DNA of 64,000 nt from Pseudomaricurvus alkylphenolicus (GTDB lineage Bacteria > Pseudomonadota > Gammaproteobacteria > Pseudomonadales > Cellvibrionaceae). The translations under genes and the position numbers were made by a program. The stretch spans positions 310,001-374,000 of the forward strand of contig NZ_JAAQPI010000006.1 in the NCBI RefSeq assembly GCF_011683955.1, in the 5' to 3' direction. A model generated the notes under the pieces. It ran no database searches. It was given only the letters and a program-made list of their open reading frames with translations, and was not told the origin of the DNA. Below, in pieces: positions 1 through 64,000 of the stretch. How positions within the stretch are numbered: the stretch's first letter is position 1; each line of letters starts with the position of its first letter.

Positions 1-13
1 AGCACGAGTTAGG

Positions 14-2380
14 ATGACAAAAAAACAACGCAAACAACCCGGTTGGTGGTCGCTGATCTTCGGGGTCATCTTCCCCGCCGCCGTCATACTGTTGGAACTC
101 GTTTTCAAACTTTGCGCCGAAGCCTTCTTCGACCCCATTCCCACGCTGTTGCATAAACTTATCGTCTTTATCGTGCCCCTCGCCAACCTGATGTTGTGGT
201 TGCGGCTGCGCAAAATCCACATAGGTGATACCCGCCTGCTGGGGTTGCTCGCCAGTGTGTCATTGGGGGTCTCCGGCTTTTACGCATTAATCTTCCTGCC
301 ATTATCACCACTCGCCGTTATCGCCATCCTGGTCTACGGTATGGGGTTGTTACCTCTTGCACCTCTGATCTCCTTCGGCATCAACAGCAACCTCTATCGC
401 CGCTTTCGTGCCGCCCAGGAAGCTGACTCCCCGAGCTACCTGTGGCACGGCATCGGTCTGGCCCTGCTGGTTCTGATCGCCCTGGATATTCCCGGCACTG
501 CCACCCAGCTGGGTATGCAGTGGGCCGCCGAACACGACAGCGACGTCAGCCGCAGAGGCATTAAAATGCTGCGCCTGATCGGTGACGAAGACATCCTTCT
601 GCGCCACTGCTATGTGGGAACCCGGCAGATCACCGGCCCCCTCGGGATCGCCATGCTGTTAACCCAACGCAAGCACATTCCCGAATCCAAATCCCGGGAG
701 ATTTTTTACCGGGTTACCGGCGAACACTTTAATACCCGCCCCGTCCCCTACCGCGGCCGCCAGTGGGCCCGCTTCGGCGATCTGCGCTTTGATACCGACC
801 AGGGCGGCTCCCGGGTGGGTGGTCGCGTCAAAGATTTGAATCTATTGTCCTCCCGACTCGACGGCTCTTTAAGCGCCGAACACGGCGTTGCCTATATGGA
901 GTGGACGTTTGAGTTCGGCAATGACTCACGTCGCCAGCAGGAGGCGCGCCTGCAGTTGGCTCTGCCTCCCGGAGCCGTTGTCTCCCGCGCTACCCTCTGG
1001 ATCGAGGGCGAGGAACGGGAGGCGGCCTTTGCCGGTCGCGGTCAGGCCCGGCAGGCCTACCAAAGCATCGTGCGCGCCCGAAGAGACCCACTACTGGTAA
1101 CCAATGCCGGCCCCGACCGAATTCTGGCGCAGGCGTTTCCTATTGCCCCCAACGGCGGTCGTATCAAATTTCGTCTCGGTATCACTGCCCCTCTGGGCCT
1201 GCAACAACAGGGTAACGCCCGCCTGGTGCTGCCGGCCATTGTCAATCGCAATTTCAATATCAATCGATCATTGCGTCACGCCATCTGGTTCGAAAGCGAA
1301 ACACCAGTGAGCAGCAGTGTGCGCGACATCCAGTTACATCGCCCTGATGGGAAACAGCATCGCCTGACCGCCGAGCTGACCGATGCCGCGATGACGTTTC
1401 CCAGGGTGACCCTCTCCAGTGTTCGTGACACCACCAACAGTAAATGGCTCAGTCGCTTCAAAGGCGGCGCAACCGTTAAACAAGTGGCGACAGAAATTCC
1501 CAATCAAGTTCCCGACGCATTAATGCTGGTGGTGGACGGCTCAAAAACCACCGCTGCCGCCAGAGGCCAAATCCAGGATGCACTTAAGGCGATCCCGGTC
1601 GGAACCCGTGTCGGCCTGCATATCGCCGGCGAGCACCCGGTGGCACTGCCTCCGCAACCCTGGGCGGACATCCATCGCGATCGGGTGTTAGACCATATCG
1701 CTGCAGCCGAATTTGTCGGCGGGCAGGATAACGGCGAAGCACTGGCCAACGGCATTTTGGCGCTGGAGCCATACCCGAATGCCCTGCTGCTTTGGATCCA
1801 TGGTCCGCAGCCCGTTCGTTTCAGCCACAGCCAGGCAAAACTCACGCAGTTAATGGACCGTTTACATCGATTCCCACGTATCGCCCTATACAGTTTGCAG
1901 CCCGGCCCCAACCTCCTTGTGGAAGACCCCCAATGGAGCCTGTGGGCTGGTAACTGGCCCAGGCTCTCCACACCCGATAGCGACCTTGCCTATTACCTGA
2001 AACAGACCTTCAGCGCTTTGCCGAAACTGACGATGACCCTGTCGGTTGCCGGCAATAACGACACAGGCGCGCCTGGCTCAACTCATATGGCCCGTCTCTG
2101 GGCACTGAATATGGTCAACAATCTCTTGCGCCAAGATTTCAGCGGTCACCAAAAGCGAGCCATTGCACTTTCCGTGCAATATCAACTGGTCACTCCCGTC
2201 AGCGGCGCGGTGGTTCTCGAAAACGCGCAACAGTACGAGCGCAATAACCTGCAACCGGTGGACGCCAATACCGTGCCCACCATTCCCGAAGCCCGCCAGT
2301 GGATACTGGCTCTGATGATTCTGGCCCTATTGTTATGGATGCTGCGTCGACACTCACCCAGCTTCAATTCCACCGTCTGA
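14..2380 (+). CDS. Membrane-anchored VIT/VWA-domain protein, putative exosortase substrate
   Basis: 788 residues. The N-terminal ~190 residues hold several hydrophobic segments. A vault/inter-alpha-trypsin (VIT) type beta domain spans roughly residues 280-400, and a von Willebrand A-like region roughly 500-670, with a MIDAS-like DGSKT starting at D508. The C-terminus has the tripartite layout of an exosortase sorting signal: a Pro-Glu pair (TIPEARQW), a ~16-residue hydrophobic helix, then a basic RRH cluster close to the end. The next gene overlaps it and encodes an exosortase, so this is the likely sole local substrate. It resembles the VIT-domain partners known from MSEP-CTERM/XrtN-type systems, but family membership is inferred from domain order. 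The ATG at 14 overlaps a TGA in another frame, so an upstream coupled gene may end here. Confidence 0.75.
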   Translation: MTKKQRKQPGWWSLIFGVIFPAAVILLELVFKLCAEAFFDPIPTLLHKLIVFIVPLANLMLWLRLRKIHIGDTRLLGLLASVSLGVSGFYALIFLPLSPLAVIAILVYGMGLLPLAPLISFGINSNLYRRFRAAQEADSPSYLWHGIGLALLVLIALDIPGTATQLGMQWAAEHDSDVSRRGIKMLRLIGDEDILLRHCYVGTRQITGPLGIAMLLTQRKHIPESKSREIFYRVTGEHFNTRPVPYRGRQWARFGDLRFDTDQGGSRVGGRVKDLNLLSSRLDGSLSAEHGVAYMEWTFEFGNDSRRQQEARLQLALPPGAVVSRATLWIEGEEREAAFAGRGQARQAYQSIVRARRDPLLVTNAGPDRILAQAFPIAPNGGRIKFRLGITAPLGLQQQGNARLVLPAIVNRNFNINRSLRHAIWFESETPVSSSVRDIQLHRPDGKQHRLTAELTDAAMTFPRVTLSSVRDTTNSKWLSRFKGGATVKQVATEIPNQVPDALMLVVDGSKTTAAARGQIQDALKAIPVGTRVGLHIAGEHPVALPPQPWADIHRDRVLDHIAAAEFVGGQDNGEALANGILALEPYPNALLLWIHGPQPVRFSHSQAKLTQLMDRLHRFPRIALYSLQPGPNLLVEDPQWSLWAGNWPRLSTPDSDLAYYLKQTFSALPKLTMTLSVAGNNDTGAPGSTHMARLWALNMVNNLLRQDFSGHQKRAIALSVQYQLVTPVSGAVVLENAQQYERNNLQPVDANTVPTIPEARQWILALMILALLLWMLRRHSPSFNSTV

Positions 2381-3171
2381 GCCAGCTGGCGGCCTTACTC
2401 ACGCTTCAGGTGCTGTCCTGTTGGAATTCGTGGCTGTGGTACTGGCAGCGCATGGCGGCGTCACCCCAGGAAGGCATGGTGATGTTCGGTTTGCTCATTT
2501 TACTGCTGATCGCCCTCGTAAAAAATCTCCCCGCGCAAAGCAGTCGTGATCCTATTTCGTTTTACCCACTGACGACGTTGCTTCTTTGCTATGGCATCGC
2601 ACATTTGCTAGGTGCTCCGGCCTTAATCCGTGCAGCTCTGGCCATTCTTCCCATTTTGTATACGCTGTATGTTGCCGCGTTTGGTCGTCGGCCACCGCTC
2701 TCCTTTTGGAGTCTGGCCGTTCTTGCGCTACCGGTCTTGCCCTCGCTGCAGTTCTACCTCGGTTATCCGGCCCGCCTGGTTTCCGCCAGCCTAACGGTGC
2801 CGCTGCTCAACATCAACGGCTTTGACGTTCAGCGCCAGGGTACTTATCTAATGTGGCAGGGCGACATGTTGCAGTTTGACGCACCCTGCAGTGGCATCAC
2901 TATGCTCTGGGGCGGCTGGTTTCTCTGTTCGGCGCTGGCATTTGGACTGCGCCTTAACACCTGGCTGACGATATTGGCTCTGTGTCTTGCCCCCTTGTTA
3001 GTGCTGTTCGCCAATGTACTGCGAGCCAGCAGTTTGTTTTATATCGAGTTTAATCCTGCTATCTCATTACCTGCCTGGAGCCACGAAGGGGTCGGGGCAG
3101 CCGCCTTTGTTTTTGTCGCCCTGCCTTTGGCCTGGACTTTACATCGGAGTGAACGATGGCTACATCAATAA
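2335..3171 (+). CDS. Exosortase/archaeosortase family transpeptidase
   Basis: Polytopic membrane protein of ~278 residues with about eight hydrophobic helices. The three catalytic residues of exosortases are visible in order: Cys185 in APCSG, Arg230 in NVLRAS and His250 in WSHEG (numbering from ATG 2335). Exosortases cleave and transfer proteins carrying C-terminal sorting signals at the inner membrane. The gene overlaps the preceding VIT-protein gene by 46 bp and the following gene by 16 bp, so the three are translationally coupled. A GTG at 2299 is an alternative start; neither start has a strong ribosome site, and I prefer the ATG because the extension is polar and lies deep in the upstream gene. 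It lacks the long extra domains seen in EpsH-type polysaccharide-linked exosortases. Confidence 0.82.
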   Translation: MDAASTLTQLQFHRLSQLAALLTLQVLSCWNSWLWYWQRMAASPQEGMVMFGLLILLLIALVKNLPAQSSRDPISFYPLTTLLLCYGIAHLLGAPALIRAALAILPILYTLYVAAFGRRPPLSFWSLAVLALPVLPSLQFYLGYPARLVSASLTVPLLNINGFDVQRQGTYLMWQGDMLQFDAPCSGITMLWGGWFLCSALAFGLRLNTWLTILALCLAPLLVLFANVLRASSLFYIEFNPAISLPAWSHEGVGAAAFVFVALPLAWTLHRSERWLHQ

Positions 3172-3695
3172 GCTCACACACGGGCATCGCGATCTTTTGT
3201 TTCGCGGCCCTGTTCGCTACCCTCGCGCCCTTTGTATCCGGAGTAGTGGCTCCCGGTAATCCATCACCCGCCACCTTCCACGGCTGGCCCAGCCATTTCC
3301 AGGGCCGGCCTCTGAGACCACTGCAATTAACCCCGCGAGAACGTCAATTTGCTCGTCAGTTTCCCGGCCATATTGGCCGCTTCAGCGACGGCCAGCGAGA
3401 AATTATTATCCGCTGGGTAAATCGCCCGACCCGGCGTTTGCATCCTGCCGCCGACTGCTTTCGGGGCATCGGTTATGCAGTGACGCCGCTCGCTATTGGT
3501 CACAGCCCCCAGGGCACCCCCATGGGGTGTATGACGGCAACACAGGGCGCTGAGCGATTAAAGGTCTGCGAGTACCTGGAGGATAGCAACGGCAACAGCT
3601 GGTCCGATATTTCCTCCTGGTACTGGGATGCCTCACTGGGCTCGGACAACGATGGCTGGTATTCCTACGTCATTGCCGAACGCCTGATGAACTGA
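3156..3695 (+). CDS. Small secreted/membrane-anchored protein of the exosortase unit
   Basis: 179 residues, beginning with a hydrophobic segment (about residues 8-30) that acts as signal peptide or anchor, followed by a soluble extracytoplasmic domain. Its HPAADCFRGIGY stretch recalls the conserved Cys-containing motif of EpsI/DUF3485 proteins that accompany exosortases; this is resemblance by eye, not a proven assignment. The ATG follows a GGAGTG ribosome site and lies inside the 3' end of the exosortase gene. Two further Cys residues (in GCMTATQ and KVCEY) could form disulfides. The tight overlap argues for a structural or accessory role in the same sorting unit. Confidence 0.65.
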   Translation: MATSISSHTGIAIFCFAALFATLAPFVSGVVAPGNPSPATFHGWPSHFQGRPLRPLQLTPRERQFARQFPGHIGRFSDGQREIIIRWVNRPTRRLHPAADCFRGIGYAVTPLAIGHSPQGTPMGCMTATQGAERLKVCEYLEDSNGNSWSDISSWYWDASLGSDNDGWYSYVIAERLMN

Positions 3696-3697
3696 GC

Positions 3698-5080
3698 CTA
3701 CTGCCCTGTCTGGCCCCCCACAACTTCGTCGATCGATTCGCCCAGTGCGGTCACCAACAGATCAATTTCCTCGCGGGAGATGGTCAGCGGTGGCGAAATT
3801 GCCAAGGTCGCAACGCTGGGCAGCGGCCTGATAATTACGCCTTTTTTGCGGGCCGCCTGACTCACTTTCAGCGGCCATTTTTCGGCCGTATCGGGCATGG
3901 TCCGATTATCTTTATCCAATACCAATTGGACACCGGCCAACAGACCTCGACCCCGAATCTCTCCCACATGGGCATGGTCTTCAAAGCGTTGCGCCAACTG
4001 GCGGTGCAGATAGGCTCCGTTTTCCTTCGCCTTTTCAACCAGACCTTCGTTCTCCAACAACTGCAAATTGGCCAAGGCCACCGCGCATCCCACCGGATGG
4101 CCGCTGTAGGTATATCCGTGGGAGAAAGCACCCAGTTGTTCAGAACCCTGCTTCAACACCTCCCAGATGGCGTCAGTCATAAAGGCCGCGGACATGGGGA
4201 AGTAGCCGCTGGTCAGGCCTTTGGCTGTACTGATCATGTCCGGCTCAAAGTCCAGCAGAGTGGAGCCAAACCAGCTGCCTGTACGGCCATAACCACACAC
4301 CACTTCATCGGCCACCAACAGGATATCGTGCTGTTGCAGCAGTGCTTTCAACTTGGGGTAGTAGTCAGCCGGTGGCTCAATAATGCCCCCGGCGGCGTGG
4401 ATGGGTTCCGCAAAGAACGCAGCAATATTATTCGCGCCCTCCCGCTCAATCAGTTGACGCACCTCATCGATCAATCGATCACAGAACTGGGCCTCGCTCT
4501 CACCAGCCAGGCCCCGTGTGTAAAAGTGCGGGCACTCGACCCGCAGGACAAAATCCAGCGGCAATGGAAACTCCCTGTGAAAACCACCCAGCCCGGTAAG
4601 ACTGGCGGTACTGATGGAGGTACCATGGTAGGCTTGCTGGCGAGCAATCACCTTGGTTTTCCCGTGGTTGCCACGCAGCGCGTGATAGTGCCAGGCAATT
4701 TTCACCAGGGTGTCGTTAGCATCGCTGCCGCCGTTGCCGAAAAACACTTTGCCCATAACCGCCGGCGCGATTTGCAGGAGCTTCTGCGCCAGCTGCACCT
4801 GCCAGGGGTTAGAGGCATTGGAGAAGGTGTGATAATAACCCAGCTGTTCGGCCGCCTCTTTCATCACCTGAGCCAGTTCCTGACGACCATAGCCGGCGTT
4901 GACACACCAGAGTCCGCCCACGGCATCGAGCAGACGCCGGCCGTCCACATCTTCGACAAAGCAACCATTGCCGGAAACGATCATATCGGGACCGTTTTGC
5001 AGCAGTGCAGTAATGGATGAGGCCGGGTGCAGCAGCACATCGGCGTCCTGGCTGACAAGGGATTGAAGCTCTGTAGTCAT
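3698..5080 (-). CDS. Class III (omega-amino acid:pyruvate type) aminotransferase
   Basis: 460-residue PLP enzyme of fold type I. The PLP Schiff-base lysine is K287 in STAKGLTSGY, and the cofactor Asp lies in VADEVVCGYGRTG about 30 residues earlier. It resembles SpuC/omega-amino acid:pyruvate transaminases more than AstC/ArgD (which are ~400 residues). It is divergent from the astA-D-B operon, so it may supply the succinylornithine aminotransferase step normally done by AstC, or act on polyamines or other omega-amino acids. The start at 5080 is preferred over 5107 because the protein then begins directly with the family N-terminus and has a GAAGTG-like ribosome site. Confidence 0.85.
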   Translation of the reverse strand: MTTELQSLVSQDADVLLHPASSITALLQNGPDMIVSGNGCFVEDVDGRRLLDAVGGLWCVNAGYGRQELAQVMKEAAEQLGYYHTFSNASNPWQVQLAQKLLQIAPAVMGKVFFGNGGSDANDTLVKIAWHYHALRGNHGKTKVIARQQAYHGTSISTASLTGLGGFHREFPLPLDFVLRVECPHFYTRGLAGESEAQFCDRLIDEVRQLIEREGANNIAAFFAEPIHAAGGIIEPPADYYPKLKALLQQHDILLVADEVVCGYGRTGSWFGSTLLDFEPDMISTAKGLTSGYFPMSAAFMTDAIWEVLKQGSEQLGAFSHGYTYSGHPVGCAVALANLQLLENEGLVEKAKENGAYLHRQLAQRFEDHAHVGEIRGRGLLAGVQLVLDKDNRTMPDTAEKWPLKVSQAARKKGVIIRPLPSVATLAISPPLTISREEIDLLVTALGESIDEVVGGQTGQ

Positions 5081-5271
5081 AAGCGGTTCACTTCTACCGA
5101 TACACAAATCACATCAGCATGGATGTGCTTATGCAGATGGGTTTTAACCGTCCCGGAGTGGGGCGATCCGATAGAATTTATTGTAGGTGTTCCCGGCAAA
5201 ATGAAATCCTGAATTGCCCAAAAACGGCCGGATTAAATCCGCCCGTAGCGGTGCCACGAGGCTTGGCAGCC

Positions 5272-5284
5272 GTCTGTGACAGAC
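5272..5284. promoter_or_regulatory. Perfect 13-bp palindrome in the aminotransferase/ast divergent promoter
   Basis: GTCTGT-G-ACAGAC, a perfect dyad with a one-base centre, about 105 bp upstream of the M20 hydrolase start and about 190 bp upstream of the divergent aminotransferase start. Its size and symmetry fit a dimeric repressor or activator site. No regulator gene for it lies nearby. Confidence 0.4.
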
Positions 5285-5306
5285 ACATAACGTCCCGACC
5301 GAAGAA

Positions 5307-5325
5307 TGTTCGTCAATTGCGAACA
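5307..5325. promoter_or_regulatory. Inverted repeat upstream of the arginine catabolic operon
   Basis: TGTTCG and CGAACA arms separated by 7 bp, 65 bp upstream of the M20 hydrolase ATG at 5390, flanked by an outer GAAG/CTTC pair. It could be an operator or a leader hairpin. With the 13-bp palindrome just upstream it makes two separate dyads in the 310-bp divergent gap (5081-5389), which otherwise shows no gene. Confidence 0.35.
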
Positions 5326-5389
5326 ACTTCAAAATCAAGTTCGTGCCCTGCGCAGGCAAACTGTTTCTCGTTATCTGGCGAGAATCGTT

Positions 5390-6646
5390 ATGCAAAAGAA
5401 CATTACCAATCAAGAACTGGAACTGCTGCAGCAGATCGACAGCCGACTGTCATTCATGCTCGATACGACAGTGGCCCTTTGTGACCTGAACTCCGGCAGT
5501 TACCACAAGGCGGGTATCGAAGCCGTGCAGACGCGCTTTCAGTCGCTGTTCAACGGCATCAGTGACAGCTATGAAGAACGGGAGCTGGCGCCAATTAAAT
5601 GTATCGATGACAAAGGCGGTATCAGCTGGTATCAACCGGCGCCTATGCAGATCTTTCGCGCCCGTCCCCAGGCCCCGCTGCAGATTCTCTGCACCGGGCA
5701 CAGCGATACGGTATTCCCGCAAGGCAGCTCCTTTGACCATTGCTGGACTGAGGATAACCGTCTGCGCGGCCCCGGCACGGCGGATATGAAAGGCGGCCTG
5801 GTCGCCCTGCACGAATGCCTGCGAGCCCTGCATCACTCCCCCTATCGGGATCGGTTTGGGTTTACCCTGGCGATCTCGCCCGATGAAGAAATCGGGTCAC
5901 CCAGCTCCGCCCCCATATTGGCTGAGCTGGCCCAGAGCGCGGATTTCGGCCTCACCTTTGAACCCGCCCTCGCCGATGGCACCCTCGCCGGCGCCCGCAA
6001 AGGCAGCGGCAATTTTGTGCTGACGGCCAAGGGCCACAGTACCCATGCCGGGCGCGATTATTTTTCCGGTCGCAATGCAGTGGTAGCGATCGCCGAGGCG
6101 GCAGTTCGCCTCAGTCGTTTAAGTGATGAGCAGAGCGGCATCACCGTCAATATCGGCGCCATCGAAGGCGGAGGCCCGGTGAATATCGTTCCCGATAATT
6201 GCGTCTGTCGTTTTAATGTGCGCGTCTCCGAACCCGAGCAACAGCAGCAGATGCTGCAGGCCATTGACGCCATCAAAATGGACGTTGCACAGCACAGTGG
6301 CACAGAGCTGGAACTGCACGGCCACTTTAACCGCCCTCCAAAGCCCATGACTGCAGAGCAACAGGAAATGTTTGAGCTGTTGCAGCGCTGCGGTCAGCGC
6401 TTGGGCACCGATGTGCAGTGGCGCGCAACGGGTGGCTGCTGTGAGGGCAACAACCTTGCCGCGGCGGGCCTCCTCAATATCGACACCCTGGGCGTACGTG
6501 GCGCCAATATTCACAGCCACGACGAATACGCCTGCATCGACAGCTTTGTCGAGCGCGCTCAGCTCAGCGCCTTGTTTATCACTCAGCTGATCGAATTCAA
6601 GCAGCAGGACTGCACCGTCCAATCCTCAACCGAACAAGGAGCTTAA
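5390..6646 (+). CDS. M20 family zinc amidohydrolase/peptidase, possible AstE substitute
   Basis: 418 residues, M20 family (carboxypeptidase G2/ArgE/DapE fold). The dinuclear metal site is readable: H104 and D106 in GHSDTVFP, D132 in GTADMKGG, the catalytic pair E166-E167 in DEEIG, and a late His in NIHSHDEY. It sits 2 bp before astA as first gene of the arginine operon. No AstE (M14-type succinylglutamate desuccinylase) is present in the window, and M20 enzymes include succinyl-diaminopimelate desuccinylase, so I infer it may hydrolyse N-succinylglutamate. The start at 5390 (codon 29 of the longest reading) gives the usual family N-terminus; the upstream part is rich in Arg/Gln and overlaps the putative operator. 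Confidence 0.8.
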   Translation: MQKNITNQELELLQQIDSRLSFMLDTTVALCDLNSGSYHKAGIEAVQTRFQSLFNGISDSYEERELAPIKCIDDKGGISWYQPAPMQIFRARPQAPLQILCTGHSDTVFPQGSSFDHCWTEDNRLRGPGTADMKGGLVALHECLRALHHSPYRDRFGFTLAISPDEEIGSPSSAPILAELAQSADFGLTFEPALADGTLAGARKGSGNFVLTAKGHSTHAGRDYFSGRNAVVAIAEAAVRLSRLSDEQSGITVNIGAIEGGGPVNIVPDNCVCRFNVRVSEPEQQQQMLQAIDAIKMDVAQHSGTELELHGHFNRPPKPMTAEQQEMFELLQRCGQRLGTDVQWRATGGCCEGNNLAAAGLLNIDTLGVRGANIHSHDEYACIDSFVERAQLSALFITQLIEFKQQDCTVQSSTEQGA

Positions 6647-6648
6647 CC

Positions 6649-7656
6649 ATGTTGGTGATCCGACCCGTCGAAACACGCGATCTGGACGATCTGTTGGAAC
6701 TGGCTCACAAAGCCGGCAAGGGACTTACCTCCCTGCCCGCCAACCCTGAGGCTCTGGAGAAAAGCGTGCACTTGTCCCAGCAAAGCTTCGCCCGCGACAC
6801 CCCTCACGCGGATGATTACTTTTTGCTGGTGATGGAGGATCTGCAACGGGAGAAAGTTGTCGGCACCTCCGGCGTTTATTCCCAAACCGGCGCCCGTCAG
6901 GCGTTTTACGCCTATCGCTTGATGTCAGTAACTCACTACTCACATTCTTTGACTAAAGAGACCCGCAGCGAGATGCTGCACCTGACCAACGACTACACCG
7001 ATTGCTCCGAGGTGGGCACTCTGTTTCTGGACCCGGACTATCGCGGTAACGGCCACTGGTTGTCCCGGGCACGTTATTTGTTGATGGGACAATTCCAGCA
7101 GCGTTTTCAGAGCCATGTGATTGCCGAATTGCGCGGTTGCGTCGATGACAATGGCCGCAGTCCCTTCTGGGACGCCATTGGCCAGCACTTCTTCGATATG
7201 GATTTCGACACGGCTGATCAACTTTGCGGCACCGGTTCCAACCAGTTTATTACCGAATTGATGCCCAAACACCCCATCTATACTTGCATGCTGCCGGCCG
7301 CCGCTCGTGAAGTGATCGGCAAACCCAACGCCGCCGGTAGTCGCGCCCTGGAGCTGTTGGAACAGGAAGGCTTTGAATACGACAAGGTAGTGGACATTTT
7401 TGACGGCGGTCCTCTGGTCAAAGCTCGCATCAGTCGCTTGAAAAGCGTACGTCGCATTGAACAGGGCAGCGCCGCCAGCACTTCCGAAAAGCTACTGACT
7501 GAACCCACCCTGATTGCCACCAGTGAGCTGGAGAACTTTCGTGTGATCCACAGTCGTCTGACACGCAATGGCGACGGCGTGGTGAAACTCAAGTCTGCGG
7601 ATCTGGAAGCGCTGAACGCCGATCCCGGAACTTTGCTGCGCTTTATTCAGCGCTGA
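6649..7656 (+). CDS. astA: Arginine N-succinyltransferase
   Basis: 335 residues, full length for AstA. It transfers succinyl from succinyl-CoA to the alpha-amino group of L-arginine, the first step of the AST pathway in the cytoplasm. The N-terminus (IRPVETRDLDDLLELAHKAG) and the GTLFLDPDYRGNGHWLSRARYLLM acetyl-CoA-binding-like region are characteristic. It follows the M20 gene by 2 bp with an AAGGAG ribosome site and precedes astD by 9 bp, so it is part of a polycistronic unit. Confidence 0.95.
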   Translation: MLVIRPVETRDLDDLLELAHKAGKGLTSLPANPEALEKSVHLSQQSFARDTPHADDYFLLVMEDLQREKVVGTSGVYSQTGARQAFYAYRLMSVTHYSHSLTKETRSEMLHLTNDYTDCSEVGTLFLDPDYRGNGHWLSRARYLLMGQFQQRFQSHVIAELRGCVDDNGRSPFWDAIGQHFFDMDFDTADQLCGTGSNQFITELMPKHPIYTCMLPAAAREVIGKPNAAGSRALELLEQEGFEYDKVVDIFDGGPLVKARISRLKSVRRIEQGSAASTSEKLLTEPTLIATSELENFRVIHSRLTRNGDGVVKLKSADLEALNADPGTLLRFIQR

Positions 7657-7665
7657 GGAGTCATA

Positions 7666-9123
7666 ATGAATAACAACGCACAATTTATTGATGGCAAGTG
7701 GCTGACGGGGAATGGTGAGCCACTGAGTTCAATTGACCCGGCCAGCGGAGATCACGTCTGGCAAAAAAACGCGGCCGATGGAGAGCAAGTACAACTCGCT
7801 GTAGTCGCTGCCAAGAAAGCGCAATCGACCTGGGCACTCACGCCGCTGCAACAGCGCATTGAAATTGTCGAACGTTTCGCCCGCTTGCTCAGAGACAATA
7901 GCGAGTCACTGGTCCGGAGCATTTCTCTGGAAACCGGCAAACCCGACTGGGAAGCCGCTACCGAAGTGGGCGCCATGGCCAACAAGGCAGCCATCAGTGT
8001 CCGTGCTCAGCAGGAGCGTGCCGGTGAAATCGATAAACAACACTTGCGCCTGCGCCACCGCCCCCATGGTGTAATGGCGGTATTCGGTCCCTATAATTTT
8101 CCCGGCCATTTGCCCAACGGACACATTATTCCCGCACTGCTGGCGGGCAATACCGTAGTGTTCAAACCCAGCGAACAGACTCCCTGGGTGGCCGAAAAGA
8201 CGGTTGAGTTATGGCACCAGGCCGGCCTGCCCGCTGGCGTGCTCAATCTGGTCCAGGGCGCTCGCGCAGTGGGCCAAGCCTTAAGCCAGTCCCCCATCGA
8301 CGGCTTACTGTTTACCGGTTCCTCCAGCACCGGCAAATTGCTGCACCAGCAGATGGCCGAACGCCCCGAAGTGCTGCTGGCCCTGGAAATGGGCGGTAAT
8401 AATCCATTGATTGTGGACGCGGATATCAATATCGACGCCGCCGTCAATATCATTCTGCAGAGCGCTTACCTGAGTGCCGGCCAGCGCTGTACCTGTGCAC
8501 GCCGACTGGTGGTGATAGAAAACGCTCAGACCGAGGCATTGATTGAACAGCTTCGCTCCGCCGCCACCCGCATCATTGTGGACCGCCACGACGCCTCACC
8601 GGAGCCGTTTATGGGGCCGGTGATTAACCAACAAACTGCGACGGCGTTGCTGGCAAAAGAGGCAAACCTGCGTGAGGCCGGAGCCCGGGTATTGGCATCG
8701 ATGCAGCCGCAACGGGCAAACAGCAATTTACTGCAGCCGGGTTTAATTGATGTGACCACCCTGGCCCAGCGCGAGGACGAAGAATGGTTTGGGCCTCTGC
8801 TGCAAGTGATCCGGGTTGCTGACTTCGACACCGCCATCACCGAGGCCAATAACACCCGCTTTGGATTGGCCGCCGGGCTGATCAGTGACAACGCCGAACA
8901 CCAACAGCGGTTTTGCGCGCTCATCCGCGCCGGTGTGGTCAGCGTCAATCAGCCCACCGCCGGCGCCTCCAGTGAAATGCCCTTTGGCGGCGTGGGTGCC
9001 AGCGGCAATCATCGCCCCAGCGCCTACTACGCCGCCGACTACTGTGCCTGGCCTCAAGCCCAAAGCCATGGCACCAACACCACCGCACAACACACCCCAC
9101 TGGTTCGAGGAATCCGTGTATGA
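7666..9123 (+). CDS. astD: N-succinylglutamate 5-semialdehyde dehydrogenase
   Basis: 485-residue aldehyde dehydrogenase that oxidises succinylglutamate semialdehyde to succinylglutamate with NAD+. The catalytic cysteine is C275 in SAGQRCTCARR, and the general base is E241 in LALEMGGNN. The FTGSSSTG nucleotide-binding loop is present. Order here is astA-astD-astB, as in many proteobacteria. It has a good GAGGAG ribosome site and overlaps astB by 4 bp (ATGA). Confidence 0.95.
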   Translation: MNNNAQFIDGKWLTGNGEPLSSIDPASGDHVWQKNAADGEQVQLAVVAAKKAQSTWALTPLQQRIEIVERFARLLRDNSESLVRSISLETGKPDWEAATEVGAMANKAAISVRAQQERAGEIDKQHLRLRHRPHGVMAVFGPYNFPGHLPNGHIIPALLAGNTVVFKPSEQTPWVAEKTVELWHQAGLPAGVLNLVQGARAVGQALSQSPIDGLLFTGSSSTGKLLHQQMAERPEVLLALEMGGNNPLIVDADINIDAAVNIILQSAYLSAGQRCTCARRLVVIENAQTEALIEQLRSAATRIIVDRHDASPEPFMGPVINQQTATALLAKEANLREAGARVLASMQPQRANSNLLQPGLIDVTTLAQREDEEWFGPLLQVIRVADFDTAITEANNTRFGLAAGLISDNAEHQQRFCALIRAGVVSVNQPTAGASSEMPFGGVGASGNHRPSAYYAADYCAWPQAQSHGTNTTAQHTPLVRGIRV

Positions 9124-10460
9124 CCGCTTACGAAGTCAATTTTGACGGCCTGATCGGCCCCAACCATAACTACAGTGGCCTGGCCTTTGGCAACCTGGCC
9201 TCATCGCGCAACGCCCGCAATACCTCCAGCCCCCGCCAGGCAGCACTGCAGGGGCTGGAGAAAATGCGGACGCTGCATCACCTGGGCTATCGGCAGGGGT
9301 TCTTGCTGCCACAACTGCGTCCGGACGTCGCCACCTTAAGGCGCCTGGGTTTCAGCGGCGGCGATCGCAGCATTATCAACAAAGCCGCACGCCAGGCGCC
9401 GCAACTGTTGTCGATGATCTACTCCGCCTCCAGCATGTGGGCCGCCAACGCCGCGACTGTCACGCCATCGGCCGACAGCGCTGACGGCCGCCTGCACTTT
9501 ACCCCGGCCAATCTGGTGACGACCTCGCACCGGGCGATCGAACACCCACAGACGCAACGCTGTCTGGAAACCGTGTTCGCAGATCCGGATAAATTTGCAG
9601 TGCATCAGGCGCTGCCATCGCAAAATCGTTTTGCCGACGAAGGCGCTGCCAATCATACCCGTCTGAGTGCGGGCTATGGCGAACGCGGTGTGGGGTTGTT
9701 TGTTTATGGTCGCGACAATCGCACCAATCTTTCCTCGTTACATTTTCCCGCCCGCCAAACGCTGGAAGCCAGCGAAGCCGTAGCACGCCAGCATGGCATT
9801 AGCGAGCGGGCCGTGTTTCTGCAACAAAGTGCCGAAGCCATTAATGCCGGTGCGTTTCATAACGACGTTGTGGCCGTGGGCAATGGAACCGTGCTGTTCT
9901 TCCACGAACAGGCGTTCGAGGCACAATCCCAGGCTGACGCCTTTGCGGACCTTAGCGAGCGGCTGCCCCTGCAACCGGTTTGTGTACCGCGGGACCAAGT
10001 CTCCCTGGAAGATGCCATCAGCAGTTACCTGTTCAACAGTCAGCTGTTAGCCGATGCCGACGGCAACCTGGAACGCATGCGCCTGATCGCTCCGACGGAA
10101 TGCCGGGATAACCCGGCAGTCAACGCGTATCTCGCGCAGCTGGCGGAAGACAACAGCCAACCAATTGGCGATGTGGAATTTGTGGACGTACGCCAGAGCA
10201 TGAGCAACGGCGGCGGCCCCGCGTGCCTGCGTTTGCGTGTGGTACTGACGGAAGAAGAATTGGCGGCCGTTAACCCCGCCTTTATGTTGGACGACACCCG
10301 CATCGATCAGTTGCAGGCCTGGGTCAATGACTACTACCGCGATGAGCTGGACCCCTCAGAACTGAAAGACCCGGACTTTCTCAACGAGTGTTACACCGCT
10401 TACGATGCGCTGACCCAAGTATTGGGCATTGGCAGCTACTACGACTTCCAACACGCCTGA
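9120..10460 (+). CDS. astB: N-succinylarginine dihydrolase
   Basis: 446 residues, the normal length. It hydrolyses N2-succinylarginine to succinylornithine, CO2 and ammonia. It belongs to the pentein (guanidino-modifying) fold, and the catalytic triad is visible: E174 in FADEGAANH, H247 in AGAFHNDVV, and the nucleophile C369 in NGGGPACLRLR. The gene is translationally coupled to astD. An inverted-repeat terminator starts 19 bp after the stop codon, closing the operon. Confidence 0.96.
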   Translation: MTAYEVNFDGLIGPNHNYSGLAFGNLASSRNARNTSSPRQAALQGLEKMRTLHHLGYRQGFLLPQLRPDVATLRRLGFSGGDRSIINKAARQAPQLLSMIYSASSMWAANAATVTPSADSADGRLHFTPANLVTTSHRAIEHPQTQRCLETVFADPDKFAVHQALPSQNRFADEGAANHTRLSAGYGERGVGLFVYGRDNRTNLSSLHFPARQTLEASEAVARQHGISERAVFLQQSAEAINAGAFHNDVVAVGNGTVLFFHEQAFEAQSQADAFADLSERLPLQPVCVPRDQVSLEDAISSYLFNSQLLADADGNLERMRLIAPTECRDNPAVNAYLAQLAEDNSQPIGDVEFVDVRQSMSNGGGPACLRLRVVLTEEELAAVNPAFMLDDTRIDQLQAWVNDYYRDELDPSELKDPDFLNECYTAYDALTQVLGIGSYYDFQHA

Positions 10461-10479
10461 TCGAAAAACGTTGACTCCA

Positions 10480-10526
10480 CCACCCTGTGCCAACTCCTCT
10501 CTGCTGGAGAACGGGGTGGGCTTTTT
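10480..10526. terminator. Rho-independent terminator after astB (possibly bidirectional)
   Basis: Outer arms CCACCC/GGGTGG and inner arms CTCC/GGAG form a two-part hairpin followed on the plus strand by CTTTTTG. On the minus strand the exit side reads through a short T run (GTTTTTCG) too, so it may also close the convergent 114-residue gene. Confidence 0.65.
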
Positions 10527-10528
10527 GA

Positions 10529-10873
10529 TCACTTCTCTCGACGACCCAACAACACCTCGGTATCGCGAATAGTCCGGCGCAAGGCATGGCGTGTCCGATT
10601 CAGCGCCGACATGCATTCTGAACGGGACAAATGCGTGCCCATCTTATTGGAGTTACCCAAATTGGTTCGCGACTGACGGTACGCAGCCCGTGTCCGTCTC
10701 AGCGCGCGTCTGGCCCTGGCCAGTTGCAAACGCCGCAATACACGGGGCGGAACAGTGATAGGAGCGTACTGATTGGCGGGCTGTTCCGCGATCGTTTGTT
10801 GCGGGATAAATTGTTCAATATCTATCCGGTGAGGCGGAATCGGCTGAGGAGACGCAGTGTAGCTGTACAACAT
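10529..10873 (-). CDS. Arginine-rich hypothetical protein
   Basis: 114 residues; no family recognised. The N-terminal third is Pro/Gln-rich. The rest is strongly basic with repeated Ala-Arg-Arg patterns (RRLQLARARRALRRTRAAYR and later ALRRTIRDTEVLLGRR), suggesting an amphipathic helical, nucleic-acid- or membrane-binding protein. Support for it being real: its stop codon falls immediately next to the terminator it shares with astB, and a TAGG ribosome-like site precedes the ATG. No homology can be asserted from sequence alone, and an over-predicted ORF remains possible. Confidence 0.45.
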   Translation of the reverse strand: MLYSYTASPQPIPPHRIDIEQFIPQQTIAEQPANQYAPITVPPRVLRRLQLARARRALRRTRAAYRQSRTNLGNSNKMGTHLSRSECMSALNRTRHALRRTIRDTEVLLGRREK

Positions 10874-11030
10874 ATAACCTACTGACCAGGGGCCTGCTCA
10901 AGAGTGACACCAACGACTCAATAGTCAGCCCCAAAAAAGGCGGCGATTATACGCACAAGCCGAGTCCAACTACAAATTCCGGGGCAATATGGTAGAGTAG
11001 CCCGCTTGCGAATACAGGACGACCCCATAG

Positions 11031-11438
11031 ATGTCACAGAGCTTTCAAACCCAGGGTGAAATTCACTCCATTGGCGAAACCACCGAATACGGCAAGAACG
11101 GCTTCACCAAGCGTGAATTCGTGATCAAACTGACCGGCCCCGACGAAAACAGCAGTTACCCCAACTACATTGCACTGGAGCTGATCAAAGACAAATGTGC
11201 CCTGCTGGACAGCTACAACATAGGCGACGAGATCCAGGTGCACTTCAATCTCTCCGGCCGCCTTTGGTCCGGCGGTGGCAAGGGTGAAAAATGCTTTACC
11301 AGCCTGCAGGCCTGGCGTATCGAAGGTGTATCGGCTGGGGCCAATGCAGGCATGCCGGACTACGGCAACGAGCCCGCTCCCGACTACGGCAATCTGCCTC
11401 CCGCTGGCAGCGCCTACGACGATGACGTGCCATTCTGA
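11031..11438 (+). CDS. SSB-like OB-fold protein (DUF3127 type) with acidic C-terminal tip
   Basis: 135 residues. The first ~100 form a small beta-rich domain (SQSFQTQGEIHSIGETTEYG... REFVIKL... CFTSLQAWRIEG) matching the DUF3127 single-strand-binding-like family. A flexible Gly/Pro/Tyr-rich linker with two PDYGN repeats follows, and it ends in DDDVPF, nearly identical to the DDDIPF tip by which SSB recruits repair and replication proteins. It is therefore probably an accessory ssDNA-binding protein, not the main SSB. It stands alone; an ACAGGACG ribosome site precedes the ATG. Confidence 0.8.
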   Translation: MSQSFQTQGEIHSIGETTEYGKNGFTKREFVIKLTGPDENSSYPNYIALELIKDKCALLDSYNIGDEIQVHFNLSGRLWSGGGKGEKCFTSLQAWRIEGVSAGANAGMPDYGNEPAPDYGNLPPAGSAYDDDVPF

Positions 11439-11443
11439 AATGG

Positions 11444-12214
11444 CTAATCAAGGGCCTGGCGCAGTGCCAGGCCATATTGAGGAAACACTGAGATATTGTT
11501 GTGGCCAGCCCCGGTCACTGACACCACCCTAGGCGCCCGACCATCAAATGCCTGCACCAGACTCAGGGTACGGACTTCAGGAATCACCTCATCGCGCTCG
11601 GCATAAATGACGGTAGTGCTGGCACTGATGTCAGCGACACGCTCCAGAGATCGATACTTATCCCACAGCAACCAACGGACCGGAAACATCCAATAAATAG
11701 ACTGGGCCAGATTCTCAATACTGTCATAGGGTGTCACCAGCACCAGCCTTGTCACCTCTCTGCGGCTGGCCACAAAGGTTGCCACACCAGAGCCCAGACT
11801 GCGCCCCATTAACGCCACCTCGGCGTACTGCCCCTGAACCGCGTCGTAAACCTGCAGCGCATCGGTATAGAGCTTTTTCTCGCTGGGCGAACCGCTGCTT
11901 GGGCCATAGCCCCTATAGGGAATCAGATAAACACTGTAGTCCGGCAACAGTGATCGAAACTGGTCCAAGTTGTATTCCACGCTTTCGGCGTTGCCACCGT
12001 AGTACAGCAGGGCTTTTGTCTGCCCGCCATTCAGCAGCCAGCCCTGCAGTCTCGCCCCGTCCGCATCAAAACCGATATCCACCACTCCCGGCTCCACGCC
12101 CGCAGGTATGGATATTGCCGATGGCGGCATATAAAGGAACTTGCGCTGCAGCACAAACAGCATCAGGCAGCAGACGGTGTAGATCAGCGCAATGGATATC
12201 AGAGTGCTTTTCAT
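11444..12214 (-). CDS. Membrane-anchored alpha/beta hydrolase
   Basis: 256 residues. An N-terminal signal-anchor (MKSTLISIALIYTVCCLMLF) is followed by an alpha/beta-hydrolase fold. The nucleophile elbow is GRSLGSG, the acid is in YAERDEVIP, and the catalytic His is in GAGHNN. This is the arrangement of YheT/BEM46-like serine hydrolases tethered to the inner membrane; substrate unknown. The start at 12214 is chosen because it begins exactly at the anchor; an in-frame start at 12268 adds 18 atypical residues. It converges with the SSB-like gene, leaving 5 bp between stops, and a perfect 8-bp stem (GGCCTGGC/GCCAGGCC, 11453-11473) lies in its last codons. Confidence 0.8.
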   Translation of the reverse strand: MKSTLISIALIYTVCCLMLFVLQRKFLYMPPSAISIPAGVEPGVVDIGFDADGARLQGWLLNGGQTKALLYYGGNAESVEYNLDQFRSLLPDYSVYLIPYRGYGPSSGSPSEKKLYTDALQVYDAVQGQYAEVALMGRSLGSGVATFVASRREVTRLVLVTPYDSIENLAQSIYWMFPVRWLLWDKYRSLERVADISASTTVIYAERDEVIPEVRTLSLVQAFDGRAPRVVSVTGAGHNNISVFPQYGLALRQALD

Positions 12215-12352
12215 CCTATTGACAGTAGCAAGGTTCGCCGGATCTGAACAGCAACTGCGGTGGGCCAACAGTTATTAACCAAAATCCCATTGCCTGGAAC
12301 AGCGCCTGGGCTATGATCGACAACACTGATCGACAACTGAAAGGACACTCCC

Positions 12353-13342
12353 ATGGGCAAGTGGTACGGCGGCAACGACATTGACCCCAACGATGAACAT
12401 CGCGACTGGCGCATGATCGACAAAATCATCGGCGAAACCTTTACCGAACAGAAGCGGGCCCGCCGCTGGGGGGTTTTCTTTAAAGCCGCCACCCTGGCCT
12501 ATCTGGTGGTGATTTTGATTCTGGCCTACTCGGCCGGCCCCGGTGGTGCGGACCGCTCTGAAGATCACACCGCGCTTATCCGCATTGAAGGCCCCATTGC
12601 GGCTGACACAGAGGCCAATGCCAACGCCGTTGCGGGAGCGTTGCGTGACGCGTTTGATACTGAGGCCGTGCAGGGCATTATCCTGGCCATCAATACGCCC
12701 GGGGGCAGCCCTGTGCAGTCGGGTTATATCTACGATGAGATCAAACGTCTGCGCCAACAGCATCCGCACACCAAAGTATACGCAGTGATCAGCGATCTCG
12801 GCGCCTCCGGGGGGTATTACGTCGCCGCCGCGGCTGACGAGATCTACGCCGACAAGGCCAGCCTGGTGGGCTCCATCGGCGTCACGGCGTCCAGCTTTGG
12901 CTTTGTCGAAACCATTGAGAAACTGGGCATCGAACGGCGTCACTTTACCGCCGGCGAGCACAAGGCGTTCCTGGATCCCTTTAGCGATCTGAAGGAATCG
13001 GAAAAAGTCTTCTGGCAGGCGGTCCTGAATAGCACCCACCAACAGTTTATCAAGGCGGTAAAAGACGGCCGCGGCGAGCGTCTGAAAGAGAACGACCAGC
13101 TGTTCAGCGGCCTTATCTGGAATGGTGAACAGGCTCTGGAGCTGGGCCTGATCGACGGACTGGGCAGTGCCGGCCACGTGGCCCGCGAGGTGATCGGCAC
13201 CGAGGACATAATCCTTTATGGCGGTCACAAACCCCTTTTGAAACGATTGACGGAGCAGCTGGGCGCTTCCATTGGCAACAGTTTCGGTCAGGGCGCTGCC
13301 AAGGCTCTGGGGTTGGAGCAGAGCTATCCGGTACAGTTTTGA
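12353..13342 (+). CDS. sppA: S49 family signal peptide peptidase (SppA-like)
   Basis: 329 residues. A cytoplasmic N-terminus of ~40 residues is followed by one transmembrane helix (about 44-60) and a Clp/crotonase-like S49 domain. The Ser/Lys dyad is S152 in GASGGYY and K204 in GEHKAFLDPF, 52 residues apart as in short SppA proteins. INTPGGSP forms the oxyanion region. It degrades cleaved signal peptides and small membrane peptides. The single-domain size distinguishes it from the ~620-residue E. coli SppA. A strong ribosome site (AAAGGACAC) lies before the ATG. It is divergent from the alpha/beta hydrolase. Confidence 0.88.
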   Translation: MGKWYGGNDIDPNDEHRDWRMIDKIIGETFTEQKRARRWGVFFKAATLAYLVVILILAYSAGPGGADRSEDHTALIRIEGPIAADTEANANAVAGALRDAFDTEAVQGIILAINTPGGSPVQSGYIYDEIKRLRQQHPHTKVYAVISDLGASGGYYVAAAADEIYADKASLVGSIGVTASSFGFVETIEKLGIERRHFTAGEHKAFLDPFSDLKESEKVFWQAVLNSTHQQFIKAVKDGRGERLKENDQLFSGLIWNGEQALELGLIDGLGSAGHVAREVIGTEDIILYGGHKPLLKRLTEQLGASIGNSFGQGAAKALGLEQSYPVQF

Positions 13343-13456
13343 GGCTTAATGGTCAATCGGGACTGGAAACCCTTCAAACCTATATTACACTTTTATGACA
13401 AACCATCGATGAGATAACCACCCCGGAAGGAAGCCACACTGACAGAGGGAACTGAC

Positions 13457-15329
13457 ATGAACCTGACCATCAAGGAAAAGATGTACCTGCTCGCCGCTGC
13501 CGTCGCCCTGGTCTCCCTGACCATTCTGGGCGTCGCGCTCTACGGCATTAAATCCTTCAACGATATTGCCCATACCCGGGACCTCGCCCGCGAAACCGAG
13601 TCCCGCATGCTGATGTTACGGCGGCACGAAAAGGACTTCTTTGCCCGCAAGGACCTCAAGTATCAGGGAAAGTTTAATGAACAGCTGGCGACCCTGAAGC
13701 AACGCTTGCAGGAACTCCAGGCCATGTCGATGACCATCGGCACTGCCAGCGGGGATGCGGAACAGTTGCAAACCGTCTTCTCCACCTATGGTCAGAAATT
13801 TGAGCAGGTCGTCAATGTCATGGTGCGTATCGGGCTGGACCATAAGAGCGGTCTGCATGGGGACCTGCGGCGAGCCGTACATCAGGCCGAATCGATGATT
13901 CGGGAATCCGGCAGCGATACGCTTCTCAGCGCCAATTTGATGTTGCGCCGCCATGAGAAGGATTTTTTTCAGCGTCACGATCTAAAATACGCCGAATCCT
14001 TTGATGCGACCCACCAGGCCTTTAAAGAGGCCTTGCTCGCCGATGGTCTGGCTTCGGACAGTCAGCGGGCCATCCTCTCGCAGATGGAAACCTACCAGTC
14101 TCTTTTCCATCAGACTGTAGATGCCTATGTCCAGCTGGGATTGGACCCCCGTTCAGGTTTGCACGGGGAAATGCGGCGGGCAGTACATGAGTCTGAAACC
14201 CTGTTGGATAGCACCATTGCCCATACAGTCACCGCGATTGAACGGGAACAACGTCGTGTGGAAAAGACCATAACCACCACGGCCCTGACTCTGTCGCTGG
14301 CACTCATCGCCGTGATCATTGTGCTGGTTCGCAATATCGTGCGTTCGCTACAGCGCCTGTTGCACGAAATGAACGAAATTGCCGAAGGCGATGCAGACCT
14401 CCGGGTTCGATTGCCCGACCAGGGTCGCGACGAAATGGCACATATGGCCACCGCGTTTAATCGCTTTGTGGAGCGCATCCAGGGCGTCGTCAGAGAAGTG
14501 ACCGATGTCTCCCAGAATCTGGCCAGCGCTGCGGACCAGACGGCAGTCTCTATTGAACACACTGCGCAAATGCTGAACCGCCAACATCGGGAGACCGAAC
14601 AGGTGGCCACCGCCATGAACCAGATGAGTGCCACCATCAATGAAGTGGCCAACAATGCCGCTACTGCTGCGGACGCCACCCAATGCGCCAACTCGGACAG
14701 CCAGCGCGGCAAAAACATCGTCAACTACAGCGTCGAGTCAATCCGGGGGGTTGGCCACCGACGTAGTCAAGGCCTCGGAGATGATCGATCAACTCTCCCA
14801 GCGGGCCGAGTCCATCGGCTGTATCCTCGATGCCATTAACGCCATTGCAGATCAAACCAACCTATTGGCCTTGAACGCCGCCATCGAAGCCGCCCGCGCC
14901 GGTGAACAGGGTCGCGGATTTGCCGTGGTGGCGGACGAGGTGCGTACCCTCGCCCAGCGCACCCAGGAATCCACCAATGAAATCCAGATCATGATTGAGG
15001 ACCTTCGCAGTGGCACCCGCAACGCCACTCAGGTGATGGACAGTGGTCGCCAATCCGCGGAATCTGTCGTGGCCCAAGCCGCAGATGCGGGCCAGGCCCT
15101 GGAATCCATTGCCAACGGTGTGGATGCCATCAACGACCTCAATACACAAATTGCCAGCGCCGCCGAACAGCAGGCAGTGGTCTCCGACGAGATCAACCGC
15201 AACATTGTCAATATTAACGACTATGCCGAACAGACGTCGTGCAGCGCCGATCAAATACGGAGTGCCAGTGGTGAGCTGGCCAAATTAACCCAGCAGCTGT
15301 TTGGGCTGACCCGGCAGTTCAAGGTCTAA
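13457..15329 (+). pseudogene. HBM-domain methyl-accepting chemotaxis protein, interrupted by a one-base frameshift
   Basis: Reading from ATG 13457 gives an N-terminal transmembrane helix, a periplasmic helical bimodular (HBM) sensor, a second helix near residues 270-292, a HAMP region and the start of the signalling domain. The frame then runs into unrelated residues after SVESIRG. Dropping one G from the G6 run at 14745-14750 joins it to the frame that continues to 15329 and supplies the conserved hairpin tip ([20 protein letters not shown]), giving ~623 residues, normal for this receptor type. The sensor carries a duplicated motif, MLRRHEKDFF near residue 53 and again near 162. HBM receptors such as McpS bind small organic acids. 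The break may be a sequencing error, a true null or phase variation. Confidence 0.85.
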
Positions 15330-15511
15330 AAAATCAAACCGTCAGCCTCAACCTCTACCATGTGAAAGTCCGATTTTCCCATGCCACAATCCGGGCACAG
15401 CCAATCTTCCGGCACCTGATCCCAAGGGGTGCCGGGCTCAATACCCTCTTCCGGCAGCCCCGCCTCTTCCGAATACACAAAACCACAGGTTTCACATTGA
15501 AGAACTTTCAT
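15326..15511 (-). CDS. Rubredoxin
   Basis: 61 residues; an Fe(Cys)4 electron carrier. The two metal-binding knuckles are C6-x2-C9 (CETCG) and C39-x2-C42 (CPDCG), separated by the usual ~30 residues with the W30 and PEDWLCP signatures. It lies 29 bp downstream of the diiron-type hydrolase gene on the same strand, so it may pass electrons to that protein, as AlkG does for the alkane hydroxylase AlkB. It ends 4 bp inside the convergent chemoreceptor gene. Confidence 0.93.
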
Positions 15512-15540
15512 TGATTAACTCCAAACGCTTCGGGTAACCT

Positions 15541-16443
15541 TCAAACCGGGTTGCCCGTGTTCATCATCTTTTCCATTTGTTCGTTATCCATCTGTAAGAC
15601 ATCCTCACCCGACGAATAGAACTTGCGCCAGGAAATGGCAATTGGACTCTGCGTCGTGCTGCACATCGGGTGGTTTCTGGGGTGGTAGTTTTTCCCCAGC
15701 GTGGGCAGTGCTGATTTGGCCAGTTGATAGGAGAAGTTGCAAAAGAACCCAAACGCCTTTGCCGCCTTCCAGGGACTCTTCAGGTAACCCTCTTTCTTAA
15801 TCATAGTGACATACCCCGGTATGGTTTCTGCCGCGATATGGAAGAAAGCCTTAATGATCATTGCTCTGCGGTACCCGTGGTCTTGCGGGTAGAAATAACG
15901 AAAGACATCAAACGCCACGGAACCGTGTTCGACCTCTTCTACCTGGTGCCACACCCAGGCGGAACGGAGAACCGGGTCAGCGTCTTGCATCCACTGATCG
16001 TAGTTATTCAGAATGATCATGCCCGCCATATAGGTAAAAGTCTCATAGCCGGCGATAATGCCAAGGATTTTCTTGATGTCGTCATTTTTCAGAGACGCCT
16101 CAAAATAGTCTTTGGCCTGCCCATCCAGCTTCACTACCTCGGGATAACGTTTGGCCAGAAACTTGTTGATCGCAATAAAATTCTTGGCGTGGTGGGCTTC
16201 CTGGCCAATGATGCGTGAAATATCCTGTCTGAGCCGTTCGTTTTTAACCTGATCTTTGACGGATCTCAGACCCTTGACCAAATAGCGCTCAAAATAAGGC
16301 ACGTGAATGGCCAGAGCGTTAATATAAATCGAAAATAAGGGATGGGATCGGCTCCACACCGGGTTCTGTCCTTCGATTTTATCGACATCAAAGTTCAATG
16401 GCCGAACCTCAATATTGTCCATAGCATTGCTGACTGTACTCAT
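15541..16443 (-). CDS. Ferritin-like diiron protein of the metal-dependent hydrolase family (PF10118 type)
   Basis: 300 residues, mostly helical. Two ExxH motifs are visible, GQEAHHAK near residue 80 and EEVEHGSVAF near residue 170, with further Glu in GYETFTY; these are the ligands expected for a ferritin-like dimetal site. The family is annotated as metal-dependent hydrolase but the fold resembles diiron oxygenases/hydroxylases. Pairing with rubredoxin supports a redox role. No signal peptide. It is divergent from the OmpW/StyC-like operon, from which it is separated by a 323-bp control region. Confidence 0.75.
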   Translation of the reverse strand: MSTVSNAMDNIEVRPLNFDVDKIEGQNPVWSRSHPLFSIYINALAIHVPYFERYLVKGLRSVKDQVKNERLRQDISRIIGQEAHHAKNFIAINKFLAKRYPEVVKLDGQAKDYFEASLKNDDIKKILGIIAGYETFTYMAGMIILNNYDQWMQDADPVLRSAWVWHQVEEVEHGSVAFDVFRYFYPQDHGYRRAMIIKAFFHIAAETIPGYVTMIKKEGYLKSPWKAAKAFGFFCNFSYQLAKSALPTLGKNYHPRNHPMCSTTQSPIAISWRKFYSSGEDVLQMDNEQMEKMMNTGNPV

Positions 16444-16674
16444 CGGGTAACCCTCGGTGTTGTGATCTGTTTTTATGTAGAGCCCACACTCTTGGTGTGA
16501 TCAACGGTAACGACTCTATTCTCGACCCAAAAACGCCGACCAACCCCATCCCCGAGTATGGTTTTTGAAGTATTGAAGGGGCGGCGAAGCGCTGCAAAAG
16601 TACCCCAATGACCCGTTTTGCCTGGATTTATCACACTTTGGAGTGGGCTTCCCGCTTCACACCCCTGATAAAAA

Positions 16675-16741
16675 CCATCCTTTGGTATGGTACGGAAACC
16701 CACCTTTTCAATAATCCTTTCTACCCATACCAACGGGATGG
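16675..16741. promoter_or_regulatory. Long inverted repeat, probable operator of the OmpW/StyC-like operon
   Basis: Left arm CCATCCTTTGGTATGG (16675-16690) and right arm CCATACCAACGGGATGG (16725-16741) are reverse complements apart from one extra base and one mismatch; the inner 9 bp (TTGGTATGG/CCATACCAA) are perfect. Arms are 34 bp apart and end 25 bp before the OmpW ATG. A further 9-bp pair, ATGGTTTTT at 16558 and AAAAACCAT at 16670, lies in the same 16444-16766 gap. A dimeric or looping regulator is likely; the MalT-like protein encoded in the operon is a candidate. Confidence 0.5.
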
Positions 16742-16766
16742 ATAACCCACCCGCCAATAACCATAA

Positions 16767-17483
16767 ATGAGGTCACTTATTTTGAACCGCTCAAACTCCA
16801 AACACATCAAGGTCCTAGCCGCTGTTTCGCTGGCCCTGACAGCGGCTGGCAGCAGTCTTGTACTGGCTGACAAAAACGCATCCAAATGGTCCCAAGAGGT
16901 CGGCTACTACAAGATCACCCCTGACGAAGACAGCTCCGCGATTTCCGGTCCGGGTATGCCTCCAGGCACCGCTGTAGACGTGAAAGAAGGCAGTTCTTAC
17001 CTGTTTTCAACCACCTACCACCACAACAATAACCTGAGTCTTGAATTCTTCTACGGCGGATGGAATGAACTGGACGCGGCTGCGGATGGTTCCATCTCCG
17101 CTCTGGGCAATATCGGCACCTTCGAGTACCTGGCCCCCACCGTTACCGTCAACTGGACCTTCGGCAACGACGCCTGGGCGCTTCGCCCGCACCTTGGGCT
17201 GGGTATCAACCGTATGATCTACGGACAGGAAAAGGCCAATGCGGTGTTGGAAGGCGCGCTGGGCGGCGCCACCGAGATTGAGGTGGACGACACTTGGGGT
17301 GCGGTTTTTACCGCCGGGCTGACTTGGCACTTCACCAAGCGACTCTATGCGACGGCGTCTTATGTGGTGATTAACAGCGACACCAGCGCCACATTGACCA
17401 CAGAGGCAGTAGGTACTGTGAGAACCGTGGATCTGGATACCGATTTGAAGATCAGCTATCTGAATGTCGGTTACCGCTTTTAG
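16767..17483 (+). CDS. OmpW/AlkL-type outer-membrane beta-barrel
   Basis: 238 residues. An N-terminal signal peptide is cleaved near LVLADK, followed by alternating hydrophobic strands typical of an eight-stranded barrel, and it ends in the outer-membrane signature YLNVGYRF with a terminal Phe. Family motifs include WSQEVGYYKITP near the mature N-terminus and FGNDAWALRPHLGLGINRM. OmpW-family pores such as AlkL admit hydrophobic molecules laterally into the outer membrane. It is first gene of a set with a StyC-like isomerase (49 bp downstream) and a MalT-like regulator, which suggests uptake of a hydrophobic substrate. Confidence 0.85.
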   Translation: MRSLILNRSNSKHIKVLAAVSLALTAAGSSLVLADKNASKWSQEVGYYKITPDEDSSAISGPGMPPGTAVDVKEGSSYLFSTTYHHNNNLSLEFFYGGWNELDAAADGSISALGNIGTFEYLAPTVTVNWTFGNDAWALRPHLGLGINRMIYGQEKANAVLEGALGGATEIEVDDTWGAVFTAGLTWHFTKRLYATASYVVINSDTSATLTTEAVGTVRTVDLDTDLKISYLNVGYRF

Positions 17484-17532
17484 CACTGGACGCTGTTTTC
17501 CCCCTGAACTCACTAAATCAATAGGCCAGGTT

Positions 17533-18066
17533 ATGAACAATACAAACGAGCGGCACCAACACTTAGTAAGACGCTATCAAACATTGCTCTTTGCCCACGG
17601 CAGCGCTGTACTGCTGATCGGCCTGATTGCCGCACTGCTGTTGGTATTCTCTATGGCCGGCGGAGTCATCGCCTGGCCTTTGCTTGATATACCCACTGAT
17701 ATTCCCGGCACCGTAAGGGGCTGGAAATCCACCCACGTGGGCGGACTCACCAATGGACTGTTAATGATTGCCATGGCGATCATTCTGACCCAGGTACCGA
17801 TGTCCGCCAGACTGACACAGTTCGTATACTGGTCCTTTGTCCTCACCGGCTGGGGTAACACGGTATTCTATTGGGCTGCTAACTTTTCCGCCAATCGTGG
17901 TGTATCCTTTCACAGTAACCAGTACGGCGAATCCGACCTGGCGGGTATTTTGGCGTACCTGAGCGGTGGTTCGGTCATGCTACTCACGATTTTCGCCACC
18001 GCCGTGGTGATGGTAGCGTCATTCCGAAAAGCCAGGAATTTGTCGATATCGGGATGTGCTGATTAA
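17533..18066 (+). CDS. Styrene-oxide isomerase (StyC) family integral membrane protein
   Basis: 177 residues, four transmembrane helices. It aligns by eye without a gap to StyC over the core: PGTVRGWKSTHVGGLTNG matches the StyC PGSPEGWARAHSGPALNG block, and GWGNTVFYWAANFSANRG matches GWSNVGFYLFSNFSPNRG. The StyC heme-b ligand His58 and the substrate-contacting Asn64 and Tyr103 correspond to His68, Asn74 and Tyr113 here, each with the same +10 offset. StyC isomerises epoxides to aldehydes (Meinwald rearrangement), so an epoxide-opening activity is inferred; the substrate need not be styrene oxide, since no styrene monooxygenase is present. The start at 17533 follows GGCCAGG and begins the family N-terminus; the longer reading from 17464 overlaps ompW. 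Confidence 0.8.
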   Translation: MNNTNERHQHLVRRYQTLLFAHGSAVLLIGLIAALLLVFSMAGGVIAWPLLDIPTDIPGTVRGWKSTHVGGLTNGLLMIAMAIILTQVPMSARLTQFVYWSFVLTGWGNTVFYWAANFSANRGVSFHSNQYGESDLAGILAYLSGGSVMLLTIFATAVVMVASFRKARNLSISGCAD

Positions 18067-18088
18067 ATCGCAGATGTGATATGCAACC

Positions 18089-20842
18089 ATGGCCAGAGCC
18101 CAGCATCGAAAAGACATTCTGACGGCCAAGCTCCAACCACAGCGGATCGTCGGCTCGCTGATTCCCCGCACGGATATTGTGCGCGAACTCAATAACCAGG
18201 GTAAACACGCCAAGCTCACCCTGCTGGCAGCACCCGCGGGTTACGGCAAGTCCACCCTTATGAACCAGTTAATGGAAAGCCGTGAAAGTTACGGTGAGAT
18301 CGTCAGCTGGCTGAGCCTGGATACCAATGACAACAATCTGGATACCTTTTCCAACTACCTGCTGTGCAGCTATAACGAGGCCATCTCCCGACGGGATGAT
18401 TTGTTTGAATTATCGCCTTTGGAATTGCATGTCAACGCCAGCCCCAAAGAACATCTGACAATTCTCTTTAACGAGATTACCGCCAGTGATCGTCTGGTTA
18501 CCATGATGCTGGACGACTTCCATGTTATCACCGACAACAAGCTGCTCGACTTTGTTGGTTGGATGCTCGAAATGATGCCGAATAATATGGCGCTGATTAT
18601 TGGTGGCAGAACGATACCGGAAATAGAAAGCATCCACGCTCTGAGAGCAAAATCCAGCCTCGTGGAGATCAGCTCCAGCCGCATCAGATTCACCCTCGCT
18701 GAATGCAAAGACTACATCCTAAGCGGCAGAACGCCTCAACTCAACGAGCTGTCGATCGAGCTACTCTATCAAAAGACCGAAGGTTGGATCGCCGCCCTGC
18801 AACTGGCGTTGCTGGCGATACGGGAGGAAGATGATCCGAATCAATTTGTCAGGGAGTTCTCCGGTACGGACCGAGACATTGTCAATTACCTGGGCGGCTG
18901 CGTTATAGCAAGCCTGGACGACCGGGAAAAAAATATTATGCTGCGTACCTCTGTCCTGGAACGGATCAACGGGGAGCTGTGCACTTTACTCACAGACGAT
19001 CTCGAGGCAGCCGCTATTATCTCTGAACAGCAAAAAACTGGCTCCTTTGTCTTCGCATTGGATCGCGCCGGCCACTGGTTTCGCTACCACCATCTGTTTC
19101 GAGAACTGTTGACCCACGAGCTCAAGGCTCTCAACCCGGAACTCTACCCGCAGCTCTGCCAAAAATCGGCGCAATGGTTTGAGGACAAGGGCCATACGGT
19201 TGAAGCCATTGACTACTACCTAAAAGCGAAAAACTACAGGTGCGCAACACGGCTGATCAGCCGGCACGCCAGCGCCCAGGTTCAGAATCAGGGGCAGCAC
19301 GAAATCCTGTTCAGTTGGATACGGGATCTCCCGCAGGAATACCTCTATGGAAATCCCGCCATTCTGGTGTGTTATATTTGGTCTCTCACCTTTACTCATC
19401 AATTCAGCCTCGCGGAAGAAACCGCCAACCAGTTTCGCCAATTTCAGAGATGCAATGCCGAAGACCTGTTTAGCCGCGAAGACCAGAAATACATCGATTA
19501 CAGCCTGGAAATGCTCGATGCGGTCAAGGACGTTTCATCTGGCCGAATCACCGAGGCTCGGCGAAAAAGCACGAACTGGCTGGAAAAATGGAGAGATGCA
19601 CCTAAATTTGAGCGGGGCACAGTACTTGGCGCTCTCGGCGCCGCCTGCCTTCACACCCTGGAGTTTGGACTCTGCCGACAAGCTGTCACCGAAGCCAACA
19701 AGGAATTCCACCTCTGCCAATCGGAATACGGCGTGTCCTGGATGGAGTGCATCTACGCCCTGGTTTGCATGCGCCAGGGGTACCAGAAAGAAGCCCGAGA
19801 GGTTTTGGAGAAATCGCTGCAACAGGCCATCACCAGCATGGGCGAACACAGCTATGCCAGGGCCATGCTCAGCGTCGGACTTGCCCAGGTTTATTATGAT
19901 CTCAATGAGATAGAACAGGCGAACCAACTGCTGGACAAAGGCTTCCTCTATATCGAGGACCATGGCCTGGCGGACACGCTGATCGCGGGCTACACCATCA
20001 AGGCACGCCTGTTGGAAAGAAGCGGGAAGGCTGATCAGGCAATAGCAGTCCTGATCGACGGAGAACGTTTCGGACGCAAGATGGGTATCAACAACATAGA
20101 ACCCGCCCTGGCTATGGAGCGAGGCCGGCTACTGCTGCAACGACACAACATCGATGCGGCGAAGTCGCTCCTCAGCAACTTCGATTTCTTCGATGAACAT
20201 GGTGAAATTCAGAATGCATCACCTTATGAGTCCATACTCATCGAAACCTTTATCATACGCCTGCAGATTGCTCAGGGGCAGTCGGAAAAAACCCTGGAAG
20301 CGACCAAGAAACTTATCAGTAAATGCCGGGCAAACGAAGTCAATGGGGTGTTGATCACCTTATTGATATTAAATGCCAAAATACTCTGCGACTGCGATCA
20401 GGAATTAAGGGCACTGCGAAGCCTGGAGCAGGCCGTGGAAATGGCGGCCAAAGAAGATAACATCAGTGTTTTTATTGACGAATATCAACACCTTGAATCG
20501 CTTCTACCCAAACTCATCAAGGGACACCAGACGCTCAGAAAGACTGACTCCCGTGATATATCTGAGTTTCTCAATCGACTAAGCGACGTCGCAGGAATTG
20601 AAGATAACGGTCGCAAAGACCTGGAGAACACGGCCCTGAGTGAGAATCAACTCTTCGAAAAACTGACTAAACGAGAGAAGGCCATTTTGCAGCAATTGGA
20701 AAAGGGAATGACCAACAAAGAGCTGGCTGAATCCATGTTTATATCCCTTCCCACCTTAAAGTGGCATCTTTCTAATATATACGGAAAACTGTGTGTCAAA
20801 AACAGAATTCAAGCGATCGCCTTTGCACAGAAACTTAACTAG
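18089..20842 (+). CDS. MalT-like LuxR-family transcriptional activator (STAND ATPase)
   Basis: 917 residues, the usual size for MalT/LAL regulators. The N-terminal STAND NTPase has a Walker A near residues 48-56 (AGYGKSTLM) and a Walker B-like MMLDDFH around 138. A long helical TPR-like sensor domain fills the centre, and the last ~65 residues are a LuxR-type helix-turn-helix (LTKREKAILQQLEKGMTNKE... TLKWHLSNIYGKL). Such proteins are activated by binding an inducer and ATP. It starts 22 bp after the StyC-like gene, probably in the same transcript, so it likely senses the substrate handled by that gene pair or the convergent TonB receptor. Confidence 0.88.
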   Translation: MARAQHRKDILTAKLQPQRIVGSLIPRTDIVRELNNQGKHAKLTLLAAPAGYGKSTLMNQLMESRESYGEIVSWLSLDTNDNNLDTFSNYLLCSYNEAISRRDDLFELSPLELHVNASPKEHLTILFNEITASDRLVTMMLDDFHVITDNKLLDFVGWMLEMMPNNMALIIGGRTIPEIESIHALRAKSSLVEISSSRIRFTLAECKDYILSGRTPQLNELSIELLYQKTEGWIAALQLALLAIREEDDPNQFVREFSGTDRDIVNYLGGCVIASLDDREKNIMLRTSVLERINGELCTLLTDDLEAAAIISEQQKTGSFVFALDRAGHWFRYHHLFRELLTHELKALNPELYPQLCQKSAQWFEDKGHTVEAIDYYLKAKNYRCATRLISRHASAQVQNQGQHEILFSWIRDLPQEYLYGNPAILVCYIWSLTFTHQFSLAEETANQFRQFQRCNAEDLFSREDQKYIDYSLEMLDAVKDVSSGRITEARRKSTNWLEKWRDAPKFERGTVLGALGAACLHTLEFGLCRQAVTEANKEFHLCQSEYGVSWMECIYALVCMRQGYQKEAREVLEKSLQQAITSMGEHSYARAMLSVGLAQVYYDLNEIEQANQLLDKGFLYIEDHGLADTLIAGYTIKARLLERSGKADQAIAVLIDGERFGRKMGINNIEPALAMERGRLLLQRHNIDAAKSLLSNFDFFDEHGEIQNASPYESILIETFIIRLQIAQGQSEKTLEATKKLISKCRANEVNGVLITLLILNAKILCDCDQELRALRSLEQAVEMAAKEDNISVFIDEYQHLESLLPKLIKGHQTLRKTDSRDISEFLNRLSDVAGIEDNGRKDLENTALSENQLFEKLTKREKAILQQLEKGMTNKELAESMFISLPTLKWHLSNIYGKLCVKNRIQAIAFAQKLN

Positions 20843-20895
20843 AGAACATTGTATCCTGTTCAAATGGATTACAAATGTTGGGGCTTAAGGAACCA

Positions 20896-20943
20896 ATTGG
20901 GAGCCACAAGGATGTACTTGTACATATCATGGTGGCTCCCAAT
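20896..20943. terminator. Hairpin between convergent regulator and TonB receptor genes
   Basis: Perfect 12-bp arms ATTGGGAGCCAC (20896-20907) and GTGGCTCCCAAT (20932-20943), with an inner ATGTAC/GTACAT pair in the loop. It sits between two convergent stop codons, as a bidirectional terminator would, though no long T run follows on either strand. Confidence 0.55.
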
Positions 20944-20957
20944 ATGAATCAGGAAGT

Positions 20958-23327
20958 TCAGAAATTCTTCCGGACTCTCAGTCCATAGGTACGCGGCTGG
21001 TTGGGATAGCCATTAAAGCTGCCCTCCTGAGCCGGTGTCGGAAACGCGGTTAACAAGTAGTCCTCATCGGTCAGATTTTTGCCCCAGACAGAAAAGTCCC
21101 AGCCATCCGGTGTTGTCATGCCGGCGCTCATATTGAACAACTTCACCTCACGGGAAGCCAGACTCGCAGCCACATTATCCACTGCCTGGACTTCATCCTC
21201 ATACTGGTAGTCTCCCCTGATATAGGCCTCACTGCTGCCGAGCGGGAATGAGTAGGTTGCTGATAGAGAAAGACTGACTTCGTGAATACCCGCCGGCTGC
21301 TCACCACTTAAATCAGGCACACCCTCGGCGTTGGTTCCCGTCTTAAAGGAGTCGTACACAGGATCCAGCAGAATCCCTGAAAAGGTGAGCTTTAATGGAT
21401 CGACAGGATAGTAAACCACATCGAACTCAACCCCCTCCGTGGATTGTTTACCCGCATTCAGCAAATCATAGCCGGTACCATTAAAAATGGCGGACTGAAA
21501 CCCTTCAATCTCCTGATCAAAAATCGCAATATTGACAGAAACACGCTCAAATTGGGCTTTCAAGCCAATTTCATAGACCGTTGACTCTTCCGGGCCGGCA
21601 AACCTCTGCCCCGTTTGCAAATTGACACAGCAGGCTGTTAAACCGGCGGCGGTTAACGCCGCGAGGTCCGCTTCATTGGGCAATGTATCGCGCGACAGGT
21701 TCCAGGAGCTCGCCTTAAAGCCCGTGTTGGTACTGATGTATACATTGATCTCTTCGGTCAGATTGTAGGCCAGCCTCAGTGTATAGGTAATGTCATCATC
21801 ATCGGTGGTGTTGTCCTCAACAGAGTTAGGCAAGGCAACGATTGGGGGTAATAACTGCAACGGTGCAAGCGCACCCAGTAATTCCGTAGGCAAAAAGGCA
21901 AACGTATTGGTATTGATCTGAGAAATTTCTACCTCTTTCTCCGCCTGTGTGTAATTCAGTCCCATGGTAACGGTCAGATCCTCGCTGAGGTGAAAATCCA
22001 CCTGACCAAAGAACGAATAGGATTCATCATCCTGTGTCATCGCATCCAGCAGTCCGGTTCCCGACGCAAAGAAGGTTCCCGCGGGAAATCCAAAGCCGGC
22101 TTCTGCTGCGCTGAGTGCGCCTGGTGCCCCCAGGCCGGCAACCAATGCATCAAAATAACCACGCGCGTCGTCACCCCAGATTACATTGTCGGTAAACTCC
22201 AGATCTTCCTGAAAATAGAAGGCACCAATCATCCAGTCGATACTTCCTTCCCCGTTCGAGGTTAGGCGAAACTCCTGGGTAAAGGTGTCCAGCTCAAGGT
22301 CCTGCTGCCCGTCGGAAGACAAATCGGCGCTTGTATAATCAATATCCACGTCTTTAAAGACGTCACTCATACGCTGCGCTGTTATGGAGGTAAACGTAAA
22401 ATCGTCAAACTCAATATCCAACTGAACGGAGATGCCGCCGTTTTCGATTTCGTTAAATGGGGTTACGTCCAGATAGGAATCACGAGAATACGGATCGTTG
22501 GGCACCAACTGCCCCCCGACAAATCTGACCGCGCCCTCAGTAGGGCCACTTAACAGATTGGTGGTGCCGCAACACACCTCATCGATTTCGTCGTAATCGG
22601 CAATGACCCGAATGCTGGTGGACTCTGTGGGTGTAAAGTACAACTGCCCACGAATGCCCCAGCGATCACGCTCATTCTGTTCGCTGCCATCAAAGGAGTT
22701 ATCAAAGTAACCGTCCCGAACGTTCGTATGCGCGGAGATGTCGAAACTGAGATCGTCGGAAATAGCACTCTCGAACAACCCCGAAGCGCTGTAGCCGCTA
22801 TAGTTTGATATCCCCGCACTAATATATCCCCCCGTTTCACCGGATGGAGCGGGTGTCACAACGCTGATCACGCCAGCCGAGGCGTTCTTGCCAAACAGCG
22901 TACTTTGCGGGCCACTTAGCACCTCAACCCGTTCAAGACGCGGCAGATCTGAGATGGCGGCACCGCCTCGGGAACGATAAACACCGTCGATAAATATGCC
23001 CACCGAGGATTCGATACCTTGATTATTGGTACCGTTGGCAAAGCCCCGTATGGCAAAGCTGGTATTATTGGATGACTGCAACTGAGTCACCCGCAGCGAG
23101 GGAACAACCGATTGCAGATCGTTGATATCCACAATGGCGGCCTGCTCTATCGTCTCCGCAGAGGTTACCGATACGGCAATGGGAATATCCTGGAGAGTTT
23201 GCTGCCGTTTGGCGGCGGTAACGACAACCTCCTCTGTAAAACCCTGGGCCAGAGATCCAGGCGCAGCGTTGAGACAGCCAGCGGCAATGGCGATAGCGAG
23301 ATAGCGGCGTTTGTACAGAATATGCAT
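20958..23327 (-). CDS. TonB-dependent outer-membrane receptor
   Basis: 789 residues. A signal peptide ends near LAQG, and the TonB box-like segment EEVVVTAAKRQQTLQDIP follows, then the plug domain with VGIFIDGVYRSRGGAAISDL and RVEVLSGPQSTLFGKNASAGVISV, then a ~22-strand barrel ending in LRVRKNF with terminal Phe. This plug type belongs to the large family of receptors that marine and sphingomonad-like bacteria use for diverse aromatic, steroid or other organic ligands, not only siderophores. It faces the StyC/MalT genes. A clear AGGGGAG ribosome site precedes the ATG. Confidence 0.92.
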   Translation of the reverse strand: MHILYKRRYLAIAIAAGCLNAAPGSLAQGFTEEVVVTAAKRQQTLQDIPIAVSVTSAETIEQAAIVDINDLQSVVPSLRVTQLQSSNNTSFAIRGFANGTNNQGIESSVGIFIDGVYRSRGGAAISDLPRLERVEVLSGPQSTLFGKNASAGVISVVTPAPSGETGGYISAGISNYSGYSASGLFESAISDDLSFDISAHTNVRDGYFDNSFDGSEQNERDRWGIRGQLYFTPTESTSIRVIADYDEIDEVCCGTTNLLSGPTEGAVRFVGGQLVPNDPYSRDSYLDVTPFNEIENGGISVQLDIEFDDFTFTSITAQRMSDVFKDVDIDYTSADLSSDGQQDLELDTFTQEFRLTSNGEGSIDWMIGAFYFQEDLEFTDNVIWGDDARGYFDALVAGLGAPGALSAAEAGFGFPAGTFFASGTGLLDAMTQDDESYSFFGQVDFHLSEDLTVTMGLNYTQAEKEVEISQINTNTFAFLPTELLGALAPLQLLPPIVALPNSVEDNTTDDDDITYTLRLAYNLTEEINVYISTNTGFKASSWNLSRDTLPNEADLAALTAAGLTACCVNLQTGQRFAGPEESTVYEIGLKAQFERVSVNIAIFDQEIEGFQSAIFNGTGYDLLNAGKQSTEGVEFDVVYYPVDPLKLTFSGILLDPVYDSFKTGTNAEGVPDLSGEQPAGIHEVSLSLSATYSFPLGSSEAYIRGDYQYEDEVQAVDNVAASLASREVKLFNMSAGMTTPDGWDFSVWGKNLTDEDYLLTAFPTPAQEGSFNGYPNQPRTYGLRVRKNF

Positions 23328-23414
23328 AAGACATCTCCCCTGGTTGAAAACCTGTTTATCATGGGGGTATTGACTCCGAAAACAGAGAAAGTCTGCACCT
23401 CATCCGTCCCGGAC

Positions 23415-23431
23415 CTATCCTTTGAGGATAG
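23415..23431. promoter_or_regulatory. Inverted repeat upstream of the TonB receptor gene
   Basis: CTATCC and GGATAG arms around a 5-bp centre, about 90 bp upstream of the receptor start at 23327. It could be an operator or a 5' leader hairpin. Confidence 0.3.
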
Positions 23432-23508
23432 ACCTATTCCGGCAAGTCGTCAGGTATACGCGGGAAATTGGAGTTTGGATGGGTACAGGGAACCCAGAGA
23501 GAGGTGAG

Positions 23509-23572
23509 ATACGGCCAAAAATTGGCCGTATAACGGGCCAGCCACAGAGTCCGCCCTGTGCGCGGCTGGCCC
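23509..23572 (-). terminator. Tandem hairpins after the beta-oxidation operon
   Basis: Reading on the minus strand, the first hairpin begins 8 bp after the thiolase stop: 9-bp arms GGGCCAGCC/GGCTGGCCC (23535-23572) with inner ACAG/CTGT. A second with perfect 10-bp arms ATACGGCCAA/TTGGCCGTAT and a 3-nt loop (23509-23531) follows immediately. Neither has a long T run, so they may end transcription together or protect the mRNA 3' end. Confidence 0.55.
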
Positions 23573-23579
23573 CAAGCGA

Positions 23580-24761
23580 TTACAGCACTTCGAACAGGCC
23601 AGCAGCCCCCATACCACCGCCGACACACATGGTAATCACCACGTATTTGACGCCGCGACGCTTACCTTCCATCAGCGCGTGCATGACCATACGGGTGCCG
23701 CTCATGCCATAGGGATGGCCGATGGAGATGGCGCCGCCGTTGACGTTGTATTTGTCCGGATCGATTCCGAGCTTGTCACGGCAGTAAATGGCCTGGCAGG
23801 CAAAGGCTTCATTCAGTTCCCACAGGCCAATGTCGTCCATCTTCAAGCCGGTGCGCTGCAGCAGCTTGGGGATGGCGAACACAGGGCCAATGCCCATTTC
23901 GTCGGGCTCACAGCCGGCTACCGCCATACCACGATAGGCACCCAGAGGTTCCAGATTGCGCTGCTCGGCCAGTTTGCCGTCCATCATCACAACCGCCGCG
24001 GCACCATCAGATAACTGAGAAGCATTGCCACCGGTAATACAGCCGCCTTCACGAACCGCCTTCAAGCCCGCCAGACCTTCCAGGGTGGTGTTAGGGCGGT
24101 TGCCTTCATCCTGGGTCAGGGTCACTTCCTGCTCGCTGGTTGCGCCGGTTTCCTTGTCCATCACCAGTTTGGTGGCGGTGACCGGTACAATTTCATCGTC
24201 GAACTTACCCGCTTCCTGGGCGGCAGCGGTGCGCATTTGCGATTGCAGAGAGTATTCATCCTGGGCTTCGCGAGTGATGTTGTAGCGGTTGGCCACCACT
24301 TCGGCGGTATCCAGCATGGGCATATGAATATTGGGCGCATGGGCAACCGCCTTGGGGTCAACCAGGCGATGAATATTCATATGCTCGTTCTGCACCAGAC
24401 TGATGGACTCACAGCCGCCGGCAACCACAATGGGCGCACCGTCCTGAGTAATTTGTTTGGCTCCGGTGGCAACGGTCATCAGGCCGGAAGAACACTGGCG
24501 ATCGATGGTCATACCGGCAACACTGACGGGCAACCCGGAAGCCATGGCCACCTGACGCCCCAGGTTGGCAAACTGGGTGCCCTGTTGAATGGAGGCACCA
24601 AAAATACAATCGTCGATTTCCGCCGGGTCAACACCGGCGCGCTCGATCGCGGCGTTCACCGCCACGGAAGACAGAGAAGGCGCTTCCAGATTGTTGAATG
24701 CGCCGCGGTAAGCTTTTCCGATTGGTGTACGAGCCGCTGAAACAATAACTGCGTCTTTCAT
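23580..24761 (-). CDS. Thiolase (acetyl-CoA C-acyltransferase)
   Basis: 393 residues. The catalytic residues are the nucleophile C90 in DRQCSSGL, the His in [10 protein letters not shown] and the second Cys in MCVGGGMG. Thiolases cleave 3-ketoacyl-CoA to acetyl-CoA and a shortened acyl-CoA, or run the reverse condensation. It is the last gene of the minus-strand operon that also holds acyl-CoA dehydrogenase, MaoC hydratase and a 3-hydroxyacyl-CoA dehydrogenase-like SDR, so the degradative role is more likely. Chain-length preference cannot be read from sequence. Confidence 0.92.
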
Positions 24762-24848
24762 AGTAAAACCCTAAACTGATTGAAAAAAGCCCGGCTTAGG
24801 ACAAACGAATAAAATTCCTGGCCGGACGGGATCAAGAGCAATAACCAG

Positions 24849-25766
24849 TTACTGCTGGGACTGAACGTAGGCCATGGCCTTGGTCAGGAATTTTTCGGTT
24901 TGCTTGGAACCGGCTTCCAGTTCCGCCTGCTGGGTGGTGTCGCAAATACCGTCCCACTTGGCCAGTACATCTTCAGGTGTTTGTTGCTCCACAGGCAGGA
25001 ACACGCCGTCAGTTTCAAACAGGCGTGTACTGGCATAACCTCCGGCACCGGCGCATAGAATCATGCGGTTGGGGGCATCCTGGTGACACAGCGTCAGCGC
25101 ACCGGCGGTCACGGACTCCGCCGTCATCATGTTAAAGATTTCCTCGGGAATCAGGTCTTCGGTCATACGGGTACCGGCGGATGGCGACAGCGCATTCACA
25201 CGAATATCGTTCTTGGCGCCTTCCAAAACCAGAGTATTCATCAAACCCAATACCGCCATCTTGGCCGCACCGTAGTTGGATTGGCCGAAGTTTCCGTACA
25301 TACCGCTTGAGGAAGTCGTCATGACGATACGACCATAGTTCTGCTCGCGCATGATATCCCACACGGCCTTGGTGCAGTTTACCGAGCCCATCAAATGCAC
25401 ATCCATCACCAGCTGGAAATCCGCCAGATCCATTTTTGCAAAAGACTTATCGCGCAGGATGCCGGCGTTGTTGATCAGGATGTCGACGCGGCCCCACTTA
25501 TCCATGGCCTGCAGCACCATGTCCTGGACTTCGTCAAACTTGGCAACGTTGGCACCGTGAGCGAAAGCTTCACCGCCACCCGCTTCGATGATACGAACCA
25601 CTTCTTGCGCGGCTTCGGATGAAGCGCCGCTGCCGTCGCGGGCACCGCCCAGATCGTTGACCACCACCTTGGCGCCGCGCTTGGCCAGCTCCAGTGCGTG
25701 AGCACGGCCCAGGCCATTACCTGCACCAGTAACAATGGCCACCTGGCCTTCAAATGAAATAGACAT
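24849..25766 (-). CDS. MFE-2-like short-chain 3-hydroxyacyl-CoA dehydrogenase
   Basis: 305 residues. Rossmann signature TGAGNGLGRAHA at residues ~13-24, NNAG at ~101, and the catalytic Ser and YxxxK in SSSGMYGNFGQSNYGAAK. The long NDLGGARDGSG insertion and the ~50-residue C-terminal tail are characteristic of the dehydrogenase half of peroxisomal multifunctional enzyme type 2 (17-beta-HSD4). Such enzymes oxidise (3R)-hydroxyacyl-CoA. It lies 34 bp downstream of a MaoC hydratase, the other half of MFE-2, so the pair can act as a split MFE-2. Confidence 0.88.
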   Translation of the reverse strand: MSISFEGQVAIVTGAGNGLGRAHALELAKRGAKVVVNDLGGARDGSGASSEAAQEVVRIIEAGGGEAFAHGANVAKFDEVQDMVLQAMDKWGRVDILINNAGILRDKSFAKMDLADFQLVMDVHLMGSVNCTKAVWDIMREQNYGRIVMTTSSSGMYGNFGQSNYGAAKMAVLGLMNTLVLEGAKNDIRVNALSPSAGTRMTEDLIPEEIFNMMTAESVTAGALTLCHQDAPNRMILCAGAGGYASTRLFETDGVFLPVEQQTPEDVLAKWDGICDTTQQAELEAGSKQTEKFLTKAMAYVQSQQ

Positions 25767-25800
25767 GGTATTAATCTCTTAAATTAGCGGTAAATAACGT

Positions 25801-26259
25801 TTACTTGGCCATCTGCATGCCGATCCACTCGGCTTTGAGAGCGGGTTTGTCGCTGCCTTCAATTTCCACTTCAACGTCGGTTGTCATCATAAATTGGCCG
25901 GGATTCTTCTCGACCACATCGATGACCTTGGCGTGGCAACGAATACGGCTATTGACTTTAACCGGGGCGATAAAACGCACCTTGTCAAAGCCGTAGTTAA
26001 CGCCCATATACACGCCCTCCACCACCAGGTTAAAGGACTCGGCAAAGTAGGACAGCATGGACAGGCTCAGAAAGCCGTGGGCAATGGTAGAACCGAACGG
26101 GGTTGCCTTGGCCTTCTCGGGATCAACGTGGATAAACTGGTGATCGTGGGTACACTCGGCAAACTGGTCAATTTGATCCTGGGTAACGGTAAACCAATCG
26201 GAGCTTTCCAACTGCTGACCGGCACTGTTCAAAAACTCTTCGCGGGATACGATTTTCAT
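25801..26259 (-). CDS. MaoC-like (R)-specific enoyl-CoA hydratase
   Basis: 152 residues, a single hot-dog fold. The hydratase-2 motif is intact: DHQFIHVDPEKA followed by FGSTIAHGFLSLSML, supplying the Asp/His pair. It hydrates trans-2-enoyl-CoA to (3R)-hydroxyacyl-CoA. The NodN/PhaJ-like size and sequence are typical of acyl-CoA degradation operons. ATG at 26259 is one base past the stop of the acyl-CoA dehydrogenase gene, which indicates translational coupling; longer in-frame readings would run into that gene. Confidence 0.88.
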   Translation of the reverse strand: MKIVSREEFLNSAGQQLESSDWFTVTQDQIDQFAECTHDHQFIHVDPEKAKATPFGSTIAHGFLSLSMLSYFAESFNLVVEGVYMGVNYGFDKVRFIAPVKVNSRIRCHAKVIDVVEKNPGQFMMTTDVEVEIEGSDKPALKAEWIGMQMAK

Positions 26260-26260
26260 C

Positions 26261-28066
26261 TTAGAACCACTCCTCTTGCATATCGTAACTGGTGGTATCC
26301 AGGTCGGAGATAACCTTGGCCCAGTGGTTAATTTCGGGTAACTCAATACGGAAGAAATACTGCAACGCCTGCAGCTTGCCGCGATAAAAGTGTTCGTCCG
26401 CCTCGTGTGGCTGCCTGGCCAGCGCGTTGTTAGCAACGATGCCCTGCTTCAGCCACAGCCAGGCAATCACCACATGACCAAACATATCCAGGTACTTCAC
26501 GGAGTTGGAGAAGGCCGCATCGATATTCATGGACTGGGTGGCACCCAGCACAGTTTTGGTGGTGTCCTTAAGGGTGGCAATTGCCACTGCCAACTGTTCG
26601 GCATAGCCGGCAAGAGCATCCGATTTTTTGGCAATCTCAATGGTGTTTTGCATCTCGGCCAGGCACGCGGTGTAACCGGCAAAGTTGTTCATCGGCACCT
26701 TGCGTCCCAGCAGATCCAGCGACTGAATACCCGTGGTACCTTCGTGAATCGGATTCAATCGGTTATCACGGTAGAACATTTCCACCGGGTGCTCGTTGAT
26801 ATAGCCGTGTCCGCCCAATACCTGAATGGCATGGTAGTTGGCCTTGGGACCAAACTCGGAAGGCCAGCTTTTGATAATCGGGGTCAAGAAGTCCAGCAGG
26901 GTGTGCGCGGCTTTGCGTTCTTCTTCAGTTTCTGCGGTTTTTTCATCGTCGGCCAATTGGCTGCCCAGCAGACACAGGGCATAGGCACCTTCTGCATACG
27001 CCTTCTGGGTCAGCAGCATGCGGCGAACATCCGGGTGTTGGATAATATTTACGGCTGGGGATTGTGGATCTTTTTCCGACAACAAACGACCCTGCGGACG
27101 TTCTTTGGCGTAATCCAGTGAGTACTGATAACCGGCATTGGCAATCACTGCGGCTCCGGTACCCACCATGATCCGAGCTTCGTTCATCATATGAAACATA
27201 TAGCTCAGGCCTTTGTTTTCCTCACCGACCAAATAGCCGATAGCACCGTCTTTTTCACCGAAGCTCAAGGCCGTCGAGGTCTGGGCGCGGCCGCCCATTT
27301 TATGGAACAAACCCGCCAGGGCAACGTCGTTGCGAGGCCCCAGGGAGCCGTCTTCGTTCACCAGAAACTTGGGCACAATAAACAGGGAAATACCCTTCAC
27401 ACCTTTGGGTGCACCTTTCACGCGGGCGAGCACCAGGTGCACGATATTATCATTCAGTTCATGATCGCCGCCGGAGATAAAAATTTTGCTACCGCTGATA
27501 CGGTAGTTGCCATCGGCGTCTTTCTCTGCGGTGGTGGTCAAGTCCGCCAGGCCGGAACCCGCACCGGGTTCGGTCATGGCCATGGTACCGGCAAAGCGGC
27601 CCTCGCGCATGGGCACCACCCATTGCTGAATCTGCTCAGCCGTGCCATGAGCTTCAATCAGGTTGGCATTGGCGTTGGTCAGGCCAGTATAGCCCAAAGC
27701 CACACCACCGGCAGCCGTCAGAAAGGAACTGGCAGCACTGGCCACGATTCCTGGCAGCTGCATGCCGCCAAGTTCGTAGTCAGCGGTTGAAGATGCCAGG
27801 CCTGCCTCGATAACGGCATCAATACCTTGCTTGATCTCGGGGATCATGTGGACCTTTTCGCCATCAAACGTAGGCTGCTCGTTGTCGGCCTTCTGACGGA
27901 ATGGCAGGAAAACCTTCTCGGCGACGGTTTTTGCGGTATTCATCGCCGCGGTAAACGTCTCGCGACTGTGATCGGCATAGCGCTCACGCTGGGTCAGGGA
28001 CTCGGCATCAAACAGCTCGTAGAGCATAAATTCCAAGTCGCGTTCACTCATCAGGGGTGCGGCCAT
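26261..28066 (-). CDS. Acyl-CoA dehydrogenase, long (~600 residue) DmdC-like type
   Basis: 601 residues with N-terminal, central FAD-binding (TMAMTEPGAGSGLADLTT, then KIFISGGDH) and C-terminal acyl-CoA dehydrogenase domains plus the ~130-residue C-terminal extension found in the DmdC/long FadE group. The catalytic base Glu lies in NPIHEGTTGIQ. It introduces the 2,3-double bond of an acyl-CoA. Members of this group act on methylmercaptopropionyl-CoA or on other acyl-CoAs, so substrate stays open. It is the second gene of the five-gene operon, 48 bp after the leading SDR. Confidence 0.9.
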   Translation of the reverse strand: MAAPLMSERDLEFMLYELFDAESLTQRERYADHSRETFTAAMNTAKTVAEKVFLPFRQKADNEQPTFDGEKVHMIPEIKQGIDAVIEAGLASSTADYELGGMQLPGIVASAASSFLTAAGGVALGYTGLTNANANLIEAHGTAEQIQQWVVPMREGRFAGTMAMTEPGAGSGLADLTTTAEKDADGNYRISGSKIFISGGDHELNDNIVHLVLARVKGAPKGVKGISLFIVPKFLVNEDGSLGPRNDVALAGLFHKMGGRAQTSTALSFGEKDGAIGYLVGEENKGLSYMFHMMNEARIMVGTGAAVIANAGYQYSLDYAKERPQGRLLSEKDPQSPAVNIIQHPDVRRMLLTQKAYAEGAYALCLLGSQLADDEKTAETEEERKAAHTLLDFLTPIIKSWPSEFGPKANYHAIQVLGGHGYINEHPVEMFYRDNRLNPIHEGTTGIQSLDLLGRKVPMNNFAGYTACLAEMQNTIEIAKKSDALAGYAEQLAVAIATLKDTTKTVLGATQSMNIDAAFSNSVKYLDMFGHVVIAWLWLKQGIVANNALARQPHEADEHFYRGKLQALQYFFRIELPEINHWAKVISDLDTTSYDMQEEWF

Positions 28067-28114
28067 TATTTCACCTCGTAGTAATAGATTTGTTCTTGCT
28101 CTGATTGGTATTCT

Positions 28115-28888
28115 TTAGCCGGCGTTGGCGAGAACGCCGCCATCCAATAGCAGGGTGTGCCCCGTCACCCACGCAGATGCTCTGGAGCACAAGTAAATGG
28201 CGGTGCCAGCCGCGTCCTCCGGAGTACCAATACGGCCACGGGGTATGGCGGCTCCCATTCCCTCTTCGTCAGCCTCCAAAGCAAAAGCAGTCATCTTGCT
28301 GGGGAACAGCCCCGGGGCTATGCCGTTGACGTTAATATGATCTTTAACCAGATCCGCGGCCAGATGACGGGTCATCTGAACCACCGCCGCTTTACTGGCG
28401 GAGTAGGAGTAGTTGGTCATGCCGGGGTTGGCATAGGCATTAATCGAGGAGATATTGATAACCCGGGCCGGATCCTGCGGATCACCCGCCTCTCTGAGCG
28501 CTGGTAGCAGTTGCTGAACCAGGAAAAACGGTGATTTCACGTTCAGATCCATCACCTTGTCCCAGCCGCTCTCCGGGAAATCGTCGATCTTTTCTCCCCA
28601 GGTGGCACCGGCGTTGTTCACCAGAATATCAATCCGTGACTCCCGCTCCTGCAGCTCTGCGGTGAATGCTTTGATCCCCTCGAGCGTGGAAAGATCTGAC
28701 GGGATGGCGATGCACTCCCCCAGTTCAGACAATTGACCAGCCGTCGCCTGCAGCTCCTCGAGCTTGCGAGCCGTGATGTAGGTTTTAGCCCCATTCTCCA
28801 CAAATCCCCGGGCAATCATGGCCCCGATCCCCCGTGAACCACCGGTCACCACCGCCACTTTGCCGCTGACGGAAAACAGATCTTTCAT
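28115..28888 (-). CDS. Short-chain dehydrogenase/reductase
   Basis: 257 residues, classical SDR. Cofactor motif TGGSRGIGAMIA, NNAGATWGEK, the catalytic Ser in ISSINAYANPG and the YSYSASKAAV Tyr/Lys pair, with a C-terminal TLLLDGGV. It most resembles 3-oxoacyl-ACP reductase/gluconate dehydrogenase-like SDRs; substrate unknown. First gene of the minus-strand beta-oxidation operon. ATG 28888 is preferred over 28912 because a good AGGAG site sits 6-7 bp upstream. Expression is likely controlled from the divergent region shared with the XRE regulator. Confidence 0.88.
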   Translation of the reverse strand: MKDLFSVSGKVAVVTGGSRGIGAMIARGFVENGAKTYITARKLEELQATAGQLSELGECIAIPSDLSTLEGIKAFTAELQERESRIDILVNNAGATWGEKIDDFPESGWDKVMDLNVKSPFFLVQQLLPALREAGDPQDPARVINISSINAYANPGMTNYSYSASKAAVVQMTRHLAADLVKDHINVNGIAPGLFPSKMTAFALEADEEGMGAAIPRGRIGTPEDAAGTAIYLCSRASAWVTGHTLLLDGGVLANAG

Positions 28889-28962
28889 AACTACTCCTGC
28901 GTCTAAATCCACGACTCATATCGTTATAGCCAGATTGTCGCCGCAGCAGCGCTGGGATAACA

Positions 28963-28977
28963 TGACCTCCCAGGTCA
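28963..28977. promoter_or_regulatory. Perfect 15-bp dyad between SDR operon and XRE regulator
   Basis: TGACCT-CCC-AGGTCA in the 123-bp gap between divergent genes, 35 bp before the regulator ATG. It is the obvious candidate operator for the adjacent helix-turn-helix protein, allowing autoregulation and control of the beta-oxidation operon. Confidence 0.5.
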
Positions 28978-29011
28978 AGTTCAGGTTTAATCAAGGAGTC
29001 CCCTGAGACAC

Positions 29012-29860
29012 ATGCCCAGCGATGATACCGACCCCAAACACGAGCTCCCTTTCGGCCGTCTGCTCAAATTCTGGCGCGGGGTACGCGGGCTCAGCCAGGA
29101 AGATCTGGCCTACAGCGTTGAATCCTCTCCCCGTCATATCAGCCGCATGGAGAATGGTCGGGTATTTCCCAGCAAAGCGATGGTGCAGAAGATTGCCCAG
29201 GAAATGTCATTGGGAGAGCGCGACAGCAACCACCTGTTGATATCCGCCGGATTTACACCCATCGTAAAGAACGTGGACTTCCACGACCCGGAACTGAAAT
29301 GGCTGCGCAAGGCCATGACCTTGACCCTTAGGGCACTGGACCCCTACCCCGCCACCCTGATGGACGGCTCCAGCAATATCCTAATGGTTAACCGGGGCTG
29401 GGTGGGTTTCTACCGTAATATTATTCCCGAGGAAACGCTCAACGAGGTCAGCAACCATTTCGACTTTCTGTTCAGTCGTCAGGGGGCCGGCAATGTTATC
29501 AGTGGCTGGGAAGATACTCTTTCAGTGATTTTGATGTCTCTGCAGCAGGGCGTGCTGATGAGTGGTAATGAGAAAGATCAGGAGATGCTGGATAGATTAA
29601 TGGCATCACCCAACGTGCCCGAGGACTGGCGTCAGCGCGGTGCCAGCCTCGAACCCATGGCCAGCTTCCGGGTTCAGGTTGAGTATGACGGCGCACTGCG
29701 CCGGTTTTTCAGTGTCAGTCAGACCGTTGGGGCCTTGGGGCCCAATGCCTATGTTTCCGAACCGCAGCTGACTGTGAATACACTTTACCCCGAAGATGAG
29801 AGCTTGGATTTATCGCCGTTGATTGAGGGAGAGTTAAAGCACCCCCTATTGTTTTACTGA
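29012..29860 (+). CDS. XRE-family regulator with MmyB-like ligand-binding domain
   Basis: 282 residues. An N-terminal HTH_3 domain (FGRLLKFWRGVRGLSQEDLAYSVESSPRHISRMENGR, residues ~14-48) is followed by a ~190-residue PAS-like MmyB/transcription-regulator ligand-binding domain (DPYPATLMDGSSNILMVNRGWVGFY...). In this family the second domain binds hydrophobic ligands such as fatty acids or acyl-CoA. It is divergent from the five-gene beta-oxidation operon and upstream of two acyl-CoA dehydrogenase genes, so it is likely their local regulator. Confidence 0.85.
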   Translation: MPSDDTDPKHELPFGRLLKFWRGVRGLSQEDLAYSVESSPRHISRMENGRVFPSKAMVQKIAQEMSLGERDSNHLLISAGFTPIVKNVDFHDPELKWLRKAMTLTLRALDPYPATLMDGSSNILMVNRGWVGFYRNIIPEETLNEVSNHFDFLFSRQGAGNVISGWEDTLSVILMSLQQGVLMSGNEKDQEMLDRLMASPNVPEDWRQRGASLEPMASFRVQVEYDGALRRFFSVSQTVGALGPNAYVSEPQLTVNTLYPEDESLDLSPLIEGELKHPLLFY

Positions 29861-30086
29861 TCTACCAGAGTGCCCCTACCAGTCTCTCCTCAAAGGTGAT
29901 TATCTCCTCAATCACAGCCTCATTTTGCTCGCCTGCAATGCATCGCTTCAGGATAAAGAATTGTTCTCTGAAGATAATAGCGCTCTGCTGATTCAAGCAA
30001 TAATAACTTCCTCCGAAACGACGACCATGCAGGCGGGATAACCCTGCCTCAAACCATCTACGGATCAGTAATTCTTCGAGATCATT

Positions 30087-31316
30087 ATGTCTACAGCAGA
30101 GAACAGAGATACCCCAGAACAAGCCGAGTTCCGCGCCTACTGCCGCCAGTGGCTCAAACACAATCACCCGGGCGAACCGCCGGTATCTCTGCCACAAAGC
30201 GAGCTGGAGCTGAGCGATCCCCATGCACTGGAATGGCTGCAGGCCTGGCAACGATCAGCGTATGAGGCAGGACTGATAGGATCAGACTTCGCCACAGAAC
30301 ATGGCGGCGGAGGCCGTACGGATTGCCAGCGTATCGCCAACCAGGAGATGCAGGCCGCTAAAACCCCATTTTTCCCCAACCTGATCGGTCTGCGGATGTC
30401 CGCACCACCGATCCTTCTACACGGCAAGGAAGAAGTGAAACGTGAACTCTTGCCCAAATTGCTCTCTGGTGAGGAAATCTGGTGTCAGGGTTTCAGTGAG
30501 CCCGGTGCCGGCTCTGACCTCGCCAATCAACAGACCTTCGCCGAACGCAAAGGCGACGAATGGATCATCAATGGCCATAAGGTCTGGACCACCATGGCAC
30601 ACTTCGCCAGCTGGATGATCCTGCTGTGTCGCACCAGCAAGGACGACAAGTACAAAGGCCTGTCTTATTTTGTCGTGCCCATGAAATCCGAAGGCGTGAG
30701 CGTGCGCCCGCTGATCAAGATGACGGGCGAAACCGGCTTTAACGAAGTGTTTTTTGAAAATGTGGTGTTGGATGACCGCTACCGCCTGGGCGAGGTGGGG
30801 GATGGCTGGCAAGTGGCCATGACCACATTGGCTCACGAACGCGGTGCCGGCCCCATCGTCATCCCCCAGGCCGGCGGCATGGACACCGAAGAAAAGCTGG
30901 ATGTGTACAATACCGAGCCTCTGATTGCTCTGGCGAAGAAGAGCTATCGCAACGGTGAGCCGGCCGCGGACGACCCTGGTGTGCGCGATCGCCTGGTGCA
31001 GCTGATAATCCGTGAACAGGCCATAAAAGAAAATGATCGGCGCCAGCGTGTTCCGGAATTGAACGACCACCCTGCCCGTTTGGCTTTGCAACACAAACTG
31101 CTGGGCTCGGAGTTTGCGCAGGATCTGGCCCAACTGAGCTATGACATTGAGGGTATCGGCAGCAGTCTCTACACCAACGACCCCAATGCTTTGGATGGCG
31201 GCCAGTGGCCACTGGCGTACATGAACAGTTTTGGCATGACCATTGCCGCAGGCACCAACGAAATCCAGCGCAACATTTTGGGCGAGCGGGTTCTCGGCCT
31301 GCCGAAAACCAAGTAA
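30087..31316 (+). CDS. Acyl-CoA dehydrogenase, subunit 1 of a pair
   Basis: 409 residues, three-domain acyl-CoA dehydrogenase. FAD/substrate motifs WCQGFSEPGAGSDLANQQTF and INGHKVWTTMAHFA are intact. At the usual catalytic-base position, where most enzymes read YEGT, this one reads IAAGTNEIQRN, so the common Glu is Ala. It is followed 12 bp later by a second dehydrogenase, a layout typical of heteromeric alpha2beta2 enzymes known for steroid side chains and bulky acyl-CoA esters. The gap 29861-30086 before it shows no gene. Confidence 0.88.
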   Translation: MSTAENRDTPEQAEFRAYCRQWLKHNHPGEPPVSLPQSELELSDPHALEWLQAWQRSAYEAGLIGSDFATEHGGGGRTDCQRIANQEMQAAKTPFFPNLIGLRMSAPPILLHGKEEVKRELLPKLLSGEEIWCQGFSEPGAGSDLANQQTFAERKGDEWIINGHKVWTTMAHFASWMILLCRTSKDDKYKGLSYFVVPMKSEGVSVRPLIKMTGETGFNEVFFENVVLDDRYRLGEVGDGWQVAMTTLAHERGAGPIVIPQAGGMDTEEKLDVYNTEPLIALAKKSYRNGEPAADDPGVRDRLVQLIIREQAIKENDRRQRVPELNDHPARLALQHKLLGSEFAQDLAQLSYDIEGIGSSLYTNDPNALDGGQWPLAYMNSFGMTIAAGTNEIQRNILGERVLGLPKTK

Positions 31317-31327
31317 AAGGTATTCAC

Positions 31328-32461
31328 ATGACTCAATCAAAGAACTTCGGTTTCGGCGAAGATGAAATGATGCTGCGAGACGCAGCGCGCAAGTTTTTTG
31401 CCGATAATTGTCCACCCGATCAATTGCACCGCCTGGTGGCCAACAATCCCGATATACATCGCCCCATTGAAAACAAATGGCAACCGGAACTGTGGCAGGC
31501 CATCTGCGAACTCGGCTGGCACCTGGTCTGTATTCCCGAAGACTGTGGCGGAATTGGCATGCCATTGGTTGCCGCAGTGGCTCTGGCTGAAGAAGTCGGT
31601 AAAGCCGCCTTCCCCTCTCCTCTGCTTTCCACTTTCAACAGTACTTTTGTACTCAATGCCTGTGGCACCAATACCGCTAAACAAACACTGGAATCCATTG
31701 CCAACGGTAGGGCCGCCACACTGGCAATCACCAATCAGAAAGGCTCCTGGGAACCCCTAGACACTGATGTTCGCATCGACAACGGCAAACTCACTGGCAG
31801 CGCCTGGTTTGTACAGGATGCTTCCAAAGCGGACTTACTGGTGGTCTCTGCTGCATCCAACGATGGTGTGGGATTGTATGTTGTCAACACCAGCGCAACC
31901 GGCGTTAACATTATCGCTGACGGCATTATCGACCTGACCCGCGATCAGGCCCATATCGAATTCAATCATGTGGATGCCGTGGAAGTGTCCGCTCCCGGCA
32001 AAGGTGGCGAAGCTATAAGCCAGGCAATGCCGGCCATTCTGGCAGTAACCTCCGCCGATATGGTAGGAGCCGGCGAATGGTTATTGCAGACCACCACCGA
32101 GTACGCCACCACCCGCGTTCAGTTTGAACGCCCTATCGGTTTTTTCCAGGCGGTCAAACACCCCTTGGTTAACGTTATGATAGAGATTGATCAGGCTAAA
32201 TCCTTGACCTATGCCGCCGCCAGCGCCTATCACGAAGAGCCTGAGCGGGCTGATATACTCGCCCGTATGGCCAAGTCCCGGGCCAGTGATATGGCAGCAT
32301 TTTCCGCCAATCGTGCGGTACAGCTGCACGGCGGTATCGGTTTTACCTGGGAGTGTTTCGTACACCTCTATTTCAAACGGCAGATGCATAACCGCTCATT
32401 GTTTGGCGACGGTGAATATCAACGTGAGCAGTTAGCCAACAGCTTGATCGCGCCCCTTTAG
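31328..32461 (+). CDS. Acyl-CoA dehydrogenase, subunit 2 of a pair
   Basis: 377 residues. The family folds are recognisable (FGFGEDEMMLRDAARKFFADNC at the start, ERPIGFFQAVKHPLVNVMIEI, RAVQLHGGIGFTWECFVHLYFKR), but the FAD-domain motif TEPGAGSD is replaced by the degenerate ITNQKGSW region. The C-terminal end reads SLFGDGEYQRE, where an Asp/Gly pair lies instead of EGT. This matches the more diverged partner in heteromeric acyl-CoA dehydrogenases. ATG 31328 follows an AAAAGG ribosome site; longer readings overlap the previous gene. Confidence 0.86.
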   Translation: MTQSKNFGFGEDEMMLRDAARKFFADNCPPDQLHRLVANNPDIHRPIENKWQPELWQAICELGWHLVCIPEDCGGIGMPLVAAVALAEEVGKAAFPSPLLSTFNSTFVLNACGTNTAKQTLESIANGRAATLAITNQKGSWEPLDTDVRIDNGKLTGSAWFVQDASKADLLVVSAASNDGVGLYVVNTSATGVNIIADGIIDLTRDQAHIEFNHVDAVEVSAPGKGGEAISQAMPAILAVTSADMVGAGEWLLQTTTEYATTRVQFERPIGFFQAVKHPLVNVMIEIDQAKSLTYAAASAYHEEPERADILARMAKSRASDMAAFSANRAVQLHGGIGFTWECFVHLYFKRQMHNRSLFGDGEYQREQLANSLIAPL

Positions 32462-32464
32462 CGA

Positions 32465-32497
32465 AAAAATGACCGCGGAAAATTCACTTCTGCGGTC
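32465..32497. terminator. Terminator between convergent acyl-CoA dehydrogenase and AraC genes
   Basis: Arms GACCGCGGAA and TTCTGCGGTC (32471-32497) form a 10-bp stem with one G-U pair and a 7-nt loop. On the minus strand it is followed by ATTTTTTC, so it mainly terminates the AraC-type gene; plus-strand T content is weak. Confidence 0.7.
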
Positions 32498-32498
32498 T

Positions 32499-33530
32499 CT
32501 AACCCTTAGTGTTTTCTTTGCTTTTTCTATATTCGCCGGGTGCATCACCCGTCCAGCGACGAAAGGCGCGATGGAACGCCGCCGGCGAGGAAAACCCTAA
32601 CATATAAGCGATTTCTGAAAAGCTGTGGATGCTGTCGCTGACGTAGCTTAGCGCCAGATCCTGCCGGGTTTTATCCAACAGATCCTGAAAGCGGGTATTT
32701 TCTTTTTTAAGTCGTCGACGCAGAGTCCAGGAAGTGATGCCAAGCTGGTCCGCGACCTCATCGACGCTGGGCGGACTGGCGGTCAGCATGGTCATAATGG
32801 CGTCGGTGACACGCTCACTAAAGAGATTATCTCCCCTCAGCACTGCCAGCTCCCTTTCAGCTAACTCCCTAGCCTGGTTGTGACTGTTAACGTTGGCATA
32901 TTGCGAACGCAGTTGCATGATCGAATCTCTATACACTACCGCGTTTCTGTCCGCAGAGAACACCACCGGACACTGAAAATAGGCTTCCATTTCAGCTCCG
33001 TAGCCCATATCAGGGTATTCAATATCGACACGCTGCATCACTGCCTGCTGTCCAGTCACCAGATAAACCAGATGCTGGCAGGTACCCAGAAAGTGATCGA
33101 TGCTGAAACAGTTATAATCATTGTAAGGTGCCATCGAATACAACTCGCAGACCAAGTGATTGGCTTTTGGTTGACGATACAGTCGAGAGCGGCCTCGCAC
33201 ATTGCGACTGACCAGGTCCTGGTACTCAATATAAGTGGCTATTACCTGCTCTGCGGTCTCGGCGGTTATCGCCGTCCAACCCGGCAACCCCAAATTACCA
33301 ATATGTTGTTGCCGGGCCATCAGCAATCCCAACCAGGGTTTACCAATCAGCTCAATGGCCTCGTGGCAGATATACATCAGGCGCGACAGACTGACTCGCC
33401 CTCGAGGATTTTCGAGCAGGGAGTCAGACAGTTCGTATTTTTTAAACAGTGGTACCGGATCCACACCTTCCGCAATCAATACGTCTTTCAGGACCAGTAA
33501 GTAGCGGGTGTAAATGTATCCCAGCTTCAT
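32499..33530 (-). CDS. AraC-family transcriptional regulator
   Basis: 343 residues. The N-terminal ~200 residues form the arabinose_bd-like domain of the OruR/ArgR-type AraC subgroup. The C-terminal HTH_18 DNA-binding domain has two helix-turn-helices, DEVADQLGITSWTLRRRLKKE and SFSEIAYMLGFSSPAAFHRAFRRWTG. Members near acyl-CoA genes often respond to fatty or aromatic acids. It converges with the acyl-CoA dehydrogenase pair and is divergent from the VOC gene. Confidence 0.87.
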   Translation of the reverse strand: MKLGYIYTRYLLVLKDVLIAEGVDPVPLFKKYELSDSLLENPRGRVSLSRLMYICHEAIELIGKPWLGLLMARQQHIGNLGLPGWTAITAETAEQVIATYIEYQDLVSRNVRGRSRLYRQPKANHLVCELYSMAPYNDYNCFSIDHFLGTCQHLVYLVTGQQAVMQRVDIEYPDMGYGAEMEAYFQCPVVFSADRNAVVYRDSIMQLRSQYANVNSHNQARELAERELAVLRGDNLFSERVTDAIMTMLTASPPSVDEVADQLGITSWTLRRRLKKENTRFQDLLDKTRQDLALSYVSDSIHSFSEIAYMLGFSSPAAFHRAFRRWTGDAPGEYRKSKENTKG

Positions 33531-33782
33531 GGTAATAAACTGAGAAAATTGGACTCAAGACTGGACGACAATGTCATAAGAAACGGGCGTCAGGCAACTA
33601 GCCGTACAGCCTAGCAAAGCAGTCGCTAAATATCCATAAACGGGGTACCCATACTAACGCCCATATTCGAAGCTTGTAATGCAATACATAACATGGCTCC
33701 TGGGGCGGTTGTCGTTAAGGACGATCTGAAGTAGGATATACAAAACCTGACACAAATGACAACTTTTATCCGGAAAGCCAAC

Positions 33783-34196
33783 ATGTCCGATCGACCCAAT
33801 GCATTTAATGGCCTGCGGCATCTGGCCCTGGTAGTACCCAATCTGGAAGAGTGCGAACGCTTCTACGTGGATGTGATGGGGATGAAAGTACTTCGCCGGG
33901 CCAGTAAAGATCTCGTATACCTCACCTGCGGCAACGACAACCTGTCACTGGGGCGGCTCAAGAGCGGCGAAAAAGCGGGTTGCCAGTATCTGGACCACTT
34001 TGGTTTTATCGTCGACTGCAAGGAGGATTTGGAGGCCTGGTATCAGTTTATGCAAGACTCCGGCGTTCCTCTGATGGATCAACCCCACGATCACAGTGAC
34101 GGTGCCCGCAGTTTTCACTGCCAAGATCCGGCGGGAAATGTGGTGCAACCATTGTACCACCCGGCGATTTCAGGACGGCAGATGATCATCGCGTGA
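33783..34196 (+). CDS. VOC (glyoxalase/dioxygenase) family protein
   Basis: 137 residues with two beta-alpha-beta3 units of the vicinal-oxygen-chelate fold. Candidate metal ligands are the first His (LRHLALVV) and the second-unit His (LDHFGFIV). At the usual final Glu of DPxGNxxE the protein has Gln (DPAGNVVQP), so metal binding or catalysis may be altered. Start at 33783 is chosen for its GGAAAG ribosome site; 33756 would add nine residues. Substrate unknown. It is not obviously linked to the gsp operon, which begins 85 bp later. Confidence 0.78.
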   Translation: MSDRPNAFNGLRHLALVVPNLEECERFYVDVMGMKVLRRASKDLVYLTCGNDNLSLGRLKSGEKAGCQYLDHFGFIVDCKEDLEAWYQFMQDSGVPLMDQPHDHSDGARSFHCQDPAGNVVQPLYHPAISGRQMIIA

Positions 34197-34281
34197 GGCT
34201 GTTCCCTCGCCAGGCCCCTGTCACAAAAATGACATCATTCGGTAGCAAAATGGCAAATATCGACCTTTGTAACTACCGACT

Positions 34282-35733
34282 ATGGAAAACCCCCTACCCT
34301 TCAGTTTTGCCCGCCAGCACCAGCTTTTGTTGGACCAGCAGCACTCTGTTATCTACAGCGGCCCGGACACCAGCGCCAGCGCGCTGATGCAGCTGCGCCG
34401 GCAGCTGCAAAGTGTGCCTCAAGTGGAATCCCTGACCAAGGACGAGTTTGAGGGCAAGCTGCGGGAGTTTTATGGCAGCAACCACCAGGGCTCCGCATCA
34501 GTCATGGCCGACCTGGGCGATTTCGCCGACATGGAGTCGGCGGCTAGGGAGGTGGAACGCGACGCCGATCTGCTGGACGGTACGGACGATGCGCCCGTTA
34601 TCAAGCTGTTGAACGCCATCTTTCTGGAGGCCCTGTCAGAAAAAGCCTCGGACATCCATATCGAGCCCTACGAAGATTCCGCCGCGGTTCGCTTCCGCCT
34701 GGACGGGGTTTTGCGCAGTGTGCTCAACCCGTCGGTTCACATTGCTCCATTACTGGTATCGCGCATTAAGGTGATGGCAAAACTGGATATCGCCGAAAAG
34801 CGCTTGCCCCAGGACGGTCGCATGAGTGTCCGCCTTGGCGGACGTGCGGTGGATATGCGGGTCTCTACCCTGCCCTCCAGTTACGGCGAACGGGTGGTGA
34901 TGCGACTATTGGACAAGGATGCAACCCATCTGGATCTTAATGACCTGGGTATGGATCAAACCATTCGCAGCGATATGGAAGAGCTGGTCAAACGCCCCCA
35001 CGGTATCATCCTGGTGACGGGCCCTACCGGTTCCGGTAAGACCACCACCCTCTATGCCGCTCTGGAACGTATGGACCGACAGTTGCTCAACATCATGACG
35101 GTTGAGGATCCCATTGAGTATGATCTCAAGGGCATCAGCCAGACCCAGGTCAATACGCGCTCGGGCATGACCTTTGCCAAAGGTCTGCGGGCGCTGTTGC
35201 GACAGGACCCGGATGTGATTCTGATCGGCGAAATTCGAGACAAGGAAACGGCAGAAATCGCTACCCAGGCGAGCCTTACCGGGCACCTGGTACTGTCAAC
35301 CCTGCACACCAATACTGCGTTGGGTGCGATTACGCGACTGCAGGATTTGGGCGTGGACAGCTTCCTATTATCTTCGACCATCCGCGGTATTCTGGCGCAG
35401 CGACTGGTGAGAAAACTGTGCGACGATTGCAAGGAACCGATCTCCCCTTCATCTCTGGTACAGGAAAAACTGGGCATCAAAGTCGACGATGTGATCTACT
35501 CGGCCAAAGGCTGCAAGTCCTGCAACCAGACGGGTTACACCGGCAGATTGGGTTTGTTTGAGCTGGTACAAGTGGACGACAGCTTGCAGCAGATGATTCA
35601 TGACAAGACCAGCGAAGGCGAAATGGAACGCTACATTCGCCAGCAAACCCCAAGCATTATCGAGTCGGGCTACGCGCTGGTGCGCCAGGGAAAAACCTCT
35701 TTTGAGGAAGTACTGCGCGTTACCAGCATTTAA
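34282..35733 (+). CDS. gspE: Type II secretion ATPase GspE
   Basis: 483 residues. Cytoplasmic hexameric ATPase that powers pseudopilus assembly. Walker A GPTGSGKTTT with K253, an Asp box (EDPIEYDLKGISQTQ), Walker B (DPDVILIGEIRDKETAE), His box (SLTGHLVLSTLHTN) and the tetracysteine zinc motif C380/C383/C411/C414. It is the first gene of the 13-kb gsp operon, which here starts with E rather than C. N-terminal domain binds GspL. Confidence 0.95.
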   Translation: MENPLPFSFARQHQLLLDQQHSVIYSGPDTSASALMQLRRQLQSVPQVESLTKDEFEGKLREFYGSNHQGSASVMADLGDFADMESAAREVERDADLLDGTDDAPVIKLLNAIFLEALSEKASDIHIEPYEDSAAVRFRLDGVLRSVLNPSVHIAPLLVSRIKVMAKLDIAEKRLPQDGRMSVRLGGRAVDMRVSTLPSSYGERVVMRLLDKDATHLDLNDLGMDQTIRSDMEELVKRPHGIILVTGPTGSGKTTTLYAALERMDRQLLNIMTVEDPIEYDLKGISQTQVNTRSGMTFAKGLRALLRQDPDVILIGEIRDKETAEIATQASLTGHLVLSTLHTNTALGAITRLQDLGVDSFLLSSTIRGILAQRLVRKLCDDCKEPISPSSLVQEKLGIKVDDVIYSAKGCKSCNQTGYTGRLGLFELVQVDDSLQQMIHDKTSEGEMERYIRQQTPSIIESGYALVRQGKTSFEEVLRVTSI

Positions 35734-35758
35734 ATGCCGTCCCATTTAAAAAGCTACC

Positions 35759-36973
35759 ATGCCTACGTTTGACTATATCGCCTACGATCACAGCGGCTCT
35801 GCCACTAAGGGCTCGGTGGTTGCCGACAGCGGGCAGGCGGCTCGCAAAAAACTCAAATCGCAGGGACTGCTGGTGTCCGAGATCAGCGACGTTGCTGAGT
35901 CGATTGCGGGGAACGGATCCACTGGCCTGTCGTGGCGTCGGGGTATTTCCCCCGCAGAGCTGGCGCTGGTGCTGCAGCAACTGGGGGTTTTGATTCAATC
36001 CGGGCTGCCACTGGAGGAAAGCCTGCAACTGTTGACAGATCAAGCCGAGGGAGGCAAAGCCCGACGCATGATCGCCTCCTGGCACAGGCAAATTCTCGAA
36101 GGCCAGAGCCTCTCGCAAGCGATGAACCGCGGCGACATCAATATTCCCGAACACGTCATGGCGGCCGTTCATGTGGGTGAGGAAACCGGGCATCTCGACA
36201 GCATTTTGATTCGCTCGGCGGAAGAGTTGGAGCTGTCCACCGAGAATCGCCAGGCGTTCAAGCGCGGTATCGCTTACCCCCTGACCTTGTTGGTATTCTC
36301 TGCCGTGGTAGTCGCGGTAATGATGATCTTCGTGGTTCCCAAGATCACCAAAGTGTTTGTTCACAGTCAACGTGAACTGCCCTTTATCACCCGGGCGGTT
36401 ATTTCCACCAGCGAATTTTTTGCATTTTTTGGTCCCTGGCTGTTGCTGGCTTTTCTCGCTATGGCAGCGTTCAGCTGGCAGCAACTGAGAGACGAAAACA
36501 ATCGGCGACTGTTCCACCGATGGCTATTGAAGCTTCCCGTCATGGGACGCTGGATCATGATCGCCAACCTGGCCGACTGGTCTAGAAGTTTAGGGACTTT
36601 ATTAGGCAGCGGTGTTCCCGCTTTGGCGGCTCTGCGGATTGCGACTTCCACCATGACCAACCTGCATCTGCGCTCGCAAATGCTCGCAGTGAATGAACAG
36701 GTTCGTCAGGGCTCCCGTATACACAGCGCGCTGGTAAAACAAGGCGTGGGAATAGGCTTTTTGCAACATATGGTGGGCAGTGGAGAAGCTTCCAGTGAAT
36801 TGGACACCATGCTCACCAAAGTGGCCGAATACTACACACATCGCCTCAAGAACAGCACGGAGTCGTTCCTCAAGTTTCTGGGCCCTATTCTGATTGTTTT
36901 ACTTGGCTGCATCGTGATGACCATTGTCGCGGCGGTTATGTTGCCCATCCTCGACATGAACAAAATGATCTAG
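35759..36973 (+). CDS. gspF: Type II secretion inner-membrane protein GspF
   Basis: 404 residues. Two homologous GspF domains of ~120 residues separated by membrane helices, with a third helix at the C-terminus (IVLLGCIVMTIVAAVMLPIL). Motifs ELALVLQQLGVLIQSGLPLEESL and the later ADWSRSLGTLLGSGVPALAAL are the duplicated domain starts. It is the platform protein linking GspE to the pseudopilus. It starts 25 bp after gspE. Confidence 0.95.
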   Translation: MPTFDYIAYDHSGSATKGSVVADSGQAARKKLKSQGLLVSEISDVAESIAGNGSTGLSWRRGISPAELALVLQQLGVLIQSGLPLEESLQLLTDQAEGGKARRMIASWHRQILEGQSLSQAMNRGDINIPEHVMAAVHVGEETGHLDSILIRSAEELELSTENRQAFKRGIAYPLTLLVFSAVVVAVMMIFVVPKITKVFVHSQRELPFITRAVISTSEFFAFFGPWLLLAFLAMAAFSWQQLRDENNRRLFHRWLLKLPVMGRWIMIANLADWSRSLGTLLGSGVPALAALRIATSTMTNLHLRSQMLAVNEQVRQGSRIHSALVKQGVGIGFLQHMVGSGEASSELDTMLTKVAEYYTHRLKNSTESFLKFLGPILIVLLGCIVMTIVAAVMLPILDMNKMI

Positions 36974-37064
36974 GGCATCGACGGCACCACGATCATAAAA
37001 GCTTCACAAAACTGTAGTATTAATGCGTGCTCATGATCAAAAGTGAATATCACGCAGGACTACA

Positions 37065-37517
37065 ATGACTCGTCAACAACACAGAGCACCCAAGCACAAC
37101 CCGCACAAAAGCCGTGGCTTTACCCTGATTGAGATTATGGTCGTGATCATCGTTATCGGCCTGCTGGCCGCAATCGTTGTGCCCAATGTCATTCAGCGTG
37201 CCGACGACGCCGCCATCTCCAAGGCCCGTGTGGATATTTCAGGCCTGATGGGCGCCCTGAAGATGTACCGCCTGGACAACTACCGCTATCCCAGCAGCGC
37301 AGAAGGTCTCCAGGCCCTGGTGAGCAAACCCGCCAGCGCCAAGCGCTGGAGAGGCCCCTACATTGACGTGCTGCCCCTGGACCCCTGGGAAAAAGACTAC
37401 CGCTACTCCAACCCCGGCTCCCATGGTTTCCCGGTTGAAGTCTTCACCTACGGGGCGGACGACCAACAGGGTGGAGAAGACGTCAACGCCGATATCGGCA
37501 ACTGGGATATCCGATAA
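37065..37517 (+). CDS. gspG: Major pseudopilin GspG
   Basis: 150 residues. Prepilin leader ends KSRG|FTLIEIMVV with Gly-1, Phe+1 and Glu+5, followed by the hydrophobic N-methylated helix. The C-terminal domain shows LKMYRLDNYRYPSSAEGLQALVSKP, the calcium-binding-loop type sequence and PLDPWEKDYRYSNPG of true GspG. Processed by a prepilin peptidase (GspO/PilD) not present in this window. Confidence 0.96.
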   Translation: MTRQQHRAPKHNPHKSRGFTLIEIMVVIIVIGLLAAIVVPNVIQRADDAAISKARVDISGLMGALKMYRLDNYRYPSSAEGLQALVSKPASAKRWRGPYIDVLPLDPWEKDYRYSNPGSHGFPVEVFTYGADDQQGGEDVNADIGNWDIR

Positions 37518-38018
37518 TTGAACACGCCCGCTCAAACCAGCCGGGGCTTCACCCTTGTTGAAGTCATGGTTGTCATGATTATCGTATCGCTGTTTGCCGC
37601 CGCTGCAGTGGCGGGCATTCGATCGGTAACGTCGCGTCAGTTACACAACAGCGCCGAAACGCTGGCGGTCTGGTTGGCGGCCGCTGCGGACGATGCTCAA
37701 CTGGGGAGTTCCTTCCGCGGCATTGCACGGACGGACGACGCTCTGGTGGCAATCGCGCCCCTGAACGGCAACTGGTACCGAGTCGCGCACTTAGACCCCT
37801 GGCAGGTGGCCGATCACCTGCAGCTCAGGCTGAAGGCGAGAGAAAACCAAGCACCGTCAGTGTCGGTCTCCGGCGATAGTGACCTTCAGCCTTTTTTGAT
37901 GTTAAGCCCCATGGGGGTGATAGATCCCGTTGGAAGCATAGAGCTTCATGATGACAGCCAATTGGCAATCATCAATTGGACCAGCGGAGAATTCTCAATA
38001 GTTGAGGAACTCCAGTGA
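37518..38018 (+). CDS. gspH: Minor pseudopilin GspH
   Basis: 166 residues beginning at a TTG codon directly after the gspG stop. Prepilin signal TSRG|FTLVEVMVVMI with Glu+5, then a beta-rich domain typical of GspH (LHNSAETLAVWLAAAADDAQ). Part of the pseudopilus. It overlaps gspI by 4 bp. The TTG start is inferred from the lack of another start before the leader peptide. Confidence 0.88.
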   Translation: MNTPAQTSRGFTLVEVMVVMIIVSLFAAAAVAGIRSVTSRQLHNSAETLAVWLAAAADDAQLGSSFRGIARTDDALVAIAPLNGNWYRVAHLDPWQVADHLQLRLKARENQAPSVSVSGDSDLQPFLMLSPMGVIDPVGSIELHDDSQLAIINWTSGEFSIVEELQ

Positions 38019-38386
38019 CATCGGCCAAGGGATTCACACTGATTGAGGCATTGGTGGCCTTGTTGATTGTCAGTCTGGTGCTGACCAGTGCATCCATGGC
38101 GATTGGTGGATTTGTGGATCAGCGTACGACATTGCAAAGTCGGTTTTTGGCTCAGTCGGTTGCCTGGAACCAAATTATGGAGATTCACCGTTATCACCAG
38201 GGGTGGACATCTTTTCAGGACGGCGAACTCTCAAGCAAAGGGCAAGAGGAGCTGCTACAGGGAAACTGGAACTGGGAATATCGGGAAGAACCCACAAGCG
38301 GTCAAAACATGTATCGGCAAACGATTGAAGTCTACGGTGAACAGGCAACACCGGAAGCCGCATTAACGATGTTCCAGGTGAAATAG
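38015..38386 (+). CDS. gspI: Minor pseudopilin GspI
   Basis: 123 residues, starting at a GTG that overlaps the gspH stop. Prepilin signal AKG|FTLIEALVALLIVSL with Glu+5, and the short C-terminal domain containing LAQSVAWNQIMEIHRYHQGW typical of GspI. With GspJ and GspK it forms the tip complex of the pseudopilus. Confidence 0.9.
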   Translation: MTSAKGFTLIEALVALLIVSLVLTSASMAIGGFVDQRTTLQSRFLAQSVAWNQIMEIHRYHQGWTSFQDGELSSKGQEELLQGNWNWEYREEPTSGQNMYRQTIEVYGEQATPEAALTMFQVK

Positions 38387-38392
38387 TTAGCG

Positions 38393-39109
38393 ATGAAGAG
38401 CTTGGTCACAAAAACAAAACAACAGTCAAACAGAGGCTTCACATTGGTTGAAGTCCTGATGGTGATGATGATCTTCACTGTGCTGGCCGTGTTGACCTAT
38501 CAGGGCTTTTCCAATTTGCTCGACACGGATACCCGCAGTCGCACACAAATGGAAGAACAAGCCCAGTGGCAGAAAACCTGGGCACTGCTGCTGCAGGACT
38601 TTATCCATATCCGTCCCCGCCCCACTCGCGATCAACTGGGTGACTACCAGCGCGCCTATCGCGCCGGCGATCAAGACTTTAATGTGGTGTTTACCCGTGG
38701 CGGTTATCCGTCATTGCCAGGCAACTCCAATATGCGCCGTGTTGCCTACAGTGTTTCCCGTGACCAGGAGCTGATCCGCTGGAGCTGGCCCGTTTTGGAC
38801 GGCGCGCCACTGGCTGAAACTGACCGGCACGTGGTGATGAATGGTGTGCGCTCCCTGAACGTTGAACAATTGAATCTGATCAGCGAGTTTGAACCCAATT
38901 GGCCCCCCCTGAATACCGAGCTGGCATACGATGCAGTGCCGCGAATGATTCGAGTCACCATCGAGCTGGAGAGTGGTGAAACTTTTCAGCGCACGATACC
39001 CGGTCTGGAGCACTCCCCCAAGAGCACTTCCGATGGCGATTTGCAAACCACCTTGAGTCAGCGTTTTCCTGCTCTTGCCGATCCGAACAACCCCGGAGGA
39101 GCGAGCTGA
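38393..39109 (+). CDS. gspJ: Minor pseudopilin GspJ
   Basis: 238 residues. Prepilin signal SNRG|FTLVEVLMVMMIFTVL with Glu+5. The domain contains the family RRVAYSVSRDQELIRWSWPVLDG and a final V-T-I-E-L-E strand. Tip-complex component. Its stop codon overlaps the gspK ATG (TGATG). Confidence 0.92.
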   Translation: MKSLVTKTKQQSNRGFTLVEVLMVMMIFTVLAVLTYQGFSNLLDTDTRSRTQMEEQAQWQKTWALLLQDFIHIRPRPTRDQLGDYQRAYRAGDQDFNVVFTRGGYPSLPGNSNMRRVAYSVSRDQELIRWSWPVLDGAPLAETDRHVVMNGVRSLNVEQLNLISEFEPNWPPLNTELAYDAVPRMIRVTIELESGETFQRTIPGLEHSPKSTSDGDLQTTLSQRFPALADPNNPGGAS

Positions 39110-40227
39110 TGAAGAGCCCTCAGCTTTTAAATAAGAGCCCTCAGCTTATGAACAAAGGCCCTCAGCTTGTAAACAAAAGCCCTCAATCGGGTTTTGCACT
39201 CCTGGGGGTTCTGTTCCTGATCACGGTTATTTTATTGACCCTGGGCTCGCTGTTTTATCGGCACCAGCTCGATATTTCCAGAACCGCGCGAGCACTCACC
39301 AGCGAACAGGCAATTCTACTGGCATTAAGCGGAGAAAACTGGGCAAAGCAGGTTTTACTGGACGATATTATAGCCAATGGCATCGATCATCTGGAGGAGA
39401 ACTGGGCGCAACCAACACCTGTACTGCCGGTAGAAGGTGGCACTCTGTCCGGTTGCCTGAAAGATCTTCAAGGGCATATCAATGTCAATAACCTATTGCG
39501 CTACGCCCTTGACAGCCAGTATCAAAAGGCCCTCAATCTGGAGGAGGTGGGTGCAGGCGCGCAATTGCTGCGTCTGTTTAACCAGCTACAGCTCGAAGAA
39601 CCAAAACAACGTATCGATTCGATCAAAGATTGGGTTGATGCGGATAGCCAGCCCGGTCGTTATGGTGGGGCGGAAGACGGCACCTACCAGCTTCAGAGCA
39701 ACTCCAGACGCACTGGAAACTGGCCACTGCTCAGCACCGAAGAGCTAAACGGGCTGGTCGGGTTCGCACCTGGAGAAAACCGCTTCTTGCACACTTGGTT
39801 AAGCGCGCTTCCGGAAGCCACGCCGATCAATATCAATACGGCTTCAAAAGAGGTGCTGGCATCGCTGCTCAACGAATTTCCCGAGCGGGCCCTGGACGAC
39901 GTCATCGCCTATCGACCCTTTGCCGATCTCGATGCCTTTTATCAGCGTCTTTTGAATCTGCAGCTGGCTGCCTCCGATCAAAAGCTGAAAGAAAGAATTC
40001 CTACCGATTCCGTCGCTATCAACTCGAAGTACTTTCAACTTGACAGCGTCATCACACTGGGGGATCAAACCATTCACGCCAGATCGCTGCTGCATCGGAG
40101 CTCGGCAGAAGCCGTTAGCATCCTGCAACGCAACCTGGTTTTCCTGCCCGACCTGATTGACGGCGAGGGAAACCCTGTGGTTCGACCTCACGTGTGCCTT
40201 TCCACCGACTCTAGTAACCGCTCATGA
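39109..40227 (+). CDS. gspK: Minor pseudopilin GspK with repeat-bearing leader
   Basis: 372 residues. The mature N-terminus is SGFALLGVLFLITVIL, without Glu+5, as is usual for GspK, the tip subunit. The leader before it is unusually long (~26 residues) and made of four near-identical seven-residue units (K-S/G-P-Q-L-x-N). A methionine inside the second unit (codon at 39148) could serve as a second start. The large C-terminal domain shows the GspK GCLKDLQGHINVNNLL and the INTASKEVLASLL helix-hairpin-like part. Confidence 0.92.
   Translation: MKSPQLLNKSPQLMNKGPQLVNKSPQSGFALLGVLFLITVILLTLGSLFYRHQLDISRTARALTSEQAILLALSGENWAKQVLLDDIIANGIDHLEENWAQPTPVLPVEGGTLSGCLKDLQGHINVNNLLRYALDSQYQKALNLEEVGAGAQLLRLFNQLQLEEPKQRIDSIKDWVDADSQPGRYGGAEDGTYQLQSNSRRTGNWPLLSTEELNGLVGFAPGENRFLHTWLSALPEATPININTASKEVLASLLNEFPERALDDVIAYRPFADLDAFYQRLLNLQLAASDQKLKERIPTDSVAINSKYFQLDSVITLGDQTIHARSLLHRSSAEAVSILQRNLVFLPDLIDGEGNPVVRPHVCLSTDSSNRS
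39112..39186 (+). repeat. 21-bp tandem repeat in the gspK leader
   Basis: Three complete 21-bp units start at 39112, 39133 and 39154, and a partial fourth at 39175. Each begins AARRGCCCTCA(G/A) and encodes K-S/G-P-Q-L-x-N. The unit is a multiple of three, so copy-number change would lengthen or shorten the leader without a frameshift. Confidence 0.9.
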
Positions 40228-41351
40228 CAGATACCGCTCATCTCAACCAACTGACCAGCGGGGTCAAGGGAAACGCCTTCAATGCGTCTCCTATTGCCCT
40301 TTGGGTTCCATCGGCAGAGATTCTCTGTTTTACCCTGCCGCCGCTCACCGCGCCCAAAAAGAAATGGGATCAGTTAATTCCCTGGCAGCTGGAGGACGAG
40401 CTGCTTCAGACACCGGACCAATACCATTTTGTCTGGAATCAGCCTACAGCGGAGGAGGACATTCAAATCCTGGCGGTGCCCAAGTCCGTCATCCAGAATT
40501 GGCGGTTGCTGGCAGAATCCAGTGAGCAGACACCCATTCAGATGGCTCCGGACTTTCTGGCCCTGCCGGAGCAAGAAGATGACTGGACCGCTTACATCGA
40601 CGGCAACGATGTTACCATACGCACCGGCGCAGCATCGGGCTTTGCCTGTGACCTGCCCTTCTTTTGGCAATTGCTGTCCCGTGAGTTGGCACAGAAACCG
40701 GAGTTTCGTGCCTGGCTGTGGAGCAATGAGTCACTCGACCTGCCCGAAGCCCTGGCTGAATCTGACAGGGTTGAGGTACAAGTCCGCGAATTGAAGTGGG
40801 ATTACCTGGAGTTACCCCACGACTGGAACCTGTTGTCCGCTGAACACGCCCGCACCAAATCCACTCCCCGGCTGCCGGTTACCGCGTTGACACTGGCGCT
40901 GAGTGCTGCGGTAGGGGTGCTGTTTTTTGGCTACCTGTGGTTGGCAGCAAACGTTTACAAAAGCAATGCCGACAAACTCGAACAAGCCATCGTGGCTGAA
41001 TTTGCGGCGCGTTTTGAAGTGCAGGTGACGGATGCTGTCATCGCCCGCTCCCAGGCACAACAGATACTGGAATCCAGAAAGACGACCGATCGATTGATCG
41101 CCCATTCCCAGCTGGCCACCTTACTGGATGCGGACTCCGCACTGAGCGCATGCTCAAGCTGTGAGCTGCAATCCGCCATTCTTGAAGATGATGCGCTGAT
41201 ACTGACACTTGCCGACAAGGCCGGCCTGGAATCTGAGCTCGCGGTGCTCAACAAAGACTTTCAGATGCAGTGGGGAGTCAGTAACAGCAAGGGCGAAAAC
41301 CCCGTTCGCATTTTGAGTCTCTTCGCAAGAGCAGAAGGTAATCATCAATGA
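40224..41351 (+). CDS. gspL: Type II secretion inner-membrane protein GspL
   Basis: 375 residues. N-terminal cytoplasmic actin-like domain (~220 residues; KKKWDQLIPWQLEDELL is the GspE-contact type region), one transmembrane helix near residues 212-234 (ALTLALSAAVGVLFFGYLWL), and a periplasmic ferredoxin-like C-terminal domain. Couples GspE to GspM. ATGA overlap with gspK and with gspM. Confidence 0.9.
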   Translation: MTDTAHLNQLTSGVKGNAFNASPIALWVPSAEILCFTLPPLTAPKKKWDQLIPWQLEDELLQTPDQYHFVWNQPTAEEDIQILAVPKSVIQNWRLLAESSEQTPIQMAPDFLALPEQEDDWTAYIDGNDVTIRTGAASGFACDLPFFWQLLSRELAQKPEFRAWLWSNESLDLPEALAESDRVEVQVRELKWDYLELPHDWNLLSAEHARTKSTPRLPVTALTLALSAAVGVLFFGYLWLAANVYKSNADKLEQAIVAEFAARFEVQVTDAVIARSQAQQILESRKTTDRLIAHSQLATLLDADSALSACSSCELQSAILEDDALILTLADKAGLESELAVLNKDFQMQWGVSNSKGENPVRILSLFARAEGNHQ

Positions 41352-41821
41352 GCCCGATATTGACCTGGTGGCAGCAGCGCACTGACAGCGAACAAAGAAC
41401 CCTGAAAATCGCCTCACCGATCATCCTGTCGGCGGTATTCTATTTGCTGGTGTTTGCCCCCTTGTACGGAAGCTACGCGTCCGAAAAGAAACGCCTTGAG
41501 CAACTCAAATCAACCTACCTGTGGTTGGCCGAGAACAGCGGAGATTTGGCAGCCCCCTATATTTGTCAGTCCGTTGACACCACCTCTGCCCCCAAAGAAG
41601 CACTGGAGCGCCTGTCACGTGCAGAGGGCATTGCACAATCGAGCTGGACCCAAACGCACGAAGGCTGGAGTGTGGCCATCAAGTCGGCCCAGGGGCGATC
41701 CGTTTTGCGTTGGCTGGAAGCCTCTGCCTGCGTCGGCGCCTCGATAACCCATGTCGACATTCAGCGGGTAAACAACCATTCACCGCTGGTAAACGCCAAT
41801 GTGGGGATGTTGCTGCTGTGA
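41348..41821 (+). CDS. gspM: Type II secretion inner-membrane protein GspM
   Basis: 157 residues. Short cytoplasmic N-terminus with SPILTWWQQRTDSEQR, a single transmembrane helix around residues 23-42 (ASPIILSAVFYLLVFAPLY), a coiled coil and a periplasmic ferredoxin-like domain. Partner of GspL in the inner-membrane platform. Overlaps gspL by 4 bp and gspN by 4 bp. Confidence 0.87.
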   Translation: MSPILTWWQQRTDSEQRTLKIASPIILSAVFYLLVFAPLYGSYASEKKRLEQLKSTYLWLAENSGDLAAPYICQSVDTTSAPKEALERLSRAEGIAQSSWTQTHEGWSVAIKSAQGRSVLRWLEASACVGASITHVDIQRVNNHSPLVNANVGMLLL

Positions 41822-42486
41822 AACCGTTACACTGGACACTTTACAGTGCTGCCGCATTGACGGCGATTCTGGTTGCCCTGCTTAATCTCCCGTTAAACCG
41901 GATCTTGGCATCCTCGCAAGCACCGGTAACGATCGTGGATACCGTTACACTTGCGTCGGGAACGGTTTATGTAAAACCGAGCCAGGCGCCGGTATGGCGC
42001 ATCCGTTACCGCTGGTGCCCCGGCCAGGGCCTGACAAGCTGGTGCATTGATGGCCGCAGTGGTGAGTCTTTTTTGCAAGGCATTGCCCACTGGCAAGGCG
42101 GAACCGCGCTGGCCCTGGCGAACATCGAGGTGTCAGCACACAGTGACCAGCTACCCGGCATTGCTGCGCCGGCCAGCTTTACGTTAACTGCCAGAGCCTC
42201 GCATGTGGCCGTAGCGTCACTGGCCTGCGGGCAACAGCAAATTGCCGTCGGCGACGCTCTGGTTACCTTGTCGAATCTGAAGGTGCTCGGCAACAGCCTG
42301 ATGGATTCTCAGGTAAGCCTGCACGGCAGCCAGCCGGTGCGCCTCTCCCTGACGGGTTCATTCTCCGGCTCGGGACAAATCGCAAATGGCAAACTGTCAC
42401 TGCAGGCGCAGCCTTCGGCGAACCTCGATACCCCACACACTCACTCCGGCTGGTCATTCAGGGCCAAGCTGCCTTGTTTAGCTTGA
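41818..42486 (+). CDS. gspN: Type II secretion protein GspN
   Basis: 222 residues from GTG 41818 (GTGA overlap with the gspM stop). One N-terminal membrane anchor (LYSAAALTAILVALLNL) precedes a periplasmic domain rich in Val/Ala/Ser. GspN is an accessory, non-universal component. Four Cys residues are in the periplasmic part (two in YRWCPGQGLTSWCIDG). The longer in-frame reading from 41710 lies inside gspM and is not used. Confidence 0.8.
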   Translation: MKPLHWTLYSAAALTAILVALLNLPLNRILASSQAPVTIVDTVTLASGTVYVKPSQAPVWRIRYRWCPGQGLTSWCIDGRSGESFLQGIAHWQGGTALALANIEVSAHSDQLPGIAAPASFTLTARASHVAVASLACGQQQIAVGDALVTLSNLKVLGNSLMDSQVSLHGSQPVRLSLTGSFSGSGQIANGKLSLQAQPSANLDTPHTHSGWSFRAKLPCLA

Positions 42487-42493
42487 GGCGGAA

Positions 42494-43273
42494 ATGAAAA
42501 ATTTACCGAGCATACACCCCGTCCACATAATCAATGCGCTTCTGCTGGTGGCGCTGGCCGCACTGGCTTGGAATGTCATCTCTTTGTCACAAAGCACGGT
42601 TAACGTCACAGCGGCGGCTGATTCATCGTCCTCAAACTACAAAGCCGGGGGTTCCTGGCAATGGTTTGACAAAGACGAAAACCGACGCGCCGATAACATT
42701 GTCCGCAAGTCGCTGGGGCGAACGTCGATCACGGCCACATTAAACGGGGTCATCAACAGCGGCGGCGTTTCGGTGGCCTCCATCCGCGTTCGCGGCCGCG
42801 AAAGCGCGGTATACGCCCCTGGAGAAGAGATCTCGCGTGGTGTCACTGTTCACCGCATAGAAAACACACGCGTGATTCTGAGGGAACACGGCGCGTTGAG
42901 GGAACTTCCCCTGGCCAGCCTGGATGACAACCTTGCCGGTGGCGATACAAGCGGCAGAAGCCAGCCGCTGCTGGACCTGAATGAGTCGCACCACGCCGAA
43001 GGCCTGGAAATAACGGCGGTAAACGGAACCACGGGCGTTACCCTCAAGGGCTTGTCCAGTCGCGCTGCCAGCGTGACCGGCTTGCGTTCTGACGACACAG
43101 TGATCTCCATCGATGGGCGCCCTATCGTGGACTATATGCAGTCGGGGGAACTACAGACCCTGGCAAGCCTTGAACAGGCCAATGTCATCGTGGTCAGGGA
43201 TGGTAATGAACTGCCACTGACCATAGACACCAAAGATTTTGCACAGGATCTGATTAGGCAGATACATAAGTGA
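42494..43273 (+). CDS. gspC: Type II secretion inner-membrane protein GspC
   Basis: 259 residues. An N-terminal transmembrane helix (IINALLLVALAALAWNVISL) is followed by the homology region that binds the GspD N0 domain (VASIRVRGRESAVYAPGEEI... HRIENTRVILREHGALRELPL) and a C-terminal PDZ-like domain (LSSRAASVTGLRSDDTVISIDG). It links inner platform to secretin. Here gspC and gspD follow gspN rather than heading the operon. Confidence 0.9.
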   Translation: MKNLPSIHPVHIINALLLVALAALAWNVISLSQSTVNVTAAADSSSSNYKAGGSWQWFDKDENRRADNIVRKSLGRTSITATLNGVINSGGVSVASIRVRGRESAVYAPGEEISRGVTVHRIENTRVILREHGALRELPLASLDDNLAGGDTSGRSQPLLDLNESHHAEGLEITAVNGTTGVTLKGLSSRAASVTGLRSDDTVISIDGRPIVDYMQSGELQTLASLEQANVIVVRDGNELPLTIDTKDFAQDLIRQIHK

Positions 43274-45180
43274 TGATACAACCGCAGAGCAATCGAATGA
43301 TGAAAAACTGGTCTCCCTTTATATTGTTGTTGTCCCTGATCTGCCTGTTGCCGACGGCAAGCGCCGACGACCACACTGTCAGCATCAACTTTCGCGATGC
43401 GGAAATACGCTCGGTGATTGAAAGTGTCGCCGAAGTCACTGGCAAATCGTTTGTACTGGACCCACGCGTCAAAGGCAAGCTGTCAATCATTTCACCACAG
43501 CCCATCGAAAAAGACCTGTTTTACGAAGTCTTTCTTTCCGCGCTTCAGGTTCAAGGCTTCCAGGCCGCTGACGACGGCGCTGTGGTAAGGATTGTCCCCT
43601 TTACCAAAGCTTTTGACGTACCGGGCGGTGATGCCGGCAACCAGATCGAAACCCACGTGATTCCCGTAGAACATTCACGCGCTCCCGACCTGCTGCCGTC
43701 GTTGCGTCCACTGATGAGCAAGGGCGCGCGCATTCAGGCGCATGAATTCAGCAACCACATTATCGCCACCGATACCCGCGCGCAGCTGCGTAGAATCGGC
43801 GAAGTTCTCAAAGAGATCGATACACCGGACCAGTCGGCCATGGAGATCATTGAACTCGACCACCTGTCTACCGGCGAAGCACTCTACATCATCAGCCAGA
43901 TGAAAGTCATCGATCAGCAAAAAATCAGCATTGTTGAAGATGAACTCAACAACCGCATCATTATCAGCGGCCCCAGCATCGATCGCCGCCGCTTTGGCAA
44001 CCTGCTGGCGTCTCTGGACGTACCGACAAGAAGCCAGGACTCAGGCGTGGAAGTGATTTACCTGAACTACTCCTCGGCGGAGGACTTGAAGGCGATTCTC
44101 ACTAATATGCTGCAATCCAGCACCTTTCAATTTATCAGCGGTGCCGACGCCAAAGCGCCGACCTCCAAGTACAAAATTGAAGCCGACAAAGGCAATAATG
44201 CCCTGATCGTAGCCGCCCCGCAAGCCGTCACCAGCAAACTGAAATCCATCGTTCGCAAACTGGACCGCCCCCGTGAACAGGTATTGATCGAAGCTGTGGT
44301 AGCCGAGATCTCCGAAGATAAAGCCCGCGAACTGAGCGTGCAGTTGGCGTCGGTCAGCGAGAATGGCGGCTACCTTACCAACTACAGCACTATTCTACCG
44401 GTACTGAGCGCGCTCGCCACAGAGGACCGGGAGGACGCCGTCGCAAAGCTGGGCACCACCCTGCAAAACCAGACCGGGCTTAACGCGGCCGGCGGCAATC
44501 TGGACTCCGACGGCCACGGCATTGCCGCATTGATTCGGGCGCTACAGTCTGACAGCGACACCAACATACTTTCCACCCCTTCGGTGGTCACCCTGGACAA
44601 CGAAGAGGCGGAACTGAGTGTCGGCCAGCAGGTGCCGTTTATAACCGGCAGCTTCACCAGCTCCAACAACTCCGTTGACAACCCCTTCCAGACCATTCAA
44701 CGGGAAGATGTGGGCGTGCAATTGAAAGTCACCCCCCAGATCAATGAAGACGACTCCGTCAAGCTGGCCATTGAGCAGGAATCCTCCAACCTGCTCGCCT
44801 CCGCCGAAACCCTGGGAACCGCCGACGTGGTGACCGCCAGACGCTCCATTTCAACCAACGTGGTAGTGGGCAACAATCAACTGCTGGTACTCGGCGGTTT
44901 GATCGGCGACGACTTCAGCATCAGCGAAAGCAAAGTACCACTGCTGGGCGATATTCCTGTGCTGGGCCACCTGTTTAAGAGCAAGAGTCGCCAGGCCACC
45001 TCTCGAGTACTGATGATCTTTATCCGCCCCACCGTCATTACCGACACGCAAACGGCTCGCAATGTCACCAACAAACGCTATCGCTACATCCGCGAAAGAC
45101 AATTGGAACAGCGCGATGGCACCACCAGCAGCATCCCTTACACCGTGACCGAAAGCGATAAACAACTGGGAATTGAATAA
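43273..45180 (+). CDS. gspD: Type II secretion outer-membrane secretin GspD
   Basis: 635 residues. A signal peptide ends near TASADD. N0 to N3 domains follow (VSINFRDAEIRSVIESVAEVTGKSF; FEVVIYLN-type N2/N3 repeats), then the secretin C-domain with LSTPSVVTLDNEEAELSVGQQVPF and the VPLLGDIPVLGHLFKS signature, and a short S domain. It forms the outer-membrane channel. A GTG at 43270 overlapping the gspC stop is a possible start one codon earlier. No pilotin gene (gspS) is in the cluster; ExeA/B may help assembly. Confidence 0.96.
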   Translation: MIQPQSNRMMKNWSPFILLLSLICLLPTASADDHTVSINFRDAEIRSVIESVAEVTGKSFVLDPRVKGKLSIISPQPIEKDLFYEVFLSALQVQGFQAADDGAVVRIVPFTKAFDVPGGDAGNQIETHVIPVEHSRAPDLLPSLRPLMSKGARIQAHEFSNHIIATDTRAQLRRIGEVLKEIDTPDQSAMEIIELDHLSTGEALYIISQMKVIDQQKISIVEDELNNRIIISGPSIDRRRFGNLLASLDVPTRSQDSGVEVIYLNYSSAEDLKAILTNMLQSSTFQFISGADAKAPTSKYKIEADKGNNALIVAAPQAVTSKLKSIVRKLDRPREQVLIEAVVAEISEDKARELSVQLASVSENGGYLTNYSTILPVLSALATEDREDAVAKLGTTLQNQTGLNAAGGNLDSDGHGIAALIRALQSDSDTNILSTPSVVTLDNEEAELSVGQQVPFITGSFTSSNNSVDNPFQTIQREDVGVQLKVTPQINEDDSVKLAIEQESSNLLASAETLGTADVVTARRSISTNVVVGNNQLLVLGGLIGDDFSISESKVPLLGDIPVLGHLFKSKSRQATSRVLMIFIRPTVITDTQTARNVTNKRYRYIRERQLEQRDGTTSSIPYTVTESDKQLGIE

Positions 45181-45184
45181 ACCC

Positions 45185-46912
45185 ATGGCCAAGATAAAGA
45201 AGTCAATTTACTGTGATTATTTCGGGTTCTCTCGGGACCCTTTTTCAATCTCGCCGGACCCTGCGCTTCTTTATCCTACACTGCAGCACAAAAAAGCCCT
45301 CGCCTATCTCAAGTACGGCCTTGATCGCGAAGGCGGTTTTATTCTGCTGACGGGTGAGGTGGGCACCGGCAAGACCACCCTGACCCGGCTAATGCTGGAT
45401 CAACTGCCTGGCAACATCCGGGTTGCCTATATCCTCAACGCCAATGCCGACAGCGACAGCGTACTGCGCAGCGTCTGCAAAGAGTTGGGGGTCGGCAGCG
45501 ATGACACGGCAACCGACATCCAATCCGCCAATGCCGATGGTTTGATGGAGCTGCTCTATTCCGATTTGCTTAAAGCCCATGGTGAAAACAAGAAAACCCT
45601 GGTGGTTATCGAGGAAGCACAAAACCTCGACCCCGAAGTGTTGGAAACGCTGCGACTGCTGACCAACCTGGAAACCAACACCACCAAGCTGCTGCACATA
45701 CTGCTGGTAGGTCAACCCGAACTGCTGGATACACTAGCCATCAAATCGCTGCGCCAGTTAAACCAGAGAGTCGTGTCCCGCCATCACCTGCAGCCTCTTC
45801 AGATCTCGGATCTTGAAAATTACCTCAACTATCGAATTCAGAAAGTGGGCGGGCAACCCACGCTGTTCAGCAAAAGCTCACTCAAGACTCTGTTTCAACA
45901 CAGTGAAGGCATCCCCCGGCTGGTTAACCTGATCAGCGAGCGAGCCCTGCTGGGTGTGTTTTCCAATGGAGGAAAGCAAGTGACACCCGGTATCGTCAAA
46001 GCCGCTGCAGAAGAAGTGCTGGGACAGAAACCGGAGCCGACCAATGCCTGGCTCAAAACGGTGTTGATAGGCACCGCCGCCACAGCGCTTGTTGCTGTGC
46101 TTGGCGCTGGGGCCTATTTCTACGGCTTGAGTCAGACCACCCCCGAATCCACGCCTGTTGCATTAAAGCAGATGACGACACCTGATTTGACTCCGAAGCC
46201 AACTCCCGGCCCCTCGTCATCCCCTGTGACAATGGTCGATGCTGTAGGGCCTGAAGCAACACAGACAGGCCTGGTTAGCGCCAACGCCGCCCCGCAATAT
46301 ATGGCCATCAGTCCGATGGTCAGCTCGGCGAGCTTGCTGGCCAAACTATGGGGGCATGAAATTCCGGTAACCTCACCAAGGGAGCTCTGTCAGGCTGCTG
46401 GAGCCCTTGGGCTGCGCTGTGAAAGCTTTTCCCAAATGGCTTTGAACGATCTCTTCCAGTTTGATCGCCCGGGCCTGGTGACTCTCTCATCCGACTATGA
46501 CCAACTGACCGTCTACCTGCTGGCAAAGATCGAGGGCGATTCAGCGCAGTTGGTCAGCGCCAAAGGCAACAGCCTTATCTCCCTTAAGGAACTCGAACGC
46601 CGCTGGCAGGGCGACTTTACTCTATTGTGGCAACCGCCTCCGGGATACCGACAGCCGCTAAAAGAGGGAGACTCCAACCTGGCAATCATGCGCTGGCTCA
46701 CAGACCAGATGCAGCACTGGCAGATCACCGAAGAAAGACTCATTACCGGCAGAATGTACACCGGTGCTTTGGTTAAATTGGTACAACAGTTTCAGCAGTC
46801 ATCGGGGCTTGAGGCCGATGGTATTTTGGGCGTGAGAACCATTATTCGCATGAACAGCGCCGGCGGAGACAATCCAAAGCTGCTTTCCGCCAATTCCGAC
46901 GGAGAGGTTTAA
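45185..46912 (+). CDS. exeA: ExeA-type AAA+ ATPase with peptidoglycan-binding domain
   Basis: 575 residues. AAA+ ATPase with Walker A GEVGTGKTTL near residue 54, Walker B VVIEEAQNLD near 145 and sensor motifs; a transmembrane helix near residues 296-315; a Pro/Thr-rich linker; and a C-terminal peptidoglycan-binding domain (LVQQFQQSSGLEADGILGVRT). In Aeromonas and Vibrio ExeA/GspA with GspB remodels the cell wall to place the secretin. ATG 45185 is chosen over a TTG at 45173, which overlaps the gspD stop. Confidence 0.92.
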   Translation: MAKIKKSIYCDYFGFSRDPFSISPDPALLYPTLQHKKALAYLKYGLDREGGFILLTGEVGTGKTTLTRLMLDQLPGNIRVAYILNANADSDSVLRSVCKELGVGSDDTATDIQSANADGLMELLYSDLLKAHGENKKTLVVIEEAQNLDPEVLETLRLLTNLETNTTKLLHILLVGQPELLDTLAIKSLRQLNQRVVSRHHLQPLQISDLENYLNYRIQKVGGQPTLFSKSSLKTLFQHSEGIPRLVNLISERALLGVFSNGGKQVTPGIVKAAAEEVLGQKPEPTNAWLKTVLIGTAATALVAVLGAGAYFYGLSQTTPESTPVALKQMTTPDLTPKPTPGPSSSPVTMVDAVGPEATQTGLVSANAAPQYMAISPMVSSASLLAKLWGHEIPVTSPRELCQAAGALGLRCESFSQMALNDLFQFDRPGLVTLSSDYDQLTVYLLAKIEGDSAQLVSAKGNSLISLKELERRWQGDFTLLWQPPPGYRQPLKEGDSNLAIMRWLTDQMQHWQITEERLITGRMYTGALVKLVQQFQQSSGLEADGILGVRTIIRMNSAGGDNPKLLSANSDGEV

Positions 46913-46914
46913 TC

Positions 46915-47472
46915 GTGTCTTACGTCCTGGATGCATTGAATCAAGTGGAAAAGCGGCGCAAGGAAGAACGGCCGGCGTCTGTGGAAGAGTTTTTGACTTC
47001 AGAACCCCGTAGCCACAACACCCCTCGTCGTACGCAGGTTCTAATTCCTATTGCCGCTACTGCTTTGACTATGGTGGTCGGTTTTTCTGCTTGGAAATTT
47101 GTCTCCGACGAAGAAATTCCAGTTTCGAGAGACGTGGCACCTAGTAGCACGATTGCACCGCTGGCTACCATAACAAATACTCAAAGTGCTCACGTAATGC
47201 AGACGGTAGTAACAACTGAACGCAAAACCCCTCCTCCGATAAATACTCAGAGCATTTCGCCACAGGTAAACCAGGAAAGCGAAGTTGCGAGACCAGACAT
47301 TAAAGCAACAGGCTATCTTTTCCTTGGAACAAACAGTCCGTCGAATAAGGTCTTTGTCAATGGTAGGGGATACCGAAAAGGCAGTTCAATAAGCGGATAT
47401 CAAGTCATAAGGATTGAGAGCAGTTCGTTTACCGTTAAAAAGAGCGGTCAAGAGTTTCAACTATCCTATTAA
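46915..47472 (+). CDS. gspB: Type II secretion assembly protein GspB (ExeB)
   Basis: 185 residues starting at GTG 46915. Starts with SYVLDALNQVEKRRKEE, the typical GspB head, then one transmembrane helix (LIPIAATALTMVVGFSAWKF), a Thr/Pro-rich linker and the C-terminal T2SSB domain (GYLFLGTNSPSNKVFVNGRGYRKG). It partners ExeA. Codons are visibly more A/T-rich than in the rest of the operon, which could mean separate ancestry or relaxed selection. Confidence 0.88.
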   Translation: MSYVLDALNQVEKRRKEERPASVEEFLTSEPRSHNTPRRTQVLIPIAATALTMVVGFSAWKFVSDEEIPVSRDVAPSSTIAPLATITNTQSAHVMQTVVTTERKTPPPINTQSISPQVNQESEVARPDIKATGYLFLGTNSPSNKVFVNGRGYRKGSSISGYQVIRIESSSFTVKKSGQEFQLSY

Positions 47473-47549
47473 GGTAGGTTCGGTTTTCATGTCAAAGTCT
47501 CTTGTGTGCCATAACCGGAAGTTGGAATTAGCAGAAATTGCGTTCGAGC

Positions 47550-47728
47550 GTAGGTCGGATTAGGCGCATTGCGGCGTAATCCGACGGTTCCGCCGGCGTT
47601 GTTCGTTGGCTGCGGCCCGATTTTTAACCCCCTTGGATGTTGCTGCAACAGGCGGTTTATTCGCGGCCATCGCCAATTTAAACCTTCGGCGGAACGGCGG
47701 ATTACGGCTTCGCCTAATCCGCCCTACA
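47550..47728. repeat. REPIN-like inverted pair of a dispersed palindromic motif
   Basis: The left arm GTAGGTCGGATTAGGCG... with GTAATCCGACG and the right arm GGCGGATTACGGCTTCGCC followed by TAATCCGCCCTACA are inverted versions of one ~45-bp motif, each itself palindromic around GGATTA/TAATCC. This form, GTAGG(T/G)CGGATTA, is common as dispersed repeat DNA in proteobacteria. Confidence 0.6.
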
Positions 47729-47797
47729 TTCGTGCGGCCGTTGCTGACACTTGCAGTATCACGCACCTTGAAAAAGAAGGCAAAAACGTGAAGCTAA

Positions 47798-48006
47798 GGG
47801 CCGCTTCGAAGGGAGCACAGAGGTCTAATTTAGAAACCAATTGTCGATGAAAAGGGCCGATTCGGGGTATAACCATATGGGACCGTCTTCGCCATGGATG
47901 GCGAAGCAGAGCTACAGGGATGTATTCATGCGTGTCCCAGATGGTTATACCCCGAAGCGGACCGTTCCCGAACTATAAAAGAAAACGGCTCCCTTCGAAG
48001 CGGTCC
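47798..48006. repeat. Nested three-tier inverted repeat (209 bp)
   Basis: Outer arms GGGCCGCTTCGAAGGGAGC (47798-47816) and its near-complement (47988-48006); middle arms 47861-47883 and 47934-47956, which match at 22 of 23 positions (TTCGGGGTATAACCAT core); and a central perfect palindrome CTTCGCCAT-GG-ATGGCGAAG (47887-47906). RNA from either strand would fold into one long stem. Confidence 0.65.
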
Positions 48007-48211
48007 GCCACGATCCAGCTAGTGCACGAACAGAACACCATTCAATGTCCTCTGGCACAACAGAGACATTGGCGACCCAGTCGCGGTCGGAGCCCGCTGC
48101 TACGTACGTAGATAAATCCTGCCGGTACTAAACTTCCGGTTATGGCACTTTTCTGCCTACCCAAACTCCCAGCCACTTCAGCTTAAAACTCATACCTCCT
48201 AAATCGGAAAC

Positions 48212-48243
48212 AAAAAAAAGCCCGACATAATGCCGGGCTTTTT
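48212..48243 (-). terminator. Rho-independent terminator of the TonB receptor gene
   Basis: AGCCCG/CGGGCT stem (48219-48239) with an A8 tract on one side and T5 on the other. On the minus strand it lies about 20 bp past the receptor stop and is followed by eight T residues; it could also stop plus-strand transcription. Confidence 0.85.
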
Positions 48244-48262
48244 AAAGCGATCTCAACCTAAC

Positions 48263-50941
48263 TTAGAAAGACCACTTATAATCAATCGAGAAAGAACTGC
48301 CAGGCGCATAACTAAACGTGGTTACACCATCCTGTTCAATCTCAACATCCTCATCCAGAATGTTCTTAATCCGCAGTCTCAGAGTTGACTCCTCGGTAGG
48401 ATACCAGAAATAAGTCAGATCCAGAGAGTGGAAAGGCTGCTCATAGGCATCTGGCGTACCCAGACGACCAGCCAGAAACAGGCGTTCATCGAACACATTG
48501 TAAACCAACATCGCAGAATGCTGGCCATCGGTAGAATCGAAACCGAACTGAATGTTCGCCGTCAGATCAGAAGCACCGGTCAATGGACGAGTAGGATTGG
48601 TTGGGGAGTCAGCACGATCACCGGCAACAATCTCGGTATCCAGCGCTGTCAAGTTACCGGAAACAAAGAATGGGGAGAATGCCTCACCCAGGAAACCCAG
48701 CCCCTTCAACCACTCAAACTCCACACCATAGAGCTCAGCACTCTCCGCATTGATAATCTGCGCAGCAAGAGCATCCTCAAAGGCAGCCCGCTCAAACGAT
48801 TCAATCGGATCGGTAATATCCTTATAGAACAAAGACGCCGTGAAATTATCACCGGTAGAGAAGAACCACTCACCACGAATATCGTAGTTCTTAACCGTCG
48901 CCGGAATCACATCCGTACCGCCTTTGACAATGGCGTCAGTCAGAGGGTCAATATAACTGGAAGGTGTGATTTCCCGCAGGTCAGGCCTGACGATCGTCTC
49001 AGAGTAGTTCACTCGGAACTGGAACGTCTCCGCACCAAAGTCAGAAGTACTGTAAGTGAAGGCTACAGATGGATAGTAATCATCCTCCGAGAATACAGAC
49101 TCCGCGATGTCATCCCCGTCACAGCTGACCTGACAACCATCGTAATCCAGAGGATCCCATGGCAAACCCACCTGCTTGTAGTCTTCCCAGCGAAGACCGG
49201 CAGTAATTCTCCAGGCATCACCGATCCGTAAATCCACCTCACCGAATACCGCCTGATTGGTCACAGCGGCCAGATAACTCTCACCGTTGTTACCCACAAC
49301 ATCAATTTCGAAACCGTTGCCCGCGTCAAGGATATTGTCATCGCTGAAAATATCAGAAGGCAGACCGTCCGCGTTACCCGAGAACGCGAGATCACTGGTG
49401 CCCAAGGCAAACTCAGTCTGGCGATAGGTACGGGCCTTCTTGGCGTAATTATAACCACCGGACAGCGTCAGCTCGTAATTGTCGAAATAGAGAGGCAGAG
49501 AGATCTTGGAGCCGTAATTTTCAACTTCGTCCTGCAGATTGGTGAAACGGAAGTCACCAGCAGACGTTGAAGGCTGAAGATTCTGGGATACGAAATTTCC
49601 ATCCCCATCCACATTCAGCTGATAAGTCACAGACACTTCGTTGGGGATATCAGTGGTGACTTCAGAGTCAGAGTAGAACCACTCAACTCGCAGGTCGTTC
49701 AGCCAGTCGAAACGGGTGGCCTCCATACCCAGAGTCTCGCGCACGACACCACCGAAACGATGATCACCATTGAACTGCAGAACCTGCAGCTCGCGTTCTT
49801 CGTAACGAACTTCGTAGTCACGGTTACCACGGCCTTCACTGAACGGAGTGGAAGACCCGAAGTAATCACGAACCGTGGTTTTATCGTCCGTATTGCGCAG
49901 CAACAGAGCGGTCATCTGTACAGAGTGATCATCATCCCAACGCCAGCCGACAGTGGCATTGGCGTTAGCACTCACGTTGTATGTGGAAACATCACGCTCG
50001 GAAAATGCATCATCCGGCAGACCAAATTCCGCATCGCGAATTTCGCGGTTGGTCCAGGAACTCTCGTAGGAACCACCCACCAGAAAACCCAGCTCCATGC
50101 CGTGATCCAAGTGGAAGTTGTTACCGACATTGAGTTCAAAAGCGCGATTTAGGTCAGGGCTTTCTTCTCGTACATTGATGTTTCGGTTCAGCGCCAGAGC
50201 CAGGTTTCTGTTGATGGCTTCCGCCTCTGCAACATCGGCGTTACCATTACCGGATAGATTCAGGTCATTCAGAATATCACCAACAGCCAGAGAACCCTGG
50301 TAAGTACTCAGCGCAGAACGTAATTCGCCTGGCATAGAACGCGTGCCGTCATCGCGGCCAAAGGCGTCATCACCGCCGCCGCTGTAGCTCAGCACATCGC
50401 CATCGGTTTCGGAATTTAAACTGGTACCGACTTCAACCGAGAAAGTGAAGTCATCCGGAATACCCTTGGTGCGAATATCAATCAGACCACCACTGAAAGC
50501 GGCCGGTATGTCAGAGGAATAACCCTTTTGTACAGATACCGACTTCAGAATAGAAGTTGGAAAAATATCCAGAGGAATAACATTTCTGGTCAGATCCGGA
50601 GAAGGAATCTGGGCGCCATTCAGTAGCGATGAGGAATATCGCTCACCAAGACCGCGAATAAACACGAAGCGATCATCGATTAGTGTCACCCCCGGAACAC
50701 GTCGCAGCGCTGCAGCAAGGTTGGAATCACCGATTTTACCAATGATCTCGGCATCGATGATGTCGGATACGACGTCGCTTTCAAGACGCTCGACCACAAC
50801 ATCATCGGCTGCGGATCTGAGGTTACCGACAACGACGACTTCCTCTACCGCCTTGTCGTTTTGAGCAATGGCTGTCCCTGCTACTGCACTCATGGTAAGT
50901 GCTGCAATATGAGCACTCAATAACTTTTTTTTGGTTTGCAT
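48263..50941 (-). CDS. TonB-dependent receptor linked to an outer lipoprotein
   Basis: 892 residues. Signal peptide ends near TAIAQN, then a VEEVVVVGNLRSAADD TonB-box region, a plug domain (AALRRVPGVTLIDDRFVFIRGLGERYSSSLLNGAQIPSPD; SAFSGGLIDIRTKG-type end) and a barrel ending in FSIDYKWSF. This plug subtype is often encoded next to a beta-helix lipoprotein. The lipoprotein gene lies 104 bp upstream on the same strand with a hairpin in between. ATG 50941 is favoured over 50965 because it starts the signal peptide. Confidence 0.92.
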   Translation of the reverse strand: MQTKKKLLSAHIAALTMSAVAGTAIAQNDKAVEEVVVVGNLRSAADDVVVERLESDVVSDIIDAEIIGKIGDSNLAAALRRVPGVTLIDDRFVFIRGLGERYSSSLLNGAQIPSPDLTRNVIPLDIFPTSILKSVSVQKGYSSDIPAAFSGGLIDIRTKGIPDDFTFSVEVGTSLNSETDGDVLSYSGGGDDAFGRDDGTRSMPGELRSALSTYQGSLAVGDILNDLNLSGNGNADVAEAEAINRNLALALNRNINVREESPDLNRAFELNVGNNFHLDHGMELGFLVGGSYESSWTNREIRDAEFGLPDDAFSERDVSTYNVSANANATVGWRWDDDHSVQMTALLLRNTDDKTTVRDYFGSSTPFSEGRGNRDYEVRYEERELQVLQFNGDHRFGGVVRETLGMEATRFDWLNDLRVEWFYSDSEVTTDIPNEVSVTYQLNVDGDGNFVSQNLQPSTSAGDFRFTNLQDEVENYGSKISLPLYFDNYELTLSGGYNYAKKARTYRQTEFALGTSDLAFSGNADGLPSDIFSDDNILDAGNGFEIDVVGNNGESYLAAVTNQAVFGEVDLRIGDAWRITAGLRWEDYKQVGLPWDPLDYDGCQVSCDGDDIAESVFSEDDYYPSVAFTYSTSDFGAETFQFRVNYSETIVRPDLREITPSSYIDPLTDAIVKGGTDVIPATVKNYDIRGEWFFSTGDNFTASLFYKDITDPIESFERAAFEDALAAQIINAESAELYGVEFEWLKGLGFLGEAFSPFFVSGNLTALDTEIVAGDRADSPTNPTRPLTGASDLTANIQFGFDSTDGQHSAMLVYNVFDERLFLAGRLGTPDAYEQPFHSLDLTYFWYPTEESTLRLRIKNILDEDVEIEQDGVTTFSYAPGSSFSIDYKWSF

Positions 50942-50980
50942 AATACGAACCCTACGCTCATCCACTAATTTTGGAATAGA

Positions 50981-51003
50981 AAGGGCGCCGCTCGGGCGCC
51001 CTT
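50981..51003 (-). terminator. Hairpin between lipoprotein and receptor genes
   Basis: AAGGGCGCC and GGCGCCCTT arms, 9 bp perfect, 5-nt loop. On the minus strand it follows the lipoprotein stop by about 40 bp and precedes TTTCTATT, and lies 40 bp before the receptor ATG. A weak terminator or attenuator that would make the lipoprotein more abundant than the receptor is plausible. Confidence 0.55.
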
Positions 51004-51045
51004 CCAGTCACACTATCGGCCATTCAACCGTGGTGGTTTTCGAGA

Positions 51046-52686
51046 TTACTCGAACCACAGAGCCTGTGAGCGGTTACCTTCGCGCAGACCGAATGCCCAA
51101 GGAGCAGTCCAGTCGTTGTCAGCGGATACTGCGCCGATAATACTGGAGTCAACTGGAGTAGGAATGGTTGCGCCGGTAGCTACCATGCTGGCTACAGGTA
51201 CAGAGTAGAAACCATCCAGAATCACCAGGTCGCCGTTAGAAGCAGAAGTTGGATCTTCACCGGCTTCCGCGGACTGATAAACAGCGTTGCCATTGTCGGT
51301 CAGCCACTGGGCGGTAGATTGACCTTCGAGGCTGCTGTCAACCAGGTCCTGACAAGCAACGATGGAAGAAGAGATAGTCAGGTTACCGTCCAGAGCCGCC
51401 TGCTGACCTTCGTTGTCGATGCGAACACAGTAGCTGAAGTCGTCATCGCCCAGAACATCGTCACCAGAGTAAGCAGTCGTCACAATAGCGTTGCTGATGG
51501 TTGGGAAGTGAGCTTCACGAATACGCATGCCCTGGCCTGGGTCATGAGTACCGGTTTCGTTGGCGGAAACGATACAGGTCAGGTTCTTCAGGGTCGCCGC
51601 AGAGTTCAGACCACGGGCGATAAAGTCATCGATGGTCGCCTGATCGCGAGAAGAGTAGCTGCCGATACCATCGGACTCTACGCAGCGGTTACCATCCAGA
51701 CGAGACTGGATAACCAGAGCGTTTTCAATGGTGCCGATGTAACCTTCGTCGATATCGATGGAGTCGTCACGTACGTACAGGGCAACGTAGTTGGTCACAT
51801 CTACGGCGCCACCAAAAAACTCAATACCATCATCAAAGGTGCTGTAAGCCTGCAGGTTTTCTACAACAGTGCCGGAACCAACAGCGTTGAATGCAATACC
51901 GTTCAGTTCGTTGCCAGGAGCAACTTCTGCACCGGTGTGCTTGACAACAACATAGCGCAGTACGCCGGAGTTATCGCCATCGTTGTCACCACCGTAGTGA
52001 GTTTCACCGTCACCTGCACGGCCTTCAGAAACAACATTACACTCACCGGTAAGAGCCAGGTCAACGCCACGGGTACCAGAGTAGGAACACTTGTTGGTCA
52101 CACCAAAGCCGTTGATGATCATGCCGCCCCACTCGGATACGTCTTCAGCACCAACAGTGCCGCTGACTGCATCGTTTACGGAAGTGAAAGTAATTGGGGC
52201 AGCAGCAGTACCGTTGGCACGGATCTGAGAACCACGGTTAACAACGGCGTAGTCCAGAGTGGTATTGAAAGCCATGGTAACACCGGCTTCGATAGTAACG
52301 ATCGCGCCGTCACCACCTTCTGAAATACCTGCCGCATCCAAGCCGGCCTGAGAAGCGTGGTTTTCGCCAATGGCCAGAGAACCGTCAAAGATGTGAACGC
52401 CTTCACCGATATTCGGGAAAGTCATGGATACAGTGATGGGGTTGTCTACATCAACGAAGCCAGTGGTGTAGGTGCAGTTGGTGCCATCGAAAGAACCTTC
52501 GTTAACAACACCGTCTTTGGTGTAAGTTGCACAGCTGAATTCTTCAACTGGGGTAGTTGGTACTTCAGTCACTGAATTGTCAACACTGTTGTCAACGTTG
52601 GAAGGAGAGATGCTCACATCTCCACCATCACAGGCGGCAAGCAATGCAGCTAAGATGCTTACGCCCAGAACTTTCTTTTGACCCAT
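51046..52686 (-). CDS. Beta-helix-like outer lipoprotein, candidate type II secretion substrate
   Basis: 546 residues. Lipoprotein signal peptide MGQKKVLGVSILAALLAAC with the lipobox LLAAC; residues +2/+3 are Asp and Gly. The mature part is acidic, Gly/Asn/Asp-rich with repeated turns (GAGVTMAFNTTLDYA, WGGMIINGFGVTN, FDDGIEFFGGAVDVTNYVALYVRDDSIDIDEGYIG), consistent with a parallel beta-helix. It ends WAFGLREGNRSQALWFE. It resembles the Caulobacter ElpS lipoprotein, which from memory is secreted through a type II system and encoded beside gsp genes and a TonB receptor. ATG 52686 follows a GAGGAG ribosome site. Confidence 0.85.
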   Translation of the reverse strand: MGQKKVLGVSILAALLAACDGGDVSISPSNVDNSVDNSVTEVPTTPVEEFSCATYTKDGVVNEGSFDGTNCTYTTGFVDVDNPITVSMTFPNIGEGVHIFDGSLAIGENHASQAGLDAAGISEGGDGAIVTIEAGVTMAFNTTLDYAVVNRGSQIRANGTAAAPITFTSVNDAVSGTVGAEDVSEWGGMIINGFGVTNKCSYSGTRGVDLALTGECNVVSEGRAGDGETHYGGDNDGDNSGVLRYVVVKHTGAEVAPGNELNGIAFNAVGSGTVVENLQAYSTFDDGIEFFGGAVDVTNYVALYVRDDSIDIDEGYIGTIENALVIQSRLDGNRCVESDGIGSYSSRDQATIDDFIARGLNSAATLKNLTCIVSANETGTHDPGQGMRIREAHFPTISNAIVTTAYSGDDVLGDDDFSYCVRIDNEGQQAALDGNLTISSSIVACQDLVDSSLEGQSTAQWLTDNGNAVYQSAEAGEDPTSASNGDLVILDGFYSVPVASMVATGATIPTPVDSSIIGAVSADNDWTAPWAFGLREGNRSQALWFE

Positions 52687-52851
52687 TTCGGTAGCTCCTC
52701 GATTGGTATGTAGGGGTTGTCTTAAATCAGATCGCTGCAAGCTACCAATTAATTCTTACAGATATATGAACGTCGATTTTCGAAACGAATTTAAATCAAT
52801 TTAAGTTTATTTGTTGACCTTTTGGAGATCGAAAAAGCGCCAGTCGAATTT

Positions 52852-52935
52852 TTGCTACAGTTTTACTTCAAATTTACTGCATTTTTTATTCATATTTACT
52901 GCGATAATGTTTCGGGTTTACTTCACTTTTACTTC
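52852..52935. promoter_or_regulatory. Array of eight 7-mers at exact 11-bp spacing
   Basis: On the plus strand 7-mers begin at 52852, 52863, 52874, 52885, 52896, 52907, 52918 and 52929: TTGCTAC, TTACTTC, TTACTGC, TTTATTC, TTACTGC, ATGTTTC, TTACTTC, TTACTTC. Six fit TTRCTNC; the fourth and sixth are degenerate but in register. Spacers are 4 bp and A/T-rich. On the minus strand they read GNARNAA, facing the lipoprotein gene whose ATG is 166 bp away. One 7-mer per helical turn is the geometry of tandem sites for PhoB/OmpR-type winged-helix regulators. Confidence 0.75.
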
Positions 52936-52989
52936 GGAAATGCGACAGCTCGCATAAGCTTTTCAAGACTTGTTTGAATTAAATACTGA

Positions 52990-53017
52990 GAAGAAAAAAA
53001 TGGGGCCAAAGGCCCCC
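52990..53017 (-). terminator. Orphan leftward rho-independent terminator
   Basis: GGGGCC-AAA-GGCCCC stem (53002-53016) with an A-rich tract on its left, i.e. on the minus strand a G/C stem followed by ATTTTTTTTC. No annotated minus-strand gene lies upstream (53018-53309), so it must serve an unannotated transcript or shield the lipoprotein promoter. Confidence 0.75.
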
Positions 53018-53170
53018 AATGATACTGTGTTCTTTTTATTCGTCGAATCTGTGGCTCACAGACAATCAATGTGTTTCCCACCCGTATTGGAAAACTCGGC
53101 ATTCCGCTGAATCGATCTGCAAAAATCAGCTCCTCCAGGTGAACTCATTAGAGAGGAGATTTACTGCGGA
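52990..53170 (-). ncRNA. Candidate small RNA upstream of the lipoprotein promoter
   Basis: The orphan terminator defines a 3' end. Upstream on the minus strand lie a perfect TCTGTG-GCT-CACAGA hairpin (53048-53062), a CTCCTC pyrimidine stretch that could pair with ribosome sites, and a TATATT that may be a -10 box near 53172. A 30-codon reading frame from an ATG near 53148 lacks a ribosome site, so a non-coding RNA is more likely than a peptide. The 5' end is a guess. Confidence 0.3.
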
Positions 53171-53252
53171 AATATAACGGTTCGATAACAAGTTGATTAC
53201 GAATTGGTGACGACTGTATATTTTTTGCACAAACCCCATTATTGCACCTTTT

Positions 53253-53271
53253 AATGTTATGTTATAACATT
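53253..53271. promoter_or_regulatory. Zur box upstream of the zinc-starvation operon
   Basis: AATGTTATGTTATAACATT, a 19-bp near-perfect dyad that matches the enterobacterial Zur operator core (AATGTTATANTATAACATT). It ends 38 bp before the DUF1826 start codon, where it would block a promoter when zinc is plentiful. Confidence 0.8.
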
Positions 53272-53309
53272 TGCCGAAAAAACACCCAGCCGGTTATTGA
53301 GGAAAACTG

Positions 53310-53984
53310 ATGAGCACACTTGCCAGGAGTGATGATGTATTTGAGCTTAGTGATAGAACACGCTTCTCAGCGGAAGGGGCCGACCCCGGCGTTTTAGCGG
53401 ACATCTACCAGGAAGACTGCAACATTGCTGTGTGGCAAAGAGAGCTGGCACCTGGATTAAAGCCACAGCTGGACCCCTTCCTGGCCTCCCATCGCCGTTT
53501 GCAAGCCTCTATGATCGTCTCGCCAGACAGCGTCTTTTCCAGCATCAGCCAGACCCTGGGAGACTGCGAAGCAGCTCATTCACTGAGCAAAGACATCGCA
53601 GAGCTGGTGGACATGTTCTGCTACCTGTTCGAACTCAAACAGACCGGCCTAAGGCTGACCACCCTGGATCGCGCCATGTGCCCCAAGTTCCATGTGGACC
53701 GAGTCCCCTGCCGCTTGGTCACCACCTATCAGGGCACGGCCACCGAGTGGCTGCCCCACGACGCCGTTGACCGCACCAAACTCGGCAGAGGCAGCGAGGG
53801 CAAAGCGGATGAAGAGTCCGGTCTCTTCCAGGACTCTGGCCAGATCCGACAGCTCAGCCAGGGCGACGTGGCATTGCTGAAAGGCGAGCTGTGGGAAGGC
53901 AACGAAGGCGCCGGCCTGGTGCACCGGTCACCCCAGGTGCCAACAGATGTACGGCGCTTGTTGTTAACACTCGACTTTGCCTAA
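53310..53984 (+). CDS. DUF1826 protein, zinc-limitation associated
   Basis: 224 residues, cytoplasmic, no signal peptide. It begins [38 protein letters not shown], and includes [26 protein letters not shown], whose His and Cys could bind metal or iron in a 2-oxoglutarate-oxygenase-like fold. DUF1826 genes are known neighbours of COG0523 GTPases in Zur regulons; biochemical function is not established. First gene downstream of the Zur box, with a GAGGAAAA ribosome site; 35 bp before the GTPase gene. Confidence 0.82.
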
Positions 53985-54019
53985 ATTCCATATTCTGTGA
54001 TTCAAGAACCATTAGATTT

Positions 54020-55234
54020 ATGAAAGCCAATACCAATAGCAAACTCCCCGTCACTGTACTTTCCGGTTTTCTCGGCGCCGGTAAAACCACGGTACTCAGC
54101 CATATTCTGAACAACCGACAGGGCAAGAAAGTCGCGGTTATTGTCAACGACATGAGCGAAATCAATATCGATTCGGCCATCATCCAGAACGACGTATCGC
54201 TGAACCGGAGCGAAGAGAAGCTGGTGGAGATGAGTAATGGCTGCATCTGCTGCACCTTGCGAGAGGATTTGCTGGAGGAAGTCACCAAGCTTGCCCGGGA
54301 AGGACGTTTTGACTACCTCGTGATTGAATCCACCGGTATATCCGAGCCTTTGCCAGTGGCTGAGACGTTCACCTTTGCGGATGAAGATGGGGTTTCTCTG
54401 TCGGATGTGGCCGACCTGGATACCATGGTGACCGTGGTTGATGCCATCAACTTCCTCAAGAACTACGAAGAGGCAAAGTACCTGACGGAAGTGGGTGAAT
54501 CCCTGGGCGAAGATGACGAACGCAGTGTGGCGGATTTACTGGTGGACCAGGTGGAATTCGCCGATGTGATTCTTATCAGCAAGACCGATCTGGCTGCACC
54601 TGAGGATGTCGAACGCCTGACCGCCATTTTAAGAACACTGAATACGGATGCCCGAATCATTCCCATCACCCAGGGAAAAGTGGATATTGATGCCGTACTG
54701 AACACCGGGCTTTTCGATTTCGAACGCGCTCAGCAAGCGCCGGGCTGGCTGAAGGAAATGCGGGGTGAGCACGTTCCCGAAACGGAGGAATACAATATTG
54801 GCAGCTTCAGTTACATCGCCCGACGCCCATTCCATCCGGAAAAATTCTACCAGTTCCTGCACGGCACCGAAAAATACGGAAAATTAATTCGTTCAAAAGG
54901 TTATTTTTGGTTGGCAACCCGCCCGGAATTTGCCGGCCAGTGGAGCCAGGCCGGTGGTATTGCACACTATGGTTTTGGGGGCATGTTCTGGAAGGCCGTA
55001 CCGAAACAACAATGGCCCACCGACGAAGAGTATCTCGCGTCGATTGAGAAACAATGGGTCGAACCCTTTGGGGATATGCGCCAGGAACTGGTGTTTATTG
55101 GTCAGGGGCTGGATCAAACCAAAGTCACGCAGGCACTTGATGATTGCTTGCTGAGCGAAGATGAAGTACTTCGTGGCAAGGAATACTGGGCCACATTGAG
55201 CGACCCGTTTCCCGAATGGCAACAGGGCGCATAA
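54020..55234 (+). CDS. COG0523/CobW-family GTPase, ZigA/ZNG1-like zinc metallochaperone
   Basis: 404 residues. G-domain with Walker [11 protein letters not shown], the metal-binding CxCC in [11 protein letters not shown] just after switch I, ESTGISEP Walker B-like region and SKTD (NKxD variant) base-recognition loop; a C-terminal CobW_C domain with [11 protein letters not shown]. These proteins deliver zinc to essential enzymes when it is scarce. The start at 54020 gives the family N-terminus; the longer reading overlaps the DUF1826 gene. It is inside a Zur-box operon. Confidence 0.92.
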
Positions 55235-55288
55235 CCTTCAGATATCCAGGGATTCACGCGCCACCAATGGAATGAACAAACGAGCGAA

Positions 55289-55738
55289 ATGACAAACGTT
55301 AACGAAACAGTCGACTATGCTGAAAAACAGTGTAAGAACCGTGGATCTCGACTAACTGACAAAAGAAAACTGGTGCTCTCCGGTTTACTTAGGTCCGAAA
55401 AGCCTTTGTCTGCCTATGAACTCATCGAATTCTGCAAGGTCGAGCTGGGAGAAACCCTGCCCGCCATGACCATATACCGAGTACTGGACTTTCTTGAACG
55501 CGAGCAATTGGTACACAAGTTAAATCTACACAATAAGTATGTCGCCTGCGAACATATTACCTGCGATCACAGCCACTCTGTCTCTCAGTTTTTGATTTGT
55601 TGCCGATGTCAGAAAGTTGAAGAAGTTATTATCAGCAAATCAATGGTCAAAGAGCTTCAGGAAAATGTAGAAAGCGCTGGTTTTTTTCTCGAAAACCCGC
55701 AAATCGAAATAAACTGTATTTGCGAAGATTGCAGATAA
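55289..55738 (+). CDS. zur: Fur-family zinc uptake regulator (Zur-like), copy 1
   Basis: 149 residues. Winged-helix part with LTDKRKLVLSGLLRSEKPLSAYELIEFCK and PAMTIYRVLDFLEREQLVHKLN. Metal sites: His/Cys in CEHITCDHSHS and structural zinc Cys in LICCRCQK and CICEDC. The NKYVACEH region is typical of Zur rather than Fur. Located between the GTPase and DksA2-like genes, downstream of the Zur box, so it is likely autoregulated. It is ~50% like copy 2 at 56939 by eye. Confidence 0.85.
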   Translation: MTNVNETVDYAEKQCKNRGSRLTDKRKLVLSGLLRSEKPLSAYELIEFCKVELGETLPAMTIYRVLDFLEREQLVHKLNLHNKYVACEHITCDHSHSVSQFLICCRCQKVEEVIISKSMVKELQENVESAGFFLENPQIEINCICEDCR

Positions 55739-55809
55739 GTCAGAAAAAATCAAGAAATGTTGCGGGAAAAACATGTAAACCCACAATTTTTAACCGAAGT
55801 TTGAAGATT

Positions 55810-56247
55810 ATGAATGTGCAGACATCCGGCCAGGAGCCAGCACCACTCACCAGGGAGCTGATTCTCACAGCACCGGAACAAGACTATATGAACGAAGCGC
55901 AGCTGGCGTTTTTTAGAAATCTGCTGCTGGAGCTACATGAATCCACACTGGTTCGCATCCGCGAAGCCAAACAGCAAATGATGCGGTCGTTCGATGCCAG
56001 TGATGACGGTGATCGCGCCGCCTGGGAAGAACAGTCCAGCCTCGCCCTTAGAATTGCTGATCGCGAACAAAAGCTATTACCGAAAATCAAGCAGGCGCTG
56101 GAACGTATCCACGATGAGGAGTTTGGGTATTGCTTGGAATCCGGTGTTCCCATCGGCATTCCGAGATTGCTGGCCAGGCCGACAGCGGAATACTGTGCAG
56201 AAGTGAAAGCCATTAAGGAAATGAAAGAGCATCACTATAAAGGCTAG
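55810..56247 (+). CDS. dksA2: DksA2-like transcription factor lacking two zinc cysteines
   Basis: 145 residues. The coiled-coil tip carries the DksA-type Asp-Ala (FDASDDGD) that reaches into the RNA polymerase secondary channel. The zinc-finger region reads FGYCLESGVPIGIPRLLARP then AEYCAEVKAIKE. Only the first and third of the four usual cysteines remain, so zinc binding is not expected. From Pseudomonas, the cysteine-poor DksA2 replaces zinc-dependent DksA under zinc starvation and is Zur-repressed, matching this context. The start at 55810 is chosen over 55720 (no ribosome site; atypical leader). Confidence 0.88.
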   Translation: MNVQTSGQEPAPLTRELILTAPEQDYMNEAQLAFFRNLLLELHESTLVRIREAKQQMMRSFDASDDGDRAAWEEQSSLALRIADREQKLLPKIKQALERIHDEEFGYCLESGVPIGIPRLLARPTAEYCAEVKAIKEMKEHHYKG

Positions 56248-56260
56248 AGAGCTTCTTCGC

Positions 56261-56289
56261 TTGACATGCTCCTGAAGCATTAGCATGAT
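56261..56289 (+). promoter_or_regulatory. Sigma-70-type promoter of the DUF2796 gene
   Basis: TTGACA at 56261 and CATGAT at 56284 with 17-bp spacing, about 38 bp before the DUF2796 start codon. A CATGCT/AGCATG inverted repeat (56265-56287) overlaps it and could be an operator. Confidence 0.45.
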
Positions 56290-56327
56290 AAACTTTGTAG
56301 CCGTCACGCCGAGTTTTCACCCCAGTT

Positions 56328-56933
56328 ATGAAACTCTTCTTCCGATATCCGAACATCCTGCTTTTGTCCATTGCAAGTCTCGCGCTTCAGGCCAAGGCCG
56401 CTTCCGATCATGGTCACAAACAGCATGAGGCTCATCTGCATGGATCCGCAGAATTGACGCTTGCGATCGAAGCTGATTCACTCGAGATCAGCCTGGAGTC
56501 ACCGGCCGCCAATATTGTCGGCTTTGAGCACCGGGCTACCTCCCCAGAACAGGTTAACGCTGCCACGAAAGCCCAAGCCGCGCTGAATTCGGCGGAGAGA
56601 TTGTTCTCCTTCACAGGCAGTTCATGCTACCTGCAGAAGGCCAGCATTGATATGTCGGCGATCATCGAGCCGGATCAGGCACACGATACACATGAAAAGC
56701 ACCACGCCGGCGATGGCGACCATGAACATCACGATGACGAGGAAGATTCGCACAGCGAGTTATCAGCCGTTTACCACTATCAGTGCAAGAGCGGCGCAGA
56801 CATAAGCGGCATCACAGTCAATCTGCATGATTACTTCCCTGCCATTGAAAACCTGAAGATCATGTGGCTCACAGATAGTGGTCAGGGAGCCGTTGAGCTG
56901 ACCGGAGAAGCCAAATTTGTTCGACTAAGGTAA
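56328..56933 (+). CDS. His-rich periplasmic DUF2796 protein (ZrgA-like zinc binder)
   Basis: 201 residues. Signal peptide cleaved near LQAKAAS. The mature start AASDHGHKQHEAHLHGSAELTLAIE is typical of DUF2796. A central acidic/histidine-rich stretch runs about residues 118-148 (HDTHEKHHAGDGDHEHHDD) and would bind zinc loosely. DUF2796 corresponds to ZrgA of the Vibrio Zrg zinc-uptake system (from memory), which works with an ABC transporter; LolD/FtsX-type ABC genes follow at 58087. Its gene is followed 5 bp later by the second Zur-like gene. Confidence 0.86.
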   Translation: MKLFFRYPNILLLSIASLALQAKAASDHGHKQHEAHLHGSAELTLAIEADSLEISLESPAANIVGFEHRATSPEQVNAATKAQAALNSAERLFSFTGSSCYLQKASIDMSAIIEPDQAHDTHEKHHAGDGDHEHHDDEEDSHSELSAVYHYQCKSGADISGITVNLHDYFPAIENLKIMWLTDSGQGAVELTGEAKFVRLR

Positions 56934-56938
56934 CCCCT

Positions 56939-57400
56939 ATGGCAAGCATACAAGCCATCATCAACCATGCAGAGAACAATTGCAGAGCACATGGAGCTCG
57001 CCTGACGCAGAAGCGCAAACGCGTATTAACAGGGTTACTGCAATCGGGTAAAGCCATGTCTGCTTACGAGCTGGCAGATTACTGCAAAGATGAATTTGGT
57101 GAAGCGCTCCCGCCCATGTCCGTGTATCGTATCCTCAGCTTCCTGGAAGAAGAGCATCTCATCCACAAGCTAAAGCTGATCAATAAATTCATCGCCTGCT
57201 CACACATCACTTGTACTCACAAGCATGAGGTACCCCAGTTTCTGATCTGTGGAAACTGTCAACGGGTCAAAGAAATTGCAGTGGACAAAGCTGTCATCGA
57301 CACCCTTGATCGACACATCAAAGATGCCGACTTTCACCTGATGAGCCCCCAATTGGAACTCAGCTGTTTATGCCAACAATGCATGGACAAAGCCAGTTGA
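56939..57400 (+). CDS. zur: Fur-family zinc uptake regulator (Zur-like), copy 2
   Basis: 153 residues. Same domain plan as the copy at 55289: LTQKRKRVLTGLLQSGKAMSAYELADYC, PPMSVYRILSFLEEEHLIHKL, CSHITCTHKHEV, ICGNCQRVKE and a final CLCQQC. It shares an operon with the DUF2796 gene. Having two Zur paralogs in the same zinc island is unusual; one may be the global repressor and the other may act on the local Zrg-like genes. It converges with the DUF3299 gene. Confidence 0.85.
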   Translation: MASIQAIINHAENNCRAHGARLTQKRKRVLTGLLQSGKAMSAYELADYCKDEFGEALPPMSVYRILSFLEEEHLIHKLKLINKFIACSHITCTHKHEVPQFLICGNCQRVKEIAVDKAVIDTLDRHIKDADFHLMSPQLELSCLCQQCMDKAS

Positions 57401-57404
57401 AGCA

Positions 57405-57995
57405 CTACTCAGCATAGACTTCGTAACTTTGCATCTCTATAGCGTAGGCCGCCGTCGCCATATCGTTTTCGATAAGTGACGTTTTTAGAATCCCCGAAAT
57501 CCAAAAGGGATCAAACAGCGCATCAAGCTTTAACCCTTTCGGGTAATTCACGTAGATAACCTGATTTGGCGGTGGTGGCGGAACGTGAATACAGGCCCCG
57601 AAGAACGGCACCAGAAAGAAATCGGTGATCACCTGATCATCATTGAATTCCAGAGGGACAATATAGCCGGGAATCCGAACTGGCTGCCCATCCAATTCTG
57701 GCTTGATCCTGGTGGAAACCAGAGCCTGCTGGTAGCGATCATTGGTTGCAGCCGAAATTGTGTTTTTAATTTGGCTGCTGATTTGATCCTCTGCGGAACC
57801 ATCCTGAACCTCAGTGATATATTCAGGAGGGTTAAGCAGCGCGTCCAGATCTTCTTGTGGAATGAGGTCCGGCCATTCAATCGTTTTAAATTGAGCTGAA
57901 GCCTGGGCCACAACGCTCCCAGTGAAGCATAAGCCGATAAGGAACGGTAATAAAACGAAAAACTGTAACAGGGGCTTCGGACGCAAGTTTGTCAC
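57405..57995 (-). CDS. DUF3299 periplasmic protein, zinc-uptake associated
   Basis: 196 residues with an N-terminal signal peptide or anchor (LLQFFVLLPFLIGLCFTGSVVAQA). The family core FFLVPFFGACIHVPPPPPNQVIYV is intact, with Cys and His that could coordinate metal. DUF3299 proteins co-occur with DUF2796 and LolD/FtsX-like ABC genes in the Zrg-type zinc loci (from memory). It is divergent from the ABC genes, and the palindrome at 58021-58041 lies 26 bp from its start codon. Confidence 0.82.
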   Translation of the reverse strand: MTNLRPKPLLQFFVLLPFLIGLCFTGSVVAQASAQFKTIEWPDLIPQEDLDALLNPPEYITEVQDGSAEDQISSQIKNTISAATNDRYQQALVSTRIKPELDGQPVRIPGYIVPLEFNDDQVITDFFLVPFFGACIHVPPPPPNQVIYVNYPKGLKLDALFDPFWISGILKTSLIENDMATAAYAIEMQSYEVYAE

Positions 57996-58020
57996 CGATG
58001 GGGCTGGACCTAAGGACTCA

Positions 58021-58041
58021 AAATGATACTATATATCATTT
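58021..58041. promoter_or_regulatory. Zur-like operator between DUF3299 and ABC transporter genes
   Basis: AAATGATA and TATCATTT arms around a 5-bp centre (21 bp in all), sharing spacing and A/T-rich outer ends with the Zur box at 53253 but with GAT instead of GTT in the arms. It lies 26 bp from one start codon and 46 bp from the other, so one protein could control both. Confidence 0.55.
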
Positions 58042-58086
58042 TTCGATGGCAAATCATTTTTCAGGGGCTTTTACGCAGAAATCTCA

Positions 58087-58770
58087 ATGGCAATTCAACT
58101 CAAAGACGTCCACTTCTGTTATCCCGAGGCCCCGAACAAAACTGTGCTCTGCATCAAAAACTGGTCTGTACCCGAACAGGAACATGTGTTTATACACGGC
58201 CCCTCCGGTAGCGGGAAGTCGACCCTGCTCAATCTTCTCAGCGGTATGTTAAGAGCAACACAGGGAGAAGTATCCGTACTGGGCCAGCGCCTGGACCAGT
58301 TGAGCAACCGCCAGCGGGATAAGTTCAGGGCAAATCACATTGGCTATATTTTCCAACAGTTTAACCTTATCCCTTATCTTAACCCTATCGACAATATTCG
58401 TCTCGCGAACCGGTTTTCGGGGGGTAAGACCATAGCCTCTGACGTCGACAACCGGATTGAGACCTTGCTGGCGACATTCAATATTCCGCCCTCCGAATGG
58501 CAAAAGCCGGTAGCCCGGCTGAGTATTGGACAACAACAACGCATCGCCATTACGCGTGCCATGATCAACAAGCCGGAACTTCTGATCGCTGACGAGCCAA
58601 CCTCCTCACTGGATCCGGATAACCGCGATAATTTTATGACGAAGCTTATGTCCCTCGCCAAGGAACACCGGATTACCCTGCTTTTTGTCAGCCACGATAT
58701 GTCTTTGTCGCATTATTTTGATCGCATTGCGCCATTATCTGAAATTAACTCAGCGGGAGCTTCCCGCTAA
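58087..58770 (+). CDS. LolD/MacB-type ABC transporter ATPase (Zrg-like)
   Basis: 227 residues. Walker A HGPSGSGKSTL near residues 38-47, Q-loop IFQQFNLIPYLNP, signature LSIGQQQRIA, Walker B LLIADEPTSSLD and switch His in LFVSHD. It belongs to the LolD/MacB/FtsE group that works with MacB-type permeases at the inner membrane. Together with the permease gene it forms a unit divergent from DUF3299 and close to DUF2796, the composition of the Vibrio Zrg zinc system. Its stop overlaps the permease ATG by one base. Confidence 0.9.
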   Translation: MAIQLKDVHFCYPEAPNKTVLCIKNWSVPEQEHVFIHGPSGSGKSTLLNLLSGMLRATQGEVSVLGQRLDQLSNRQRDKFRANHIGYIFQQFNLIPYLNPIDNIRLANRFSGGKTIASDVDNRIETLLATFNIPPSEWQKPVARLSIGQQQRIAITRAMINKPELLIADEPTSSLDPDNRDNFMTKLMSLAKEHRITLLFVSHDMSLSHYFDRIAPLSEINSAGASR

Positions 58771-60011
58771 TGTTTATCCGACTCGCCTCAAAAAGCCTGC
58801 TGAACCGCAAGGGCTCTGTACTGCTGACCCTGATGGCCATGAGTGTCAGCATTTTTGTTTTGTTGGGGGTCGAGCACATCAGGCACCAAACCAAGGACAG
58901 TTTTAACAGCACCGTTTCCGGTGTTGATCTTATCGTCGGCGCCAGAACCGGAAGCCTTAACCTCCTTCTCTATTCCGTTTTCCGCATTGGCTCTCCCACC
59001 AACAATATTGGCTGGGAGACCTACCAAGCGGTGGCTTCGAACTCAAAGGTGGCATGGTCCGTGCCAATTGCCCTGGGTGACTCGCATAAGGGTTACCGGG
59101 TTATGGGCACCACCAGCGACTACTTCAAGCACTTTCGCTACGGCCAAAAACGCCAGCTCGAATTCTCTGCCGGCCAGCAGTTCAGTGGTATTTTCGATGT
59201 CGTGCTCGGCTCGGAGGTCGCCAGAAAACTGGGCTATACCCTGGGAGATCCTCTGGTGTTGGCCCACGGTATCGCCAAAACCAGCTTTAGCCTCCATGAC
59301 GATATGCCATTCAAGGTTGTGGGAATATTGGAAACCACAGGTACGCCCGTGGATCAAACCCTGCATGTCAGCCTGCAGGGCATTGAAGCCATACACCTCA
59401 ACTGGCAACAAGGGGTTAAATTGCCCGGGCGCAGGGTTGACCGCGAACAGCTGAATCCGCAGGCACTGGAGCCCGAGAGTATCACCGCGTTTATGCTGGG
59501 CTTAAGCTCCAGAATGGCAACTTTTCGAGTGCAACGCGACATTAACAACTACGCCAGAGAGCCGCTTTCGGCTATCTTGCCGGGTGTCGCCCTGTCGGAG
59601 CTTTGGCAGATGATGGGGTTGCTGGAAAACACGCTGCGCCTTATCGCCGGCCTGATCCTGATCGCTGCCCTGCTGGGTTTGAGCGCGATGATGCTGGCCT
59701 CCATTCGAGAACGCGAGCATGAAATCCATCTGCTCCGGGTAATTGGCGCACCGCCCTTGTACCTGTTTTTGCTTATTGAACTGGAAGCCATCCTGATTGC
59801 GCTTACCAGCATTATTTTAGGCTTGTCAGGTTTGTACATCTGTTTGCTCACCGCAGGTGATTTCCTGGCCTCCAGCTTTGGTTTGCATATAGGCACCAAT
59901 ATTTTCTCTGGCGACAACACCGTGTTTTTGCTGTTGATCATTGGCGCAACCATTATCGCGGCGATGATCCCTTCGTTCAGCGCTTACCGCAATGCCAAGG
60001 CCAGCCTGTGA
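58770..60011 (+). CDS. FtsX/MacB-type ABC permease (Zrg-like)
   Basis: 413 residues. One transmembrane helix at the N-terminus (LLTLMAMSVSIFVLLGV), a ~230-residue periplasmic MacB-like domain (DLIVGARTGSLNLLLYSVFRIGSPTNNIGWE...), then three C-terminal helices with the FtsX motif (AALLGLSAMMLASIREREHEIHLLRVIGAPPLY). Such transporters drive periplasmic work rather than simple import. It pairs with the preceding ATPase and is expected to act with the DUF2796 and DUF3299 proteins. Confidence 0.88.
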   Translation: MFIRLASKSLLNRKGSVLLTLMAMSVSIFVLLGVEHIRHQTKDSFNSTVSGVDLIVGARTGSLNLLLYSVFRIGSPTNNIGWETYQAVASNSKVAWSVPIALGDSHKGYRVMGTTSDYFKHFRYGQKRQLEFSAGQQFSGIFDVVLGSEVARKLGYTLGDPLVLAHGIAKTSFSLHDDMPFKVVGILETTGTPVDQTLHVSLQGIEAIHLNWQQGVKLPGRRVDREQLNPQALEPESITAFMLGLSSRMATFRVQRDINNYAREPLSAILPGVALSELWQMMGLLENTLRLIAGLILIAALLGLSAMMLASIREREHEIHLLRVIGAPPLYLFLLIELEAILIALTSIILGLSGLYICLLTAGDFLASSFGLHIGTNIFSGDNTVFLLLIIGATIIAAMIPSFSAYRNAKASL

Positions 60012-60122
60012 AAAGCACTATCTATCAACTCCGTCCCTTAGATCCCGAGACTATTGGACGATACACCAACCATAGCTTAGAGTGCTAACGCACCCAAAGA
60101 CATATTTGCAGGATCCGTGATA

Positions 60123-60602
60123 ATGAAGAAAATTCCAGCTACCTATCTGGCCTTCGCCTTCTTGCTCCTGACGCAACAGGCCAGCGCCTGTGCCGGACAC
60201 TTCTATGGCTTTGATCGGTCCAGCCTGCTGGACAGAAGCACATTGGCCGGGAGATCTTCTATTGAGCCGGTTTTCAAACTGAAACACCCGCCAATGACGA
60301 AAGTCGCCCCTGGCGAAGAACATGAAGTCGTTGTGGAATACAAGCGCCCCAAGCTCTCCGAAGGTGTGACCATAGCATTTACCAGCACCGGAGGTATTCA
60401 GCTGCAGGACAAGTCTCTGGTGCTGAAGGATTATGAGGGCGCTATCAAGGTCCGCTATACCCATAACCAGGGAAATTACAATTCCATCAACCTGAAAGTA
60501 ACCGGCACTCATAACGGCGAGGTCGTCAACCGCTCGAGCGTGATTTACGTTCGCACGCAACGAGTCTCACCCACCGAAGGCACTCAGGTGAGCGCGCGCT
60601 AG
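60123..60602 (+). CDS. Small periplasmic protein downstream of the Zrg-like transporter
   Basis: 159 residues. Sec signal peptide cleaved near QASACAG; the mature part is a beta-rich single domain (PPMTKVAPGEEHEVVVEYKRPKLSEGVTIAFTSTGGIQLQDKSLVL) of immunoglobulin-like appearance, rich in Val/Thr. No family recognised. Start 60123 (MKKIPA) follows AGGA about 10 bp upstream; GTG 60117 is an alternative. It sits 111 bp after the permease gene, in the same direction, and overlaps the convergent puuE by 4 bp. It might be the periplasmic or envelope partner of the transporter. Confidence 0.7.
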   Translation: MKKIPATYLAFAFLLLTQQASACAGHFYGFDRSSLLDRSTLAGRSSIEPVFKLKHPPMTKVAPGEEHEVVVEYKRPKLSEGVTIAFTSTGGIQLQDKSLVLKDYEGAIKVRYTHNQGNYNSINLKVTGTHNGEVVNRSSVIYVRTQRVSPTEGTQVSAR

Positions 60603-61504
60603 GAAAATGGAAAGCGATTGGCCCAGTGTTGAGCGATAGCCTCTCGTTTGGCGAACCACACAGCGTCGTGGCTTTTGGCATAGTGAATAAAACGCTTCAG
60701 GGCCGCCAGCCTGGCAGGACGCCCCAGCAGTCGACAGTGAATGCCGATAGAAAGCATCTTGGGAGCAACCTCGCCCTCTTGGTATAAAACATCAAACGCG
60801 TCTTTCAGATAACTGAAAAACTGATCACCACTATTAAACCCCTGCGGGGTGGCGAATCGCATGTCATTGGTATCCAGCGTGTAAGGCACCATAAGCAAGG
60901 GTTTTGAATAGTGATTGTCCCAGTAGGGAAGGTCGTCAGCATAGCTGTCGGCACAATAGAGAAACCCACCCTCCTCCGCGACCAGGGCCAGAGTATTGGG
61001 GCTGGTTCTGCCCGTGTACCACCCCAACGGCCGCTGCCCTGTCAGGCGGGTCTGGATATCGATGGCCTTTTGCATATGCTCGCGCTCGATATCAATCGGC
61101 ACGTCCTGATAGCTGATCCAGCGGTAACCGTGTGAACAGATTTCCCAATCAGCCTCCAGCATTGCGTCTACGGCTGCGGGGTTTCTCTCCATGGCCATGG
61201 CCACCCCAAATACAGTGACGGGTACCTGTTCACTGGTGAACAGCCGATGCAACCGCCAAAAGCCTGCCCGGCTGCCATATTCGTAGAGGGTTTCCATGCT
61301 TTGATGGCGGGCCTCGAAGGCCGCAGCACCCACGATTTCCGACAGGAACTGTTCAGAGGCCCGGTCACCATGGAGCACACAGTTTTCGCCGCCCTCTTCA
61401 TAGTTGATGACAAACTGCAATGCGATTTTGGCGCCACCAGGCCAGGCCGCATGGGGTACATCGGCACCATAGCCAATAAGGTCTCTGGGATAAGGTTTAT
61501 TCAT
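60599..61504 (-). CDS. puuE: PuuE-type polysaccharide-deacetylase-like allantoinase
   Basis: 301 residues. Begins YPRDLIGYGADVPHAAWPGGAKIALQFVINYEEGGENCVLHGD, the start shared by PuuE allantoinases and related amidohydrolases of the polysaccharide-deacetylase fold; key residues lie in EICSHGYRWI and GWYTGRTSPNT. PuuE enzymes hydrolyse allantoin in a cofactor-light way. Other ureide genes are not in the window, so the substrate assignment rests on the family. It lies 18 bp downstream of the HD-GYP gene on the same strand. Confidence 0.86.
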   Translation of the reverse strand: MNKPYPRDLIGYGADVPHAAWPGGAKIALQFVINYEEGGENCVLHGDRASEQFLSEIVGAAAFEARHQSMETLYEYGSRAGFWRLHRLFTSEQVPVTVFGVAMAMERNPAAVDAMLEADWEICSHGYRWISYQDVPIDIEREHMQKAIDIQTRLTGQRPLGWYTGRTSPNTLALVAEEGGFLYCADSYADDLPYWDNHYSKPLLMVPYTLDTNDMRFATPQGFNSGDQFFSYLKDAFDVLYQEGEVAPKMLSIGIHCRLLGRPARLAALKRFIHYAKSHDAVWFAKREAIAQHWANRFPFS

Positions 61505-61522
61505 AAAACGTCTACTCTACTT

Positions 61523-63652
61523 CTATAACCAATTTGCAACGTCATCCACGTCCAATTGTTCGGGCATCAATACCTGCTTGGCGTAGTTCTCCCAAACACG
61601 CTTCTCGACAAATAAACGATAGAGATCCGGATCTATGTGATCGCCCTTCTGCATATTGTTCAAAATCGAAAGAGCCTGGGAGATTTTCATCGGATCCTTG
61701 TAGGGGCGATCCTTTGCCGTCAACGCTTCAAAGATGTCGGCAATCGCCATCATGCGAGCCGGAATACTCATTTCATCGCGCGTTAGGCCTTTCGGAAATC
61801 CGCTGCCATCCATTTTCTCGTGATGTCCACCGGCATACTCCGGAACCCGGCGCAGCTTTTTCGGGAACGGCAGCGACTCCAGCATATCAATGGTCACCTG
61901 CATATGGTTGTTAATCACCTGTCGCTCTTCGTGGGTCAGGGTGCCGCGTTCGATGCACAGGTTGTAGACTTCTTCCTCCGTCAGCATGGGGCGCTGATTG
62001 CCAAAGGCATCTTCGAACGTCTGTGCAGCAATCTCTTTGACCCTGGCCTTTGATTCCTCAGCCATAAACTCTCCGCCCTTATTGGCGGTTTCAATAAAGG
62101 CCAGGTCCTGCTCAAGCTGGCTGATTACCGCACTGACATCTGCGCCATTGGCGGCGAGCAAAATCTGAGACTTCTTCGCTGCAAAACGGGTTGCAATGTC
62201 GTTGATGCGGTCCGTCATTAGATGCAACTTGGTTGATTTATCCAGCACCGAATCGGGCGTCGACAATTTGCCGCAGTCATGCATCCAGGCAGCGACCCGC
62301 AACTCGTACCACTCATCATCATTGAATCCAAAGTCCGCAAAGGTACCGGTATCCTGGCAGGCGGCGTCTGCGATCATCTCCGTCAGCAGAGGCACTCGCT
62401 GGCAGTGGCCGGAAGTATGAGGCGACTTTGCGTCAATCGCCTGAGCAATACATTTGATAAAGGCATCCAGCAGCGACTTTAAGTCACGCACCAGCAAACG
62501 ATTATTCAACGCAATGGCGGCGTAGGTTGCCAACCCCTTTACAATGGGGACGATTCGCGCATCAAAAGGGATGACCTTGTCAGAAAGAGGGTCGCGCGCA
62601 TTCAGCAGCTGCAGCACACCAATGACTTCATCGTCATGGTTCAGCAACGGCAGCGTCAGAAACGATTGCGAGCGGTAGCCCATCTTCTCGTCGAATGTTT
62701 TAGTACCGGAAAAGTCGAATTTCGGCTCCGTGTAGGCATCGGCAATGTTGACCACTTTCTTGGTGATGGCGCTGTAGCTCGCCACATTGCGGAAATTATC
62801 TTCGCCGTCAATCTTTAACATGATCGGTGGCAAATTGGCCTTCTCACCCGACGACCCCCCACGATAGATGTTCAGCGACTTATTGCGCATCAACGCAAAA
62901 CTCAGGCTTGCATTCTCATCCTCGTCCTCCTCAAGCAGATACAGGGTACCGGCATCGGCGTAAGTCATCGCCTGCGCTTCTTCGAGGATTCTTTCCAGCA
63001 TGCGCTCCGTATTCGGCTCGGCACTCAGCTCGGTCAAGATCGCCTTTTGCTCTCCGGCGACCAGTTGCTTGCTCAGGGCCACTGACGCAAACCGACAGAG
63101 TATCTCCAGCGCGGTTATGTGGTTTTTGTCAAACGCGGCAACCGCTGCCTGATCATCACGGGCGTTGATCAACTGAATAACCCCGACAACCGCACCCGTC
63201 TCAGCAATCAGCGGAATAGCCAGCACGGATTGAGTACGATAGTTGTGCTGTTCATCAAAATGCCTGGCACCGCTGAAGTCGTAGCCCTTTGCCTGATAGG
63301 CATCGTCAACACTGACCACCTGGCGGGAAAAAACCGCATGGGCGGCAATGTGGTGATGGTCGACACGGCCATGCATATCCCAAAGCGGCAGAGGTTCGAT
63401 ATCGATCAGATTACCGCTGGTACCGCCCTGCCACATGCCAAGGGAGTCGTTACGCAGGATCGCAAACTCCAGAAGCTGCCCCTCCTCCCTGGCCCTCATC
63501 AGGTAGAGGGTGCCGCCATCGGCGCCAGTCAGGCTCTGGGCCTCGGCCAGAATGGCTTCGCACAGTCGGGATACGTCCTGCTCGGCAAAGAGCTTTACAG
63601 CCCGCTCCAGGAGGCGGCGGTATAAATCTACATCAGTAGTGGCTTCAGGCAT
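61523..63652 (-). CDS. Double-GAF HD-GYP cyclic-di-GMP phosphodiesterase
   Basis: 709 residues. Two GAF domains (about 15-190 and 200-380) precede a C-terminal HD-GYP domain with HTSGHCQRVPLLTEMI, AAWMHDCGKLSTPD (HD) and HHEKMDGSGFPKGL. The GYP signature reads GFP, a common active variant. Such enzymes hydrolyse c-di-GMP and respond to small ligands bound by the GAF domains. No membrane segment is visible. It heads a two-gene minus-strand unit with puuE. Confidence 0.9.
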   Translation of the reverse strand: MPEATTDVDLYRRLLERAVKLFAEQDVSRLCEAILAEAQSLTGADGGTLYLMRAREEGQLLEFAILRNDSLGMWQGGTSGNLIDIEPLPLWDMHGRVDHHHIAAHAVFSRQVVSVDDAYQAKGYDFSGARHFDEQHNYRTQSVLAIPLIAETGAVVGVIQLINARDDQAAVAAFDKNHITALEILCRFASVALSKQLVAGEQKAILTELSAEPNTERMLERILEEAQAMTYADAGTLYLLEEDEDENASLSFALMRNKSLNIYRGGSSGEKANLPPIMLKIDGEDNFRNVASYSAITKKVVNIADAYTEPKFDFSGTKTFDEKMGYRSQSFLTLPLLNHDDEVIGVLQLLNARDPLSDKVIPFDARIVPIVKGLATYAAIALNNRLLVRDLKSLLDAFIKCIAQAIDAKSPHTSGHCQRVPLLTEMIADAACQDTGTFADFGFNDDEWYELRVAAWMHDCGKLSTPDSVLDKSTKLHLMTDRINDIATRFAAKKSQILLAANGADVSAVISQLEQDLAFIETANKGGEFMAEESKARVKEIAAQTFEDAFGNQRPMLTEEEVYNLCIERGTLTHEERQVINNHMQVTIDMLESLPFPKKLRRVPEYAGGHHEKMDGSGFPKGLTRDEMSIPARMMAIADIFEALTAKDRPYKDPMKISQALSILNNMQKGDHIDPDLYRLFVEKRVWENYAKQVLMPEQLDVDDVANWL

Positions 63653-64000
63653 TAGATTGGAACCTTAATCAAGAGCATCAATCCTTACTATATTAGTACC
63701 TTCTGCCTTAGTAATGCGACCTTTCCAATGAGACGACCTAGAACCCAGAATTCGGCGAGATAGTGCCGGCAAGACTTGCCTCATCGCCACCACTGAATGG
63801 TTATCCTTGGCTATGATGCGCTGTCGAGAGAGTGAGTCCGTCAATTATCGACCAGAGCTTTGTTCATTAATTGGACAAGCATAAGATCTTCGATGTTATA
63901 ACGTAACACTCACGGAGAAATCGATCAATCATCCGCTTTGCAGCGACAACCAAAAGTTACAGCCAAATAGAGAGCTCGAAGAGATACTCCCTATTAATGG
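63653..64000. other. Gene-free right end of the window
   Basis: 348 bp with no convincing coding frame. It holds the upstream region of the HD-GYP gene and, near 63892, a Zur-like palindrome that probably belongs to a gene starting beyond the window. Confidence 0.6.
63892..63910. promoter_or_regulatory. Zur-like palindrome at the right edge
   Basis: GATGTTATAACGTAACACT: TGTTA and TAACA half-sites match the Zur box at 53253, with a mismatch in the inner bases. The adjacent minus gene starts 240 bp away, so a rightward gene outside the window is the likelier target. Confidence 0.45.

Follow-up and report, generated by a model that had tools for sequence, protein, structure and literature searches.

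The stretch of DNA analysed here, 64 kb in full and called the window below, contains a real long tandem operator of the OmpR/PhoB type. This operator, array 1, lies on the minus strand (52849..52947) before a gene for a lipoprotein and consists of nine 11-bp units. On balance, and at somewhat better than even confidence, we favour the view that array 1 is a lengthened and drifted OmpR/PhoB-type operator of the promoter of this lipoprotein and a TonB-dependent receptor (TBDR), most likely used by PhoB.

Results

A self-similarity scan and a phased matrix match both picked out array 1. Each unit is a 7-mer followed by a 4-bp spacer, and the 7-mers read, in order, TGTCGCA, CGAAGTA, TGAAGTA, CGAAACA, CGCAGTA, TGAATAA, TGCAGTA, TGAAGTA and TGTAGCA. 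An earlier note on this DNA had described eight 7-mers of the type GNARNAA at an exact step of 11 bp, and we recovered all of them, with minus-strand starts at 52935, 52924, 52913, 52902, 52891, 52880, 52869 and 52858. Six of the eight match GNARNAA exactly, while GAAACAT and GAATAAA carry one mismatch each, both in register. The eight units therefore stand, but eight is not the full length: a ninth unit, CTGTCGCATTT (52948-52938 on the minus strand, annotated as 52937..52948; TGTCGCA in the 7-mer register), abuts them in exact register and is PhoB-like.

In a scan of tandem self-similarity at periods 7–23 (8 units for periods up to 12, 6 units for longer ones), array 1 was the top block of the window, with period 11, 8 units and a z of 10.7; the next-best period-11 block, at 4.67, is array 2 of the same intergenic region, described below. 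Array 1 also withstood the shuffling test that the earlier note had proposed: its z was not reached in 3000 dinucleotide shuffles of the intergenic region or in 5000 of the block alone. Phased GNARNAA matches numbering at least four of eight were found on the minus strand at array 1 only; the other strand reached at most 2/8, as did 200 mononucleotide shuffles of the window scanned on one strand. The shuffle statistics and these counts together rule out chance periodicity.

The conserved core of the units spans 8 bp, approximately G-(A/C)-A-G-T-A-A-A preceded by T or C. Columns 2, 4 and 7 are invariant and columns 8 and 9 nearly so, whereas columns 3, 6 and 10 vary and column 11 is almost free, near random. 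Such a pattern is what a binding site would show, and a recent tandem duplication is not favoured. With direct repeats at a single step of about 11 bp, in which the core is conserved and the spacer free, array 1 has the features of the tandem-operator class. The sites do not, as had been claimed, all face one side of the helix; on 10.5-bp DNA, 11-bp steps precess by about 17 degrees per unit, so that the sites wind slowly round it. The distance to the lipoprotein start also needs correction, from 166 bp to the 162 bases that separate 52852 from the ATG at 52689. Neither inspection by eye nor a promoter scan found a convincing −10 element after array 1.

The gene downstream of array 1 (51046..52689, minus strand), identified by its open frame and the lipobox LLAAC, encodes a lipoprotein of 547 aa that neither Pfam nor NCBIfam matched at E 0.001. 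Its relatives come from Microbulbifer, Alteromonadales, Bacteroidetes and an alphaproteobacterial MAG. The TBDR gene follows (48263..50965, minus strand; PF00593/PF07715), and from their position the two genes are probably cotranscribed; a TBDR match was present in 74 of the 76 related loci that hold the lipoprotein. Past this pair and convergent with it lies a T2SS operon, in which GspE, GspG, GspJ and GspC were assigned by Pfam within 34282-43273 (GspE by PF00437). The T2SS genes of the window were absent from the flanks, up to 5 kb, of all related loci (0/76).

Two sites upstream of T2SS genes resemble Pho boxes. One, TGTCACA-TGACATC-GGTAGCA (34219..34251, plus strand, in a region noted as 34208-34251), stands 30 bp before gspE; on the experimental PhoB matrix it falls within the second-best 4-unit phased match of the window (18.6). 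The other, GATCATA-CTTCACA-TGTAGTA (36991..37023, plus strand), stands 41 bp before gspG and is weaker, with a two-unit score of 13.1 on the same matrix, seventh among the matches listed. These sequences suggest that the T2SS operon may be part of the phosphate response. Strong two-unit Pho-box-like pairs were also seen at 13400 (minus strand; TGTCATA-TGTAATA), upstream of a 305-aa frame without a Pfam match, and at 42574 (plus strand; TGTCATC-TGTCACA), within gspC. The periodicity scan further marked a period-21 block (39106-39231) where the 39109 open frame begins.

Orthologues of the lipoprotein were present at E<=1e-100 in 58 of the 144 family genomes, and five other genomes of the same genus gave no lipoprotein match even at E<=0.001. 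Upstream sequences were usable for 91 of 106 loci, our own included; 15 were unusable, either for want of a lipobox start or because the upstream was too short, and locus L083, which had no start under the start rule used, was left out. A phased E. coli-type Pho array was found at <=2/200 shuffles in 45/91 upstreams and at <=10/200 shuffles in 57/91, both counts with our own, which itself stood at 3/200. Many of the 46/91 upstreams without a clear canonical array at the 1% level are Microbulbifer-like or Bacteroidetes records. When the strongest of periods 7–18 was sought in 43 upstreams, it was period 11 in 21 and period 8 in 11, and period 11 went beyond shuffles in 20 of them at the 5% level and in 15 at 1%. 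Two upstreams of genus g4 (L146, L151) equal those of Microbulbifer variabilis (L001, L002) in score and sequence, and g4 was therefore taken as Microbulbifer.

Variant half-sites occur in register with canonical ones in the relatives. The pattern YG(A/C)A(A/G)YA was counted against canonical pairs in 111 upstreams, 55 of which have such a pair, with L072, L077, L146 and L151 left out. It was in phase in 15/629 cells, from seven distinct upstreams, and out of phase in 3/5552, counts in which overlapping seeds repeat cells that are thus not independent. The g4 upstream L138, for its part, has the in-phase units CTGAAACCTTA TTGCAATAAAA ATGTCATTTGT. Position 5 is A in all 15 in-phase half-sites. 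The form with G there, NGNAGYA, occupied 1/629 cells in phase and 3/5552 out of phase in the relatives. Of five other sites in the window, three (gspE, gspG and array 2) combine NGNAGYA with canonical units in phase, against 0.08 expected for the five, which were chosen after seeing them. No such in-phase unit was present at the window sites 42574 and 13400, nor at phoB and pstS.

We then asked how array 1 reads on matrices of PhoB operators. A matrix learned from 45 upstreams of the nearer orthologues, our own left out, gave array 1 the top rank of the window whether 4, 6 or 8 units were scored; column permutations did as well for array 1 with this matrix in 50/3000 cases (8 units) and 15/3000 (9 units). 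With 43 upstreams, after the near duplicates L146 and L151 had been dropped, array 1 scored 36.6 in the PhoB register, and matrices from 60 shuffled sets gave it at most 20.1 in its best register. The PhoB register was the best of 22 for array 1 under all real matrices used, and in the shuffled-set controls it was the best of 22 in 9/60, which is itself above 1 in 22. The most PhoB-like units on the relatives' matrix were TGTCGCA, the ninth unit (8.1), TGTAGCA (6.9) and CGAAACA (6.6). In register and composition, array 1 thus fits the orthologous operators.

The experimental E. coli PhoB matrix, built from 50 of the 59 sites that PMC10294691 names, gave the inner units scores of −5.3 to 2.0. 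Column permutations did as well for array 1 in 987/2000 cases (8 units) and 498/2000 (9 units) on this matrix, and 1535/2000 and 732/2000 on an E. coli promoter matrix. Among the single units TGTCGCA passes the experimental matrix (5.4), while CGAAACA and TGTAGCA are weak (2.0 each). Position 5 is A in 97% of the experimental half-sites and G in six of eight array 1 units. The earlier remark that the inner half-site is not CTGTCAT is therefore borne out, since the experimental matrix fails to recognise the inner TGMAGTAAA units. Because these units lack a TGTCA-type core by that matrix, we did not class array 1 as a Pho box; it is predicted to work like one.

The genome encodes 12 near-full-length matches to the PhoB model, of which one, PhoB, is above the cut-off and 11 are below. 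The recognition helix of this PhoB, RTVDVHIRRLRK, is identical to that of E. coli, so that the genome has a PhoB with the canonical DNA-binding helix. Pho boxes in 11-bp steps precede phoB and a pstS-like gene, whose product falls below the family cut-off (154.4 vs 206.6). From the helix and these boxes, PhoB is expected to prefer TGTCAT here, and the inner units of array 1 would accordingly be weak PhoB units kept occupied with the help of their neighbours, or else the trace of a different regulator. Six of the 12 regulators were run on NCBIfam, with BaeR, MtrA, MtrA, PhoP, CpxR and RstA as best families, all below cut-off.

Array 2 (53158..53212, minus strand) consists of near-canonical Pho boxes, with the units CGTCACC, CGTAATC, TGTTATC, CGTTATA and CGCAGTA in 11-bp steps; the final unit, CGCAGTA, is of the array 1 type. 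On both strands of the window, no 4-unit phased match outscores it with the experimental E. coli PhoB matrix (22.6; column permutations 25/2000), nor does any with the E. coli promoter matrix (19.74). By eye, TCTAAT (53147..53152, minus strand), 5 bp past the last unit, is a possible −10 element, its spacing to array 2 having been compared by eye with E. coli phoA; the promoter scan did not report it. An intrinsic terminator, GGGGCCTTTGGCCCC-ATTTTTTT (53002..53016, minus strand), lies between the two arrays. From there to 53649 no open frame of at least 80 aa is listed on the minus strand, and the next two minus-strand frames, starting at 53649 and 53854, both overlap plus-strand genes. Array 2, the possible −10 element and the orphan terminator (53002-53212) may frame a candidate phosphate-controlled RNA of about 120–140 nt, which could be a short RNA or a leader. 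A search of 52000-54000 gave no Rfam match at E 1. The fold of the leader between the arrays was barely better than shuffles (z −1.22; 24/200 equal or better), and none of the 57 other genomes searched matched the leader at the DNA level.

A zinc-related cluster (53310-60011) diverges from the lipoprotein gene and holds genes for a DUF1826 protein, a ZigA GTPase, two Zur-like regulators (below cut-off), a DksA-like protein and ZrgA, together with DUF3299 and ABC transporter genes. The palindrome AATGTTATGTTATAACATT (53253..53271, plus strand) stands before it, a perfect match to AATGTTATRTTATAACATT at 53253, where 0.01 chance matches would be expected over the whole search; by the Zur consensus it is Zur-box-like. 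Zinc control of array 1, which this neighbouring cluster had suggested, appears unlikely, as the palindrome precedes the divergent genes and is unlike array 1 in sequence. A weaker Zur-box-like palindrome with three mismatches lies at 63892-63910 (minus strand), and the periodicity scan marked a period-9 block (56673-56744) inside the His-rich ZrgA-like gene.

Discussion

The reading that we prefer places array 1 within the phosphate response. The array would have descended from the PhoB operator carried by many orthologous promoters and been extended to nine units in this genome, its inner units mostly drifting from TGTCAT, TGCAAT or TGAAAC to TGMAGTAAA. At low phosphate, PhoR would phosphorylate PhoB, which may first load the better units, namely the distal TGTCGCA, CGAAACA and the promoter-proximal TGTAGCA; the weak inner units would then be filled through neighbour contacts between PhoB molecules. 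Acting presumably as an activator and not as a repressor, PhoB would recruit RNA polymerase, and the surface lipoprotein and the receptor would be transcribed. The neighbouring T2SS operon, whose promoters bear Pho-box-like sites, would be transcribed together with the pair. Given its weak inner units, the promoter may fire only in strong or prolonged starvation.

The earlier note had proposed an undescribed OmpR-family regulator that polymerises on DNA. The class, with head-to-tail sites in 11-bp steps, agrees with our analyses. An undescribed regulator is not needed, because many orthologues have Pho-box arrays before the same gene, because the ends of array 1 and array 2 are PhoB-like, and because variant half-sites stand in phase in seven relatives. 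One feature speaks against drift, however: drift alone would not bring separate units to one new core. Also counting against the preferred reading are the scores of the inner units on the E. coli matrices, the array 1 motif pair seen nowhere else among the genomic candidates scored, the lack of a convincing −10 element, the 46/91 upstreams without a clear canonical array, the 9/60 shuffled-set controls with the PhoB register and the 0/76 related loci with T2SS genes in the flanks covered.

Another OmpR-family regulator, specific for TGMAGTAAA, might instead have taken over the ancestral Pho operator and polymerise on array 1, leaving PhoB only the end units or array 2. We hold this to be unlikely. 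The conserved 8-bp core with its almost free spacer end would suit such a regulator, as would the failure of the inner units on the experimental PhoB matrix, and candidates are at hand in the 11 sub-cut-off proteins among the 12 matches to the PhoB model. A second genomic target was not found, however, the array 1 motif pair being absent elsewhere in this genome among the 150 of 1225 candidates scored with model R1, and none of the ten proteins from 48263-58770 run on Pfam is a response regulator. The register and the orthologue matrix agree with PhoB, and three Pho-box-like sites of the window likewise have an NGNAGYA unit at their end. It is likewise doubtful, to the same degree, that the takeover went unit by unit with the half-site TGMAGTAAA and gave a filament of up to nine protomers.

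A CpxR operator, which would put the outer-membrane pair under envelope-stress control, appears still less probable. Array 1 resembles the CpxR box GTAAA-N4-8-GTAAA in that it has two exact pairs at 11 bp (GTAAA-N6-GTAAA), the only two such sites of the window, where 0.15 would be expected. The same N6 spacing is seen in the CpxR site GTAAACCTAATGTAAA of P. aeruginosa mexA, as given in the part of PMC5063474 covered, and the genome has a CpxR-like regulator (L118; 239 bits vs a cut-off of 341). Against CpxR, the pair GTAAA-N5-6-GTAAA occurs in 0/43 orthologue upstreams. In addition, no 11-bp GTAAA pair, within the range of 7–25 bp, was found in 30 family cpxR upstreams, our own included, where the distances were 20 bp (four upstreams), 10 bp (one) and 13 bp (one); and the units TGTCGCA and CGAAACA contain nothing near GTAAA. 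Among the cpxR upstreams (L118, L158-L186), at least some of the four with 20-bp GTAAA pairs have GTTAA half-way, which by sequence suggests a CpxR site phased at 10 bp.

Two-unit matches resembling array 1 occurred at E<=1 in 7/144 family genomes, this one included, with model R1 and 57 candidates per genome among those listed. Their surroundings favour CpxR to some extent, in that one of the six outside pairs stands before skp (neighbour names by eye) and three, in one genus, lie between a gene for an OmpA-like lipoprotein and the gene preceding a tolC-like gene; the remaining two (L155, L157) stand beside no informative gene. The skp pair and the three tolC-side pairs are L152, L153, L154 and L156, and the tolC-side ones overlap GTAAA-N5-GTAAA.

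That array 1 has no dedicated reader and that its phased A-tracts simply curve the DNA, as the earlier note had allowed, is very improbable, for although AA/TT phasing at 11.0 bp ranks array 1 fourth of 63913, with a maximum (52842) that overlaps it, the signal is weak at the 10.5-bp helical repeat (rank 622 of 63913), and the invariant G and the common G within each unit are unneeded for bending.

A PhoB operator that was lengthened and drifted thus remains our preferred account of array 1. In the literature covered, an operator usually has two to a few units, whereas array 1 has nine and a second, inner consensus, and dozens of relatives have ordinary Pho boxes at this promoter. No title or abstract opening on Pho boxes, their arrays or such loci concerned this promoter in that literature, which comprises few subscription papers. 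Array 1 offers a test case for the reading of graded half-sites and the lengthening of operators by response regulators, and for the passing of an operator between OmpR-family regulators with the 11-bp register kept. If a takeover did occur, array 1 would document, in nature, the capture of one response regulator's operator by another in the same register. The lipoprotein–TBDR pair has been little studied; here both it and a T2SS are linked to what is probably a phosphate-starvation response outside Caulobacter.

Among known systems, the nearest in plan is the Pho box of E. coli, which consists of head-to-tail direct repeats of 11 nt with seven well conserved and four less conserved bases, according to the part of PMC4415409 covered. 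Array 1 shares this plan with the boxes of pstS, phoB and phoA and reads best in the PhoB register, but its inner units are TGMAGTAAA and not TGTCAT, and its nine units are contiguous. The PhoP operators of Streptomyces, with core and ancillary units, likewise consist of several 11-nt units of unequal quality; that of pitH2 comprises four core units and two weaker ones, which fill as PhoP rises (PMC7866108). They belong to another phylum and another regulator, run to up to six units in the sections of that paper covered, and differ from array 1, in which the weak units have a second consensus in common. The KdpE half-sites, TTTATA-N5-TTTACA in the part of PMC3264566 covered, recall array 1 in their 11-bp spacing and in the TTTAC-like core on its other strand, but they are only two, and KdpE was the best family for 0/6 of the regulators scanned (of 12).

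At the level of the locus, the closest counterpart is in Caulobacter, where the phosphate-starvation lipoprotein ElpS (cc0170) and the TBDR cc0171 are encoded immediately upstream of T2SS genes (PMC2996285, in the part covered). PhoB regulon categories, as far as covered in PMC11208175, include T2SS and several TBDRs. The window has the same arrangement, a lipoprotein gene next to a TBDR gene and a T2SS operon beside them, which speaks for the PhoB reading, and we infer that the lipoprotein is ElpS-like, a candidate homologue of ElpS. The two loci may differ in the control of the receptor: cc0171 is reported as constitutive, whereas the TBDR described here would be under phosphate control.
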